Positions 1 to 64,000 of a stretch of 64,000 nt of DNA are shown one piece after another. The DNA is from Acholoe squamosa (taxonomy: Eukaryota; Annelida; Polychaeta; Phyllodocida; Polynoidae), in contig OX439043.1 of the NCBI GenBank assembly GCA_949317995.1, forward strand, positions 57,057,339-57,121,338, read 5' to 3'. Below the pieces are notes generated by a model. It had not been told where the DNA came from, made no database searches, and saw only the letters and a list, made by a program, of their open reading frames with translations. How positions within the stretch are numbered: the first letter of the stretch is position 1; each line of letters opens with the position of its first letter. Made by a program: the position numbers and the translations under genes.

Positions 1-26
1 ATTATTTATTGGTTTCATGGTATAAA

Positions 27-155
27 ATAAGTAGTCAATGGATAACTCATGACTTGTGTGTGTTAGCAAAGGCTAATAACACTCGGCCTGTGGCCTCGTG
101 TCATTATCCTTCACTAACACACACGTGTCATGAGTTATCCATTGATTACTTGTTC
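27..155. repeat. Hairpin-forming MITE-like repeat (family M1), both arms
   Basis: Two inverted arms of about 55 bp (27-82 and 98-153) flank a 15-bp loop. Both contain TCAATGGATAACTCATGAC followed by GTGTGTGTTAG. The right arm plus loop recurs at 8023-8090 and 18337-18402, so this is a dispersed family. The length and inverted symmetry fit a miniature inverted-repeat element or a foldback. No target duplication was identified. Confidence 0.7.
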
Positions 156-160
156 AGCAC

Positions 161-695
161 GTGTCCACTAGGCCACCCTGTTGTGCAGCGTTATGTCTGC
201 ACACGGCGTTATGTCCGCAACAAGTTATGTCCACACATGACTGCCACGTTGTGCCCACGCACCGCATTATGTCCGTGACCATCTGCTGCGTTGAGTCCGT
301 GCACAGTTTTATGTCAGTGACTATCTGTTGCATTGTGTCCGCGCACCGTGTTATGTCAGCACCCACTGCCATGTTGTGTCCACGCACCGCGTTATGTCTG
401 CCACCATCTGCCACGTTGTGTCCATGCTCCGCGTTATGTCCATGACCATCTGCTGCATTGCGTCCGCGCACCGCATTATGTCCACAGCCACTACTGCATT
501 GTTTCCGTGCACCACATTATATTTGCACCTGAGTTGTGTCTGTGCACCGTGTTATGTCCGCAACCATCTGCGGCTTTGTGTCCGTGCACTCTGTTATGCC
601 TGCACCCAACTGGCACATTGTGCCTGCATACTGTGTCATGTCTGTGCAACACTCATGTCTGCACCCAACTGCTTTGTTGTGTCTGTGCTTGCACT
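161..695. repeat. Minisatellite, about 42-bp unit
   Basis: Imperfect head-to-tail copies of a roughly 42-bp unit built from GTGTCCGCGCACCGCGTTATG and a CCATCTGC segment. The unit is a multiple of three and lacks stops, which explains several overlapping open frames of 60-150 codons on both strands. I do not regard these as genes. Inverted copies of the same unit occur at 5918-6048 and 6388-6573. Confidence 0.85.
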
Positions 696-699
696 TGAA

Positions 700-1143
700 A
701 TCATGTTTCATGATTATGACTTAAATGACCGAAAAACCATCCTCACTGCTTTATTGATCTTAATAGTCTTCTAGATCTGCAGACTGTGTCTTAGCTGGTG
801 ATCTACAGATAGTTATGAGGCAATTTATTATGAGTAGTGATGAGGCAGTCATGCAAGTGGGCTTCCTCACCTTATTTCAATATCCTTCATGTCAACATAG
901 TGGTTATATTGAGTCTGTTGAGCCTATGTGGTTGTCAGGGATATTGAAATGAGCCCCAGGGGTCCTGGAAATCATAGAATTGTAAGAATGCATATATTCT
1001 CACAGTCTGTCTTGGAATGGGGTGCAAAATTTGGTCCTGTGAAACCCTGTCAAGTTCTTATTGACAATGGCTATGAATAAGTGCTACTTAGAGATTATTC
1101 TCTAAGTCAACTCAGGGCTGAGCTACTATATTTCATTTGGTAC

Positions 1144-1147
<4 letters not shown>
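700..1147. other. No recognised feature
   Basis: AT-rich unique-looking sequence. No tandem repeat, inverted repeat or credible coding region was seen. Confidence 0.5.

Positions 1148-1199
<52 letters not shown>
1148..1199. repeat. (TA)n microsatellite
   Basis: Uninterrupted TA dinucleotide array of about 52 bp. It directly abuts the 3' end of the minus-strand retroelement at 1200-2320. Confidence 0.97.
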
Positions 1200-1204
<5 letters not shown>

Positions 1205-1335
1205 TGAAAGTTATATCACACAAAACCAGACACTGGAATTTTATTTTCAACATTTATTATCACTTTGATGAGTATTCGTACATTTGATGACGGTATAGTA
1301 CATTGTTGTTTTTGGTATTTGATCTTTGTTGCAAT

Positions 1336-1365
1336 GTTTCGACTTAATTGATAAGTCTTCTTCAG
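1336..1365 (-). other. Hairpin with hammerhead-like core boxes
   Basis: Read on the minus strand: CTGAAGA, one A, GACTTA, a 5-nt loop, TAAGTC, GAAAC. CTGANGA and GAAAC flanking stem II are the conserved core of hammerhead ribozymes, and Penelope-like elements are known to carry such motifs. Here one extra A separates the core from the stem, and I could not confirm stems I and III, so self-cleavage is uncertain. It could equally be a 3'-end recognition hairpin of the retroelement. Confidence 0.35.
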
Positions 1366-1659
1366 GCAAGATGGTTTATACAAATTCCTAGGGCCTAAGG
1401 TACTAAAAATGATCACATAAATCTGGTTTCCATGGTAACGATGTGGAGTAACAGTTTAGCATAGTAACATATATCTCAGTGGCCATAGGTGCCCAGTATA
1501 GTGCTATTTACATAGGCCTTACACATAGTAGCAATCAAGTAGGAATAAATATTAATAAATATTAACAGTTATTAAGTATAAATGTCCCTGGGCGGCACTT
1601 GGGTAGCCATTTATGCCCTTAAAAAATATAAAACATGCAAGCATGAATGTTGAGTGATT

Positions 1660-2292
1660 TTAATATCCCTTGTCTCGCATTCCTTGTGCCATGGACTTGG
1701 CCACGTGGCGGTCCAGGGTAAAGACCACTTCGTATAATTGGTGCAGTAGGCGGCGTGTGTTGGTGGTACGTAAGAGGGGGTTGTGTTGATGCGATGGTAC
1801 TTCTAATTGTGGTTTTCCCTGGTCATGGCGAGGTCTCTCATTGATGTGGTTGACATGGTAACGGTCGTAACTCTTGTTGTTGTAATTACCAATAGGTTTT
1901 GGGTCAGACAAACGTTCAAAAACACTCTTGTGTTTTGGGGCCACAACACATCTTGGGGGTACGGGTTTCTCAGTCTCGGCAGCTTTTGAAGTTTTCTCCA
2001 TGTCCTTAAGCATCTCCTTTTCTAGTTCTTCCAAGGGATTCTTCATGGTTTTGGTTTTGGGCATTTTTTGAGTTTTGGTGTTGTTGTTGTCAGTTTTGTT
2101 GAACCTCTTTTTCTTTTTTGGCAGTGTGGGTTCGCTGTCGGAGCTAGAGGAAGTCGTTGAACATTCTCCCTCACTGTCGGAGTCTGACGAAGACGATGAG
2201 GAGGAGGAGCTGGAGCAATCAGAACCAAAGAGTTCCTGTTTTGTCGTTTTTGGTGTTGGTGTTTCGACGAGTTTTGGTGTTTTGGGAGACAT
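1660..2292 (-). CDS. Ser/Asp-rich, Lys-rich ORF of a mobile element (210 aa, function unknown)
   Basis: The first ATG gives 210 codons ending in TAA, with no frameshift. An upstream in-frame GTG at 2304 is less likely as a start in a eukaryote. Residues 1-24 are rich in Thr, Pro and Lys. About 25-55 is an acidic serine tract (a run of ten Ser, then DSDSEGE, then a second SSSSDSE block). About 58-95 is strongly basic with KKKK and many Thr and Lys. From about 110 the protein is less repetitive and includes a predicted helical end (RLLHQLYEVVFTLDRHVAKS). There is no zinc knuckle, RT or endonuclease motif and no signal peptide or membrane segment. The composition suggests a nuclear or nucleic-acid-binding gag or ORF1-like protein, which is inference. 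The ORF sits in a unit enclosed by (TA)n arrays. I do not recognise the family. Confidence 0.55.
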   Translation of the reverse strand: MSPKTPKLVETPTPKTTKQELFGSDCSSSSSSSSSSDSDSEGECSTTSSSSDSEPTLPKKKKRFNKTDNNNTKTQKMPKTKTMKNPLEELEKEMLKDMEKTSKAAETEKPVPPRCVVAPKHKSVFERLSDPKPIGNYNNKSYDRYHVNHINERPRHDQGKPQLEVPSHQHNPLLRTTNTRRLLHQLYEVVFTLDRHVAKSMAQGMRDKGY

Positions 2293-2315
2293 GGTAATAT
2301 CCACAATGGGTTTGT

Positions 2316-2320
<5 letters not shown>

Positions 2321-2359
<39 letters not shown>
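2321..2359. repeat. (TA)n microsatellite
   Basis: Pure TA array abutting the 5' end of the minus-strand unit at 1200-2320. Confidence 0.97.
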
Positions 2360-2363
<4 letters not shown>

Positions 2364-2639
2364 CTTGCTTACTGCATAGAACGCCAGCAATTTAAAAAAA
2401 CATCAGCATCCTAGGGTTAAGCTATGTTAAGCCCAGCCTTGACCTTTCCTTAAAGGGAATAACAATGTCATAAAAGGTAGTTTAATACCACTTTTTTTAC
2501 TTAAATATTTTACCATAATTTCTCTAAGCTTTTTTGGTATAAAGTGCAATAGTGTACAATTACTTTGTCATAACCTACTGAGCAAGATTAAATAGTGCTT
2601 AGGGCACAACAATGACTTTCAGTCATTACCTAGCAAATT

Positions 2640-2955
2640 GGAGTCAGTGTGTGTCATAATGAGCCGCCATGTGTGAGCACCTTTCGAGTTATAACACCAG
2701 TGCGTCAGCTTGTGTCACAAGGTGTCAATACTCACACTGTTTGACTCATTATGACACTTAGTGACTCATCTCCACAAGACATGAGATGGCACAAGTGTGA
2801 GCATGAGCCAGTCTGTGTGAGTAGTTACACGGACTGACCCATAGTGACTCATCTTTCAAAAGATAGGTGTTGACGCTTGAGTGAACATGGGTCACTTTGT
2901 GTCAGTACTCACCCGGAGTGACTCGAAATGGCAGCAGTGTCAGTATAAAGAGACT
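2640..2955. repeat. Left subterminal TGAC/GTCA motif cluster
   Basis: Irregularly spaced copies of GTGTCA, TGACTC and TGAGTCA in both orientations, for example GTGTCAATACTCACAC and TAGTGACTCATC. The spacing is not a strict tandem period. Similar motifs recur at 3375-3500 and in the right subterminal region. Confidence 0.6.
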
Positions 2956-3515
2956 GGGAAAATTGTATAGTTCCACTATATACTTGCACTTTGGGTTTGG
3001 GCCAAATTAGGAAATTGCTGTTTCTATTGATGTTGCCTTATAAATCAAAGTGTTTATAGATGATATCTATCAATATGTATATAGGGAATATAATGGTGAC
3101 TGAAAACATATGTTTATATTCTCTTTTGGTGTATTTTAAGACAATTTTCTTTGTCTATGGGAGATAACACTGAGTTTCAATTATCGACCTCCTATGTGGT
3201 AATCAGGTTTAGATTAGCCATGGTGTAGTAATTCCTTGAAAGTATGGTGCATGCTGCCCAAGGTGATGCCATATTACCATGGGAAACAGGTAAGAATTCA
3301 TAATATGAGGTGAATTAAAATGTTGTTTTGGGTGATAATAGGGGCAAAGTGCCTCACTTCAACAAACACAACAGGTTCTGACACATGCGTCAGTATGCGT
3401 CACTATGTGTCAATACTCACACATATTCACACACCTTGACTCACAGTGACCCACCCTGTAATTTTCTCTCCAGGAAGTACCTGACACACGTGTGACCATG
3501 CGTCAGTACTGCGTC

Positions 3516-3652
3516 AGTATTGTGTCTGATTGGTTGATTTCAAACTCCTGGTCCCTCATTGGTCCATTTCAAAGTTCCCGCTCTTTTCTTGGTTCCTTTG
3601 TTCTCAGTATTTCACAACACACAGACACAGAACAGCAAGGAGAGAAGACAAG
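3516..3652 (+). promoter_or_regulatory. Possible promoter and first exon inside the TIR element
   Basis: Two ATTGG (inverted CCAAT) boxes stand about 29 bp apart (3529-3533 and 3558-3562). They are followed by a stretch ending AAGACAAG|GTGGGT, a good splice-donor context at 3652/3653. A pyrimidine-rich TTTTTATTTGACAG acceptor ends at 4122. After it an ATG at 4146 opens 62 codons with a proline-rich end. This may be a remnant of a transposon gene or coincidence. No TATA box or conserved protein was found. Confidence 0.2.
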
Positions 3653-4310
3653 GTGGGTAATCCTACAGTCCTTCAGAACTCTAAGTAACCTACATTAATA
3701 TATCATGGTATCTTCTTTTGTGCCCACCTTAATTTTTAGAGTCTCTTACAGTCAGTTATGATACAGTTCATACAGCATATGTCAGTAACTTGCAAGTCTG
3801 GTGGCCTGGGAGAGTGGTGGACTAGGTTGTGGTCAGTTTGAGGGGCAAGAATATTATTTTTGTATTGGGGGGGGTGATTTTGTCTCCAAATAATTTTATC
3901 TTCCCCTGCCCCCATTAAAGGTCAACTCATTCAGGGAGAGGGTATGTACTTGGCTCAGGGGGAAATTCTACCCCCCCCCTCCAAAAAATAAAATATATCC
4001 CAGGACATATTTTTGGGGGAGGGGAGGAGGTGAGGAGGGTAAAAAACCTTACTGTGCTGATTCTATTAAAGGTATTTGTGCAATGCATTATTGAACTTAA
4101 ATGTTTAATTTTTATTTGACAGGCACAAAGAAGGAATTTTGAGAAATGGAAAAAGTGAACAAAGGAATTTACAGGAAACCCTTACATGGACATGGATATG
4201 CAGCTCAATTGATGACATTGATTCAGAATAAAAATGAATGCAGAATAAAGTCATACCCCCACCCCCCTTCCAAACCCCCTCCCCCCCCATCCCTATCCCA
4301 GGGGGAAAAA

Positions 4311-4560
4311 AACCTGACGCATGTGTCAGGATGAGTCAGTATGTGTTATAGCTCAGGTGTCAGTATGAGTGTTGATTTGCCATGATGCATGTGTCAGGCC
4401 TTAGTCAGTATGTGTTATAGCCCAGGTGTCAGTATGGGTTTGCATGTGCCATGACACATGTGTCAGCATGCGTCAGTATGGGTCATCAGTCACACCTGGT
4501 GGCGCATTTTTTTTCTATACAGCACCAGTGCGAGTACTCACACACAGTGACTCAGAATGA
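4311..4560. repeat. Right subterminal TGAC/GTCA motif cluster
   Basis: Direct partial repeats of roughly 65-70 bp containing ATGTGTCAG, GTCAGTATGTGTTATAGC and CAGGTGTCAGTATG. They mirror the left subterminal cluster of the same element. Confidence 0.65.
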
Positions 4561-4590
4561 CGCCAATTTGCTGGGTATCTAGTGATGTAA

Positions 4591-4593
<3 letters not shown>

Positions 4594-4643
<50 letters not shown>
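4594..4643. repeat. (TA)n microsatellite
   Basis: Pure TA array starting about 18 bp outside the right end of the TIR element. Confidence 0.96.
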
Positions 4644-4646
<3 letters not shown>

Positions 4647-4720
4647 GTGAATGACCAATTTTCATAGGTCCTGTCACAGATACAGATCATATATCATCAA
4701 TGTGCTTATCATGAGCCAAG

Positions 4721-4721
<1 letters not shown>

Positions 4722-4774
<53 letters not shown>
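4722..4774. repeat. (TA)n microsatellite
   Basis: Second TA array, separated from the first by 78 bp of non-repetitive sequence. Confidence 0.97.
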
Positions 4775-4778
<4 letters not shown>

Positions 4779-4910
4779 AGTTTACACGGTTTCCAAGCTT
4801 AATAACCTCTCTTCTGCTTCCGGAGTCCAGAGGGGTCAATGATGTGAACCATGTGAGTCTGTATCCCAGACTGAAGACCCGGAGGGCTTCCCCCTAGTTT
4901 TATACTATAC
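4775..4910 (-). mobile_element. Possible retroelement 3' end adjoining (TA)n
   Basis: On the minus strand the sequence runs into the TA array after GTGTAAACTGGAC, in the same way as the 3' end at 1200 does. It contains TCTTCAGTCTGGGATACAGA, which can fold (CTG/CAG arms). There is no ORF, and the terminal sequence differs from the 1200-2320 unit, so a different family would be involved. The call rests on the TA junction only. Confidence 0.25.
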
Positions 4911-4944
4911 TAGTGCCTTCGGCACTACGGGGGGCACTGTCCCA

Positions 4945-5151
4945 GCAGATTGTGGTTTAGTTTCACGACAAATTGTGGCCAATTATCACGGCAAATTGTT
5001 CCCAATTGTCATGGCAAATTGTGGCCAATTGTCATGGCAAACTGTGGCCCATTGTCACGGCATATTGTGGCCCATTGTCACAGCAAATCGTGGCCCATTG
5101 TCACTGCAAGTTATGGCCTTTGTCCTCAGCAAACTGGCTTGTTTCATGGCA
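4945..5151. repeat. Minisatellite, nine 23-bp units
   Basis: The unit GCAAATTGTGGCCAATTGTC plus three bases repeats with exact 23-bp spacing from 4945 to about 5151, and divergence rises toward the right. Three overlapping frames of 60-85 codons are by-products of this array. Confidence 0.92.
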
Positions 5152-5170
5152 ACACTGACATTACCTAGTG

Positions 5171-5217
5171 TTGTGACGTTGCCTAGTGACGTGACGCTGG
5201 CTAGTGACGTGACGCTG
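5171..5217. repeat. Short tandem repeat with TGACGT
   Basis: Nearly identical GCTAGTGACGTGACGCTG units of about 18 bp, with a diverged first copy. TGACGT is a CRE-like core, probably incidental. Confidence 0.7.
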
Positions 5218-5219
5218 TC

Positions 5220-5915
5220 CAAAAAACCATGATGACAACACCACTCTCCAAGCAGATACTCTTGGAGAGGCTCAATTCAAAAGTTAAGGCTTAGATATTT
5301 TGACTAATGCAAAGAATATTGATAGGATTTTTAAGGAGAAATATGCTAAGGGTACTGTCTTTCTGTTTCCATTTGATCAAATGCTTACTTGTCTGTAGAT
5401 TTGCTATTCCATAGCTCCGATTTTGAAGAAAACAATGGTGGATTTTTAAAACCTGTTCTGGTTTTGGTTACTGTGCAAACTCAATGAGAGTATTATCTAA
5501 AAGTGATGTTTTCTTTATTCTCGATTGAATCCCATGATTTACTTGCTGTGGAGAGAATTTTATACATACAGGCTTCTCAAAATATTTAAAACTTTCAAAT
5601 CTTGGAGAAAAATCGAGATAACTTTGATAAAAATACAATAACCTCGTTAGCTTTAGCTGGTACTGGCAAACACTAGGCCAATAGGAGGCGCTCCTTCAGA
5701 AGCTCTAAAAATGATTGACAGGTCCGAAACCTCTCCCACGCCCGGATAGGTATCTCCTCTCATCTCTCTTACAATTCTGCCACCATCGCCCCTCTTCACA
5801 CCTCTCCCCTTCCCCGTTTCGCCATTCTCGTCCAACATTTTGCATAATGACAGTTATGCAAAGCACTCATTCACACGCCTCTTCCTCTTCTCCTATTGGC
5901 TGGATGGCCCCTGAT
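5220..5915. other. No recognised feature
   Basis: Mostly AT-rich. A CT-rich stretch lies at 5725-5835 and an ATGCAAAG octamer-like site near 5858. No coding or repeat structure was identified. Confidence 0.45.
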
Positions 5916-5917
5916 AG

Positions 5918-6048
5918 TCGCGGACATAACACAGTGCACAGACACAACACAGTAGTTGGTCGCGGACATAATGCGGTGCGCAGACACACCGGGGAAGATG
6001 GTTGCCGACATAATGCGGTGCGCAGACACAACGCAGCAGATGGTCCAT
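5918..6048. repeat. 42-bp minisatellite, inverted orientation, block 1
   Basis: About three units of the 161-695 minisatellite on the opposite strand (CGGACATAATGCGGTGCG, then CAGACACAAC). It is followed by TGTGCCCATTGGGCACA, a near-perfect palindrome that recurs in part near 6297. Confidence 0.8.
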
Positions 6049-6387
6049 GGCTCGACAAATCAGTTTGGAGAATGTGTGCCCATTGGGCACAAGGGCAAAA
6101 AAAGTTGTGCCCAGTAGGCAAGTTCTCTGCCCGACACCTTTGCTTTCTCTATTTAAAATTACATATTACGATAAATGGGACAGTAGTATCAAGACAATAA
6201 AAGTACACACAGATAACTTCTGCAGTGTAGAAGAATAGTGGAATAAGCATATGCCTCCAAGTCAATAAACAAAGGGTTGTAGTCTTTTGACAGGTGTGTC
6301 CATTGGGCACAACTTAAAATTTATTTTGTGCCTAGAGAATTATTTTTGAGTCACGGGCATTGGGCAAAGGGATTTGTCAAGCCCTGT

Positions 6388-6573
6388 GGTCACGGACATT
6401 ATGCAGTGCGTAGACACAATGTGGCAGTGGCTGCGGACATAACAGGGTGCGCGGACACAACGTGGCAGATGATCGCGGACATGACGCGGTGCGCGGACAC
6501 AACGTGGCAGTCAGGTGCGGACATAATGTGGTGCGGACATAACGCGGTGCACGGATATAACGTGGGACAACAC
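6388..6573. repeat. 42-bp minisatellite, inverted orientation, block 2
   Basis: Four to five units of the same 42-bp repeat in the orientation of block 1, separated from it by about 340 bp. Open frames here are by-products of the repeat. Confidence 0.82.
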
Positions 6574-6818
6574 CCTCACCTGGCACTACTACTGCTGTGC
6601 GGCTGGCAAATCCATGAAAACCTGCCGATTTTCCACCAGTAGTTTTGACTGGACCTTAAACCCTTACATCTGTCAGCCTAGAATACTAAAATCCGCACTA
6701 ACCAGGGCTAGCACCCGCCATCACCGTTATATGATATAAAGTTATATCTGTCTGCCCTGTGTTAGATGTGGTTCTTTTTTTCTGTTCCATATATTTCTCT
6801 TCTTTAAATCTAAATTTT

Positions 6819-7000
6819 GCGGGCTTTTCTAGCCCACTTTAAGAGGTCCATGTCTCCTCTTTCCTATCCCCTCGAATGCATGTGTGTGGTGCACATATGT
6901 GCGGGCACCGACACATTCCTCTGTGAAATTGTAATGTAGTTCTTGCCATGAATATGACCTTAGCTGTCGAAATGGGGTTAAACATCTATTTCTCACTCAC
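6819..7000 (+). mobile_element. SINE-1, full-length copy with 10-bp target duplication
   Basis: 182-bp copy flanked by perfect TCTAAATTTT duplications (6809-6818 and 7001-7010). The head begins GGGCTT..TAGCCCACTTTAAGAGG, the middle has GTGTGGTGCACATATG, and the 3' part has ATGACCTTAGCTGTCGAAAT and GTTAAACATC followed by a short ACTC tail. At least six more copies occur in the window (30121, 34247, 36371, 56977, 57328 and 61364). The duplications support insertion by target-primed reverse transcription. No clear tRNA-type A and B boxes are visible in the head. Confidence 0.88.
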
Positions 7001-7132
7001 TCTAAATTTTACCTATCAGCATGTGCTAGCCTGATTGTTCCCTATATCTCACACATAGGGCTAACCTTTTAGTTCTCTATCATACAAATAGGATCCACCA
7101 TGTTGGATGGGGTGACTGCCAGTTACCCTAGT

Positions 7133-7450
7133 TTATTACACGACTTCTGTGATTTTGGGTGCTTTTCCTGGATATTCCCATGCACATACCTGTCGATATT
7201 GCATGGCATGATGCATGCATCATGACTTTTGTAAGGTGTGCAGTTATCGAAGGATAACAGGCACCCGATGCAGTTATCCATGGATAACATGCACACCTTA
7301 CATGTCATATGTTACATGTTAAAACCTACGCAATTTTCATTGCCAGGGAAGGGGTCGAACCTGCAGTCTCCTGATCCCAAATCCAACTCCCTATGCAGTG
7401 CACCACAGGGACTGACGAGAAATGCTTGGTTAGAACCAGGTCTTGATATG
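7133..7450 (-). mobile_element. tRNA-derived SINE-2, copy 1
   Basis: Shares about 300 bp with 15703-16022, starting TTATTACACGACTTCTGTGA and including a GTTATCCATGGATAAC palindrome. On the minus strand 7412-7338 is a 75-nt tRNA-like head: GTCCCTGTGGTGCACTGCAT (A-box region) and CAGGTTCGACCCC (B box). Acceptor pairing is poor, so it is a SINE promoter and not a tRNA gene. Confidence 0.72.
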
Positions 7451-7483
7451 ATACAAAACCTGGGGAGGGCACTCACATATAAC

Positions 7484-7710
7484 TACCGTAAATCCTCGCG
7501 TATAAGACGCCCCTCGCATATAGGACACACCCTGATTTAGGCTAAATCATATAGGACACATCTTAGATCAAATTTTGATCATTTCAGTAATATTCTATAG
7601 AGTAAAATCCCCGCATATAGGACGCACCCTGACTTGTGCTAAATCCTGTAGGACGCACATGATGTAATTTTGGTCTATAAGCTGCGTCCTATACGCGAGG
7701 ATTTATGGTA
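7484..7710. mobile_element. MITE with 'CGTATAAGACGC' termini (family M2)
   Basis: 227 bp with long inverted ends: TACCGTAAATCCTCGCGTAT on the left and a reversed TACCATAAATCCTCGCGTAT on the right, and further internal ATAGGACGCAC copies. Related pieces are at 21296-21410, probably 45464-45868 and 59229-59370. Elements with CGTATAAGACGC ends are widespread in animals. No target duplication is clear. Confidence 0.78.
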
Positions 7711-7757
7711 GTATACATTCAATGTGTGAAAATATCCTGCAGTCTGGGTTGTGACCT

Positions 7758-7960
7758 CCCCCCCCTAGCTTTCTAGCTGCTGCTCCCATAACCGCGACGG
7801 CTGCGGGACGCGTTCAAACCAAACCAACGGCTGCCGGGCGCCGAGATGTGTATACCGATGGTCTGCTAGAGGTAGGTGGGACGAGTCCCGGTCTGGGCAT
7901 ACATTTTTTTTTCGCAGTATGTAAACACCCTATGGCAGGCTTTGAGTCCCGAGGAAGGGG
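7758..7960 (+). mobile_element. tRNA-like SINE-3, decayed copy
   Basis: GCTGCTGCTCCCATAACCGC, CGGGCGCCGAG and ACCGATGGTCTGCTAG match parts of 17020-17283, where the tRNA-like promoter GGTGGTCTAGTGGTTAGTGC is better preserved. A T-rich stretch follows the tRNA-like part (7903-7912). Confidence 0.55.
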
Positions 7961-8022
7961 AACGATTTTTGTTTTTTAACTTGAATTTATTGATATTCTA
8001 TTGATTATCTATTGATATTGTG

Positions 8023-8090
8023 TGCACCCTCGTGTAATTATCCTTTGCTAACACACATGCGTCATGAATTATCCATTAATTACTTGTTCA
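8023..8090. repeat. M1 repeat, right arm only
   Basis: Matches 90-153 and 18337-18402 (CTCGTGTAATTATCCTTTGC, then GTCATGAATTATCCATTAAT). The left arm is missing, so this is a truncated copy. Confidence 0.7.
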
Positions 8091-9660
8091 ACAATGTAGC
8101 TTCTGCACAGTGATATTATTGCTTCTTTTAGGCAGTGACGATAGCACCTAACTCTCACCCATGCATACAGTGGTAAAAGGTGCTAGATACTTGGGGTTAT
8201 GCTAGTGTTCATGATTATATATTCAGTTACCACAGTAGGTTATGGTAGCAGATAGAGTACCATCAACCTCCGCTACCTAGAGAGTGCGATGCAGTGTGTC
8301 AATACCTTGGCTTCCCTACTGCAGCAGTGGTACAAGATCTGCAGCTCTCTCCCACTACAAGCTTACATTGCAGACTTATCTTGTAGGTACAACCAAATCA
8401 CTACCACAGCATGCTGCCCTTGGGAGATCTTGCCCTAACATTGGATAGGCTGTTTTGAAATAGCCTCCTATTATGTCTTTAAACTGAATTGTAGTCTGAT
8501 CACCACCCATGAGGACTACGACGAAATCAATCAAAATAATGAGTACTGTTTATTCAATGGATTTGTGGCTGAAGTTACCCTTATTGATGTGGGATCTGTG
8601 CACACATTTTATAACCTATTTGGTTTCAATAAAAAGTATGACGAGAAGAAAAAATAATACCCATACCAGAAAATCTGCACCAACATAAAAGGTTAATGCA
8701 GAGAATGCCACAATCCATCAAAGACTGGAGTCAGCAGTGAAAGCCCTTGGACTGAGTGTTAAACAAGGAGAGAATGTTTACTCAGCATGGAAACAGCTAG
8801 TGTGTATTGTCCTGATGCCATATTTCATAGTGCTCGTTCCCAGCCACACCCTCTAGCAGGTGTCCCTGAGTGGGGCAGTAAATCCTGGGCTCCCTTAATT
8901 CTACCTTAACCTTTCAGTTTTATCATGATATCTCTAGCCATTATGCTTGATTTACATCATGATGCACTGACCATGTTCCATTAAAAAGACATTAGTGCAT
9001 CAGGCAGATCCTTGAATAATGTAAGAGCATGCGGCATGAATGCCATCCTAGCCAGTTACTCACCAGAATTGGATACGTACACCATGAAGAGAAAGGGACA
9101 CATTGCATTAATTAAAGAGCCCTTTAGAGGTTTAACACTCCTATGTAACAGGTGGAGAAGGGATATAAAATTGTCTACAGTCTTTGACTCAGGTTTGCTT
9201 TCTGGGTAATAAATCGTGGAACAGCAACACCTGCTTAGAAAAAATATGCCTTTTCCCAATCCTTAGAATGTACTATTTTAACATGCATATTGTCAACCGG
9301 TCGTTACATGTCATGAAGTGATGTAACAGGAGTCCTGTCAGGTTAAAAATAGGGTAGCCTTGGGTTCTACAGGGGGAAGCTTGGTCAGCTTGGTTTGAAT
9401 ATGTCGTTGATAATTATAATACATAGAATAGTCAATTGATAATATACATTGTAGTTATTACGGCATAGCAGTCTGCATTCAGTTCTTTATCTTGTATTAT
9501 CATTTATTTTCTAGACCAAGGTTTCGATCTCATTTTTCATAGTTTTCTCAAATCCTGCTGTACGTTGCATTTACACCGGTCTTATTCATTTCTAGTACAA
9601 ATGTATTATACTCTGGTGTCCTGAGTTATGAACCCTCAAGGTGATCACTGTACAGGAAGC
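8091..9660. other. No recognised feature
   Basis: 1.5 kb of single-copy-looking sequence. Open frames are short and lack recognisable domains, including the 65-codon pair overlapping at 9012-9259. Confidence 0.4.
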
Positions 9661-9665
9661 AGCAA

Positions 9666-9794
9666 GGCATGGTGGGAGTACAATATATTGAACTCCCACT
9701 ATGCCTCACTCATAAGTAGGCAGGAACTGAAAATACTACTCCCTTTTTCAAGCATATGTTGCATGTTGCTAGTCTGAAACATATGCTTGAAAAG
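9666..9794. repeat. Two adjacent hairpins
   Basis: 9666-9705 pairs GGCATGGTGGGAGT with ACTCCCACTATGCC (one mismatch). 9743-9794 pairs CTTTTTCAAGCATATGTT with AACATATGCTTGAAAAG (one mismatch). They may be remnants of small foldback elements. Confidence 0.6.
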
Positions 9795-9800
9795 TGACAA

Positions 9801-10530
9801 GTTCAGGGTCATTATGTTGTTTACTAGTGACATAATATAGTGCTAGGTAAGAGTGTACTATTATGGTAATAGAGCATCTATTTCTGAGAGGCAGATCTGC
9901 CAAAGATCTAAGCCAAATTAAATTTACATTGCACTGATTTATATTATCAACAAAGGGCAGTTAAAGGAAAACCTACCCAAAATTTATTATATCACATTAT
10001 GATGGCATCTATATCAAATAAAAATATTCTGGCAGAGCTAGTGACATATGACCACCATAGAGGAAAACAACAGGCTCATCAGATGCATTTGAAGGACATT
10101 ATTTGCACAATTTGTCTATTTCCTTTGAGAGATATTCCAATATAGCCCTACAGAAGTTTCTGGTATAAGATCATGATGGTACATAGTTTACTAATAATAT
10201 TATTATGATACATTTTGCCACATCCTCTATGCATAAACAACGTAACATCTGATGCCTTTGGTACAATTCTGAGGAAATCAGATGCATCATATAAACCTGA
10301 TGCTCTCCTCTATAGTGACACATATTTTGATAACTATGCCAGAATCTATTCATTTGGGACAAAGTCTATTAATATACGATGTCATGAAAGTAGTGTACTA
10401 TAATGACATGATTATGATGCCTTAGATTCGATCAAAAGTTTGAACACAAACTGTTCATTCCTGAAGTAATCTCTTTATTTTTTCCATCTTGTTCTTGCAA
10501 GCCATTATAAATTCGGAGTGTTTTGATTGA
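9801..10530. other. No recognised feature
   Basis: AT-rich sequence. No coding or repeat match within the window was noticed. Confidence 0.4.
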
Positions 10531-10536
10531 ATTGTC

Positions 10537-10910
10537 CTATTCCCTATGCCTTGTGAGCACAGCTTCTATTAGTGCTATAAAGTTGCTGCATTCTCTCTGG
10601 AATACACCAGACAGCTTTGAGAGTGATTGTGCAAAATAATCAGAATTAACAACAGACGACTTGATTGTGGTGACTTCTTCCTTGAGCCTGTGGCTAGAGA
10701 TAACGCTAACAGATGGGGTCTTCTCTTTCAGTAGCTTTGCAGGCAGGAAGGATGCTGATGTCCTATCAGTGGCTCTATCTATATTGATGATACACGGGCC
10801 ATGCACTGTGCTCCTCTAGGGACCAATAGGGTTTGTCTCAATTCTCCTTGTCTTGATGCCTGGTAGGTGAGTTGCCTTAAAGGTCAGTTGGCATGCCAAA
10901 ATGGCATCTA
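10537..10910 (-). mobile_element. Dispersed repeat D, copy 1, with an 89-codon open frame
   Basis: Shares stretches with 18880-19240 and 22500-22795: CAGATGGGGTCTTCT, GACTTGATT and TTTGTCTCAATT. The minus-strand frame at 10537-10806 starts at a non-ATG codon and has no recognised domain. The homologous frames in the other copies are broken. It may be part of a larger transposon ORF. Orientation is uncertain. Confidence 0.45.
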
Positions 10911-10971
10911 AACCACTATGTTCTTGCTTGGGCTTAGACCCTAGATCACCCAGGAGTCGGTATCTCGGTAG

Positions 10972-11128
10972 CAGGGGCGTATGAAAAAGGGGGGACCAGG
11001 GGGGCCCGGGCCCCTCCTCCAATAATGAGGAGGTTCCCTATATAAGCCTATATAAAAATATAGCAGCCCCCCCCCCAACCGAGACCCCTGCCCCCCCCCC
11101 CAATAAAAATTTGCTTCCTACGCCCCTG
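10972..11128. mobile_element. hAT-like MITE, 157 bp
   Basis: Inverted ends CAGGGGCGTA and TACGCCCCTG enclose G- and C-rich tracts. The flanks CTCGGTAG and CTACGGTAG match apart from one base insertion, close to the 8-bp duplication expected for hAT elements. The superfamily is inferred from terminal style only. Confidence 0.65.
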
Positions 11129-11397
11129 CTACGGTAGTATACATGCCCACTGCCACTACAATTTGAAACCCTCTACATGATATTGGAAGATCTTAGGTAA
11201 TGTTATATGCTTGCTCTCTATGATTGGCACTTGGGTATTAATCATGAAGAAAGGTAATTGTGTTTGCTAGAGTTGTCCTACCACGAGCATTATACCGTAT
11301 AGCTCCTGAGCATTGCCTGGTCAATGTATTATTATGTCTTTTACACTGAATTAGTACAACCATCCCCTATCTGAACATCTATATGGGCCTAGACCCC

Positions 11398-11614
11398 TAA
11401 ATTCGACAGTGTGACATGGCCATTTCTTAAAATCGACATGTGACATGGAGCTTAGTGACAAGGACATGGAAAGGAAAAAGTTAGTGACAAGAGACAAGGC
11501 CTTTCCTTAAAATCGACATGTGACATGATGCCTAGTGACAAGGACATGGGAAAATAGAAATTTAGTGACAAGTGACATGGCCATTTCTTAAAATCGACAT
11601 GTGACATAGGGACC
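11398..11614. repeat. 80-bp tandem repeat, 2-3 units
   Basis: TTTCTTAAAATCGACATGTG (or its CCTTAAAATCGAC variant) recurs at roughly 80-bp spacing, together with TAGTGACAAGGACATGG. Confidence 0.8.
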
Positions 11615-11619
11615 CCCCA

Positions 11620-12290
11620 TCTAGACCCCCATCTATCAACATTTCATGAGAAACATTTAACTAATTTTCGATGTAACACTATACCTTGGGGAAGTGCTTC
11701 AAATTCAACATGGCCGCCTTCAGATTATATAAGTCTTAGTGTTAGGTTAGGCCTATATTAAGTTTAGATCGAATAAAGAAATTCACTATTGCAGTTCATA
11801 CACTGACATTACACCATTTTCCGAGGTCAATGTCATCTGGAGATGGAATTACTTGTCATACTCGGGGAAAATAAACAATTTTCTATAGACGTATCATCTC
11901 TGGAGACCCAGAGACCTCATAAAAGGCGTTTCAACGCATTTTCCGGCTATTTGCAGTCAATACGAAAACTTGTCGGACATCAGCTTTTCCTAGCAGGGCC
12001 AGCGGAAATTGCCACACTGCCAGACCGAATGTCTTGGGAACTGGGACTTGTAAATTGAACCATTTTTAAGGTTTTTATAGCCTAAAACAAAAGGCATCAC
12101 TGTTTTTTAAGGTTTAAAGAGTTAAATGATCAAAATAGTTAGTTAATCCTTGTGTTTCATTATTTCTTTCAGTCTTGAGGTATTCGGTCCTGCAAAAATC
12201 AATCCAGGCATGCAGAACAATAAAATCTTTCGGAGCGAATGACCTGTGAGGGGGGGAAACCTTTCGTATACACTGTTATTTGTTCGATTG
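11620..12290. other. No recognised feature
   Basis: A 71-codon plus-strand frame at 11843-12058 has no recognisable motif. Confidence 0.4.
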
Positions 12291-12292
12291 TA

Positions 12293-13131
12293 CACTGCAA
12301 AAATGGTGTTTAGATTTTAAGCATAATTATCTAGGTCTAGACATGTTTAAAACCTTAACACATAGGTCAGTTAGGTGTCTCATTAACTACACATTTAGGA
12401 AAAAAATATACTTTTATCATAAATACATAAGCATTTTTGCAAAACATGTTTAGATGTTTAGAGTTTAAACACAATGAATACTAGGTGTTTAGATTTAAAC
12501 ATCAATATGTTTAGACACTTGTATGTCAGATACACACCAGGTAGCAGCACTACCTGTGAATGAATTATAAGCACACAATCACAATCAACTGTTGTGACAA
12601 ATGTCTCCAAATCCCATACTGATCACGGTCTCAATTCATAAAACATCAAGAGAATAGAAATTGCAATAAAAAAATGACTGAATTCACCTTACACCACCAT
12701 CATTGGCATAAGATAATCAATAGGTTTCATGACTGACACCTATTTTATGTTATTTTGTAAAGGCCAAAGCAATGTCCCTCCTGCCTAACTGGTGTACTTT
12801 CTCAAGTCTCTCATTTAATGCAGTATGTCCCCCACAAGATAAATGAGAAAACAAATAAAAGATAATCCTTTATTTTCTTAATGCAAATGCCTGCAACCCA
12901 CATTTCCATCAAATCATTTAGACATCTGAACATAAAATTTGATAAACACCTAAACACAAAATTTTATAGATATCTAAACACAAAATGTTAAACCTAAACA
13001 CCTAGATTTCTAAACACTTGAGCTAAACACATTGTTTGGCTAAACATGCTTAGGAACTTAAAGTGATTAGAAAAACATGACAAGAATATGTTTAGAATTG
13101 TGTTTAGGATCTAAACACCATTTTTGCAGTG
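12293..13131 (+). mobile_element. TIR element E, copy 1 (839 bp, TA-flanked)
   Basis: Ends CACTGCAAAAATGGTGTTTA and its inverse, with TA on both sides (12291-12292, 13132-13133). Both subterminal regions contain many TTTAGA/TCTAAA motifs (for example ATGTTTAGATGTTTAG). Compared with copies at 16035 (inverted) and 60028 (same orientation) it lacks about 60 bp in the middle, near 12830. No coding capacity is conserved among the copies. Non-autonomous; the TA target is seen but the superfamily is undetermined. Confidence 0.85.
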
Positions 13132-13133
13132 TA

Positions 13134-13790
13134 CCTTGTCTCAAGGTAATCCCCCATCCCCTCCCAAAAGTATCCTGCAACCCAAGATGGCTGTTTAGAT
13201 TGAAGCATGGTCTATACAAATCATAATCTGCACATCTAGCATAAAACATGCATTTCAGAGGTCAAGAACATCTGGTTTACTTAACAATCTAAGATACCTG
13301 CACTGAGTATTGTAAAGTATACATCAGCCTGTGTATTGTTCAATTATATTGGTGGGGGTTGGAGCAGCCTTAAGGTTTGTAGGATGGGCTGTGTAAATTC
13401 TGGGAATGTTTAATACAATGTACACTTTCTTGAAATATTTGTAATGAAGCCATCAGAATCATACGTCTGTCTTTTCATTACTAATTATACATATTTGCAT
13501 TAGAATAACCTACGGTCCAGAAAGTCGGGGATTCCCATGGACAATGTCGGATAACTAATACTGGGTTTAAACCTAATCAGAGAAGACAGCTATATGGAGG
13601 TTCTGGTGGTTCAACCCTATCACTTGGCTATCTACAGCCTGCTGTAGCTAATAAGGTGTGTTCCAGTCCCAGTGTGAACCCACGGGTTATGTGCAACAAA
13701 AGACCCATACATGGATACCGAAAGCACATCACTATATATGGATGCAACTCTTGGTCGATATGTTCCTTTGGGGATATTTTCTTTAAATTG
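13134..13790. other. No recognised feature
   Basis: No inverted or tandem repeat and no coding signal were noticed. Confidence 0.4.
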
Positions 13791-13824
13791 TCTGTCTCTG
13801 TCTCTCTCTGTTTCTGTCTCTCTC

Positions 13825-13828
<4 letters not shown>

Positions 13829-13877
<49 letters not shown>

Positions 13878-13969
13878 ATTTTGGTATTACAATATTATCC
13901 TAGATGGTTGGTCGGCCAATTATTGAGACCGAAAAACGTGTATATATGAAACCTTTTTGAACACAACCA

Positions 13970-14029
<60 letters not shown>
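13829..14029. repeat. Two (CT)n microsatellites
   Basis: Pure CT runs at about 13829-13875 and 13972-14029, separated by about 96 bp of unique sequence. A degenerate TCTCTG lead-in starts near 13789. Confidence 0.96.
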
Positions 14030-14030
<1 letters not shown>

Positions 14031-14359
14031 GGTTCAAATACTACTAAGGATACTAAAATTTAATAAGGGAAATATATGTAAACAAAATTTGCTGTGTTTT
14101 CCCTCGGTAATTCTGTCCACCATCACACTCACAGGCTTAGGGAGTCTGGGACTGTAAAGGGAAACCAAGAATGAAGAATGATGTGATCACACCTACACGG
14201 GTCAAGCACTTCAGATAATGCTGATGGATGGTGATTGCATTGATTCTCTGTGCCGACTTTGCAGACTAGGAGGGGATTGACATTGTTACTTTTTCATGGC
14301 CTCTAGCCATCTAGGTGAAAGTGATACTATACTTATAGGTGATTCCCAAACTTATATAG

Positions 14360-15350
14360 AAAAAAAAACATACTGGACCGTGACTATAGAAACCATAACA
14401 TTGACAGTTTGATGGAGTGGATCCTATATTGGGACTGGGAAGCCCTCTGGCAAACTGACGATGTAAATGTCTCATGGGGCATAATGCAGGATTGTATCAC
14501 AGAATACTTGGACAATCATTGCCCTCTAGTTGAGAGAAAGTACAAGGACTGTGGTAAAAGCTGGATGAATGCTGAAATCCTAAATCTTTGTGAACAACGA
14601 GCACAAAACATGGACGATTTCTTTAGAACCAAAAACAAAAAATTCCTAAATAAGGCTTAAAAGGATTAGAAACAAAATTAGTAAAAAGGTTCGTTATGCC
14701 AAGGCCGCTGAGGTCAAAACAGCTTTAGATGAAAACAGGGGGAATCCAAAAAAATGTCTGGAAAGTGCTGAATGGGATTCTAAAGCCTGCTGGCTCAACT
14801 GTCCCAGGGAAGATGGAGAACTTAAGGGCAACCAAGAGTCTGTTGATTTCCTAAACGAGTTTTTTGCAGGTATTGGGGAGAAATTATTGTCTATCCTGGA
14901 TGATAATGGCCATCACAGATGTCAGTACAATACAGAGTACATGCCAGACCCAGATGAGGTTTTTGAAAGTTTGACAGTCCATCCTGAGCTAGTTAAGATT
15001 CTTGTTAGCAAGATTAATACCTCAAAAACATCAGGCATAAGGGACATAAGGTATAGCTATCTAAAGGAAGCACTTGGCTTGCTAAATGACCAACTAACCC
15101 ATGTCCTCAATCAGTCATTTGCCACTGGTGTTGTCCTAGAGGTCTGGAAGGAGGCTAAAGTTACGCCCATACCTAAGAGCGGCAATCTCAAAGACATAAA
15201 TAATTGGCGTCCAATATCACTGCTATCTGTAGTTTCAAAAATTGCGGGAAAAAACGATGCACAGCCATCTGACTTCCTGTATGGAAAAATTAGAAGCAAT
15301 TTCTGATAGACAATTTGGTACACTGAAAACATGGAAGATCCGAAACTAGT
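14360..15350 (+). pseudogene. Non-LTR retrotransposon (LINE) ORF2 fragment, frameshifted
   Basis: Several plus-strand frames join into the linker and N-terminal RT region of a LINE pol. Residues from 14409 (WMNAEILNLCEQR) and 14660 (IRNKISKKVRYAKAAEVK) form the linker before RT. 14887-15240 includes KTSGIRDIRYSYLKEA and the diagnostic PIPKSGNLKDINNWRPISLL of RT blocks 0-1. After a shift near 15240 another frame gives ISDRQFG, the start of the next RT block, and homology then ends, so the catalytic F/YxDD block is absent. At least three frame changes or stops show decay. The clade is CR1/Jockey-like in style, but I cannot place it firmly. A similar but separate LINE lies at 25.5-28.6 kb. Confidence 0.88.
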
Positions 15351-15702
15351 CAGCGGTGACCACTTTAGGTCATCATCCTGACGACCTGAGAATACTGACA
15401 GTACAGAGTCGTCATATTGATGACATCTTTCAAGTTGTTTTTGCTTTATTTAACTGTACCCACGCTCCATCTGTCCAGGAGTGCTTCTTTTTCTCCTTAT
15501 TTTTTTTTTTGATTTTGTATAGAAGTGTATGAGTAGATATGCCATATTTGTCGATTTTATAGTAAAACTAAAAAACATCAGACGGGTGAAAAAAGATATG
15601 CAGGTGAAGCTATGGACTCGAGACTTAAAGAAAACTGGTACCCATTATGATGGCTGTTATCACTGCTTACCTAGCAGGATACCATATCAAGCAATAGTGC
15701 CC

Positions 15703-16022
15703 TTATTACACGACTTCTGTGATTTTGGGTGCTTTTTCTGGTTATTCCCATGCACATACCTGTCGATATTGCACACCATGATGCATGCATCAAGACTTTT
15801 GTAAGGCATGCGGTTATCCATGTAAGAAGGCATGTTATCCATGGATAACATGCCTCCTTACATGGATAACATGCCTCCGTACATGTCCTTACATGTCATA
15901 TGTTACATGTTAAAACCTACGAAATTTTCATTGCCACGGTAGGGGTTTGATCCATATATGCATTGCGCCACAGGGACTGACGAGAAGTGGCTGGCTAGAA
16001 CCTGGTCTCTATGATATAAAGC
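15703..16022 (-). mobile_element. tRNA-derived SINE-2, copy 2
   Basis: Same left end (TTATTACACGACTTCTGTGA) and GTTATCCATGGATAAC palindromes as copy 1, with one further duplication of the ACATGGATAACATGCCTCC segment. The tRNA-like head is shortened: about 25 bp of the anticodon region is missing compared with 7338-7412. Confidence 0.7.
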
Positions 16023-16034
16023 CACCCAGCTGTA

Positions 16035-16932
16035 CACTGCAAAAATGGTGTTTAGATCCTAAACACAATTCTAAACATATTCTTGCAATCGTTTTTGTAA
16101 TCACATTAATTTCTTAAACATGTTTAGCCAAACAATGTGCTTAGCTCAAGTGTTTAGAAATGTAGGTGTTTAGGTTAAAACTTTTGTGTTTAGATATATG
16201 AATTTTTGTGTTTAGGTGCTTATGAATTTTTGTGTTTAGATGTTTAAACGATTTGATGGAGAGTTAGGTTTGCAGACATGTATGCATTAAAAAACAGAGA
16301 TATATTTTTTTTTCTCATTTACTGGGGGGGGACATCAGCAGGTATTTACTTGTCAAAGTCTCCAAAGATGTCAGCCACATCTATATATGTGTACATATAT
16401 TACACACTGTATCAGAATGAGAGACTTGAGAAAGTACAACAGCTTGGCAGGAAGGACATTGCCTTATCTATTCCAGAATAACATCAAATAGGTGTCAGTC
16501 ATGGAGTTTATTGATTATTTTATGGAAATGATGGTGGCATGAGGTGAATCTAGTCAATTTTCTATTGCCCTTTCTATTCACATGACATTCTATAAAAATG
16601 AAACCATGATAAACATAGGATTTGGGGACATTTGTCACAGCAATTGATTATAACTGTGTGCAGATAGTCCAGTCAAAGGTAGTGCCGCTACCTGGTGTGG
16701 ATTCAACATCCAAGTATCTAAACATATTGATGTTTAAATATAAACACCTATTTTTCAACTGTCTCATCTCTAAACATCTAAACATGTTTAGCGTAAATGT
16801 TTATGTAGTTAGAATAAAGGTGTTTATTTCCTAAATGTGTAGTCGATGAGACACCTAACTGACCTATATGTTTAGGTTTTCAACGTGTTAAGACCTAAAC
16901 ATGTTTAAAATCTAAACACCATTTTTGCAGTG
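16035..16932 (-). mobile_element. TIR element E, copy 2 (898 bp, TA-flanked, inverted)
   Basis: Ends CACTGCAAAAATGGTGTTTA and its inverse, TA at 16033-16034 and 16933-16934. The interior matches the reverse complement of copies 1 and 3. A 67-codon frame at 16278-16481 corresponds to a diverged frame in copy 3, without signs of selection. Confidence 0.85.
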
Positions 16933-17019
16933 TAGTGTAGTGTGAATGCGTCCAGCACCTTGATATGGTTGTGACCCCCCACAACAACTCTCACATGCAC
17001 AAGGTTAGAATAGCATTAT

Positions 17020-17283
17020 AATTATAGACGACTGCTGGACGCCTTCAAACCAAGCCAAGCTGAGCGCCGAGGTGAGACCCGGTGGTCTAGTGGTTAGTGC
17101 ATTGCGCTCAGCTTATACAGGAAGGCGGGACGAGTACTGGTCCCGTCGAACTTTTTTTTCCGCCGTGTGTACACACACTATGGCAGGCTGCTGCTGCTCC
17201 CATAACGGCGATGACTGCAGGATGCGTTCAGACCCAACCAAGCCAAGCTGGGCGCTGAGGTGTGTGTACCGATGGTCTATTAA
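17020..17283 (+). mobile_element. tRNA-like SINE-3, two units in tandem
   Basis: The unit CAAACCAAGCCAAGCTGAGC, then GGTGGTCTAGTGGTTAGTGC (A-box-like), then GGCGGGACGAGTACTGGTCC and a poly-T run is followed by a second head (GCTGCTGCTCCCATAACGGC to ACCGATGGTCTATTAAGC). Resemblance to tRNA-Glu/Asp-type promoters is visible, but the cloverleaf is incomplete. Confidence 0.6.
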
Positions 17284-18263
17284 GCTAATAGATCATGGAT
17301 ATTGGAGCCCTAGGGGAGTGTATCCAGCATATACTCCCCGTGGGCTCCAATATCCATGACCTAATAGGTTTATACCACGAATTCCTCCATTTTGTATTAA
17401 TTTCTTACCTGATATCAACAGAATATAGCCACGAGAAGACATTTTGTAAAAGCAAGCGATACGGCCCGGGTCCGCTCTGCGCGAAGCCATTGTTTTTGTT
17501 CCTTGCCGGGAGGGTTACGCAGTGTTCACACTCACTTTTCGTATGGAATCCAACCATGACAAGTCTTCAAATTAATACATACATATCCTTAGACATTCTA
17601 GATGATCCCTCCATACTTATTATGTCCAATATATTCAAAATAAAGGAGAATCCATTGATTTTTCCATCATAAGCGAGTCGCGGTCCGGCCATTCCCACCC
17701 GCCTCCTTGTCCGGCGAAAGTGTGTCAGTGGCCCAGATGTAGATATAGGTCAACTGCTCGTCAAACGAGGAAGACGCCAAAAATTTCGGACCGTTTTGGA
17801 AAATCAATGGATTCTTATTTATATCAAAGAAAATGGAGAAAATTAGCACGCATTCCTCGTCTATGGATAGAGAACTTCTTGGGAATTCGATATTATAACA
17901 TGAAAAGGTTGGATTCCATACGAAAAGTGAGTGTGAAAATGCGGTACCTCTCCGGTCAAGGTCTTACTTATTTTCGCATTGGATTTCATCACCGTTTCAG
18001 TGTGGCGCTATGGCTAAGGCCTTCGCCTACCACCACTGCGGCCGGGGTTCAATCCTCATACGAGTTGGGATGATTTTTCACATTGAAACAATGGCAAGAC
18101 TAAATTTCTATGTCCGCCAGCGTCTCCCAAAATATTCTAAGTCCAACTTGACCCCGAAAAAGTATCTACCAAAAATTTCAAAAACGCACATGAGTGGTAT
18201 ATGCAGAATATACCATGTATATATCGCATATAAAACCACCAGAAGTGCCAGAATCGTGGTATA
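17284..18263 (+). mobile_element. Element F, copy A: hairpin end plus tRNA-like boxes
   Basis: Homologous in inverted orientation to 23609-24545. The body (17370-18263) has short inverted ends TTATACCACGAATTC and GAATCGTGGTATAA. The left side carries a large hairpin (17290-17362). Near the right end GGCGCTATGGCTAAGGCC and GGGGTTCAATCC resemble tRNA A and B boxes. Shared internal marks include GACGAGGAATGCGTGC on the minus strand and CATTCCCACCCGCC. Open frames (117 and 125 codons) are not conserved between copies. Family not recognised. Confidence 0.65.
17290..17362. repeat. Hairpin at the end of element F
   Basis: ATGGATATTGGAGCCC pairs with GGGCTCCAATATCCAT, and inner arms (GGGGAGTGTAT with ATACTCCCC) extend it around a short loop. 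The equivalent hairpin in copy B (24427-24535) has a different sequence in the inner stem but keeps pairing. Confidence 0.8.
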
Positions 18264-18336
18264 ATGGTTAGAATGCCACCAGAAGCTGTCCGCGTTCTCG
18301 CCAACCCCTCCCCAGCACTACTGCTGCCAACGGCTG

Positions 18337-18402
18337 TGCCCTCGTGTAATTATCCTTTGCTAACACACATGCGTCATGAATTATCCATTGATTACTTGTT
18401 CA
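18337..18402. repeat. M1 repeat, right arm only
   Basis: Matches 90-153 and 8023-8090 (CTCGTGTAATTATCCTTTGC to ATTGATTACTTGTTCA). Just upstream TCGTGGTATAATGGTTAG (18253) resembles a tRNA A-box region. Confidence 0.7.
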
Positions 18403-18559
18403 CTAAGGATCCCGGAACATCGGTATGCATATCTTATAAGTACTGAACTGGGACTCTGGAGCATATTTCTATCAGTCATTTGTCTCTATGACTGGACCTC
18501 CTGAAATAGTATCTAGACCCCAAATATGATATTTATACTGGTATTTGGACAAGAGAGCT

Positions 18560-19240
18560 GAGTTTACTGTTGGGGTGGCACTCCAGACCCCCTACGGTTG
18601 TAGATAAAGATTAGCCTGAGTCCCTGGTAAGATTTTAGAGAGTGCTCTGGAATGTTGTATTGATACAAATAATAATCATTAGATAATAGTGTTTCGTCTC
18701 CCGTAAGTGTCACAGCAATTGTTATAACATGGACACTTTTATTCGGAATGTTTTTTTTTCTACTCAAATTGCCAGAGCCTCTCTTGACAGATTGCATTGG
18801 GGGAGTCCTAACACACCCAAATCTCTCACACATCCGAAATATTCTGAAGTCAGAACTGAACTTGAAGGGTACATGATCCAACAGAGCCATGAGAGTGATT
18901 ATCCAAAGACTAAAAAAGGATAACAGACAACTTGATTGTGGTGATCTCTTTGTTGGGGTTGGCTTCTAGGAATAATACTGACAGATGGGGTCTTCTTTGT
19001 CAGCAGAGAGGCCACATACTGATTATCACCGATATCAAAGACCGGCCTGTCTCCTCTGCTTGCCTAATGACCAGCTGTTTCATTCCTAAATCTGCCTATA
19101 GTCCTGGTAAAGAAGTTGTCTCAGAGGGTCAGATATGCGTAAATATGCGTAAATGACCAGTTTGTCTCAATTGGCCTTGCCTCGATCCATGGCAGGAGTG
19201 CTGCCTTATAGAAGTCGGTTAGCACGCTAGGATGCAGATA
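18560..19240 (-). mobile_element. Dispersed repeat D, copy 2
   Basis: GAGAGTGATTATCC, CAGATGGGGTCTTCTTTGTC and CTCGATCCATGGCAGGAGTG match copies at 10537 and 22500. It is longer on the left and contains a 108-codon minus-strand frame at 18564-18890 without a known domain. The copies share an internal block of about 300 bp. Confidence 0.45.
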
Positions 19241-19244
19241 CTAT

Positions 19245-20170
19245 TTTTGGTCTTATAATCTGGGAGGTTTTATATTAGTAGGTTCATCTTGAATGACCAA
19301 GTATAGAGAAAGCGAAAAAAAAAAACAATGAAAGGAAATAATGAACTGATAATTATGGTCTCCACAGTTCCAGACTGTCTGGTAAAATAATTAAAACATT
19401 GACATCAAAGATTATGTTTTCCCAGTAATGAGAGGCTTATATATGCATGTATACTTTACAGAATCACAGTACAGACCAGGTTTCAAGGTGAGACATATAA
19501 TTTGTTATATAGCCATGACTCCAGGGAGAGAGAAATTTTAGAAGAACTGAGACAATGCATGACACCTCCTGCTGCCTCACATCACATATTCATAAGCACT
19601 TTTGACTTTGAGCACTGCCAATAAGGATCCTCAATTGACTGTGAGAAAATCACATTCCCTTTATTCAGTACCTGACCTCTCCCAGTAACACAGGTCTCTT
19701 CTATGGGAAGGTCCTAGAGCCCGTCAGAAGGCTTCAATTCCCCGGAGTGATTGAACACTACTTGGAGTTGACACCTCCAATTCTCCCATCCAAGTCATAG
19801 TGGCGCGATCCAAGATAACTATGTGATTCAATGTGAGAGGATAGGAGATTTGACTGGCACTGGGTCAAAAAGAAAACCAATCCCAGAAGTTGTAAGATGG
19901 GCGGCGGGGAGGGGGGGGGGGTACTGGTTCAAACTTGATGAGATCAATTTCTGTTTTTGGAAACTTTGAAATTGCCCTGGAGAGTATATGATAGCTTTTT
20001 ATGCGCTAGAATTGTTATAGAAAATTTGAAAGATTCCTTGAATCGCAGCCATAGAGAAAGGCAGCATTCTCATATTTCCACCTTTAAACACTGATATCTC
20101 CAGTTGTTTGGAATACAATGTATACCAGGTGCCAGCTCTGCCCTATTCAAGATGGCACCTGTTTCACTTT
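19245..20170. other. No recognised feature
   Basis: Single-copy-looking sequence with a poly-G run at about 19905-19920. Confidence 0.4.
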
Positions 20171-20185
20171 ATTAAACATAAACAC

Positions 20186-20562
20186 CCGGGTGGGGGCACT
20201 CAGGTCGGAATAGCCTACCGACTGCCAAACGGGCCTCAGAAGCAGGGTCTGTGAGACGAAAATTTAGGGGGCGGTAACTGTGTGGACCTCAAAAATAGGG
20301 GGTGGTAAATATCTTCTCTTTACCAGAAAAAAATCAATGTACATATCAGGGAAAATGCTGCAGATATTTCTGCAAATTGCAGGTACAGTCCCTCTAAATG
20401 ACCTGAAATAGGGGGGCGTTAACTTCAAGTCCCTTAAAATGGGGGCGGTGGATTGTTTCAGGAATCTTGGAGGGGTTATATCGCCTGGATTTAAGTGGTC
20501 AGTAGTTTGGCAGTGGGGAGATACCATGATCATCATATATGGTGAGTACCCCCCCCCCAGGG
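20186..20562. mobile_element. MITE with 9-bp target duplication (family M3)
   Basis: 377 bp flanked by perfect CATAAACAC duplications (20177-20185 and 20563-20571). The ends are imperfect inverted repeats, CCGGGTGGGGGCACTCAGG against a reversed CCCTGGGGGGGGGTACTCAC. Internally AATAGGGGGTGGTAA-type G-rich blocks repeat. G-rich elements with this terminal style are common in marine invertebrates (general knowledge). An 8-9 bp duplication suits hAT-type integration. Confidence 0.75.
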
Positions 20563-20869
20563 CATAAACACAATGTCAAAAATAAAGGATTGTGCACTTA
20601 AACCCTACTACATTGCGATTTGTATGCCATTAGGAAGCAGCTGGTGCTTGGACACCCATTTTGTGAATTTAATGAATCCATGAGGCAAAATTCTCTAAGG
20701 ATACTTGGACATTATAGTTGTCCACTGTAGACTAAGGTATGCTGATTCGCACCAGAAAGTGGGCATGAATGAAATTAGTCTTCAACCTAAATGCTTTCAA
20801 AAACTATTTTCAAAACATAGTACTTCCCATTGAAAGGCAGATCTACATATCTGTACAGACTTCCTAAAA

Positions 20870-21290
20870 TCCCCGCGCTTGGTTGTAGTGGTATGAAGCC
20901 CATCTGCAGACGTGGAGGCCGGGGTTCGATTCCCAGAAACTCCAAAAACATTTTCCGCCAACCCTTACATTGGTGGTACATTCGGTTGCAGGCCCGCCCT
21001 CGGGTTTGAAGAACCTTGAGAGACCCTATCGCATACAGGGTGTCCTGGGTCGGTATGACACAAAGACGTTTTGACCGCCCAGTACTTGTATTTGGAACAG
21101 ATTTCCCCACGCCCAGTTGGCGGACTTGCAGAGGCGAGTCACTGGGTAATCCGCCCCCTAGCGTGGGTCCTACCAATCCAGGTGTAGGTGGAAGGTGGAG
21201 ATGTCAGGCCCATTGTTGTAGTCTAGTGGTATGAAGACGTGGAGGCCGGGTTCGATTCCCCGAAACTCCAGACATTTTCAGCCAACCCTT
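20870..21290 (+). mobile_element. tRNA-like SINE-4, two heads
   Basis: GTTGTAGTGGTATGAAG, then GACGTGGAGGCCGGGGTTCG (B box GGTTCGATTCC) at about 20883-20945 recurs at 21214-21272, where about 11 bases of the anticodon region are deleted. Both are followed by GCCAACCCTTACAT. The head resembles a Gly-type tRNA, but neither copy can form a full cloverleaf. The open frame at 20787-21176 is a by-product. Confidence 0.6.
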
Positions 21291-21295
21291 ACATA

Positions 21296-21410
21296 AGTAA
21301 AACCCCTCGTATAATGCCGCACCCTGAGTTTAGCCTAAGGGAATCCTATAAGCTGCTCTTGGAGCTTGAAATGTTATATAAGCCACGGCTTATATGCTGG
21401 GTTTATGGTA
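21296..21410. mobile_element. MITE M2, internally deleted copy
   Basis: AACCCCTCGTATAATGCCGC at the left and TATGCTGGGTTTATGGTA at the right are diverged M2 ends, with CACCCTGAGTTTAGCCTAAG matching the interior of 7484-7710. Confidence 0.55.
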
Positions 21411-22500
21411 GACCTGAACGCTTTATTATCTATACCACATATTAAGAAGCGAACACATTATTTTTCTCAGCATTTTACTTGTGTTTATGAGAATATTGTG
21501 ATTAGAAAGAAAAAGACGTTGCAAGATTATCTTTCCTCAAGGTTCTGTTTAGACCCTGATTACCTTTGGGCAGCGAGTTTTTACTATATAGCTTTATACT
21601 GAGATAGTGACAGAATGATTAAGTTGCTATGAGAGAGGAGATATGAATATGTACTAATCTAAAGTTGAAGAGAGTTCAAGTAAAATGGTATATCATAATA
21701 TTCACATTTTTATCACAGCTCCGAAAACGGACTGCCATATAATCCCTCATTTTCTAAGGAGGAAGGAGGCGATGCTTGGAAATGTGACCAAATTGATTGC
21801 AATATTTTTTGCTATTGGCATTTTATGAACCACTGATCTCTTATTGATATTGATCTGTGAAGAAGGGAGGACCAAATGAGAAATATTGGCATGGAGGTGG
21901 TGGGATTCATATAGGAAAAAGGGGATGAAACATGATACAATGAAAAGCTGGTCAATAAAATTTGGGGAAGACTGTGAATCGGGTGAGTGAGATTTAGCAT
22001 GCATTCCCCAATTTGTAGTGAGAGGTATCAACATATATGAGGTCATGGGAGGTTTGGAAATTCATGATTTACCATGTCGATGTGATTTGGCGTTGTATAA
22101 GCCTCGGGACATGAGATCGGCGTTGTATGAGACTAGGAACAAATATATTGATCAATAATTATTTAAACCACCCCCTGCGATAATGCTAGGACCTTGATTC
22201 CATGGCCAATTTCGTGTTTATTTTTTCATATTTGGGTGAACTGATTTCATTATCAAATAGCCAACAATAAAATGAACAAATTTGATTGAAATTGAAAATG
22301 GACCAGTTAAGTAGGTCCATAAGTAAAAGAACAGTTTGATCTCATCTATTATTCAAACACTTGGTCCGTGTCCTATTAATGTAAATTCCTATCCGGAAGT
22401 ATAGCAAAAGGTCAAACTTCCCATCCCATGTGAACACAGCTTACACTACAGCTAGCCTGGAAAGACCCCCATCCCCTACCCCTAAGATACACACTCCAGA
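21411..22500. other. No recognised feature
   Basis: AT-rich sequence. Open frames of 99 codons or fewer are without motifs. Confidence 0.4.
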
Positions 22501-22795
22501 CATCCAGGAAAGTGATCATCAAAAATAATTAGAAGTAATAACAGAAGACTTGATTACAGTGGATCCCTCCTCAAGTCTGCAGCTGGAGATAACGTTAACA
22601 GATGGGGTCTTCTCTTTCAGCAGCCTTGCAGGCAGCAAGGGCGTGATGTCCTATCAGTGGCTCTATCTGTATAGATGATACCCTGGTCATGCACTGTGCT
22701 CCTCTAGGGACCAATAACGTTTGTCTCAATTGTCCTTGCCTCGATGCATGGCAGGAGTGCTGCCTTAGAAGTCGGTTGGCACGCTAGGATGGAAA
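22500..22795 (-). mobile_element. Dispersed repeat D, copy 3
   Basis: Closest to copy 1 on the left (TATCAGTGGCTCTATCTGTA, CTCCTCTAGGGACCAATA) and to copy 2 on the right (GCAGGAGTGCTGCCTTAGAA). No long open frame survives here. Confidence 0.55.
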
Positions 22796-22799
22796 TAAT

Positions 22800-23605
22800 G
22801 CTGAAATGGCTTTTATAGCACTTTACAACTCTGGTGAACTTCTGCACTCAGTACCATATTACAAGTAAAATGGCCATTTTGGAGTGATTTCTTATTTCTG
22901 AGATCCATTGTAAGTTTTATGTATTAAAACCTTCATCAGTCGAAAAAGAATTCTCAGAAGCAGAGTTCTGTTCTCTCGACTCCCTTTGTGAAAGGATGTA
23001 AACATTTCAATGATGTAAGTTGGAATGTGATTGATATACACCAAGAAATTTGATTTTTAAATCTTCAGGAGACTAACAAGATATGAATCTATGAATATCT
23101 ATACAGGATATTACATTGCAATACGTCTAAACACTGGAGGTATGTACAGATATTGGAATTTATATATTCAATCTGTAAACTGCCCTGCGGTCATCACTGA
23201 GGATATTAAGTGAAAAAATGATAATTCCTGGACCACATACTCCATTCATAACTATCTGATCAATAAATCAGGTCACAGTATGGAATTATTGGAGTCAGGA
23301 ACTAAACCAATTAGAAAGTTGCAATGGTTCTGTGGCTGTGGTCAGAGCGTCTTGATTAAGGTTTAACAATTTACTTGGTTCTAACTGAGGGCAATGCGTG
23401 CTTTAGCAGTTTTTCAAGAGCAATTTGTTATCTTTATTAATCATATCTGTTATGCCAAGAAAACCATTTTCATATCAGGGGACAACCTTTCATTAAACGT
23501 TTTTTAATGACCGATTATTAGAAGAACATTCTGTCTTTCATGGTTGCTTCATATGGGTATATTGCACCATTCATATAAAGTCGTTTTCTGCAGACCTTAT
23601 ATTGT
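22800..23605. other. No recognised feature
   Basis: Nothing supported was seen in this AT-rich stretch. Confidence 0.4.
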
Positions 23606-23608
23606 TGC

Positions 23609-24545
23609 TTATACCACAATTTTGGTACCTACAGTGCTGATATGAACATATCTGCCGTGCATTATATAGGTATATACCACCCATGTGCATTTATAGAGTT
23701 TTTGGTATATACTTTTTCGAGGTCAAGTTGGACTTGTAGGAGAATTGAACCCCGGCCGCAGTGGAGGTAGGCGGAAGCCTTAGCCATAGCGCCACACTGA
23801 ACGGTGATGAAATCCAATGCGAAAGTAAATAAAATCTAACCTGTGGTCCTAGTCCTATGTTTACACTCAGTTTTCGTCTTGATTCCAACCTTGTCATGTT
23901 ATAATATCAAAATCCCAAGAAGTATTCGATCCAAATATGAGGAATGTGTGCTAATTTTCTCCATTTTGTTCAATATAAATAAGAATCCAATGATTTTTCT
24001 ATCACAGTGCAGCCATTCCCACCCGCCTTGTCGTCTGACGAAATTGTGTCAGTGGCCCGGATGTGGATATAGGTCATCTTCTCGTCGTACGAGGAATACT
24101 CTGAAAATGTCAGACCGGCTTGAAAAATCCTTAGATTCTTCTATATTTTGAATATATTGGACAAAATAAGTATGGAGGGATCATCTAGACTATCTAAGGA
24201 TGTGTACCTTTTAATATCTCCACTTGTCATTGTTGGATTCGATATGGAAAGTGTGTGTAAACACAGCGGTACCACTCCCAGCAAGGAAAAATAACAATGG
24301 CTTCTCGCATAGTGAACCGGGGAGGATCGGTGGCACTTACAAAATGTCTTCTACAGATTTTATTCTTTGGATATCAGGTAAGAAATTAATACACAATGGA
24401 GAAATTAGTGGTATAAACTTAATAGGTCATTGATATCGGTGCCCACGGGCCCTACATTCTTAATATACCCTTGCTGCTGCGCGGCTCGGGTATATACAGA
24501 ATGTAGGACCCTAGGGCACTGATATCAATGATCTAGATATTAGGT
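23609..24545 (-). mobile_element. Element F, copy B: hairpin end plus tRNA-like boxes
   Basis: Inverted relative to copy A. The left end TTATACCACAATTTTGG and the right GTGGTATAAACTTAATAGG are the element ends. It keeps the tRNA-like segment on the minus strand (23755-23800; GGCGCTATGGCTAAGGCTTC, GGGGTTCAATTC). A hairpin at 24427-24535 pairs CATTGATATCGGTGCCC with GGGCACTGATATCAATG. Confidence 0.65.
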
Positions 24546-25512
24546 AAATGTGAGCCTATACCGGGTAGTCGCAAGGTGCAGGGGGATCAGTGCAATATAG
24601 TCATTGAAGTTCACATGAATGGTACCCAACTGCTTATTCATGGTCTGAGTCTATTATATAGAAAGGAAAAATACATCTTAACTTTTTTACTGAGGTACTG
24701 CTCCTTTCCAGTGTTGGGGCGCCATCCCCATCTGACAATACACACAACTGTCGAGAACAGCCTGGATTAATGGCTTCTTAATGATTTTACACTTCCAGAA
24801 TAGCCACAGTTGAATGTCTGTAGGCATGACTCTATCACCGAAATAAGCATGACTCATTAGCGTGAAATTCAAGAGTTGCTCAAGTTAGATTCGCATACTG
24901 AGATTTGAATGCCTAACAATAAATAGGCATCATTTTGAATTATTCACCCCACAATAACACTGTTGCCTTGTTATAATTATGGTATTCACTCACACAACAC
25001 AGCCTGAGACGCTTCACGTATAATTAGACAGTTTCACACTATTTCTGATATTGAACTTTTCGATGACTTTAATATGTTTCCCAATACAGAAAAACCACAG
25101 CGCATTTTGCACAATGAGTTTATCTCCCTTTATATATACCTGAAGCGTCGGTTGGTAATGGAATTTCTCATTTCTTCACTGAAGCAAACTTCAAGACCCT
25201 TTGTCACTCATAATTCATTGCAAATAACACATGATATGCAATTATAATCCTCCGTGGCCATTGGGTTTGTGTCAAAAGGGAAAATGACTTTGAGAAATGT
25301 GTTGCACTGTTTTGGGGTTTCTTTTTGTTGATGATTTTCTTCTTGTGGTGGCTTTGTTGTTTTGTTGTTGTTTTAATTTGTAGTTCTTCTCCCCCCCCTT
25401 CATTTGCTTTCCTCATACCACCGGATTTAACGTATAGTTAGCGTACCAGTTGATACCAGTATTGAGAACACTATATAGGAGGTAGAAGGCTACTTTTATC
25501 ACATTACAGTGC
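24546..25512. other. No recognised feature
   Basis: No repeat or coding match was noticed apart from short T- and GTT-rich tracts at 25300-25400. Confidence 0.4.
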
Positions 25513-25783
25513 AGTTTGAGTTGAGTTTTGAAAAGTTTTTATTGGCCATAACAATCATATACATATTACAAGTTTTTCGTGACGACCAATTAACTAGAAA
25601 ATACACAAACAAATGACAAATAATACATCACAGGAGGACAGGACGTTCACATCCTATTGATGAGAGGAAAAAATACAATCATGCATTAAAATATATAGAG
25701 TATCTAATTCATATGTTGCTAGCTGACAATTGACCGGCTACAATTAACACTTGCGGGTCTACATACAATATCAGTGCCGGGGT

Positions 25784-26800
25784 TCACTCATCATAGACTA
25801 CATTCTGTCTTTGTATTTCACTACAAAACTTTTCAATATCCTCCAATCTTTGACAGACTTCATCTACCTGATTCCATAGTTGAACTCCCCTATGCAGGGG
25901 ACTTTTCTCAAACAGTAAAGTGTTTGGTCTGTCACTTTTTAATTTCACCTTTGAGTTACTATGCAGTACTCCAGGCCCGTAGCCAGAGGGGGGGGGCTCA
26001 GGGGGCTCAAGCCCCCCCCCTAGGAAGCAAAATTATGCGGAGTTCCACCCTCCCAGATTTTCCTTTTGTTTTGTTTTTTTTTACTGCGGCACATTTTTTC
26101 TGAAAGGAGCAAAAATATTTCGATATGGGTGGGTGGAATTTGGACCTGAAAGGGCGGAACTCATCACGGGCATGAAAGGGGGACCTAATCACAGACATGA
26201 AAGAGGGGAACTTATCACAGCAAGTGGAACTAACAGGGGATCGGACCTGTAATCATCCATTTTGCATATTTTTTTTTCAAAGTTTTTCTAAGGGAGCATG
26301 CCCCCGGACCCCCCCCCCCCCAGCTTTGTCCCTGCGCTTTGCTTGTGATTTTTGCTGCTCCGCCACTCGAATATTTCTGTTGAGTTCCACCTAAATTATA
26401 CGAGCTCCCCCCCCCCCAACAGTTAAGTCTGGCTACGGGCCTGTACTCTCATAGGGCCCACCACATTATCTTCATGTCTAGATAACTTATACATTTTGAT
26501 AAGTAGGGACCTACCTGTACGTATCGTAAGTAGGCTGCATTTAGTATCATTATGGAGTTTCTCCCTGCTCATATCTCTAGGGTGCCTCACCCTAAGACAA
26601 CAGCGTAGACAATTATTTTCCCACGTCTGCATATATCTGCACTGAGTTTTGGTTAGACCACCCAAGATCACACTACGATAATCATAGTATGGAAGAATCA
26701 TTTGCTTGAAAAGTCTAACCGCTACAGGTATATCTAAAACCTTCCACACTTGTCTGAGTTTATAAAGTTTGATAATGTAATTATTTCCTGCTTTGAAATG
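25784..26800 (-). pseudogene. LINE pol C-terminal region, split by a DNA element
   Basis: The first part (from about 26800) contains FKQMILPYYDYRSVILGG followed by a KTQC and NNCLRCCL region, typical of the segment after RT in LINE pols (ILPxFDY...W). At 26444 the frame meets the nested element. Immediately beyond it, at 25971, the same frame resumes and runs 62 codons to TGA at 25784, with LHRGVQLWNQV, the usual 'RGxxLWN' ending of such proteins. Skipping the nested element and one copy of its 5-bp duplication keeps the frame open, so the ORF end was probably intact at the time of insertion. An upstream stop near 26815 marks the loss of the RT part. Confidence 0.75.
25972..26443. mobile_element. 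TIR element nested in the LINE (5-bp TACTC duplication)
   Basis: Inverted ends CAGGCCCGTAGCCAG and CTGGCTACGGGCCTG, with an exact TACTC on each side (25967-25971 and 26444-26448). The interior is rich in G and C runs. The CAGG..CGTAGCC terminal style is common among marine-invertebrate hAT-like MITEs, but a 5-bp duplication is shorter than the usual 8 bp. Confidence 0.8.
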
Positions 26801-26847
26801 ATAAAGGGCTAAAGTTCACTTCCCATTGACTTATTATAGGTTTAGTA

Positions 26848-27430
26848 GTTTACATAACGTTATGTAAACCACTCAGTGTTATGTAAACCACTTTTATGAG
26901 AAATTACCATGTGGAGTAAATGCAAAGGGTATGTTATTAGAAGGCTCGTCTGGACTCTTTATGAATTGTGTTTAAGAATATTATATATATAGAAGGCCTA
27001 GACAGGTAAATAATTAGCAATATACATAACAAACAGACAAAAATAGAGTGTGAGTGGTTTATGTGACGTTACGTAAACCACTCCCTTCTGGGGAGGAATA
27101 GGGGGGGTGGTTTACATAATGTCATGTAAACCACTATTTTGACAATATATCAGGAATATTCTGTCTTATAATAATGATAATCTGTCAAATGCCTATCAAT
27201 ATTTTGCATACATATTTTACTCCATACACTGGTGAGAAAGATACCTAAGTTAGGCTGTTTATTCATTACTTTATAAGCGTCACGTAAACCACTCTCTTAA
27301 AATTACAAACATTTTTCCCCAAGCTTTATGTACTCTATAAATTTTCTTTATATAAAACCACAGATTCAATCTTACATGTGCATCAGATAATATCATATCA
27401 GAAAATAGGCATGAATTATGTAAACCACTC
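26848..27430. repeat. Dispersed palindrome array, GTTTAC..ACGTT..GTAAAC
   Basis: Full palindromes at 26848-26869 (perfect, 22 bp), 27052-27083 (32 bp, two mismatched pairs) and 27107-27134 (28 bp, imperfect). Half-sites of the form TATGTAAACCACT or CACGTAAACCACT are at about 26879-26891, 27281-27294 and 27417-27430. The shared core is GTGGTTTAC..GTAAACCAC around ACGTT. Spacing is irregular (about 25-200 bp), so it is not a simple tandem repeat. The array occupies the place where the LINE RT domain should be. Confidence 0.8.
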
Positions 27431-27759
27431 AAAAGCTGTGGACATTTTTTATTTGAGCAAAATCCACAGAATAAAAATGATTGAAGGCCATCCTCACAAA
27501 GCTAAATACTTGATAATTTTATACAGGCTAAGAAATCCCTTTGTTAATTGCATTCCTAATACTTATATAGCCCTCTGATCAATGGATCAAAGGTGCAGAC
27601 ATGCCATTTTAGGGTACCTTTGATATTCACAGGCCAAATATAGAAATAAAATATGCCTGAACTACATGAAATTTATAGGAGAATTACAATTATGACCCTT
27701 GAAATGAATCCATGAGAAATGAATATGAGTATACCATATTCAAGTGCCTCCACAGTAGT

Positions 27760-28560
27760 TCAAAGTAAAGAAGACATCAATGCCAGGCTTAACTTGGAAT
27801 GCACCTCAAAATGTTTTGCCACATCATCACCAGTTAATTCTATGCCCATCTCATTATTCCAAAGTGTAATAACCGGACTTAGGGAAGAGCCCTTCCACAG
27901 GGTATTAAGATGTTTCCAAAACTGGCGCGGGTCAGTAGCAAATCGATTCAAATTTTCTACAACTTCAGTTCTAGCATTCCTTGCAATTGTATGCTTGATA
28001 TTTCTATCCAACACTCTCACTTCAGGTAGATAAGGGTTTTGTTGATTATTACGAAGGCGGCTCATTTTATTCAATAGCCTTCTCTTTCGTATCAACATAC
28101 GATTTACCTCACCAGAGTGGCCTTTAATTGGTCTTTCGGGAACTACAAAGCTTTTAACTGGATGGTGGGTATCCACATAACCAGTGATTTTATTTTCTAT
28201 TAGGCGTATATCTCTGATGGGTCTTTCAACTAACCTAGATATGTGCCAGTTCTCGGCTGCCATGGCAACAGATTGAGGACTATAGTTCTTATAACTACGC
28301 CCGGTAATTTTTTTTTTGGGGGGGGGTTTGATTTTCGATTGTTTTTTTACAACAAATATCGGCCTAAGATCCCCAATCAAATCTGAAATTACACCATTAG
28401 ATGTGTCATGGGGTGAATTCGTATAGACATGGTCTAAGGTGGATTTCCCTTTTGGATGGTAGTGGGTTGGTTTACTTGGCAAATACCTCTGGAGGCCATT
28501 TCTTAACACACTACTACTGCTGTCCTTTAAATCGTGGTGAGAACCTAACAATTTGGCCAT
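27760..28560 (-). pseudogene. LINE ORF2 fragment: end of endonuclease and linker
   Basis: A 266-codon minus-strand open frame beginning inside the ORF. The start contains STLDHVYTNSP and a degraded ISDLIGDLRPIFVV, equivalent to the LDHVYTN...SDHxPI end of apurinic-type LINE endonucleases. The catalytic His of SDHxP is replaced by Leu, as expected for a decaying copy. The rest is the basic linker (MLIRKRRLLNKMSRLR, RQFWKHLNTLWKG) that precedes RT. The frame stops before RT block 1. It lies upstream of the pol C-terminus at 25784-26800 on the same strand. Confidence 0.85.
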
Positions 28561-28604
28561 AACAGCACCATGAACTAGTAGTCCCTAATGTCTGCACCAG
28601 TACG

Positions 28605-28671
28605 ACTGCCCTACTATACCTTTTGTAATTACTGCATAGCTGCTAATCGTAGTGAGCAGTCGTAGGGCAGT
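28605..28671. repeat. Short inverted repeat
   Basis: ACTGCCCTAC (28605-28614) and GTAGGGCAGT (28662-28671) can form a 10-bp stem around a 47-nt loop. Confidence 0.5.
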
Positions 28672-28679
28672 TCCTATGA

Positions 28680-29310
28680 TAGCCTGGCTTATTCTTAGCA
28701 TTTTTAAATCCTAGTGGCTGCGTGTAGTCGTAGTACATTGAGAAATGGCCTCCAGCTTATTCCGTCTTGTGAATGACAACAATGTTTCGCTGGTTCTAAA
28801 CTGTGCATTTACATTTAAGTCCCTGAGAATCCACACCTCTCTATATTTTACTGCTCTGGACCTAATAATTTCACTCAGTTTTTTATAGCATGACTTAACG
28901 TTACCTCTGCATTGAACTCTCCGGATATTACAGTAGATATATAAATATTCTTGTCCATGCTTTAGTAGGCATATCTAAACTAAGTACGGTGTGGGTCATC
29001 TGATTATGGTATCTATATGTATTGGTGTTATGAAGAGATTATATATACATTGATGATCATCTCAAAGAGACTTCTTTATCAAAAACCTATCATATGTCTT
29101 CACTCTAAACCTTCTCCGACTAGAGATTAGACCATTCACCTGGCCTATACCGCTATGTGCACTACATCGACTGTGATCTTAAAACATCATTTGAACTAAC
29201 CTAATCCCCTCAAAGAGAAAGATACTTAGAACTTTCTCTTTCACCTTAGTGTAGCAGGTTTTACATTACATGCAAGCCCAGTGGTGTAAATCTACAGCCT
29301 TAGATCGTCA
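28680..29310. other. No recognised feature
   Basis: Single-copy-looking AT-rich sequence. Confidence 0.4.
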
Positions 29311-29324
29311 AGGGGTCGTCATAG

Positions 29325-29365
29325 GTGACGACTTTAGGTCGTCACTGACGACCTAAAGTCGTCAC
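29325..29365. repeat. Perfect 41-bp palindrome with GTCGTCA arms
   Basis: The arm GTGACGACTTTAGGTCGTCA, a single C, then its exact reverse complement. Each arm is itself nearly palindromic around CTTTAGG. More degraded copies of the unit lie on both sides (29306-29390), and a related diverged cluster occurs at 15346-15425 (GACCACTTTAGGTCATC, CTGACGACCTGAG). Confidence 0.9.
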
Positions 29366-29390
29366 TGTTGACCTTAAGTCGTCACTATAG

Positions 29391-30120
29391 CTGAGGGTAA
29401 AGGCTGTATTGTAATGTGTAGAAATTACATAATCCTAGCTTTGTCTTTCAAGACATTATTGGATTCGTTTTTAGATTATCCCCTTTTGATCCCATCCCCT
29501 CCCCCACACCACAGTGTTTATAAGGGATGCTCCCAGCTCACTATCATGGTTTCAGTCTGCATTATGCAGTACTGTGTGAGTGCACTCACCTACTTGCACT
29601 GTATGTTAGGGAGTCTCACTGAATAAGGAGTTATAATTTAACTGTATCCATGAGAGAGGTGTAGACCAGGATGATTCACCTTCTTCTCTACATTTCTACT
29701 CAAACATTTACATCTTTTTACAGGTAGATTCATATCAAATGATGCATTTATTCTGCTTTTCATAGCAGATTATAAAACATCATAAAAAATAATTATTTGG
29801 GGCAATGACTATCTAAAAATCCTAGCTGCCTATATCCTCCTAGTTCCTCCCTCTCCCAGCCCACCGAGCTTCCTATTGTCCCTCTCCATCACAATGTATA
29901 TCATAAAGGCTCGCCATATCTGTCTTATGATAAAGAAGGGGTGGGTGTGCAGGGGAAGGGCGAGTGGGGGGTACCATTTTCATCCACACAAAACAGGCGG
30001 TAATCAATATCCCTTGATGGCGGGACGATGACTTGTATCGGCTTCCCTTGTCAATGGATGATCTTGTGAAGGCATCCTTTGTGATTGGTTCCTTAAGCAA
30101 CACCTATAAAGATAGATAGG
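29391..30120. other. No recognised feature
   Basis: No repeat or coding structure was seen. Confidence 0.4.
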
Positions 30121-30190
30121 TGAGTGAGTGGGTGAGTAATAGATGTTTTACGCCATTTCGACAGCTAAGGTCATACTCATGGCGAAAGAT
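30121..30190 (-). mobile_element. SINE-1 fragment (3' part only)
   Basis: GAGTAATAGATGTTTTACGC and GACAGCTAAGGTCATACTCA match the reversed 3' part of SINE-1, preceded by GAGTGAGTGGGTGAG. The copy is 5' truncated, as is common after incomplete reverse transcription. Confidence 0.85.
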
Positions 30191-31695
30191 AGTCTACAGG
30201 AGGTGCAGTATTGAGGACGTGTATAATCCTGTGCCATACGGTGCAGACTAAAATACCGCCTCGGTATACTTGTATGAATTATCTAATATTGTATATACAC
30301 TGCAATTTATCATATTGTATTTTTCACCTATTTCCCTCTAGAACTTAGAAGGATACTGTATGGCCCTTTACTTTCAATACACACGTTAATCTTATAAGAT
30401 TATTTTAGTTAAACCCACGATTCAGAGAGAATATCTTACAGTAACACCTCTTGTACAAGCGCCTTATAGAATCTACCTGAACTCATACGGGGTGTGTCTC
30501 ATATGGGAGAACATCATACCTTAGAACAGTACCAACCTGATTAGAATGAAGCTCTAGCCATGCCTTAAAGCTTGTCGGCCCTTAACTCATGGTGTACCTT
30601 ATATAAATGTATGGGGTGTACCGTTTTCGCAAGGTATCATGGTGCAATAATAACCTTCCTTCAAGGTCTATATGAGGCGATATGGCGTTGATAAGTGACG
30701 ATTGGTACCACAGTAGGCAAAATTGAAACTGAAGCTAATATTTTCTCAGACCAACCTTTGAAAAATGGGTTTGCTGTTGTCCTTATAGGTAGAATAAAGC
30801 AAACACACAACTCGTGGGGCAGACACAGGCTGTACACTGTCAGCCCGCCACAAGGGTTTTATAGTAGAGTGCTTCTTATTCTGAAATACAGTAGTAGCTG
30901 CTGTAGGTACAAAACCAATGACCCGATGTGGATCCTGCTGTATGCACTACAACCGTATTTATAGCCTATTCACAATTGTGGCTGCGAGTGTATGTAACTA
31001 ACAAATGTATGTAACTAACAACTGTTAGTTACATTCTGTGCCGATCATTTTGGCTTTTTAATCTTTAAAATTGACTGGGAAATAAATGTTTTAGGGCTAA
31101 AAATTGCAGGGGTCTGACAAAAACCAGCATGGGCCTACTGTACCATTGGCGTGGTGTAGAAGGAGCGTAGCTTAAAACATATTATCTTATGTAAATAACT
31201 TCTTCCCGTAGAGATAGCATTGCATTGCTGATTGCCACACCCCCAGTGGCGTAACGTGTGCCGATCCACCACAGTGGCCGATCCACCACTGCAGCCTCAT
31301 TCCGTGCGCATGTAAACATTCAAAATGGCGGACCGCCGCTTGTACGGGGAACTATGGTACCGGATTTTGCTGATTTTTTTCTTATTTAAACCCTCTAAAA
31401 AACATAAAATAAAAAGAGAACTAAACTCCCCTGGTGTCCTCGGTGGCCAATCCACCCCTTGGGAGACCCCCCCCCTCGTGGTGGATCCGCCACCTCATAC
31501 ACCACGGTCATTTAGTTCTCTATATATTATTGTATGCCATGCCCATGGGTGTACAGGATGCAGTGCTTCAAATATAGGTTTTCCATATGCTTTGTTCTTA
31601 TAGCTGGATTATTGATGAGAATATCAATCCTGTAGGTCGCCATGATTTTTTTAGTTTCAGTTTTGAGTCACTTGCCATGGCTGCATCCATGCACC
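30191..31695. other. No confident feature
   Basis: Weak M2-like words occur near 30440-30630 (CTTGTACAAGCGCCTTATAG, TATGGGGTGTACCG). CAGTGGCGTAACG at 31242 could be the left end of an hAT-like element whose other end I could not find. GATCCACCAC is repeated at 31264-31290. Confidence 0.3.
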
Positions 31696-32118
31696 TAAGG
31701 GCCAAAACCCATTACCCGATTTTACAACAATCGGTACCATTATTGGCCAAATATTGTATGATACACATCAATATTGCACAGTTTGAGCTGATAGGGTGGT
31801 AGAATCTAGGAATAAGCAACCGATTCTATGGCCGATTGTGCAAAACACTGCCAATTCTTATTTTCATTTCCGATTTTAAAATATAAAACAAGTTAGAAAA
31901 TCCTTGTAGGGAATGTATTAGATTGTGCAAATATTTTCAAGGTAGTGCCATTCCTTTTCTGGAATATCTTTGCAGTAGCATTGATTTCCCACCGATTTGT
32001 ACCATCTAGCACAATGCTTGTCATTCTAAAGCCCTTCAATGGACGGTTCTGCAACCGATTTTGATGTGTATACTTATAACCGGCCAGTTTTACAATCGTC
32101 TAATGGGTTTAGACCCTA
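31696..32118. mobile_element. TIR element with CCGATT motifs, about 420 bp
   Basis: AGGGCCAAAACCCATTACCC at the left and a reversed AGGGTCTAAACCCATTAGAC at the right are inverted ends. CCGATT or its complement recurs about ten times inside (for example ACCGATTCTATGGCCGATTG). No target duplication was defined. Confidence 0.6.
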
Positions 32119-33245
32119 ACGGCATCAAAATATTCTAAAGTGGCATACCGCCCTTAACAACTAGTTGAAGAGAGATTCACAAGAATCTGTCCAACCCTGA
32201 GTAGCTAGTCCATGTTAAGTAGGCCTACTAGGGGAAATTCTATCCAAAAACATTTTTGGTAAAGGTTCAAAGCTATCTTAATGACGCCACATTGAGGCAG
32301 TGGGGAAAGAAATCTACATCGCCCTTATGAGGAATGTGCTTTCCCGTACTTAAACCATCGGACGTCTTGTTCTTCACCTGAAATAAATACAATTTTCTAC
32401 TTATGGTTAGGCCCTCACGGATATGTGTACTTTTTCAACTGAAGAGAGATTTCATAAGGTGGCCATATAGACATAAATCCTCCTGTTGTATGTAGATCTA
32501 TTATATTAGCATTCACTTTTATAACCACGACAATTAAGACACGTAAGGAATAAATGACTCTATAAATATTTACAGTGTATAGTATAAGGAATGGGGAAAG
32601 AAACACTGTGACATGACAGAGTGCTATGAGATATAAATGTGGTTAGGTCAGAGAATTGGATAGCATGAAATATGCATTTCTAAACATACGGTAGCATGAA
32701 AAAGGCATTTCTAAACATTGTACGACTGAAAACAGCCACTACGATTTGAATCCCTCAAAATTAGAGTGGTTGATCAGTTGTGTGCCATGACTGGTCTGTA
32801 CGCTCATCACTTAATATAGTATTTACATATGGTTTTGTAGGGCAGGAGGGTGTTACTCCTATAGTAAAAGGAAGAGCTGGCTAAAAATGCCCTCGTTTCC
32901 AGTCCTTTCTTTTCATGTAGCTAAAACTTGTCCCTTTTGTTGCTCACAAGTGGTCATTCAAGTATGGTGCTAAAAAAGGGGGATTTGAGTAGGTACCTAG
33001 TTGGAAGAAGTCAGTCAGTATAATAAACTATAGAGCGTGTGACATGAGTAGGTACCTGGTAGTGCTGCTCTCTCTGTTTTAAACAAGGCAGGTGACTTTC
33101 CAGACTGATGTGGTGAGTCCAAGTACTTTGGTGAAGCAGTGCACGACTTGTTTAGAAAGGAGGGCACATACTCACAGCTCCTTTTACAATAGGAGCAACA
33201 CCCTCCAGTCCTATCAGTGCACTAATTAGTAACCACTAGATGCAG
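32119..33245. other. No recognised feature
   Basis: A local duplication of GCATGAAA..GGCATTTCTAAACAT near 32663-32720 is the only structure noticed. TGAGTAGGTACCT also occurs twice (32985 and 33044). Confidence 0.4.
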
Positions 33246-33248
33246 GGC

Positions 33249-33465
33249 TGTACACAGAAAAAAATAAGTTCCAAATGATTGTTAGTCATATATGAGTCGA
33301 ATCGTCTAACTTTCTAGCAATAGTTAGTCAAAATGCTGTCTTTAAACGTCCCTCTTTTTCTTAGTCGAATATGACTCATCATTAGACAAAGTGACCAAAT
33401 TGCCTTGGCTTGCCTGATTTTGACTAGGATTCCTTGGTTGTTTTGACTAAGTACACTTCTTGATA
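33249..33465. repeat. Transposon-end-like region with TTAGTC motifs (left)
   Basis: Starts GTACACAGAAAAAAATAAG and continues with several TTAGTC/GACTAA motifs (GTTAGTCATATATGAGTCG, TAGTTAGTCAAAATG, TTTGACTAAG). It resembles, in inverted orientation, 47545-47767. I could not find a nearby inverted partner. Confidence 0.45.
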
Positions 33466-33689
33466 TTTTTACTTCAATTCAACTGGTGATTGTGTTAAGC
33501 TCTATATAGGATTCACACCTGACAGATCAGAGTCTCCTCATTGAGGAAACATTTGAAATGCCTCACACCATATTCATTTAGAACCCCTGAGCCTCTGGGT
33601 TTCCAACAAAGAAACAAATTCAAATGTGGATATTGTATTTATCTAGAATACCACAGAATAGGTGTTCCTCTCTGACTACCCTCGAAACA

Positions 33690-33795
33690 AGACACAGGAA
33701 AATCCCGTGAATGACTGGTGAATCTGTGAGCATATATATTCTCGGGAAGATCCTGGGAATAGTACCTACAATCCCGTGAATTACCTTGATATTCC
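33690..33795. repeat. CCCGTGAAT repeat region
   Basis: AATCCCGTGAAT occurs twice (33702 and 33770), with TTCTCGGGAAGATCCTGGGA between. Related TTCACGGGA and GTGAATTCACGTG motifs are denser at 47150-47310. Confidence 0.45.
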
Positions 33796-33904
33796 CCAGT
33801 TTTTAACAGGGCCCTCTAGTGAGATTTATACACATAAGTCTGATTCTTCAGCATAAAGTGAAGATGCCAGAGTCCACCAGGGGCCTCTGTGTGAGCATGG
33901 AATC

Positions 33905-33996
33905 CTGGTTTGGTCCAAAGAACAGAGAGAGGGAGTGAGATGGAAAGAAATGAGAGGGCAAGAGAGGCACAGAGAGAGCAAGAGAGATAGATATAA

Positions 33997-34027
<31 letters not shown>

Positions 34028-34146
34028 AAGGAGAGAGAGAGAAAGGGAGAGGGAAACGGGAGAAAGAGAGGAAGGCAATAGAGGGAGGGAAGAGAGAGAA
34101 AGAGAGCAAAATAGAAAGAGAGCGAGGCAGAAAAAAAGAGGGAGAG
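33905..34146. repeat. Polypurine (GA-rich) tract, about 240 bp
   Basis: The plus strand is almost purely A and G, with a perfect GA run in the centre (33998-34017). Three overlapping minus-strand frames of about 100-130 codons are Ser/Leu-rich products of the tract and are not genes. Long purine runs can adopt triplex structure. Confidence 0.93.
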
Positions 34147-34246
34147 CCTTGCCCCCCAATAAAAAAGGAAAATTGATTGACTTAAGCTACTGACAAAATT
34201 GATACATAAAGTTTTTTGAATCATAATATTATGTGTCCCATTCTAA

Positions 34247-34374
34247 TATGTGTGTGGTGCACATATGCATGGGCACTGACACATTCATCTGTGAAGATGT
34301 GTAATGTAGTTCTCACCATGAATATGACCTCAGTTGTCGAAATGGCGTTAAACATTTATTACTCACTCACTCTC
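34247..34374 (+). mobile_element. SINE-1, 5'-truncated copy
   Basis: Starts at GTGTGTGGTGCACATATGCA and runs to GTTAAACATTTATT and the ACTCACTCACTC tail. The first 55-60 bp of the head is missing. Confidence 0.88.
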
Positions 34375-34464
34375 CCGTCTAATAATTATGATTGATATCT
34401 CACTAAATGTGCATATTGATATCTCACTAAATGTGCATGTTTGCTAGACATGTCTTGAACAGAG

Positions 34465-34686
34465 TTAAACCCTTTAAGGGCTAACCCTAATGCATTAATG
34501 CATTTTGGTTGTCATGATGCATTAATGCAGGCAGGGCTTCATTCAAGCATCATGCTTACGCTTTGGGAAGATCAGCATGATGCCCCAATAAAGTGCTGGC
34601 AAGCAGACTCCCCAAGTCTTCATCGGTAAAACATGCCAGCCAATGGGCACGTTACACTACTGCATCAGCAGACCTTAAAGAGTTAG
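34465..34686. mobile_element. piggyBac-like MITE (family M4), short copy
   Basis: Left end TTAAACCCTTTAAGGGC with CTAATGCATTAATGCA, right end GACCTTAAAGAGTTAG. The terminal CCCTT and TTAA resemble piggyBac-type elements. A better-defined relative is at 42613-43303. Confidence 0.45.
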
Positions 34687-34689
34687 GTA

Positions 34690-36185
34690 GCATTTAGAGG
34701 CCTGGCAAATAGGCACTCAATGATTATAGGGCATGCTAAGTTGTTTACGGGCACTAAGTAAAGAGTCAGCTAAATTTAGACTGTCAAGGTTGTAGGGTGC
34801 AGGCAAACCACCTGTGGTACACACTTACAGAACAGGTCATTTTAGTCAGATGGGGAGGGGGATTTCTGGGGCATAAATGGGTGAATGTAAAAGCATCATT
34901 TAACACTGTCTGTGCTGTCTACTTAACCGGGTAAAAGCACCCAAAATCTCACTGTGCCTTATTCACTGTACTAAATAAATACTCAGACATTTAGTTTGGT
35001 CTTTACCCCTGGTCCATATCCAAGACAGGTACTTAGGAAATTTTAGTGCTGAAGAGTTATTTTAACACCTCCCCACCCCCACTAACCACTGGTACTTATA
35101 TGAGACCAGCAATCATTGCTGAGTGTCAAGAATTAATCTTCTCAAAAATGAGCATCAAGATACTCACATGGAAAACTTTTCTGACTCTCTTTTGTGTCAT
35201 TTTTTTGGGGAAAATATTTGGGGAAATCTCAAATTTACACCAGACTTCCTTCATATGGGATGCATGCCATAGTTCCATCCATTAAAAATACACTGTAACA
35301 GGTTTATGCCTAGGTCCATCACACCTCATGTATAGACTCACTATGAACTATGTGATATTTAATGGACTATTAACACATAAATACCATGTTATGACATGTG
35401 TCCGTCGAGAACATATTTGAGTATGATTTGAAAAATGAATGTGACATATCAGATGGAAATAGAACCACCCCTGTGCCCCCTCACCCCCTGCTGATACCTA
35501 CTGAGCACTCCCAAACACCAACAGGACCAACCAGTTTGGGCTACACTGCCCCACCTCAGCTGTCATTTCCACCTGGCTCACCTACACACAAGACCTGTCT
35601 CCAAAAACTGAGGGTAACAGTGGGTAAGCATAAATTTGCCATTTTTCACCATTTTCTATTCATTATGACATGCAAAGGTCACCATTTTCTTGCTGCTCTA
35701 TTCATAAGGGCACTTACAATCCTAAATAGGAAATGGCACTAGTATCTCAATATTACCAATGGCATTGTACCTTGTTGTGTGCAATATTCATGAATGCTAA
35801 TTCAAGCACTTTACCAGCATTTGCAATGATCCATAAAAGAAATCCTAAGTACTTGACTGGATATTTATTTGCAATAATATGTGATATTGTACATCTGAAG
35901 GCATGATTGCAAACCCATACATGTACTTGTGTGGCCACTGGCTGTGTTCAGAAATAGCCCTCCTTATTGCAGCTGCATACTACTACTATACAACTAAGTG
36001 TGAGAGGCAGTCAGACCCTTTCCCAATCCAGGTCATAGTGGGCCCACCTTGTGTACTGATTACCTTACCTCTTATACAGTGTACCCATTCCCAGCCAGCC
36101 TAATTTGGGTAACTCACACAAGCACCTAGCAGAAGGTGACTTTACTTGTATGCAGGGTTGTTGTAGATTGCAACACTCATGGTCA
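34690..36185. other. No recognised feature
   Basis: Single-copy-looking sequence. The 114-codon Pro/Thr-rich frame at 35398-35742 starts at a non-ATG codon and has no known domain. Confidence 0.4.
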
Positions 36186-36370
36186 GATTCCCCTTCTGTC
36201 CCAGTATATTTACATGTCTGTATATGTGTCCACACTCACATCCATCTATGTACATACATTCCCTTTTATCCACATACACTCACATGCCTCATGTCCACAT
36301 GCACCCCCTCACACATCCACATCCTCTCTATGTCCACATCCCCTCTAAGTGCACACATACCTCCCTCTAT
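36186..36370. repeat. 22-bp minisatellite, left flank
   Basis: Degenerate TCCACA/CCCTCTATGT units merging into CATACCTCCCTCTAT at the right, where the SINE is inserted. It belongs to the same array as 36747-36971 and 40165-41690. Confidence 0.7.
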
Positions 36371-36746
36371 CAGGCTTCCCTAGCCCACTTAAAAGGGTCT
36401 ATTTCTCCTCTTTCCTATCCCCTTGGGATGTGTATGGTTGATTGATTGATTGATTTGTGTTTTACAGCACTTTAGCGGCACTAAGTGGCTATCCCATGCT
36501 TCACAGGTTGATAATTTAAGAGAGGAATGTGTCAGTGCCCGCGCATATGTGCACCACACATCCTGAGGGGATAGGAAAGAGGAGATATAGACCCTTTTAA
36601 GTGGGCTAGGGAAGCCCGGGGATGTGTGTGGTGCACATATGCGCGGGCACTGACACATTCCCCTGTGAAATTGTGTAATGTAGTTCTCGCCATGAATATG
36701 ACCTTAGCTGTCGAAATGGCGTTAAACATCTATTACTCACTCACTC
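36371..36746 (+). mobile_element. SINE-1, full-length copy interrupted by a second SINE
   Basis: Flanked by ACCTCCCTCTAT (36359-36370 and 36747-36758), though that word is also part of the host minisatellite. After removal of the inner element and one copy of its duplication, 182 bp remain, exactly the length of the copy at 6819-7000. The 3' tail is ACTCACTC. Confidence 0.85.
36438..36618 (-). mobile_element. SINE-5: SINE-1 head with a different, (AATC)n-type tail
   Basis: 181 bp, inserted in reverse inside SINE-1, flanked by GGGATGTGTATGG (36425-36437) and GGGATGTGTGTGG (36619-36631), a 13-bp duplication with one difference. Read on the minus strand, the first 100 bp or so equal the SINE-1 head (GGGCTTCCCTAGCCCACTTA to GACACATTCCTCT). 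It then switches to an unrelated tail with GCATGGGATAGCCACTTAG, GTGCTGTAAAACACAAATC and (AATC)n. This indicates a SINE family that acquired a different LINE-derived tail. Confidence 0.85.
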
Positions 36747-36971
36747 ACCTCCCTCTATATACACACCCACCTCCCTCTGTGTCCACACCCACCTCCCTCT
36801 ATGTCCACACCCCCCTCTCTCTGTGTCCACACTTAACTCCCTATATGTCCACACCCATCTACCTCTGTGTCCACACACACCTCCCTCTGTGTCCACACCC
36901 ACCTCTCTCTATGTCAACACCCAGTTCCTTCTGTGGTCACACCCACTTCCCTCTGCGTTTACACCCACCTA
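36747..36971. repeat. 22-bp minisatellite between SINE and foldback
   Basis: About ten units of CACACCCACCTCCCTCTATG plus TC, continuous in phase and sequence with 40165-41690. It ends at TA next to the foldback element. Confidence 0.92.
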
Positions 36972-37199
36972 CAGTGGCCCACAAGGGTCAAATTGAAGTT
37001 GAAGTAAAGAATTGACTTTCACAAAAAAAAGTTAGAGTCCAAAACCAATAATAATGTTCAAAGTCAATTTCATTTCATTGCTGTCAAACTGTCAAGGTGT
37101 CAACTTATGAAAACCAACTTGTGACAGGTATCTTTTAGCATTGCATGGTGCACTCTATGTCTTTCTATATGAACAAAGCTTATACCAGCAACTACTGGG

Positions 37200-37650
37200 T
37201 AGCTATCGGTTCCCTCACACAATAACTGATGGTTCCACACCAAGTAGTTGGTGGTTTCAGCATCCTGTAACTGGTAGTTCCCACCCACTGTAACTGCGGT
37301 TCCACACCTATCCGCTACTGGCACTGGATCCCATACCAAGTAGCTGCTGGTTCCCACACCCAGCACTTGGTAGTCCCATACACATTAGTTGCTGTTTCCT
37401 GTACCCAGTACATGCTGGTTCCCACATACAGTAGCTGCTGGTTCCCATATAAAATGGTTCCTAACCCAAGTAGTTGCTGGATCCCACACCCTTGCTGGTT
37501 CTTGTACCCAATACCTGCTGGCTTTCACATAGAGTAGCTGGTAGTGGTTCCCACATCCATTAGGTGCTGGTTCCTGCACCCACTTCCTGCTGGTTCCCAA
37601 ATAGTGCCTGCTGGTTCCTACATCAGGTAATTGTGAGTTCTTAAAAGAGT
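37200..37650. repeat. Left arm minisatellite (GGTTCCCACA... type, 24-27 bp)
   Basis: About 17 imperfect units around GTAGCTGCTGGTTCCCACA. Open frames on the minus strand at 37100-37669 are by-products. The inverted counterpart is at 39370-39950. Confidence 0.88.
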
Positions 37651-37659
37651 AGCTGTCAA

Positions 37660-38742
37660 AATAAGTCAATTGGGTCAGGATAGGTCAAATTAGGTCAAAT
37701 ATGTTGAAAATAGGTCATATTGGTCAAAAGTATGTCTATTCGGGTAGCATAGGTCAAATTATGTCAAATATGGTGAAAATAGGCCAAATTAGTCAAAAGC
37801 AGGTCAATTAGGGTAGGATAGGACAAATTAGAGTAAATATGGTGAAAATAGGTCAAATTGGTCAAAAGTAGGTCAATAAGGTCAGGATAGGTGAAATTAA
37901 GTCAAATAAGGTGAAATTAGGTCTAATTGATAAAAAGTAGGTCGATAAGGGTAGGATAGGTCAAATTAGGTCAAATATGCTGGAAAAATATGTCAAATTG
38001 GTAAAAAACAGGTCAAATAGGGTAGGATAGGACAAATTAAAGTAAATATGGCGAAATTAGGTCAAATTGGTCAAAAGTAGATAAATAATGTCAGGATAGT
38101 TGAAATTAAGTCAAATAGGGTGAAATTGGGTCTAATTGATAAAAAGTAGGTCAATAAGGGTAGGATAGGTCAAATATGCTAAAAAATATGTCAAATTGGT
38201 GAAAAGCAGGTCAAATAGGGTAGGATAGGACAAATTTGAGTAAATATGGTGAAATTAGGTCAAATTGGTCAAAAAAAGATAAATAATGTCAGGATAGTTC
38301 AAATTAAGTCAAATAGGGTGAAAATAGGTCTAATTGGTAAAAAGTAGGTCAATAAGGGTACGATAGGTCAAATTAGGTCAAATATGGTGAAAACTAGTCA
38401 AATTGGTCAGAAATAGGTCGATAAGGTAAAGTAAATCAAATTAGGTCAAACATGGTGAAAATAGGTCGAATTGGTCAAAAGTAGGTCAATTAGGTCAGGA
38501 TGGGTCACTTAAGGTGATATATAGTGAAAACAGGTCATATTGATCAAAAGTAGGTCAATTAGGTCCAATAAGGTCAGGATAGATCAAATATGGTTGAAAT
38601 AGATCAAATTGGTCAAAAGTAGGTCAACTTTGTCAAAATGTAGGGTATGATAGGTGAAGTAAGGTCAAATATGCTGGAAATAGGTAAAAGTAGGTCATTT
38701 AGGTCAAATTATGTCAAAATTGGTCAAAATAAGGTCGACTAT
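37660..38742. repeat. Left arm AGGTCA-rich array, about 69-bp higher-order unit
   Basis: The higher-order unit of about 69 bp consists of roughly 10-bp pieces: AGGTCAAATT, AGGTCAAATA, TGGTGAAAAT, AGGTCAAATT, GGTCAAAAGT, AGGTCAATAA, GGGTAGGAT. Exact AGGTCAAATTAGGTCA occurs three times (near 37683, 37965 and 38368). Confidence 0.9.
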
Positions 38743-39365
38743 GACTATTTTTGACCAATCTAACCTACTTTGACTATATTTGACCTAATATGACCCATTC
38801 TAACCTACTTTGACCTAATCATGCTACTTTTGACTGATTTGACCTATTTTAAGATATTTTACCTAATTTAAACTATCCTTACCTAATTGACCTTCTTTTG
38901 AACAATTTTCCTATTTTCACCATTATTTGACCTAATTTGACCTATCTTAGCCTGATTTGACCTACTGACCTACCTTTGACCAATTTGACCTACTTTTACC
39001 ATATTTGACCTGATTTAACCTCCTTGACACACCTTTAACCAAATTGACTTATTTTCGCCATATTTGACCTACCTTAGCCTACTTTGACCAACTGGACCTA
39101 ATTTTGACCAATGTGATCTATTCTTACCACCATTGACCTAATTTGATAGAATCTGACCTGATTGACCCATTTTCAACCAATTTGATATAATTTATCCTAG
39201 TCTGACCTTATTTCATTCAATTTTACCTACTTGGAACCAATTTGACCTATTTTGACAATTTTTAACTATGTTGACTGCTTATGACCTTGTTTCACGCAAC
39301 TTTCCCAATTTGCCCATTTTTGACTTTTATGACCTTTTTCATCCAGAATTTATCCAGATCACTCT
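38743..39365. repeat. Right arm TGACCT-rich array (inverse of the left array)
   Basis: TTTGACCTAATTTGACC-type units on the plus strand are the reverse of the left array. The array is shorter (about 620 against 1080 bp) and more diverged, so arms are not strictly equal. Confidence 0.88.
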
Positions 39366-39369
39366 TTTG

Positions 39370-39950
39370 CTACTAGGTATGGGAACTGGTAGCTACTCTA
39401 TATCGGAACCAGCAGCTACTGGATATGGGAACAAGTAGCTACTGTATGGGAACCAACAGCTACTGTTTTCAGAACTAGCAGCTACCTAATGTGGGAACCA
39501 GCAGGCACTCTATTTGGGAACCAGCAGGTAGTGAGTGCAGGAACCAGCACCTAATGGATGTGGGAACCACTACCAGTTACTCTATGTGAAAGCCAGCAGG
39601 TATTGGGTACAAGAACCAGCAAGGGTGTGGGATCCAGCAACTACTTGGGTTAGGAACCAGTTTATATGGGAACCAGCAGCTACCTGATGTGGGAAGCAGT
39701 AGCTACTGTATGTGGGAACCAGCATGTACTGGGTACAGGAAACAGCAACTAATGTGTATGGGACTACCAAGTGCTGGGTGTGGGAACCAGCAGCTACTTG
39801 GTATGGGATCCAGTATCAGTAGCTGATTGGTGTGGAAACACCAGTTACAGTGGGTGGGAACCACCAGTTATGGGGTGCTGGAACCAGCAGCTACTTGGTA
39901 TGGAACCATCAGTTATTGTGTGAGGGAACCAATAGCTACCCATTAGTTGC
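39370..39950. repeat. Right arm minisatellite (GGGAACCAGCAGCTAC type)
   Basis: Reverse complement of 37200-37650 with a few additional units. For example GTACTGGGTACAGGAAACAG at 39725-39744 is the exact reverse complement of a segment near 37400. Confidence 0.9.
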
Positions 39951-40164
39951 TGGTATAGACATATAGAAAGACATAGAGTGTACCATGCAAAGTCAAAAGA
40001 TACCTTTTACAAGTGGGTTTGCATTCATGAGTTGACACCTTGACAGCTTGACAGCAATGAAATGAAATTGACTTTGAACATTGATTTTGCTTTTGGACTT
40101 TAACTTTTTTTGTGAAAGTCAACTCTTTGCTTCAACTTCAATTTGACCTTTGTGGGCCACTGTA

Positions 40165-41690
40165 CCCACCTCCTTCTGTGTCCACACCCACCTCCCTCTA
40201 TGTCCACACCAATTTTCCTCTGTGTCTACACCCACCTCCCTCTGTATCCACACCCATCTCCCTCTGTGTCCACACCTGCCCTCCCTCTATCTTCCTACCC
40301 ATCCCCACTATGTCCACACCCAAAGCTCTCTGTGTCCACACCCACCTCCCTCTGTGTCCACTCTCATGTCCCTCTATGTTCACACCCACCTCCCTCTATG
40401 TTCACACCCACCTCCCTCTATGTCCACACCCACCTCCTTCTATGTCCACACCCACTTACCTCTTTGTCCACACCCACTTACCTTTTTGTCCACACCCACT
40501 CACCTCTATGTCCACACCCACCTCCCTCCACTTCCACACCCACCTCCCTCTGTGTCCACACCACCCCCTCTGTGCCACACCACCTCCATCTGTGTCCACT
40601 CTCACCTCCCTCTATGCCCGAACTCACATCCCTCTGTGTTCACACATCCCTTTGTGTCCACTCTCATCTCCCTCTATGTCCACATCCATTTCCCTTTCTA
40701 TCCACACCCACTGCCCTCTTTGTCCACTCTCCCCTCCCTCTATATCCACATCCAATTCCCTCTATGTCAACACCCACCTCACACTTTGTTCACATCCGCC
40801 TCCCTCTATGTCCACACTCCCTTTGTGTCCACTCTCATCTCCCTCTATGTTCACATACACCTCCCTCTCTGTCCACACCCACTGCCCTCTTTTTCCACTC
40901 TCCCCTCCCTCTATTTCCACATCCATTTCCCTCTGTGTCCACACCCACCTCCCTCTATGTCCACACCCACTTACCTCTTTGTCCACACCCACTTACCTTT
41001 TAGTCCACACCCACTCACCTCTATGTCCACACCCACCTCCCTCCATTTTTACACCCACCTCCCTCTGTGTCCACACCACCTCCCTCTGTGTCCACACCAC
41101 CTCACTCTTTCTCCACTCTCACCTCCCTCTATGCCCAACCTCACATCCCTCTGTGTTCACACTCACATCCCTTTGTGTCCACTCTCATCTCCCTCTATGT
41201 CTACATCCATTTGCCTCTTTGTCCACACCCACCTCCCTCTGTGTCCACATCCACCTTCCTCTATGTCAGCACCCACCTCACTCTGTGTTCACACCCACCT
41301 CCCCTATGTCCACGGCCACCTCCCTCATTATCCACACCCACCTCCCTCTATGTCAACACTCAATTCCCTCTTTGTTCACACCCACCTCCCTCTGTGTTTA
41401 CACCCACCTCCCTCTGGGTCCACACCCACCTCCCTCTATGTCCACACCCGCCCTCCCTTTGGGTCTACCCAAATCCCTCTATGTCCACATCCAAATCCCT
41501 CTCTATCCACACCCACCTCCCTCCGTGTCCACACCCACCTCCCTCCATCTTCCTACACATCCCCATTATGTCCACAACCACCTCCCTCAGTGTCCACAAC
41601 CACCTCCCCCTGTGTCCACTCTCACCTCCCTCTATGTCCACACCCAGCTCCCTCTATGTCCACACCTACCTCCTTCTGTTTGGTTTGGCA
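40165..41690. repeat. 22-bp minisatellite, main block (1.5 kb)
   Basis: About 70 units of CACACCCACCTCCCTCTATG plus TC. No unit contains a plus-strand stop, and 22 is not a multiple of three, so all three frames stay open and show the same 22-residue period (MSTPTSLYVHTHLPLCPHPP). The 528- and 533-codon frames here are therefore artefacts. Longer duplications inside the array exist: a stretch from 40447 is repeated at about 40967, and another from 40654 at about 40826. Confidence 0.95.
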
Positions 41691-42200
41691 TAACCTAGTG
41701 AGTAATGGATATACCATTTGTCTTTATAGGTGCATGAAGTTGGACCAATGAAGACCTGGAGGCAACATCCTACTAAGTGGTTCAAGAGGACAACACGTTC
41801 TACTCCATATGATTTTTTCAAAATTTTCAAAGGTTCTCTAAAATTGTTATTTGACATGTATGCACATATTTGCCAATGATTTTTTTCTGATATCCCAAGC
41901 AGGAAATGAACAGCAAAGAATAATTGCTTTTCAGTGACCATGATCACTGAATGGTTGATAGTATGGAGAAACAATGAATTTCTACAACATGCTTGGCAAA
42001 GTCCTAGATTTTTTTTTGGTTTTTGTGGCCCATAGCCTTTAACCATTACAGCTATGTAATAATGCTATCCGTAGTATCAAGCACATCTAACAAGCTGTGA
42101 ACAGGTCAGCTTGACTCGTACACCTGGCCTCCAGAACTGGTCATGTGACCATAGCACTGAGACACACACAGAGGACCTGCCCTCCCCCCACTTGGCCCTT
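41691..42200. other. No recognised feature
   Basis: Unique-looking sequence after the minisatellite. No coding signal. Confidence 0.4.
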
Positions 42201-42203
42201 CAT

Positions 42204-42547
42204 AGGATGTGTTACAGTTACTGATTGTTAATATTTATGGGTCTTTTTAGGCAAACAAACCAATGCATTAAGTTGACCTTTGGGTAAGATGACTAGGATG
42301 CACTTACCTGAAAACTATACACACATTGCAATTAGATCTTAATCTCTTGTTGTACATGATAAATCATGTAATTTACATACCAATCATAGGAGCATTCCAT
42401 ATAGTCATCTAACAATATCCTATCTAATATATTCTAATATATTGAGGAGCTTCTACTCATGGTGTAGTCACCTAACCATGTGTTGCCAATGTCTGCCTGC
42501 AGCTAACCACCCTGTGACATCACAAAGGCCTAACTGTAACACACCCT
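42204..42547. mobile_element. MITE M5, 344 bp
   Basis: Inverted ends AGGATGTGTTACAGTTA and a reversed AGGGTGTGTTACAGTTA (16 of 17 identical). No ORF. Flanking duplication not resolved. It lies 65 bp from the M4 element. Confidence 0.7.
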
Positions 42548-42612
42548 AATGGTCACGACTTTGACAGCTCTCATACTCCCTCCTCCACAGTAGGGCCGCA
42601 CACACCTCTTAA

Positions 42613-43303
42613 CCCTTCAAGGGCCTCTAATGCATTAATGCATCATGTCCATTGGACATCATGATGCACCAATGTATGAAGTGCATATTAGGAGTACAAA
42701 GTGACATGGGATTGGTTAATTGGAGTCTTAGAATGGAAAACAAGCAAGTCATTCCCATATTAGGAGCCCAGTCACATAGTATTGTTATATTTGGAGCAGT
42801 TACTGCTACAAATACACATGTTGCAGACTGGTAATACCTACACAGCCGTTGTTCTGTTTACTGGTGTCTATTTTTACACATCCCAGGTCACTTCAGGTAC
42901 ATACAGAGTGATTGGTGGTTTTGGGTTTTAGGTATTTAACACAAAGTGATCCTGGATAGTCATTGGTAGGTGTCACACACTGCTATTTTACAGGCTGGGT
43001 TTATATGTATACATGTTTATTTTAGTAATTGTTAATGTGGGTTAGAGTTTTAGCACAAGGTGATCCTGGACAGTCAGCAGTACCGGGGTAGGCATCGCAC
43101 ACTGCTATGTACAGGCTGGTTCTATATTTTAGTGGTTGGTAAGGTGGGATTAGAGTCTGCATGCTCTCCAACACTTAATTGGAGCATTATGCCGACCCTT
43201 TTGCAGTGTGTGTATCAACTCATATGGTCGTCATGATGCATGAATGTAGCATCATGATGACCGATGGGCATGATGCATTAATGCATTAGTGGTCCTTCAA
43301 GGG
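42613..43303. mobile_element. piggyBac-like MITE M4, 691 bp
   Basis: CCCTTCAAGGGCCTCTAATG at the left, preceded by TTAA, and a reversed CCCTTGAAGGACCACTAATG at the right. TGCATTAATGCATCATG follows at both ends. Internally two similar segments (about 42936-43015 and 43052-43115) share GTGATCCTGGA and CACACTGCTAT. TTAA is present only on the left. CCCTT termini with TTAA suggest piggyBac, by inference. Confidence 0.7.
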
Positions 43304-43720
43304 ATGTAATGGTTGGTGAGTTGGGATGTAGTGGTTCAGGTTGGTGAGTTGATGCATTTGATGCATGGCCATCAAAATTTATATGATGCCAAACTATAGT
43401 CCATCCCTGATTACTTGTCACTTGTACATATAATAACTGCAACCTATAGTCCATACTTAACACATGTAAACAGATTCATTTCCCTTGGACTATGGGCAGA
43501 AGGAGGGGTCAGCTAGTGCGTGAGGAATGGATAGGCTTGTAGCTTACTGCCGGTGGGGGACCCATTCATATTTTTGAGATACAGAACCTTTAATATTATA
43601 TAGGATTATGCAGTAATTTGTCACATTATTCCCCATATTCATATCCAAAAGTTGACAGATTTTTTTCATAACTTCCTGAGCACTTAGATTATAAACATAT
43701 CTTTGTAATGAATGAAGTAT
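43304..43720. other. No recognised feature
   Basis: Nothing supported was seen. Confidence 0.4.
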
Positions 43721-43721
43721 C

Positions 43722-43790
43722 AACATATAGTCCAAGTGGTAACACATTTGACTCTATATCAAGAGATCTTGGGTTCTATTTTATGCCAGG
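43722..43790 (+). repeat. tRNA-like SINE head
   Basis: AGTCCAAGTGGTAACACATT (A-box region) followed by GATCTTGGGTTCTATTTTAT (degraded B box) at tRNA-like spacing. Acceptor pairing is absent, so this is a decayed SINE promoter. Confidence 0.45.
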
Positions 43791-45460
43791 GAATGTAAGA
43801 ACATCTGTGAGCCAGCAAGCAGAAATGAGGGTTTCTGCAGGATTTAGTACCTGTTTTAGCCACCAGGGGGCACTACTATGGGCTAGAATAGGAAAAATAT
43901 GCCTAAAACTGCTATAGGCTACTTTTTTATGGACAATCCAATGATTTTTTTATAAAACATTCTATTTTGGGGGGAAAGGGTCCATATTTGGCATTAAAAA
44001 GAATGTTTTTGGGCCAAAATAGGCATTTTTGTTGATTTCTGTTGCCATGGAAACATTATTTTCATTCTAAATAAGAAAATCGATGATCCCATTTGAAGGA
44101 ACATTTCATAAGGTTCACTATGGTGTAAACAGAATGAAAATACCATTTCTACATCGAAAGTTATGGGCAAAAGAATGAAAATTTATGCTTATTTAGCTAA
44201 TTAGCATAAATTATGCTAATTACAGATGTATCTCATGACCAATGGGACTTATGGCTTATTGACATTCACAAAATGGTCATACCTACCCATATTTAGCAAG
44301 CCATTCCTCCAAAATCTTCTCATGCAATATATCACTGTAAAGCTAGTGATCTGAATTTTAAAGTTGACTTCTAGCATGGAGCACCCTTTCTCCTTGCCTC
44401 TACACATCTATACAAATATTTTCGGAACATTTCGATTTTCTTTTTTTTTAATTTGGCTACCATAAAACGTTTTTTAATGTTTGTCAACATTTTTTCATCA
44501 TCCAATTGATGTTTCTGGGACAAACCCCCTCTCTATCAAACGGTTTTTACTAACCCTGTTATTAAGCTATACTATCATAGAATGTGTTTGTCTGAAATAT
44601 AGACAGATTGCAACCCCTCTTTTCCCTCGCCTGCAAAACTTGAAATATGCAGATACAACCTTGTTGCACTGAGGCAACGACATATGGATGAAAATCAATA
44701 TGAAAAGCAAATGCTGTCATTCACTGTTAGTATCAATGACACACAAAAACAATCTATTATCCAATAATTTGTAATACACTAATGAGGTTTATTATATAGA
44801 AGTCATTCTACCCAATTTACAAATTGATATTCATGTAGTAGATTAATTTGTTATCATTCCATAATAAAACTGATTTAAACTAAAACTTTCCCAAAAATAT
44901 TATTTAGATGACTTGTTTTAAGATAAGTGGAATTTTTATCAGTGGTCTCATGCATTGGTCATTTGAATTTGTGTAGAAAAGTAATTTTTGTTTAATTTAA
45001 ATTTATTTTGAATACTTTGCAAATTTTGAGGGGCCCAGATAAACTTCCTTTATAATTGAGGCTGGTGCCCCTTTTCCTATGCCCCTGATTCATGTTCAAC
45101 TTGAAATAACTACTACCCACACATTCACTTTAACTCACGGGCATGTAATTTTGTTTTCTTTATGCAGGTAGTCAATTGCAACACAGGAGCTTGATGAAAT
45201 CTGCTAGATAGCACATATTAAGAGAGGTACTCCAGAGAAGAGGGCTGGCTGAAAAACAGCACAGTGGTGCCACCCATATGATATTTTAATTGTTGTCATA
45301 GATTTTCTGTCAGAAATAAGATACATTAAGTATGGCTATTTAGGGAAACCAAACTTTGAGAGGCTTGCATTGTTGATTCCTGGATTCATCATGCCTTTTT
45401 TGGTAGATTTAAATAAAAAGATTCAGACATGCAGTCTTGAATTCTAAACAAAAGAAAATG
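43791..45460. other. No recognised feature
   Basis: Contains a small TTAGCTAATTAGCATAA inverted cluster near 44193-44220 and, at about 45030-45090, GAGGGGCCCAGATAAAC to CCTATGCCCCTG, which may be a fragment of an hAT-like MITE. Confidence 0.35.
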
Positions 45461-45463
45461 TAG

Positions 45464-45868
45464 TTACAATGCCCTGTCTATAAGGTGCACCCCACATTTA
45501 AGGCACACCCAGACCTTTCTAATATGATAAAAGGATATGTAAATGTTGTATATTTTATTCTAATCAATGGATCTTCAAAATTCAAGAACTAATAGCCATC
45601 CCAGTGCTTCCTTCACCCACCTTTACCACTGAATGTGGATGGGGGAATATTGCAGAGACTTTGGGGGAAAATTTACTCCCAGAGAGAAAATGTACTCCCA
45701 GTTTTGCTGCATCTAGAAGATGCACCAAAGGGCAATTCTTGCATATAAGACATGCCATATACATGGTGTATTACAGTATAATATTGCAAAGGCATTTTAT
45801 GCTATGTTCCTGCCCCCTGGTGGCCAAGACTAGAACTTCAAATCCTCTATGTAAGAATGTATGGTAGT
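45464..45868. mobile_element. Probable MITE M2 relative
   Basis: CTGTCTATAAGGTGCACCCC at the left, GCATATAAGACATGCC near the right and a final GAATGTATGGTAG resemble M2 ends. The interior TTCTAATCAATGGATCTTCA matches 59229-59370. Confidence 0.5.
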
Positions 45869-45869
45869 A

Positions 45870-46440
45870 ATAGCAGTGTAGATGTAAGCGTAAATGGTTT
45901 TCCATGTTAAAAATCAACTATCAAATTGAAATCACACCTTTCAGTGTTATATTGCATAAGAAAATACTCCTGATAGTTTGAGAGAAATAGCTTGCTAGAT
46001 ATGAACCCATGAGTATTTATGACCATATCCCCAATCTCAATATGTTCTAGCTCTATTTGGCCTTGAAATACATCCATTTATTTCATTTTAACTTCTGGTG
46101 TAAGAATGGTATGTTCTTTCTGCCTTCACCATAGTAAACCATGGAACTTTCCCACAAATGGGTTCCTTGATTTTCTTTTGCTCCTTTGTGCTCCCTTGTG
46201 GCAAAATTAGGAAATAAATCTAGCATGGGCTAGGCACCAATCCTGTTTACCTGTTCGAGACTATATGTGTGATGAAAAACCTGAATATTTTCATTGCGGT
46301 GGAGCTAACTCTATTCAATATGCTGATGCTGGCTTTTTTTAAGGTAGATGGCTCTAATGCCAATCATGTTCTCTGTGCAGGTTTCTGCACATGTGTACTT
46401 CTCTATGGCTAGTGAACGACTATACAAAATCATAGCAGGC
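45870..46440. other. No recognised feature
   Basis: AT-rich sequence without noticeable structure. Confidence 0.4.
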
Positions 46441-46530
46441 CCATGAAGCTGAGGTGAACTCTCAATCTTCTGTGTCTACACCAGGCACACTAACTAGTTA
46501 GGCCACAAAGCCAGCTGGCTGTGTGGGGGT
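46441..46530 (-). repeat. tRNA-like SINE head, minus strand
   Basis: Minus strand: TTTGTGGCCTAACTAGTTAG (A-box region), GTGTGCCTGG and GAGAGTTCACCTCAG (B-box-like). Cloverleaf incomplete, so I call a SINE head and not a tRNA gene. Confidence 0.45.
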
Positions 46531-47145
46531 TTATGAGCAGTATTTAGCCTGCATGATGTAATTCTATTATTTTCAGGAGATTTTCAATGTGGAAAAACAA
46601 TTCAAATGTGCATGGGACCACATAATGGTAATATATTTTCTGGGTACAGAAAGTTGATGAAAATATTCTGGGAAAGTAAGCCAAAAAATTAGCTACTCTT
46701 TAATGAGATTCCATGCAAATTATGGCAAAACACTGTATAACCCTATGGTAGATTCATAGATAAATATCTCATAAACTAGCATGGGACCCTATGCTAGTTT
46801 ATAAGACTGCTTTCTTTGTACTATTAGAAAGAGAAAGTAATTACAAACATCTGGCGAAAATTTAGCTACTTTTAGCCTATGGGCGCCATCCACCTTCCCC
46901 ATTTATTGCCCCCATTCTAGATGTATTTATTACCCAAATAAAGGCTCAAATCAAAATATAAGTCAATGTGTCTAGTTTTGTGTGAATCTCTATATTGCTC
47001 AGAATCTATCAATCGAAATGATGGCGTTTCAAGACTAGATCTACATCAAAGACAAATACAATGAGTAAAGTCTCATCGTAGGAATACAAACTATCGATTT
47101 CAAATCTTAAATTGAGGTTAGAAGTGGGGGTTATTTGCAAAAGTA
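46531..47145. other. No recognised feature
   Basis: Only a repeated ATGCTAGTTTAT/ATAAACTAGCAT inverted pair near 46770-46804 was noticed. Confidence 0.4.
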
Positions 47146-47149
47146 TTTT

Positions 47150-47310
47150 CAATATTCCCGTGATATCACATGAATTTACTGTCATTTCACGTGATTCCGT
47201 GATATCACGTGAATTTCTGCTCACAGAATCCCGTGAATTCACGTGTAAAATTCACGGGAACGACACCAGTTCAACACATGATTTTACTGGTGAATTCACG
47301 TGAATTTGTT
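47150..47310. repeat. TTCACGTGAA-type palindrome cluster
   Basis: Repeated GATATCACGTGAATTT, CCGTGAATTCACGTG and TTCACGGGA words in both orientations, seven or so within 160 bp. CACGTG is an E-box core. The high symmetry explains open frames on both strands. Confidence 0.7.
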
Positions 47311-47544
47311 TCAAGGGTACCTATTTCATTTCACAAGGCATCAACCTATTTGGTACATTTTGCCAAGTGTAATGTTAGATTGAATTTTGAAAGCCTCAAA
47401 TACATGTCGTTTCTGAAAAATCATCATAATTTTGACATCCATGGAGCTATTTATTGTACCCATCCACCAGAAAAATCCTGTTTAAAACCATGCTGCCATC
47501 TGGTGTGTAAAGGTAACACCATGTGTCTATCCCTTAGTCAAATT

Positions 47545-47767
47545 CACAAACGGACCTCGGTCAAAGTGACTAAGATATGTTAGCTTGCCTGAAACTCCCA
47601 GCAGATACCCTGTTCAAGATAGTGCTCGGAGAGTGAAACTGATCTGGGTAGTTAATATGACTAAGAAAACTTAGACCTCCTTGGTCATTTGTAAGTCATA
47701 AGTACTAAGTAAGAATAATATGTCACTTTGACTAAGTTTTCTTAGGTACATTTTTTGTGTGTAATTG
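47545..47767. repeat. Transposon-end-like region with TTAGTC motifs (right)
   Basis: Several GACTAAG motifs (AAAGTGACTAAGATATG, ATGACTAAGAAAACTTAG, TTTGACTAAGTTTTC) and a terminal TACATTTTTTGTGTGTA. It is the inverse of the style seen at 33249-33465. Confidence 0.45.
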
Positions 47768-47769
47768 AA

Positions 47770-48875
47770 TAGATTTCCTACTTCAAATACGTATATTTAA
47801 AGGTGGTCGGTACCGGCCCAACCCCCCTCTACTCCCCACTCCTCCCTGTACCTAACCTGCCACACCCACAGGGGAACATTCACTGCCCCCTCTGTATACT
47901 GTACTATGGGGATTCCTGTAATTCCTTAACTGTGTGTCCCCATCATCATGTTACCTTATCAGATGTCCAGGTTATAATGTCAAAGCATAATTTCACCAAA
48001 GTTATTAAGGGATGCCCTTGAACATGTCCGAGGTCTGTCAGTGCCCCACTGCAAACTGAGTAAAGGAAGTGCCACCCCCCCCCCCTGAAGGATGTACCTA
48101 TGGGTTCACCAGCACCCCCTTTTTATGACACCCTCCCTTTGAAGAGAAACCGACCTCTGACCATCATGACTTTATGACTTAACGACCTGTCCTATATTAG
48201 GAATCTCTGCACAAGCCTAATTAGAGTGAGTGACCCCACTACGATTTGAAAGGGGTCTAGTCGCACCATTTTGAGAAATAATGTATCCTGAGTAGGGTAA
48301 TGAATCAATTGGTATTCTGACCTTATTTTGATGAATAAAGTATGTAAGGGCAAGATCTACTTTTAAAGAATAGCTTCATACAGAGAATTAAAAAAATCGT
48401 TTAGTCATATAGAGGGAATTATCTAATACCAGTTATATTTGTAAGCTGAAAAAGATCCAATCGAATTTGTTTCCCTGTTAAACTGCCATGACCGCACCCA
48501 CTTCATCATATTCTACAGGTCCACTACACAGACGATATCCATATAATCATTGTTATATACTAGACAGCTCCACAGCTCCTATGATGTAGGGTTGGGTCAG
48601 TTCCTCTATTATTATCGTCCACCTATGATTGGCTTAGTTTATGGGTCTGCCGTGTGGGTGAGCTGGGTGGAGATGGCGGGTGTATTAGGGGAAATGACCA
48701 TGCTGCAGGTGGAGATTGAGAGGCCATGACTTGAGCTCACACCTCAGTACATTTTGCCTGGCAGCTTCAGGGTCCAAAAACAGCAATAGAGAGGACTGGG
48801 AAGGGCATTGCAGACTTCAGGTGTTTTAGTAGGAGATCCTAATAATCAAAGACACATTTGATTAATATTAATCAT
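47770..48875. other. No recognised feature
   Basis: Contains a poly-C run at 48076. No supported gene or repeat. Confidence 0.4.
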
Positions 48876-48879
48876 GATT

Positions 48880-49045
48880 TTTATTTCTGTGCCAAAGACG
48901 AAGACTGATAAATTCAGTAGAAACGTTGATCATTGTCATATCTATCTACGACATACAACACTACATGCTCAAATTGATGTAAATTGTTTAATTTATAATA
49001 AAAAGTTTAATCTTACTTGAAATCGTCTGGTTTTGTGTGACACCA
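48880..49045 (+). mobile_element. Retroelement 3' end related to the 1200-2320 unit
   Basis: ACTGA, loop, TCAGT hairpin (48904-48918) is preceded by GACGAAG and followed by AGAAACG, then about 100 nt AT-rich, then TCTGGTTTTGTGTGA. The same order (GAAG, hairpin, GAAAC, about 105-nt spacer, identical 15-nt end) is in the 3' region of the minus-strand unit at 1200-2320. No coding part is retained here. Confidence 0.65.
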
Positions 49046-49500
49046 ACACCTTTAAGGATTTTTATTTCATTGTATTGGGTGATCCACTCCATTGGTCTTT
49101 TTTATATCATGTTACAATCAATTATATCTCTGCCACCTTGTTATGCATCATCTTGATTAGATTTGATTAACAGTCAGAAGTATTTTATCCAATACCTGCC
49201 AAAACCTAAGAGAGGGGCAAACCGTTGGGTCCGCCGTTGCTGGACCTTGTACCTGGTGAGATAGGCACTGATAATATAGCCAGCATGAAGGGGACAATTG
49301 TTGCAGAATGTACCCAAAAAAGATCCGGTGAATAGCAGGAATATCTGATTGGCTGATAATGTATCCCGTCCTGTCCTAAAACCGTTTCTGAATTATTTAG
49401 AAATGTTCATTGCATCAGACCCTAATTAGAGGTTAAATAAGGGTTATTTATGTATGAGTTCATTTTATCTAGTGACTGAAACCAACTCGTGCATCAATAA
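49046..49500. other. No recognised feature
   Basis: Nothing supported apart from flanking homology to the M6 repeat near its right edge. Confidence 0.4.
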
Positions 49501-49505
49501 CCCTT

Positions 49506-50067
49506 ATATAAGCTCTTTATACCATGGTGCCAACCCTAAATTTTAAGTATTGAAAAACAATGAATTCTGATGCGAATCGGGCCGGACGAGGAGGAAGCCA
49601 TTCCGCCATATTGGATTTCTGTTTATCAACATACCATCTGGTACGCCGAGAATAACATTCAATTTCCACCATTTATAGAGAATTTGGTGCCTCCTCGGGT
49701 TCACACAACAAAGATTAGGCCTTTTTCTTACTCCCTCAATGTTTCAATATATGATTTTATGCCTATATTTCCTCAAAATAGCCATAATCCAATCGCTCCG
49801 TGTTCGCCGTCCGACAAGAAAGGTAGTACTTCTTCTATACACCAGACAGCGAGACTGCAGCGCGATAGGGGAGGTTGACACTACGACATAGACGCGCAGC
49901 CCACTGTCCTTTATGGTAAATGATACAAGTCAACTCACTGTCATGGTTTGTTTCGGTTTAGTGTCAACTACTGTTCATTCTAGCTGTGGGTAATTGCACA
50001 AGTATTATCCTTAAACTTGAATGCAAAAATATGCAAATGAACCGTAACCATGGTATAATAAAGTATA
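49506..50067. mobile_element. MITE M6, long copy
   Basis: TATAAGCTCTTTATACCATGG at the left and CCATGGTATAATAAAGTATA at the right are inverted. TTCATTCTAGCTGTGG and GCAAAAATATGCAAAT near the right match the short copy at 56424-56580. A 102-codon frame at 49570-49878 lies in the part absent from the short copy and has no recognised domain. Confidence 0.6.
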
Positions 50068-50069
50068 AA

Positions 50070-52955
50070 TGTAGAGTGTCAAAGTCCATCTTCACGCTAT
50101 GATCTGTTAGAATTTCCCTTCACTATGAACAGTTTGTGCACGCTAAGCAGATCATTTTTATCAATAGGGGGACACGAGAGTGGTACATTAGGACTCTCTT
50201 CCTGTGACTTCATTAGTGTTTTCTTCAAGGCTGTGTTAGCTGGGTCTGTAGTTGAAATTGTTGTATTAATGACTGTGGAAAGTATTGTATTAATGACTGT
50301 GGCCTGCTACAACTGATTGCATGCCTAATTTAAGAGACTGGAATGTTCAGTTGGCTGATCCCAGCTCTCTATCGGGCCCCATAATGTCTATTAGGTACCA
50401 TAATTATTTGAGGACATGTATTAGTTTGGACGTAATTATAATGAGATGAAGTATACGGCAAGTGGTAATAGGTATAGTCAGCTTCTTTGAGTCATGTGTA
50501 GAATGTTGATTAACTGATGAAACCTGCCTGTGCATTAATTAAGGATGCTATTGCAATCTTGAAACTATTTGATGCTATCTAGCTCAATGTCAGCTTTCTA
50601 GGCTGTATTGCAAATGATCTCGTTCATCCTTTTGATATCCCCTTTCCTCTCCCCGTAGAAAGAAGCTAATCTAATCTCCCATATAGCTCTGCCTATTCTA
50701 AATCAATCAATACAACGCTGGCCACACACCCTAACATGAGTATCACCATATAAAGCTACCAGCTCGGTTTTCTGTATACAGCAGGGGTAGACATTAACAC
50801 TGACAAAGGAACCGCTGGCCCGCAGTCTTGGGTCTGGGCCCGCAGTTCTCTCAAGAATTACCTTCTTGTGGGAACGAGTGACCCACAACAACTGTTGAAG
50901 GGATTTATAAATGACTGAAACCGCATAGTTGTAGGCATGTCTTAATATAATTTTTCGTTGGAGAAAGAAAATCAGCAGGAATCTGACCATTTGAGCTCGC
51001 TCACAATATGGACAGATGAGGGATAGCTATGATTTCCTCTTTGAGAGAGTGCAACCCACGGTTGTGCGCCTATAATTAATTCTATGAGACAAAGGCTCCA
51101 AAAATGATCACTCCCTAAAATGGCTGTGTTATAACCACGCTGGGAGACCTTTCAGAGCATCGTCTTTATCTCTACATCCCCCTCAGAGAGGTTGAAAATA
51201 AATTGCACCCCCCCCCCCTCAACCCAGCAGCTCCCCTCCCCCCTTTTATTTTAATTGATCACTCCCTAATCAGCATGCAGTGTGTTGGGAAGATATCAAT
51301 AGTGATGTTTGACATACTGGTCTGAACAGGGATAGGGCGTTGCTCTCTTCGTTTCCTACCCACAGCAGAAATCTAGAGGAGAGAAAAACTTTGCCCTTCC
51401 GGTCCTTATAGCAGACTGAAGGACTGATGCAGGCGCCCGGTACAGGAGCCTACTTTCCATGAGCTACTCAGGCTGAGCTACTCACCCCTACTAGAGCGCC
51501 GCCTGGTGAGAGACCAGTGTTGTGCATGTGTCCTTATCTCTGCAGTTCAAGTGGTCATTTCCTGGTTCCAGAGTGTGCCGCCGGGGACAGTGAGCAGCTC
51601 GTATACAGCTGACCCCACTTGTGATGTTCTCTGTGAATATGGAGTGCTGTTCAAGTAATGATTATGTAGGGCTTTCATTGTCTTATTAGGATGTTTAATA
51701 TCAACAGATGTGTAAACTGAACGATGATTGCAGATTTCCCTTTTTCCTCGCAAAAGTTGGACATTTCATATGTTATTTGTGTCTGACAGCATGCAAAACA
51801 GCGTTCATTTGTGTTAAAAAAGGGAGAATTCCGAGTATACTTATTTCACTGGCCTGAAATGCAAATAACCGATGCTGATCTAAATGGTCGAATCAGCGAA
51901 ATTCGCCCAACGGTCACTGAACCGATGGCAGTGAAACCAACGCGATACGCCACAGCCTAATGCGCGGCTCTATACTGTAATTAATTGTCCATGTCACTTA
52001 GCTAGCCTACCCCCCCCCCCCCAGCTTAATTATTTCCATGTTCAGTTCTTACCTAAGTCACAGCTTTTTGCACTCATCGACTCATCGATGGGTTCAAATA
52101 ATGAGCCTTCCACCTGCAAGAGTTAAGTGGTGCATGAGTGGATAAAGCTAGCATGTAGTACGTGCTGAGAACCTCTACTGTGTAATTCAGCCCATGCATT
52201 ATAGTTGGGATATCAGTGTAACATTGTAGAATGATAGAGGGGCTAAAGGTTTACCAGTGTTAACCATTCAATGAGAGACCTACCTTGGACAGGTCAGGAT
52301 TTCCTCTCTATAATAGTAAAATACAGATTCCCTTAAGAAGTGGAATCAATCTCATATCAATACAACTAGAGACAAAAAGAATCATTCCAACTTTAACAGA
52401 AAGGTATTGGGATCATGAGTTGCACTTGACCTACTTGTGTGTTGTAGGGGTTTAGTCCAATATTGGCCCGTACATTACTGAGCCACTCTGATGGAGGCCA
52501 TGGCCATGAGCTTAAGATAAGGTGAAAAGCCTTTATCTTTCTTGGTATCTAAGTATTGAATGATTCGCGTTTCCCTTTCAATGGGAGTTCTCATGCTAAT
52601 GATATGGATGGATGTGAATCACAACCGGATTAGGATATGATATTGCCCTGGAAATGAGAAAGATAGATGTATGATCGTAATCTTGTTCACCGTTAGGGAG
52701 TATAGTGACTATTTAATGGGTGGAGGGGGTGGATTACCATGCACGTGCGCCAAAAGTTTTGAAGATTATAAAGTCCTTTTATCTAAGTCCTCTTCTGTTA
52801 AAACCTATTACCCAAAAGACGACTGTCCATTGCTTTATGGCAATAGAAATAGCTGATGTTTATGCTGCTTTTAGCAAAGCTCAGATTTAAAATAGTCAAA
52901 AATGCTGGTTTACCTAAGTTAATATGGTGGTTGTAAGCAGACTTTCTATCCACCA
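50070..52955. other. No recognised feature
   Basis: 2.9 kb without a supported gene or repeat. A short direct repeat (GTATTAATGACTGTGG, at about 50262 and 50286) and poly-C runs at 51210 and 52011 were noted. Frames of 95 codons or fewer lack motifs. Confidence 0.4.
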
Positions 52956-52959
52956 AAAA

Positions 52960-53170
52960 CCATGTTAACTTGACATCTCGGAATGGGCGGGCTCTCGGCC
53001 AATGGCTGCAGCTGTAACAAAAACCAGATGCCCCTGCTCTGCTCTAACAACCAGTTTGCCCCTACGGTACGATCTAATCAAACAGGGGCCACTGATTAAC
53101 GCACTGGTTGAGTTCAGATCTGGGGGCAGCTTTGTGAGATGGTCGGTGGAACTAAAAGATGGGCAATGGT
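52960..53170. mobile_element. Dispersed repeat I, copy 1
   Basis: GCCAATGGCTGCAGCTG, AAAAACCAGATGCCCCTG and TCTAATCAAACAGG match 59640-59950 and 61930-62180. No TIR, tail or duplication defined. Possibly a SINE or MITE. Confidence 0.55.
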
Positions 53171-53273
53171 AAGGGCAATTCGTCGAATGGTGCCTTTGTG
53201 GGTTCTGAAATGTACCACACTTTAATGGATATCAGCAATCGCATTTTCTTCTACTGTAATCCATCTTTATATT

Positions 53274-53345
53274 GATGGCCCATTTTTATAATGGTGGCCC
53301 ACAGTTTTGTAACGGTGGCCCATTTTTATTATGGTGGGCCACTGC
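53274..53345. repeat. Short tandem repeat GGCCCATTTTTATAATGGT
   Basis: Three degenerate units of about 24 bp. Confidence 0.7.
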
Positions 53346-53473
53346 CTTTCAATCATAGAGCACCTGACTGTATGAAACTAAAGGATAGATTGCTTTAATC
53401 CATGCCATGTGACTTGATTTTAAAGGCCCTACGTCTGCCAACATTAGCACGCCCAGTGATATACAAACGAGGG

Positions 53474-55244
53474 CCTCGTGCATAAAGTGTCACTATATGC
53501 ATGAGGAAAAGGTTGTCACAGGACTATTATAAATGTTCCCACCAAGTATAGGACTGATCCAAGATATGTCTTTACTGAAGGGAATTTTCAGTTTAAAAGC
53601 AATTTTCCCAGTTATTTCTGTTTTGATCATACAAGAGAAGCATTGCACATCATTTCCAAGCAGAATTGATGAGAAATGAGGCCAATATTTCATCTTTAGA
53701 GCTAAATAGATGATATGACTAGTCTACAGTAGGGGGTAACTTGGCCGAAACAGGGCTATATATGCTGCCTCATTTTCAACTTTTTGGAAGCATATTATGT
53801 GTTACAGAGAGGTTGTTTATACCATTTGCATCAAACACAGATTTTATAGTTTTGATAAAAACTTCTTTGAGATGCATTTGGTCAAATTTCTTAAGATTGT
53901 TTTCAGTGGGATAACCAAAAAGGTCCTTCAGGTGTTATTACAAGCCTATTCCTTCCCCTCGGGAACCTCCATCCCCCAACCATTGCATCTCCCATTAGGG
54001 TTGTAGCCCTTGCTACTGGGTCAACTTATGCACCTCCTCAACCGTCTGAATAACCGACTTAAGAGATGTTAACATTTCTGTCTAATCATTGTCATACAAC
54101 ATATTTGTACTCTTTTGACAAATCTCTCAGTGTCTGAGCAATCAATTGAGCGAGGATTTGATGTATTTGAAAGGGAAGAATGTGTACCATCTGGATTATT
54201 CTCAGGGTAGATTCTGGTGAAAAAACGGCAATTTCGGGCAACCTGGCAGCCTGTTTGGTGACTGATGTTTTTGAAAGCAAAGCTGCTACAGTTATCAAAA
54301 CAGTCTCAAATGAAGCAGAATTTTGTTTTGCAACTTCTGTGGACTTTCCATGTACACAAAAAGAATATTTTTCTCTTCTCTGTGAGAGTGATGAAAGGTA
54401 GCGAAAAATTGAAGATTTCAGAAAACTTTTACCATGGCTTCCATGGCAACCGGTCACATAATTTTCAAAATATTGAAGAAATGATCCTACATTCAGGTCA
54501 CCCAAGTATCTTAGCTTTAACCTGATATCTAGATCAATATTGCAGCTTGACTGGTTGGGAAATTATCAATGACCCTTCAAAAGAAGTCAGGGAAACTTTA
54601 AGTTTTCAGGCCCATACTTGGTGAGAAGATCTATAGAGGGGAGGTTAGTCACAGGACTACACGAGGAAAAGGTGGTCACAGGACTACTAGAGGGGAGGGT
54701 AGTCATAGGACTACTAGAGGAAAAGGTGGTCACAGGATAGCACGCAGAAAAGATGGTCACAGGACAGCATGAGGAAAGGGTGGTCACATGACCACACAAG
54801 GGGTGGTCTCCTGTTGTCCTGTAACCACCCCTCCCTCATCATGTCCTGTATCCACCCCTCCCTCATTATGTCCTGTAACCACCCCTCCCTCTTGTTGTCC
54901 TATAACCACCCCTCCCTCCTGTTGTCATGTAACCACCCCTCTCTCGTCATGTCCTGTAGCCACCCTTCCCTCCTAGTGTCATGTAACCACCCCTCCCTCC
55001 TGTTGTCCTGTAACCACCCCTCTCTCATCATGTCCTGTAACCACCCCTCCCTCGTCATGTCCCATAGCCACCCTTTCCTCCTAGTGTCATGTAACCACCC
55101 TTTCCTCCTGTTGTCCTGTAACCACCCTTCCCTCCTGCTGTCCTGTAGCCGCCCTTCCCTCCTGTTGTCCTGTAACCACCCCTCCCTCATGCTGTCTGGT
55201 GACCTCCTTTTCCTCGTGCATATAGTGGCACTCTATACACGAGG
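53474..55244. mobile_element. Foldback-like TIR element, 1.77 kb, with inverted minisatellite
   Basis: The left end CCTCGTGCATAAAGTG, CACTATATGCATGAGGAAAA pairs with the reversed right end CCTCGTGTATAGAGTG, CACTATATGCACGAGGAAAA. Each end is itself a near-palindrome. A 27-bp minisatellite in opposite orientations occupies 54640-55205. The interior (53540-54630) carries a 137-codon minus-strand frame at 54092-54505 without recognised motifs and with a non-ATG start. No target duplication was found. Confidence 0.7.
54640..55205. repeat. 27-bp minisatellite in two opposed blocks
   Basis: 54640-54790 has about five AGGAAAAGGTGGTCACAGGA units. 54812-55205 has about 14 TGTCCTGTAACCACCCCTCC units, which are the reverse complement. 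The turn is at about 54795. The unit is a multiple of three, giving the 172-codon plus and 96-codon minus frames as artefacts. Confidence 0.92.
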
Positions 55245-55249
55245 AGCTC

Positions 55250-55720
55250 GTTCATATATCATCGGCCGGACAGTACCATACAGATAGCGGTCTTTTACAC
55301 AGGGAGTGGTTGTACACCCGGTCAACACCTCTTCTTCACCTCTTGGACTAAAGTCTAAACTTCAGACTTTCCAGACATTTTGCATATCTGATTAGGCTAA
55401 TGATTATGACCATAGTCATAACTCGAAATTGTTTGAGTGAATGGATAGATACCACAAGAAATAGTGAAAGTCTCTCTATCTGTACCATAGTTTAGATGTT
55501 GACTCTGTCCACACATTTGAAAATCAGTCTCTCATTCTATCACTCATCAAATGTCATTTGTCCCCCTCAAGAAAAATTCTTCACATTGTCACATCTTATG
55601 CAAAGCCATAAATGTTAAGACCATATGTATACACACCCACAGTGACCATCAGTAGTGCCAATTCTCCGATTAAAGGAGCTCTGACGTGGCTACGTCCACC
55701 ACAGTGCGGTACTGTCCCTA
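55250..55720. other. No recognised feature
   Basis: Nothing supported was seen. Confidence 0.4.
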
Positions 55721-55722
55721 AT

Positions 55723-55785
55723 ACTGATAACAGCTTTTTGACACACTGATAACAGCTTTTTGACACACTGATAACAGCTTTTTGA
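55723..55785. repeat. 22-bp tandem repeat, three units
   Basis: ACTGATAACAGCTTTTTGAC plus AC repeated at 55723, 55745 and 55767 without changes until the last bases, indicating a recent local duplication. Confidence 0.95.
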
Positions 55786-56420
55786 TCCAGACAGTGTTAT
55801 TTATACATGGATAGCGGTTGAATTGTAAGCCTCAAACTGTAGTACTGGATATAATGGTTCTTTACACAGTTAGTGGTTATACACAGGGTTCAATGGAACT
55901 AGACCCCAGCCAGACCAACATATCAGGTATCTGTAGGGAATAAATATGATACAAAACATCGACAGCCTCTGGGTCAGGTTACTTTATCACCAGGAATGTA
56001 ACCCTCCACATACGGTGACATTTACTGTAAATACTGGCCATGCTGACTTGACTTGAGTGTACATCTATCTGCTTGTACTAAAATTTTGAAGGATTTCCCA
56101 TGTACATATTTCTGTAATAAGATCTCATCAGCTTCTCATAATGTATATTTTTCCCCATATGTTGTTAGATTATTGATTCAAAACCTCTCTGGTTGAAAGT
56201 GGTTTGATTGACATCTTCATTTATTAGATTGTATCAAGTGGGGTGTCCAATGAAAGTGTAATATACTTTATGTATATAATAAGTACAACATAATACCCTT
56301 TATTGAGGCCATGGTTATGGTTATTATGAGTCTGAATAACCTTGTTTATAATACACAATGGATACATCTAATATACATAAAAAAGAGAAGATATGTCCAA
56401 CTCAATATGCATCAATAAAG
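55786..56420. other. No recognised feature
   Basis: AT-rich sequence without supported features. Confidence 0.4.
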
Positions 56421-56423
56421 CTT

Positions 56424-56580
56424 ACATATGCTCTTTATACCATGGTATATGCAGTCCCGCCGTCTGGTGTAGAGAGAAAGTAGTACATCGTTCATTCTAG
56501 CCGTGGTTAATTGCACGAGTTTTATCCTTTAACTTGAACGCAAAAATATGCAAATAACCCATAACCATGGTATAATATAG
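56424..56580. mobile_element. MITE M6, short copy
   Basis: GCTCTTTATACCATGGTAT at the left and AACCATGGTATAATATAGG at the right are inverted, with TTCATTCTAGCCGTGGTTAA and GCAAAAATATGCAAATAACC shared with 49506-50067. It is an internal-deletion derivative of the longer copy. Confidence 0.65.
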
Positions 56581-56976
56581 GATAGTGACTAGGACTATGG
56601 TTAGGAAAACGGTTGGATTCTGAGGTATGGCCCATATACCCCAATAAACCAGTGTATGAATAGGACCTGGAGGATCAACACTGGTTGGGCAGACCGAGAC
56701 ACAGCCAATTGGGAGGTGGAGGATAAATGTAGTTGTATTTAGATGGGGACACATGAGTCCGGCCTGATACATTTATATTTTTGTCCAAGACCCTATCTCA
56801 ACCACACAATACCTTATTGTCCTATCGTTACCTTATTTGTGTATTATGTTGATGTGACGCTTCGTTGTTCAGTGCATGAATTTTATGAATCTTGACCCAT
56901 GGTTTCTCCTGTATCAATCAGTCAATAGACCTGCACATAATTATACTGATATATTAGATTACTGATAGATGTCAGA

Positions 56977-57167
56977 GTGAGTGAGTGAGTGAGTGAGTAA
57001 TAGATGTTTAACGCCATTTAGACAGCTAAGGTTATATTCATGGCGAGAACTACATTACACAAATTCAGAGGAATGTGTCGGTGCCCGCGCATATGTGCAC
57101 CACACACATCCTGAGGGGATAGGAAAGAGGAGAAATAGACCCTTTTAAGTGGGCTATAGGGAAGCCC
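56977..57167 (-). mobile_element. SINE-1, full-length copy with 13-bp target duplication
   Basis: Flanked by perfect GATAGATGTCAGA (56964-56976 and 57168-57180). It has the longest GTGA-type tail of the copies in the window. The tail lies at the low-coordinate side because the copy is on the minus strand. Confidence 0.93.
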
Positions 57168-57180
57168 GATAGATGTCAGA

Positions 57181-57320
57181 ATCTGTCAAACAAGCCATCG
57201 CAGTGTGGTTGCATGTATTCACATATCTGTCTTATTCATTTTATTACTCGCTGTCATTTTTATTAGCACCATGCATAGGACTGTGAGGTGAGTGGCATGT
57301 AAAAGGTTGACGTGAAATCA
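57181..57320. other. No recognised feature
   Basis: Spacer between two SINE-1 copies in the same orientation. Confidence 0.5.
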
Positions 57321-57327
57321 CATTTTG

Positions 57328-57517
57328 AGTGAGTAGTGAGTAATAGATGTTTAACGCAATTTCAAAGGCTAAGGTCATATTCATGGCGAGAACGACATTA
57401 CACAATTTCACAGAGGAATGTGTCAGTGCCCGTACATATGTGCACCACACACATCTGAGGGGATAGGAAAGAGGAGATATAGACCCTTTTAAGTGGGCTA
57501 GGGATGCCCTATAAAGG
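57328..57517 (-). mobile_element. SINE-1, full-length copy
   Basis: All segments of the family are present (GTGAGTAATAGATGTTTAAC to CTTTTAAGTGGGCTAGGGAT). A short ATTTTG word flanks both sides (57322-57327 and 57518-57523) and may be the remains of a duplication. Confidence 0.88.
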
Positions 57518-57523
57518 ATTTTG

Positions 57524-58958
57524 CTCCCTACGGCTATCATGTAGTGCTAAGTACTGCTGTTGGTGAATAGATGGTTGGGTACATTCTACTGCAAATTCAC
57601 AGCAACCTTTGCTATGTATTTAAAGCACAATATTCTGTGAACCTACATTACTCTTGCTACACATAATTATAGTCACAGAAAGTCTTCTGTATAAGCATAC
57701 TGCAGTAAACCTGCTGTAGATGGTCAGTGAAATTGCTGAAACCAATTTTTCTTCAGTAAATCAACAGTGTAGTTCTGTTTCATATAGATGGCAGCCTAGA
57801 TATGCAAGATAATTGTGCTATGACGCAGGTCTACATAGATTTCTGTCATGAATATTCAGATCTATAGCACTGAAACAACATAGCATTTGACTAGTGACAG
57901 CACGGGATAGAGAGGGGTATCAACATTTCACTGGTAATCGATATAACCCTGTGCCTAATCCCACTATTCTTATACTACTCACGTGTGTCTCATGCCAGCC
58001 TATCCGACCAAATTGAAAAGCCAAAAATGATGTGGACCAAGAGCGTTAAGAAGAGGGAATCCCATCAGACAGGCCCTTCGGGGTTTACAACCTCAAAAAG
58101 TCTAGTTGAATGCATCTTTCTCTTGAAGCGAGAAATAAGGGAACAAGTCTTGAGTAAAAGAAAAATGACATAAATGATGCATGTTTCGCCTTTATGTAAA
58201 ATGTTGTGACTACGCCAAGGCCTCAACCACCACAAAACTCGTCATGATCCAGCTTCACCAGACACAAAAGTGTGCTAGTTGGATGTTTTGTAACATTTTA
58301 TACAGAGGAAATCCTCAAATAAAATATCATAACTTTGTGTTGAGAATTATCTGTATTCCGTCCAAAATAGAGTGTATCACCCCCCCCCCCCATTCGCATA
58401 TGAGAAACATCATCCCTCGCTCCATCCACTTTCCCCCTTTAAGGTTAGAATTATTGATCAGGCTCAAATTGAGGGTACTCTATGAGGAGGGTGATACCCT
58501 ATTTGCTCCAGCCCCATTTAGGCACCCTATTAGGCTGCCTTATCTCCCCACTGCTGGTGGGATAAACCCAGCATCATCATGCACATTGATTGGGTGCCTC
58601 CTACTGGAACTAAATATCAACAACTCATGTTATACACTTAATGTTTATAAACCTTAAGTACTTGTGTTTTTCTCTTCTCTTCATTAAATATTAAGTGGTA
58701 CTTTGGCGATTGCTAGACTGTGCCATCCAGATGTGTGTGGCCCAACCCTCCCCGACCCTGCTTAAATACTCCAAACCCTATACTCGAGTCACAGGTGAGA
58801 AAAACGGAGTAAACAGATGGATGAGATTCTTCACAAATTGTCTACACAATTGCTGAGTGAGTACGTCATTGAAGTGTGGTAAGTTCGTATCATAAATACA
58901 TAAATAGAAACAATTAATTCCCCTCCTCCAATCTTGCATGATGGTATGTTACATTTGG

Positions 58959-58960
<2 letters not shown>
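57524..58960. other. No recognised feature
   Basis: Frames of up to 158 codons (58181-58657) start at non-ATG codons or lack motifs and cross a poly-C run at 58380, so I do not call a gene. Confidence 0.4.

Positions 58961-59034
<74 letters not shown>
58961..59034. repeat. (TA)n microsatellite
   Basis: The longest TA array of the window, 74 bp. Confidence 0.97.
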
Positions 59035-59036
<2 letters not shown>

Positions 59037-59160
59037 ATCTTTATTGTTTTCTCGTAACGTCTTTACATAAAGATATTACAGCGTAACATAACAGAAAGGT
59101 AGTTGCATTACAGTGCTCTGTCAGTTTGTTAAAGTACGTCCTCCCCCCCCCCCAAAAAAA
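59035..59160 (-). mobile_element. Possible LINE 3' UTR ending in (TA)n
   Basis: Minus strand: GTTACGAGAAAACAATAAAG, ATGGA and then the TA array. An AATAAA signal close to the end and the style resemble the 3' UTR of the LINE at 25513. No coding part is attached. Confidence 0.35.
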
Positions 59161-59228
59161 AAAAAAAGTGTTTCCAAAGGTTAGAAGCATAACAGGACAC
59201 ATTGTTCTAAATAGGAAAATGTGTTATA

Positions 59229-59370
59229 CCATAATACCCTACGTATAAGGCGCGCCCGGCGTATAAGGTACACCCAGCCTTTATATATTAGTATGGATAG
59301 GCTAGAAATATTATAGAATTACATAACTTCAGTTCTAATCAATGGATTTTAGAAATTCAAAAGCCATTGG
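59229..59370. mobile_element. MITE M2 relative, partial
   Basis: ACCCTACGTATAAGGCGCGC and CGTATAAGGTACACCCAGCC, then TTCTAATCAATGGATTTTAG, match the left half of 45464-45868. Confidence 0.6.
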
Positions 59371-59639
59371 GCAGAGAGGACGTCACAAAAGAGCCTAAAC
59401 CACTTTTAGATTAAGGGGAAGGCCTTGGGGGATTTGACTTTCAACTTTGCTTCATGCTATGAGACTATGATAGAATCATTAAAACAAATATGGGCCAATG
59501 GCTTTTTCTTTGACGGGTTATCTTAGGTCGGAGTGGAGTCTACTCTAATAGGGTTAATACAATGGGTCGTGAATACAATGGGATGAGTGGGAGGGCTTGG
59601 CAGTTTATGCCCAGGTGCGCAAACAGACAAATGCCTGTA

Positions 59640-59950
59640 TATGTACTTTAAACAGACTAATTATCCAACCAGGATCATGTCCACATTTTATCCCATCAGA
59701 ATTATGCAACCATGACACAATAAATTATGGTGAGTGATTAGCCAATGGTTGCAGCTGTGCACAATGGCTGCAGCTGCCCACATGCCCCTGGTCCACTCTG
59801 AATCACTTTGCCACAGGGTAGATCGGGCCTAATCAAACAGGAAGCAATGGAAACATAATCAACACACAGTCAAGAAGACCTCAACCCTGGGAACTGCAAT
59901 GGTGGCTAGAAGATGGGGCAGTGGTTTGCAGTTGGGAGTGATCATCTTTT
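59640..59950. mobile_element. Dispersed repeat I, copy 2
   Basis: GTCCACATTTTATCCCATCA, CACATGCCCCTGGTCC and GGGCCTAATCAAACAGG match the other two copies. CAATGGCTGCAGCTG (partly CAATGGTTGCAGCTG) is duplicated within this copy. Confidence 0.6.
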
Positions 59951-60027
59951 AATAAGGGGGGGTTGCTTTGAGCGGGTCAATTTTTCTTTTACCCCTTGGA
60001 CAAGGAGGGGCAAATTTCGTGTCACTA

Positions 60028-60926
60028 CACTGCAAAAATGGTGTTTAGATTTTAAACATGTTTAGGTCTAAACAGGTTTAAAACCTAAACATATAGGTCA
60101 GTAAGGTGTCTCATTGACTACACATTTAGGAAATGAACACTTTTATTCTAACTACATAAACATTTATGCCTAACATGATTAGATGTTTAGAGTTGAAACA
60201 GTTGAATAATAGGTGTTTAGATTTAAACATCAATATGTTAGATACTTGGATATTGAATCCACACCAGGTAGCAGCACTACCTTTGAATGGACTATCTTCA
60301 CACAGTTATAATCAATTGTTGTGACAAATGTCCCCAAATCCCATGTTTATCATGTTTTCATTTCATAGAATGTCATGTGAATAGAAAGGGCAATAGAAAA
60401 TTGACTAGATTCACCTTACTCCACCATCATTAGCATAAAATAATCAATAAGCTCCATGACTGACACCTATTTGATGTTATTCTGGAATAGATACGGCAAT
60501 GTCCTTCCTGCCAAGCTGTTGTACTTTCTAAAGTCTCTCATTCTGATGCAGTGTGTAATACATGTACACATATATAGCTGTGGCTGACATCTTTGGAGAC
60601 TTTGACAAGTAAATACCAGTTGATGTCCCCCCAGTAAATGAGAAAACAAACAAAACATATCTCTTTTTTTTAATGCATACATGTCTGCAAACCTTAACTT
60701 TCCATCACATCATTTAAACATTTAAATACAAAAATTCATAAACACCTAAACACAAAAATTCATAGATATCTAAACACAAAGTTTTAACCTAAACACCTAC
60801 ATTTCTAAACACTTGAGCTAAGCACATTGTTTGGCTAAACATGTTTAGGAAATTAATGTGATTACAAAAACGTTGCAAGAATATGCTTAGAATTGTGTTT
60901 AGGATCTAAACACCATTTTTGCAGTG
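60028..60926 (+). mobile_element. TIR element E, copy 3 (899 bp, TA-flanked)
   Basis: Ends CACTGCAAAAATGGTGTTTA and its inverse, TA at 60026-60027 and 60927-60928. It is almost the same length as copy 2 (898 bp) and in the orientation of copy 1. Multiple TTTAGA/TCTAAA motifs lie in the outer 200 bp of each side. The 71-codon minus frame is not conserved in the other copies. Confidence 0.87.
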
Positions 60927-61363
60927 TATAGGTCAAAAGGGTGTGTTCGCACACAGTTTTTCAGAGGGGGCAAAAATAATGTTGACCCTCGCGAGGGGGA
61001 GCATATTTTTTCCGCGCCCCTGGGTTAAAACCCACTGCCCTCCCCCCCTGTTGTTAAAAAAATACCCACTCCCTTAGATGGTGGCTTTATGGACATAATA
61101 GTACTACCCTGCCAGCATGTACATGTAATAACTGTTTTGTAACTATTATATATTGCTTAATGGTTTCTTGATGGTATTGGTAAAGTCGAGTGTAAAAGGG
61201 GAGAAGTAAATGGGCTAAACGTTTGAAAAGCTGCTTTTATTTGACAAAAAGAAGGCAGCTACTTTGTTGTTGGCACTGTCACAGATAGCATTTCCCTTTA
61301 CCTCATCAGCTTATGTAATGATGTTTGCTGCATCACATGTGACAGGATCTAGGGCCCTTAGTG

Positions 61364-61539
61364 AGTGAGTAATAGATGTTTTACGCCATTTCGACAGCTA
61401 CGGTCATATTCATGGCGTGAACTACATTACACAATTTCACAGAGGAATGTGTCAGTGCCCGCGCATATGTGCACCACACACAACCAAGGAGATAGAAAAG
61501 AGGAGGAATAGACCCTTTTAAGTGGGCTAGGGAACCCCG
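61364..61539 (-). mobile_element. SINE-1, full-length copy with 13-bp target duplication
   Basis: Flanked by perfect AGGGCCCTTAGTG (61351-61363 and 61540-61552). The short GTGA tail merges with the duplication. Head differences (AACCAAGGAGATAGAAAAGA) show divergence from the other copies. Confidence 0.93.
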
Positions 61540-61552
61540 AGGGCCCTTAGTG

Positions 61553-61930
61553 CAAGGTACATTAAGGTCCCTATTCCCAGTACATGTCACATATAATTTG
61601 CCAAGTGAAAGAATGTTGGGACAGAAATAAATACAATATAGGTGACCTGCATCGTATTCCCTGGGCTGAGTGTCCATATCACATTAAAGCAATTCATGTT
61701 TCATGCTTTCAGGTTTCACTTCTGTGCTGTAGAGAGTCATTGCCTTAAATCAATATTGAGTAAAGGAATTAGCATCAATCCTCATCTGCCCCCAATCAAC
61801 CAAAGCCAAAAAAGAAATGTAGGCTAATCCCTTTACTGCAGTAAATGTCCACGTTGTTTTTAACACACATCAAAGTAGATTTTAAAGAGCCAGAAACGAT
61901 GCCAGGCAAATGATTCAAACTAATTTTTTT
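61553..61930. other. No recognised feature
   Basis: Nothing supported was seen. Confidence 0.4.
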
Positions 61931-62180
61931 TTGTATCCAACTATAGGGCCATGTTCACTTGTTATTCAATCAGAATTGTGTTGGCACACCGAACATGAGC
62001 AATCAGTCAGTGGCTGCAACCAATACAAAAACCACATGCCCTGGGTTCCTACTTAATCGGTTTGTCCCTAGGGTCAGATTTAATCAAACAGGCAGCACCA
62101 AGGGACATAATTAACTGAAAGGGGGAGCTCAGTCTTAGGTACACCAGCCTTACAGGTGTTGGAGGACTTAGGTTTGGGTA
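61930..62180. mobile_element. Dispersed repeat I, copy 3
   Basis: GGCCATGTTCACTTGTTATT, CAGTGGCTGCAACC, AAAAACCACATGCCCTG and GATTTAATCAAACAGG match the other copies. The most diverged of the three. Confidence 0.55.
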
Positions 62181-62502
62181 GAGGACAGTGCAGTTGTTGG
62201 CTGATGGATTCTTAGCTATAACCATTAATCCAGCATTACATTACTGCCTTCTTGTGAAAGGATTCACTGTATTATTATTTTCTATAGGACTGTGTCCTGA
62301 TACTTTGTCTTAAAGGGTGTTCAGTAAGGAAAGAGATCACCAAAAGTCCTGAATAGGTCATGATTCTTAGTATATGATGATAGTTGCTAAGCAGGATATA
62401 GCAGAAAACATGTGTCTGCAATTTTTATATTTAAAGTTAAAACTGAAAAGATTTTACCATCTCTTGGCTTCTGGGTGATTTAGCAAATTGGTCTTATACT
62501 CT

Positions 62503-62642
62503 CAGTGGCGAATCCAGGATTTGGAAAAGGAGGGGACGCAGCCAAAAAGGAGGGGGCGCACCCCCTATTTTTGAGCAACTCTTGGGGTCCAAAATATGTA
62601 ATTAAACTCTTAAGCACTGGGGAAAAGCTAAGTCTGCCACTG
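62503..62642. mobile_element. Small MITE, 140 bp
   Basis: CAGTGGCGAATCCAGG at the left and a reversed CAGTGGCAGACTTAG at the right share the first seven bases. The interior is AGGAGGGG- and GCGCACCCCC-rich. hAT-like in style. No matching 8-bp duplication was seen. Confidence 0.55.
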
Positions 62643-62649
62643 AGTCTTT

Positions 62650-64000
62650 TGGTTTTTAAAGCATGGTTTGTATGGTAATTAGTGGGACTGTCTCTTTGCC
62701 CCTTCAGTTCTGTAATGCTAATGATGATGATGACTCCCCAAGGTCTCAACATTCTACACACCAATTCGAGACTAGAGGAGCCAAGAGTGCAATTGGATGT
62801 GTTTGGAGGACTGGTGCAGTATACAGTGATTATACATAAGAAGAAGTGATACTTCAACTTAGGTAATGACATTCTCTAGGTCTTAGTTTATTTTACTCAA
62901 ATAGTAACTATGCTTGCAGGAGCATCATTTATGGGATATGTAATCCGAGACATAGTATATAGTAATCAATGTGCAAGATCCTGGTTACTCCATCAACAGG
63001 ACAGGCTTCACCCACTCTCCTCAATACCCTGCTGCACAAAATTATTTTGTTTCCTGTTTCAAATAAACAAGATATTCTAGATATAGTTTATTGGGGGGGG
63101 TTACTATAGAAAGGTTTTGGAGGCATAACACCCTCTCTCCCCTCCTATGTAAGTTTGGGAATTAGCTAGTTATACCTAGATCTGCCGCACCTGCCTCCTC
63201 CATCCAAACTATCACATTCTTTCACATCATCTAAGTCAGTTAATAGCAGTGAGTGGTATGTAGGTCCCTCATTTCTAAGGCATAGATCTAATTTATTCCA
63301 CACTGTCAGTCCGAGCCACTTTCCCACCTGTTTGCTACCACAACTTCCATCTTCACCCCACACCCTCCTTCACAGGAAGCATCAGCCAACTTTGTAGCAC
63401 CATCCAGATGTGCCTGTTGGCCTGTGGGTTACACATTATTGGGAAATTCTCACAGCTTGGTGACCATATCAGCCAGGGACAGGAGGGTGATCTAATGGAA
63501 ACCAGTCATACATCAGTTCCGCTTGTCGTCTCTTGGACTAGGAACACATTGATCAATAAAATAGCAGTTAGGGACATCCCTGAGATGTGGATTTGTAAAC
63601 AGTCTGCCTCTCATCTTGCTGCTGCCAGCTTGCTATCACGACTGGGGAAATGTCCTTGGGTTGACTATAGCAATGTCCATTGATAGCTTGGTTTGCATAG
63701 GTAGCTCAATGTATGCTCAACTTTGCCATAATATATCATTTTCAAGCCCATCGGGAAAATTGCATGTTCTTGTCTCAACCAAATGTTTTGTAGGATTAGG
63801 CCTAACATATAATGGTCACTTGATTATTGGTTAGTTAATGTAATGATCAAAAAGGAACTGTGTTTTTTATCAGCATTCGTTTTTTTGTTAGTATGGGATC
63901 AAATTCACATTAGATTAAGAGGTATGTACCAGTATCTCAGTTATAGGGATGCTCTCTGAGGGGATCTCTATACAGTTATGTACCCAAGGTGTATCCACGT
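62650..64000. other. No recognised gene; one coding-like stretch
   Basis: A 91-codon plus-strand frame at 63408-63683 has a plausible amino-acid composition (LVVSWTRNTLINKIAVRDIP) but matches no family I know, and no splice or start context stands out. The 65-codon minus frame at 63166-63363 is adjacent. Neither is called as a gene. Confidence 0.3.

Follow-up and report, generated by a model that had tools for sequence, protein, structure and literature searches.

A non-autonomous foldback transposon with layered tandem-repeat arms, TA..TA termini, and 6-bp target duplications, nested in a larger transposon of Acholoe squamosa

Introduction

Foldback anatomy is mostly linked to the Mutator superfamily, with Galileo, of the P superfamily, as an exception (PMC4079207). 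In Tetris, from Drosophila virilis, the arms are described as consisting of flanking, tandem-repeat, and inner domains, and the repeat unit has a stretch in common with the flanking domain (PMC4079207). In Galileo, the arm repeats carry additional binding sites for the transposase, according to Marzo 2013 (cited in PMC4079207). Different ends are described for IS3EU elements, which have TA..TA termini and target site duplications (TSDs) that are usually 6 bp; GingerRoot is similar (PMC10045372). Satellite DNAs that resemble IS3EU elements have been tabulated in oysters, so such elements are on record from a mollusc (PMC8268682).

Here we describe a foldback element from the genome of the polynoid annelid Acholoe squamosa. 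The window, that is, the whole stretch of DNA analyzed, comprises 64,000 nucleotides of contig OX439043.1 (assembly GCA_949317995.1). A sequence-only reading had proposed a mirrored element at 36972..40162, and we followed up that proposal within the window and across the source genome.

Anatomy of the foldback element

The element spans 3195 bp and is organized from the outside in as ~220-bp ends, a 23-bp minisatellite, and a ~10-bp GTCAA array, all mirrored about position ~38737. Its features are as follows.

36970..40164, no strand assigned: foldback element, 3195 bp, ends TACAGTGGCCCACAA..TTGTGGGCCACTGTA (inverted repeats and genome-wide ends)
36970..37198, + strand: left end domain; GTCAA occurs five times
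37199..37654, + strand: left outer layer, 23-bp minisatellite (TRF)
37655..38736, + strand: left inner layer, GTCAA array with ~10-bp base period and 69-bp and 198-bp higher-order repeats (TRF)
38737..39368, - strand: right inner layer, mirrored GTCAA array with ~10-bp base period (TRF)
39369..39947, - strand: right outer layer, mirrored 23-bp minisatellite (TRF)
39948..40164, - strand: right end domain; GTCAA occurs five times, at offsets nearly as in the left

The inverted ends claimed by the sequence-only reading are present at 36970 and 40164. A 20-base end pattern, allowing up to three mismatches, matches the window at these two positions and nowhere else, versus an expectation of 0 matches. 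The outer arms (36970-37656 and 40164-39456) form a 717-bp pairing at 88%, interrupted by 10 gaps, three of them longer (23, 18, and 8 bases) and the other seven of 1-4 bases. The earlier description of these arms as no more than one base out of step 400 bp from the ends is roughly right. In the window copy, 28 of 340 compared bases are mismatched in the outermost 350 bp of the left arm (~92% agreement), versus 6 of 290 over the next 290 bp (98%; Fisher p 0.0006). The outer arrays are mirrored as proposed, with a period of 23 bp rather than 24-27 bp.

Polarity in the inner arrays is absolute. GTCA and TGAC occur 53 and 0 times, respectively, to the left of the turn, and 0 and 31 times to the right. 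We place the turn at 38737, the start of the last left GTCA being at 38723. The mirroring of the inner arrays thus holds in direction, but not copy by copy: the arms measure 1082 and 632 bp, inverted alignments between them reach ~65-77% depending on length, and the 198-bp higher-order repeat was reported in the left array only. Overall, long inverted terminal repeats form most of the element, and tandem repeats (23 bp and ~10 bp) lie within both arms, as in the foldback structural class. The element was also said to lack coding capacity, and this agrees with our scans. The longest stop-to-stop frame inside it is 99 aa, and no Pfam match was found in the three foldback frames and seven carrier frames scanned.

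Several other repeats were observed in the window. A 27-bp array faces an opposite-sense 27-bp array at 54648-55196 (turn near 54803 by eye), and 133 nt of this mirrored minisatellite are 77% complementary. A 42-bp minisatellite occurs in opposite orientations at 240-622 and 5913-6550, ~5.3-6.1 kb apart, with paired stretches that are 70-86% complementary. A ~0.9-kb repeat that includes a 24-bp tandem repeat is present in three copies (12291-13134, 16030-16937, and 60023-60931), two of which form an inverted pair 2.9 kb apart. There is also a ~0.8-kb inverted pair (17318-18202 and 23672-24468), ~5.5 kb apart, the main pieces of which are 79-91% complementary.

Copies in the source genome

We searched the source genome (1.48 Gb in 63 contigs) for related sequences. 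Exact matches to the 15-bp end number 605 (305 forward and 300 reverse), versus 1 forward and 0 reverse for the reversed control. Variant ends were also found, with the 15-mer followed by C or T at 8 places, and by A or G, then G, then a base other than G at 7 places. Among 100 end places listed, 60 combine into 30 plus/minus pairs and the other 40 have no partner. Pair length is 2.4-4.2 kb in 28 cases, 607 bp in another, and 24 kb in the last. The outer 201 bp yielded 1034 candidates, and all 40 scored copies match the full length of the query at 98-100% identity. A genome search with the outer arm had been proposed as a source of further copies and of an autonomous relative; copies proved abundant, and limited searches found no autonomous relative.

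It had been suggested that the case would fail if the outer arms never paired elsewhere in the genome. They do pair: both arms are present in 18 of 20 fetched copies, from several contigs, with L018 and L024 lacking the right arm. The 607-bp copy (L072:32-638) retains both end domains and has no match to the central stretch. It includes only a short 23-bp array, with no inner arrays by eye, and has no target duplication.

Termini and target duplications

The element is flanked by a 6-bp duplication, CCCACC.

36964..36969, + strand: left copy of the 6-bp target duplication CCCACC (sequence; same junction in other copies)
40165..40170, + strand: right copy of the 6-bp target duplication CCCACC (sequence; same junction in other copies)

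The TA noted earlier on each side is indeed present, but as part of the terminal inverted repeat, with the 6-bp duplication beyond it. Both ends were read in 12 fetched loci, 11 of which have TA at each end, and L022 has TG at the left; further paired loci were picked by their exact TA-bearing ends, so they cannot bear on this question.

The most informative insertions are those outside the carrier transposon described below, a status judged from their flanks. A perfect 6-bp duplication, as expected of a foldback that moves as a unit, was read at five of eight: CTAGGC (L016), CTAATG (L017), CCTAAC (L020), GTTATC (C1:86.1), and CTTTCA (C3:29.1). The other three (C1:24.6, C3:2.48, and C2:86.3) lack it. 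These five sites, together with the mirrored structure at many places in the genome, support the proposal that the element is mobile as one unit. Overall, 10 of 20 fetched copies have an exact 6-bp duplication, seven of them at the shared carrier site; since these seven share one site, they count as one event. At that site, 17 fetched copies have the flank in question: seven match exactly, two (L012 and L028) differ, and the right end was not parsed by the script in eight. Further carrier-flanked pairs show an exact 6-bp duplication in one of five cases and none in the other four.

The minisatellite around the window element provides a separate test of its limits. Among the offsets tried, excision of the element plus one CCCACC best restores the 22-bp register (score 640, a join that we reached first under an 8-bp reading of the flank), versus 606 if TA is taken as the duplication. 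The flanking arrays are free of grouped breaks above 5 bases, and the left 229 bp are without a register break. The 8-bp reading, with ACCCACCT as the duplication, was dropped as insertions elsewhere show 6 bp. In 200000 trials with random junctions in the arrays, an 8-mer was shared in this way 1309 times, and the match of the outer two bases is coincidence. A window scan for elements with 8-bp duplications gave two candidates.

We also observed that TAC or TCC directly precedes the TACAGTGG left end in a subgroup of carrier copies (L013-L015, L018, L025-L028, and L079). TAC also precedes this end in the three insertions that lack a 6-bp duplication (C1:24.6, C3:2.48, and C2:86.3).

Superfamily assignment

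The element is probably a foldback DNA transposon that is young and non-autonomous, ends in TA..TA, and generates 6-bp duplications. Its simplest placement would be with IS3EU/GingerRoot, either as a member or as an element moved by a transposase of that group. Both terminal features of IS3EU/GingerRoot are present: TA..TA in the 11 of 12 loci noted above, and 6-bp duplications at the five outside-carrier sites and as CCCACC, with three of the eight outside-carrier insertions lacking one. The superfamily is only inferred, because no transposase was linked to the foldback ends. Genome searches with an IS481 model (65 scored of 17056 candidates) and an IS3 model (79 scored of 14835) gave none over the cut-off. 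Three loci that we inspected appear by eye to be Gypsy-like retrotransposons, and by eye none of 20 integrase-type matches on C1 and C2 lies within 10 kb of listed foldback ends. A scan of viral and prokaryote contigs with the end pattern gave no matches, and a literature search with the end sequence returned no transposon-related titles.

The alternative with the most in its favor, which we nonetheless consider unlikely, is a Mutator-type foldback comparable to Drosophila FB, Tetris, and nematode Tm1, moved by a Mutator transposase. The anatomy is nearest to foldbacks of this type, to which most foldbacks seem to belong (PMC4079207), and MuDR and its bacterial relative IS256 generate duplications of 4-10 bp (PMC10045372). 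Among Mutator foldbacks themselves, duplications are 8-10 bp in Tetris and mostly 9 bp in Tm1, versus 6 bp here. TA..TA termini are moreover a stated mark of IS3EU, and this argues against Mutator.

Descent from Polinton/Maverick or Dada is quite improbable. Dada elements generate duplications of 6-7 bp. The termini of Polintons are AG..CT, versus TA..TA in this element. Polinton duplications are 6 bp long (PMC10045372), as here.

The presence of TA at both ends in nearly all fetched loci with both ends read could suggest a Tc1/mariner-type element with TA as its target duplication, as is implied by the TA that the sequence-only reading noted on each side, and we give this very little weight. 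The perfect 6-bp duplications beyond TA are site-specific, with five differing sequences, where TA alone would be expected; removal of TA alone leaves a break in the minisatellite register (606 versus 640), and the flanking arrays have no grouped break of the kind noted above. TA..TA belongs to the element itself as its termini, with the 6 bp lying beyond, so insertion in the style of Tc1/mariner is unsupported.

A Galileo-like placement in the P superfamily does not fit either. P elements duplicate 8 bp, and the 7- or 8-bp duplications of this group were not found, the length here being 6 bp.

The carrier transposon

The sequence-only reading described insertion of the element into a third minisatellite. 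It does sit in a minisatellite, but one that belongs to a mobile element itself, a 13.64-kb transposon that we refer to as the carrier.

33679..47317, no strand assigned: carrier, a dispersed 13.64-kb DNA transposon without recognized gene, ends CCCTCGAAACAA..TTGTTTCAAGGG (copy limits)
33677-33678 and 47318-47319: 2-bp duplication TA of the carrier
36742..36969, + strand: left part of the carrier 22-bp minisatellite (TRF)
40165..41677, + strand: right part of the carrier 22-bp minisatellite (TRF; register rejoined)
36620..36748, + strand: dispersed ~126-bp repeat, SINE-like by eye, adjoining the minisatellite (absent in carrier copies L006-L008)

Homology among the copies extends well beyond the foldback; in six other copies, homology to the carrier begins within 33669-33679 and ends within 47317-47319. 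All seven copies have 2-bp duplications (TT, CA, TC, TA, CG, TA, and, in the window, TA), which were read by eye from the flanks; the script tested only lengths of at least 3 bases and gave a single match, of 3 bases and unrelated. A search with 301 bp of the carrier (45000-45300) yielded 346 candidates, and all 40 scored copies are 98-100% identical. The ~126-bp SINE-like repeat has six copies in the window (6880-7002, 34248-34373, 36620-36748, 56987-57109, 57331-57455, and 61360-61485). Locus L053 has, in addition to its carrier end, a 92.6% match (L053:96-284) to window positions 33018-33206, just outside the carrier.

Nearly every carrier copy checked has the foldback, at a comparable position and in one orientation. 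On C1 and C2, an exact foldback end occurs within 16 kb inside 27 of 30 exact carrier right ends, versus a chance expectation of ~0.2 of 30 (from 88 foldback places in 243 Mb), and the orientation is the same in all 27. Conversely, 38 of the 88 exact foldback ends on C1 and C2 sit inside a recognized carrier; both fractions are lower bounds due to the use of exact matching. The minisatellite flank is present in 17 of 20 fetched foldback copies. Given its presence at 27 of 30 carrier ends, always in the same orientation, the foldback probably hitch-hiked after one insertion. The simplest history is a single foldback insertion into the carrier minisatellite followed by multiplication of the pair, and the carrier accounts for much of the dispersal of the foldback.

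If these counts of shared flanks (38 of 88 ends and 17 of 20 fetched copies) were all the evidence, the foldback might be read as a mere internal mirrored part of the carrier and not a transposon of its own. This is hardly credible given the copies inserted elsewhere with their own 6-bp duplications (L016, L017, L020, C1:86.1, and C3:29.1) and a carrier without foldback. The latter, L083, is additional to the 30 counted, has an uninterrupted minisatellite, and matches the window in a 3018-bp piece (93.7% identical) and a 1324-bp piece (93.4%).

Age of the palindrome

Comparison of 21 left and 19 right end domains revealed 23 alignment columns that are fixed between left and right (a gap was counted as a state, and L072 was left out of this count but included in the divergence figures). 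Divergence is 1.6% among left end domains and 2.6% among right end domains, versus 7.5% between left and right within a copy and 7.4% between copies. The fixed columns and this pattern of divergence indicate that the palindrome formed before the present copies spread. Judged from these alignments, the end domains are evidently not being re-homogenized.

Long palindromes can be artefactual, but the chance that this one reflects misassembly or a chimera is negligible considering the fixed columns, the presence of both arms in 18 of 20 copies elsewhere, and the end of the palindrome at the termini, with minisatellite in the same direction on both sides. By these signs, the foldback family is not an assembly artefact.

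Array length change and the GTCAA motif

The suggestion that the structure would drive copy-number change is consistent with array lengths in 18 measurable copies, including that of the window (three of 21 were unmeasurable). Lengths of the left inner array lie between 875 and 2017 bp, or up to 1462 bp apart from L014, while the right inner array is 604-633 bp in 16 of the 18, the exceptions being L014 and L025. The 2017-bp left array of L014, which is the same place as L007, has carrier sequence inserted (window 43806-44406, at L014:1027-1595). Left inner arrays already differ and right ones are mostly constant, which makes the growth of arrays within a palindrome measurable here. The foldback-in-carrier pair is thereby a natural experiment, in which many near-identical carriers apparently inherited a single insertion.

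Among the 5-mers of the inner arrays, GTCAA is the most frequent (n = 66). Each end domain has five in the same direction, with one and two in the opposite direction; the counts exceed those in shuffles (P 0.0005 and 0.0045), although they are not independent as the two end domains are homologous, and at least four were found in 0 of 2412 background segments. Words of 9-11 bases common to ends and inner arrays were not above shuffles (P 0.08 to 1.0), so the idea of a binding motif rests on a 5-mer chosen after looking. By analogy with Galileo, GTCAA may be bound by the transposase and may have been multiplied as the arrays grew.

Potentially accounting for these features, a transposase made elsewhere in the genome would pair both ends and excise the element, which would then be joined to target DNA with a 6-bp stagger. 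The foldback would have spread by two routes, through its own jumps and, following a single insertion into a carrier, by multiplication along with that carrier. The arrays inside the arms may have expanded through slippage or unequal exchange.

Comparison with known systems

The larger possibility raised by this element is that foldback anatomy arose independently in the IS3EU/GingerRoot (retroviral-integrase-like) lineage. In that case two layers of arrays would have been gained interior to the ends, the inner of them multiplying the GTCAA of the ends as further docking sites for the transposase, and much of the spread would be owed to a carrier whose insertion chemistry (2 bp) differs. We advance this tentatively, as somewhat less than an even prospect. 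A search at the level of titles and abstract openings found no foldback assigned to IS3EU/GingerRoot, although this is not proof of absence. If a foldback does have IS3EU-type ends, array-filled arms arise repeatedly around unrelated transposases, and such repeated origin would point to a selective reason, for example, multiplied binding sites.

The layered arms had been considered unusual, but they are not unique: those of Tetris also have multiple domains (PMC4079207). Like the window element, Tetris is described as non-coding, with three-domain arms, but it differs in its 8-10 bp duplications, 220-bp unit, suggested Mutator affiliation, and three structurally complete copies (PMC4079207). 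The window element has 6-bp duplications, TA..TA termini, 23-bp and ~10-bp layers, and hundreds of ends. Tm1, a Mutator/foldback element of root-knot nematodes, likewise has composite arms, with ~14-bp tandem repeats in variable number; it differs in its mostly 9-bp duplications, single repeat layer, and known transposase-encoding Phantom/Mutator-like member (PMC3169594). Galileo, foldback-like and of the P superfamily, also has long, internally repetitive arms, but its duplications are 7 bp (GTAGTAC), and its arms are >99% identical within two non-chimeric copies (PMC2775673), versus the mean within-copy end-domain difference of 7.5% here. As for the IS3EU families presented in PMC10045372, none is termed foldback or given array arms in the available part of that text, and no transposase was seen in the window element. 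IS3EU and GingerRoot combine TA..TA termini with 6-bp duplications (PMC10045372), as does this foldback.
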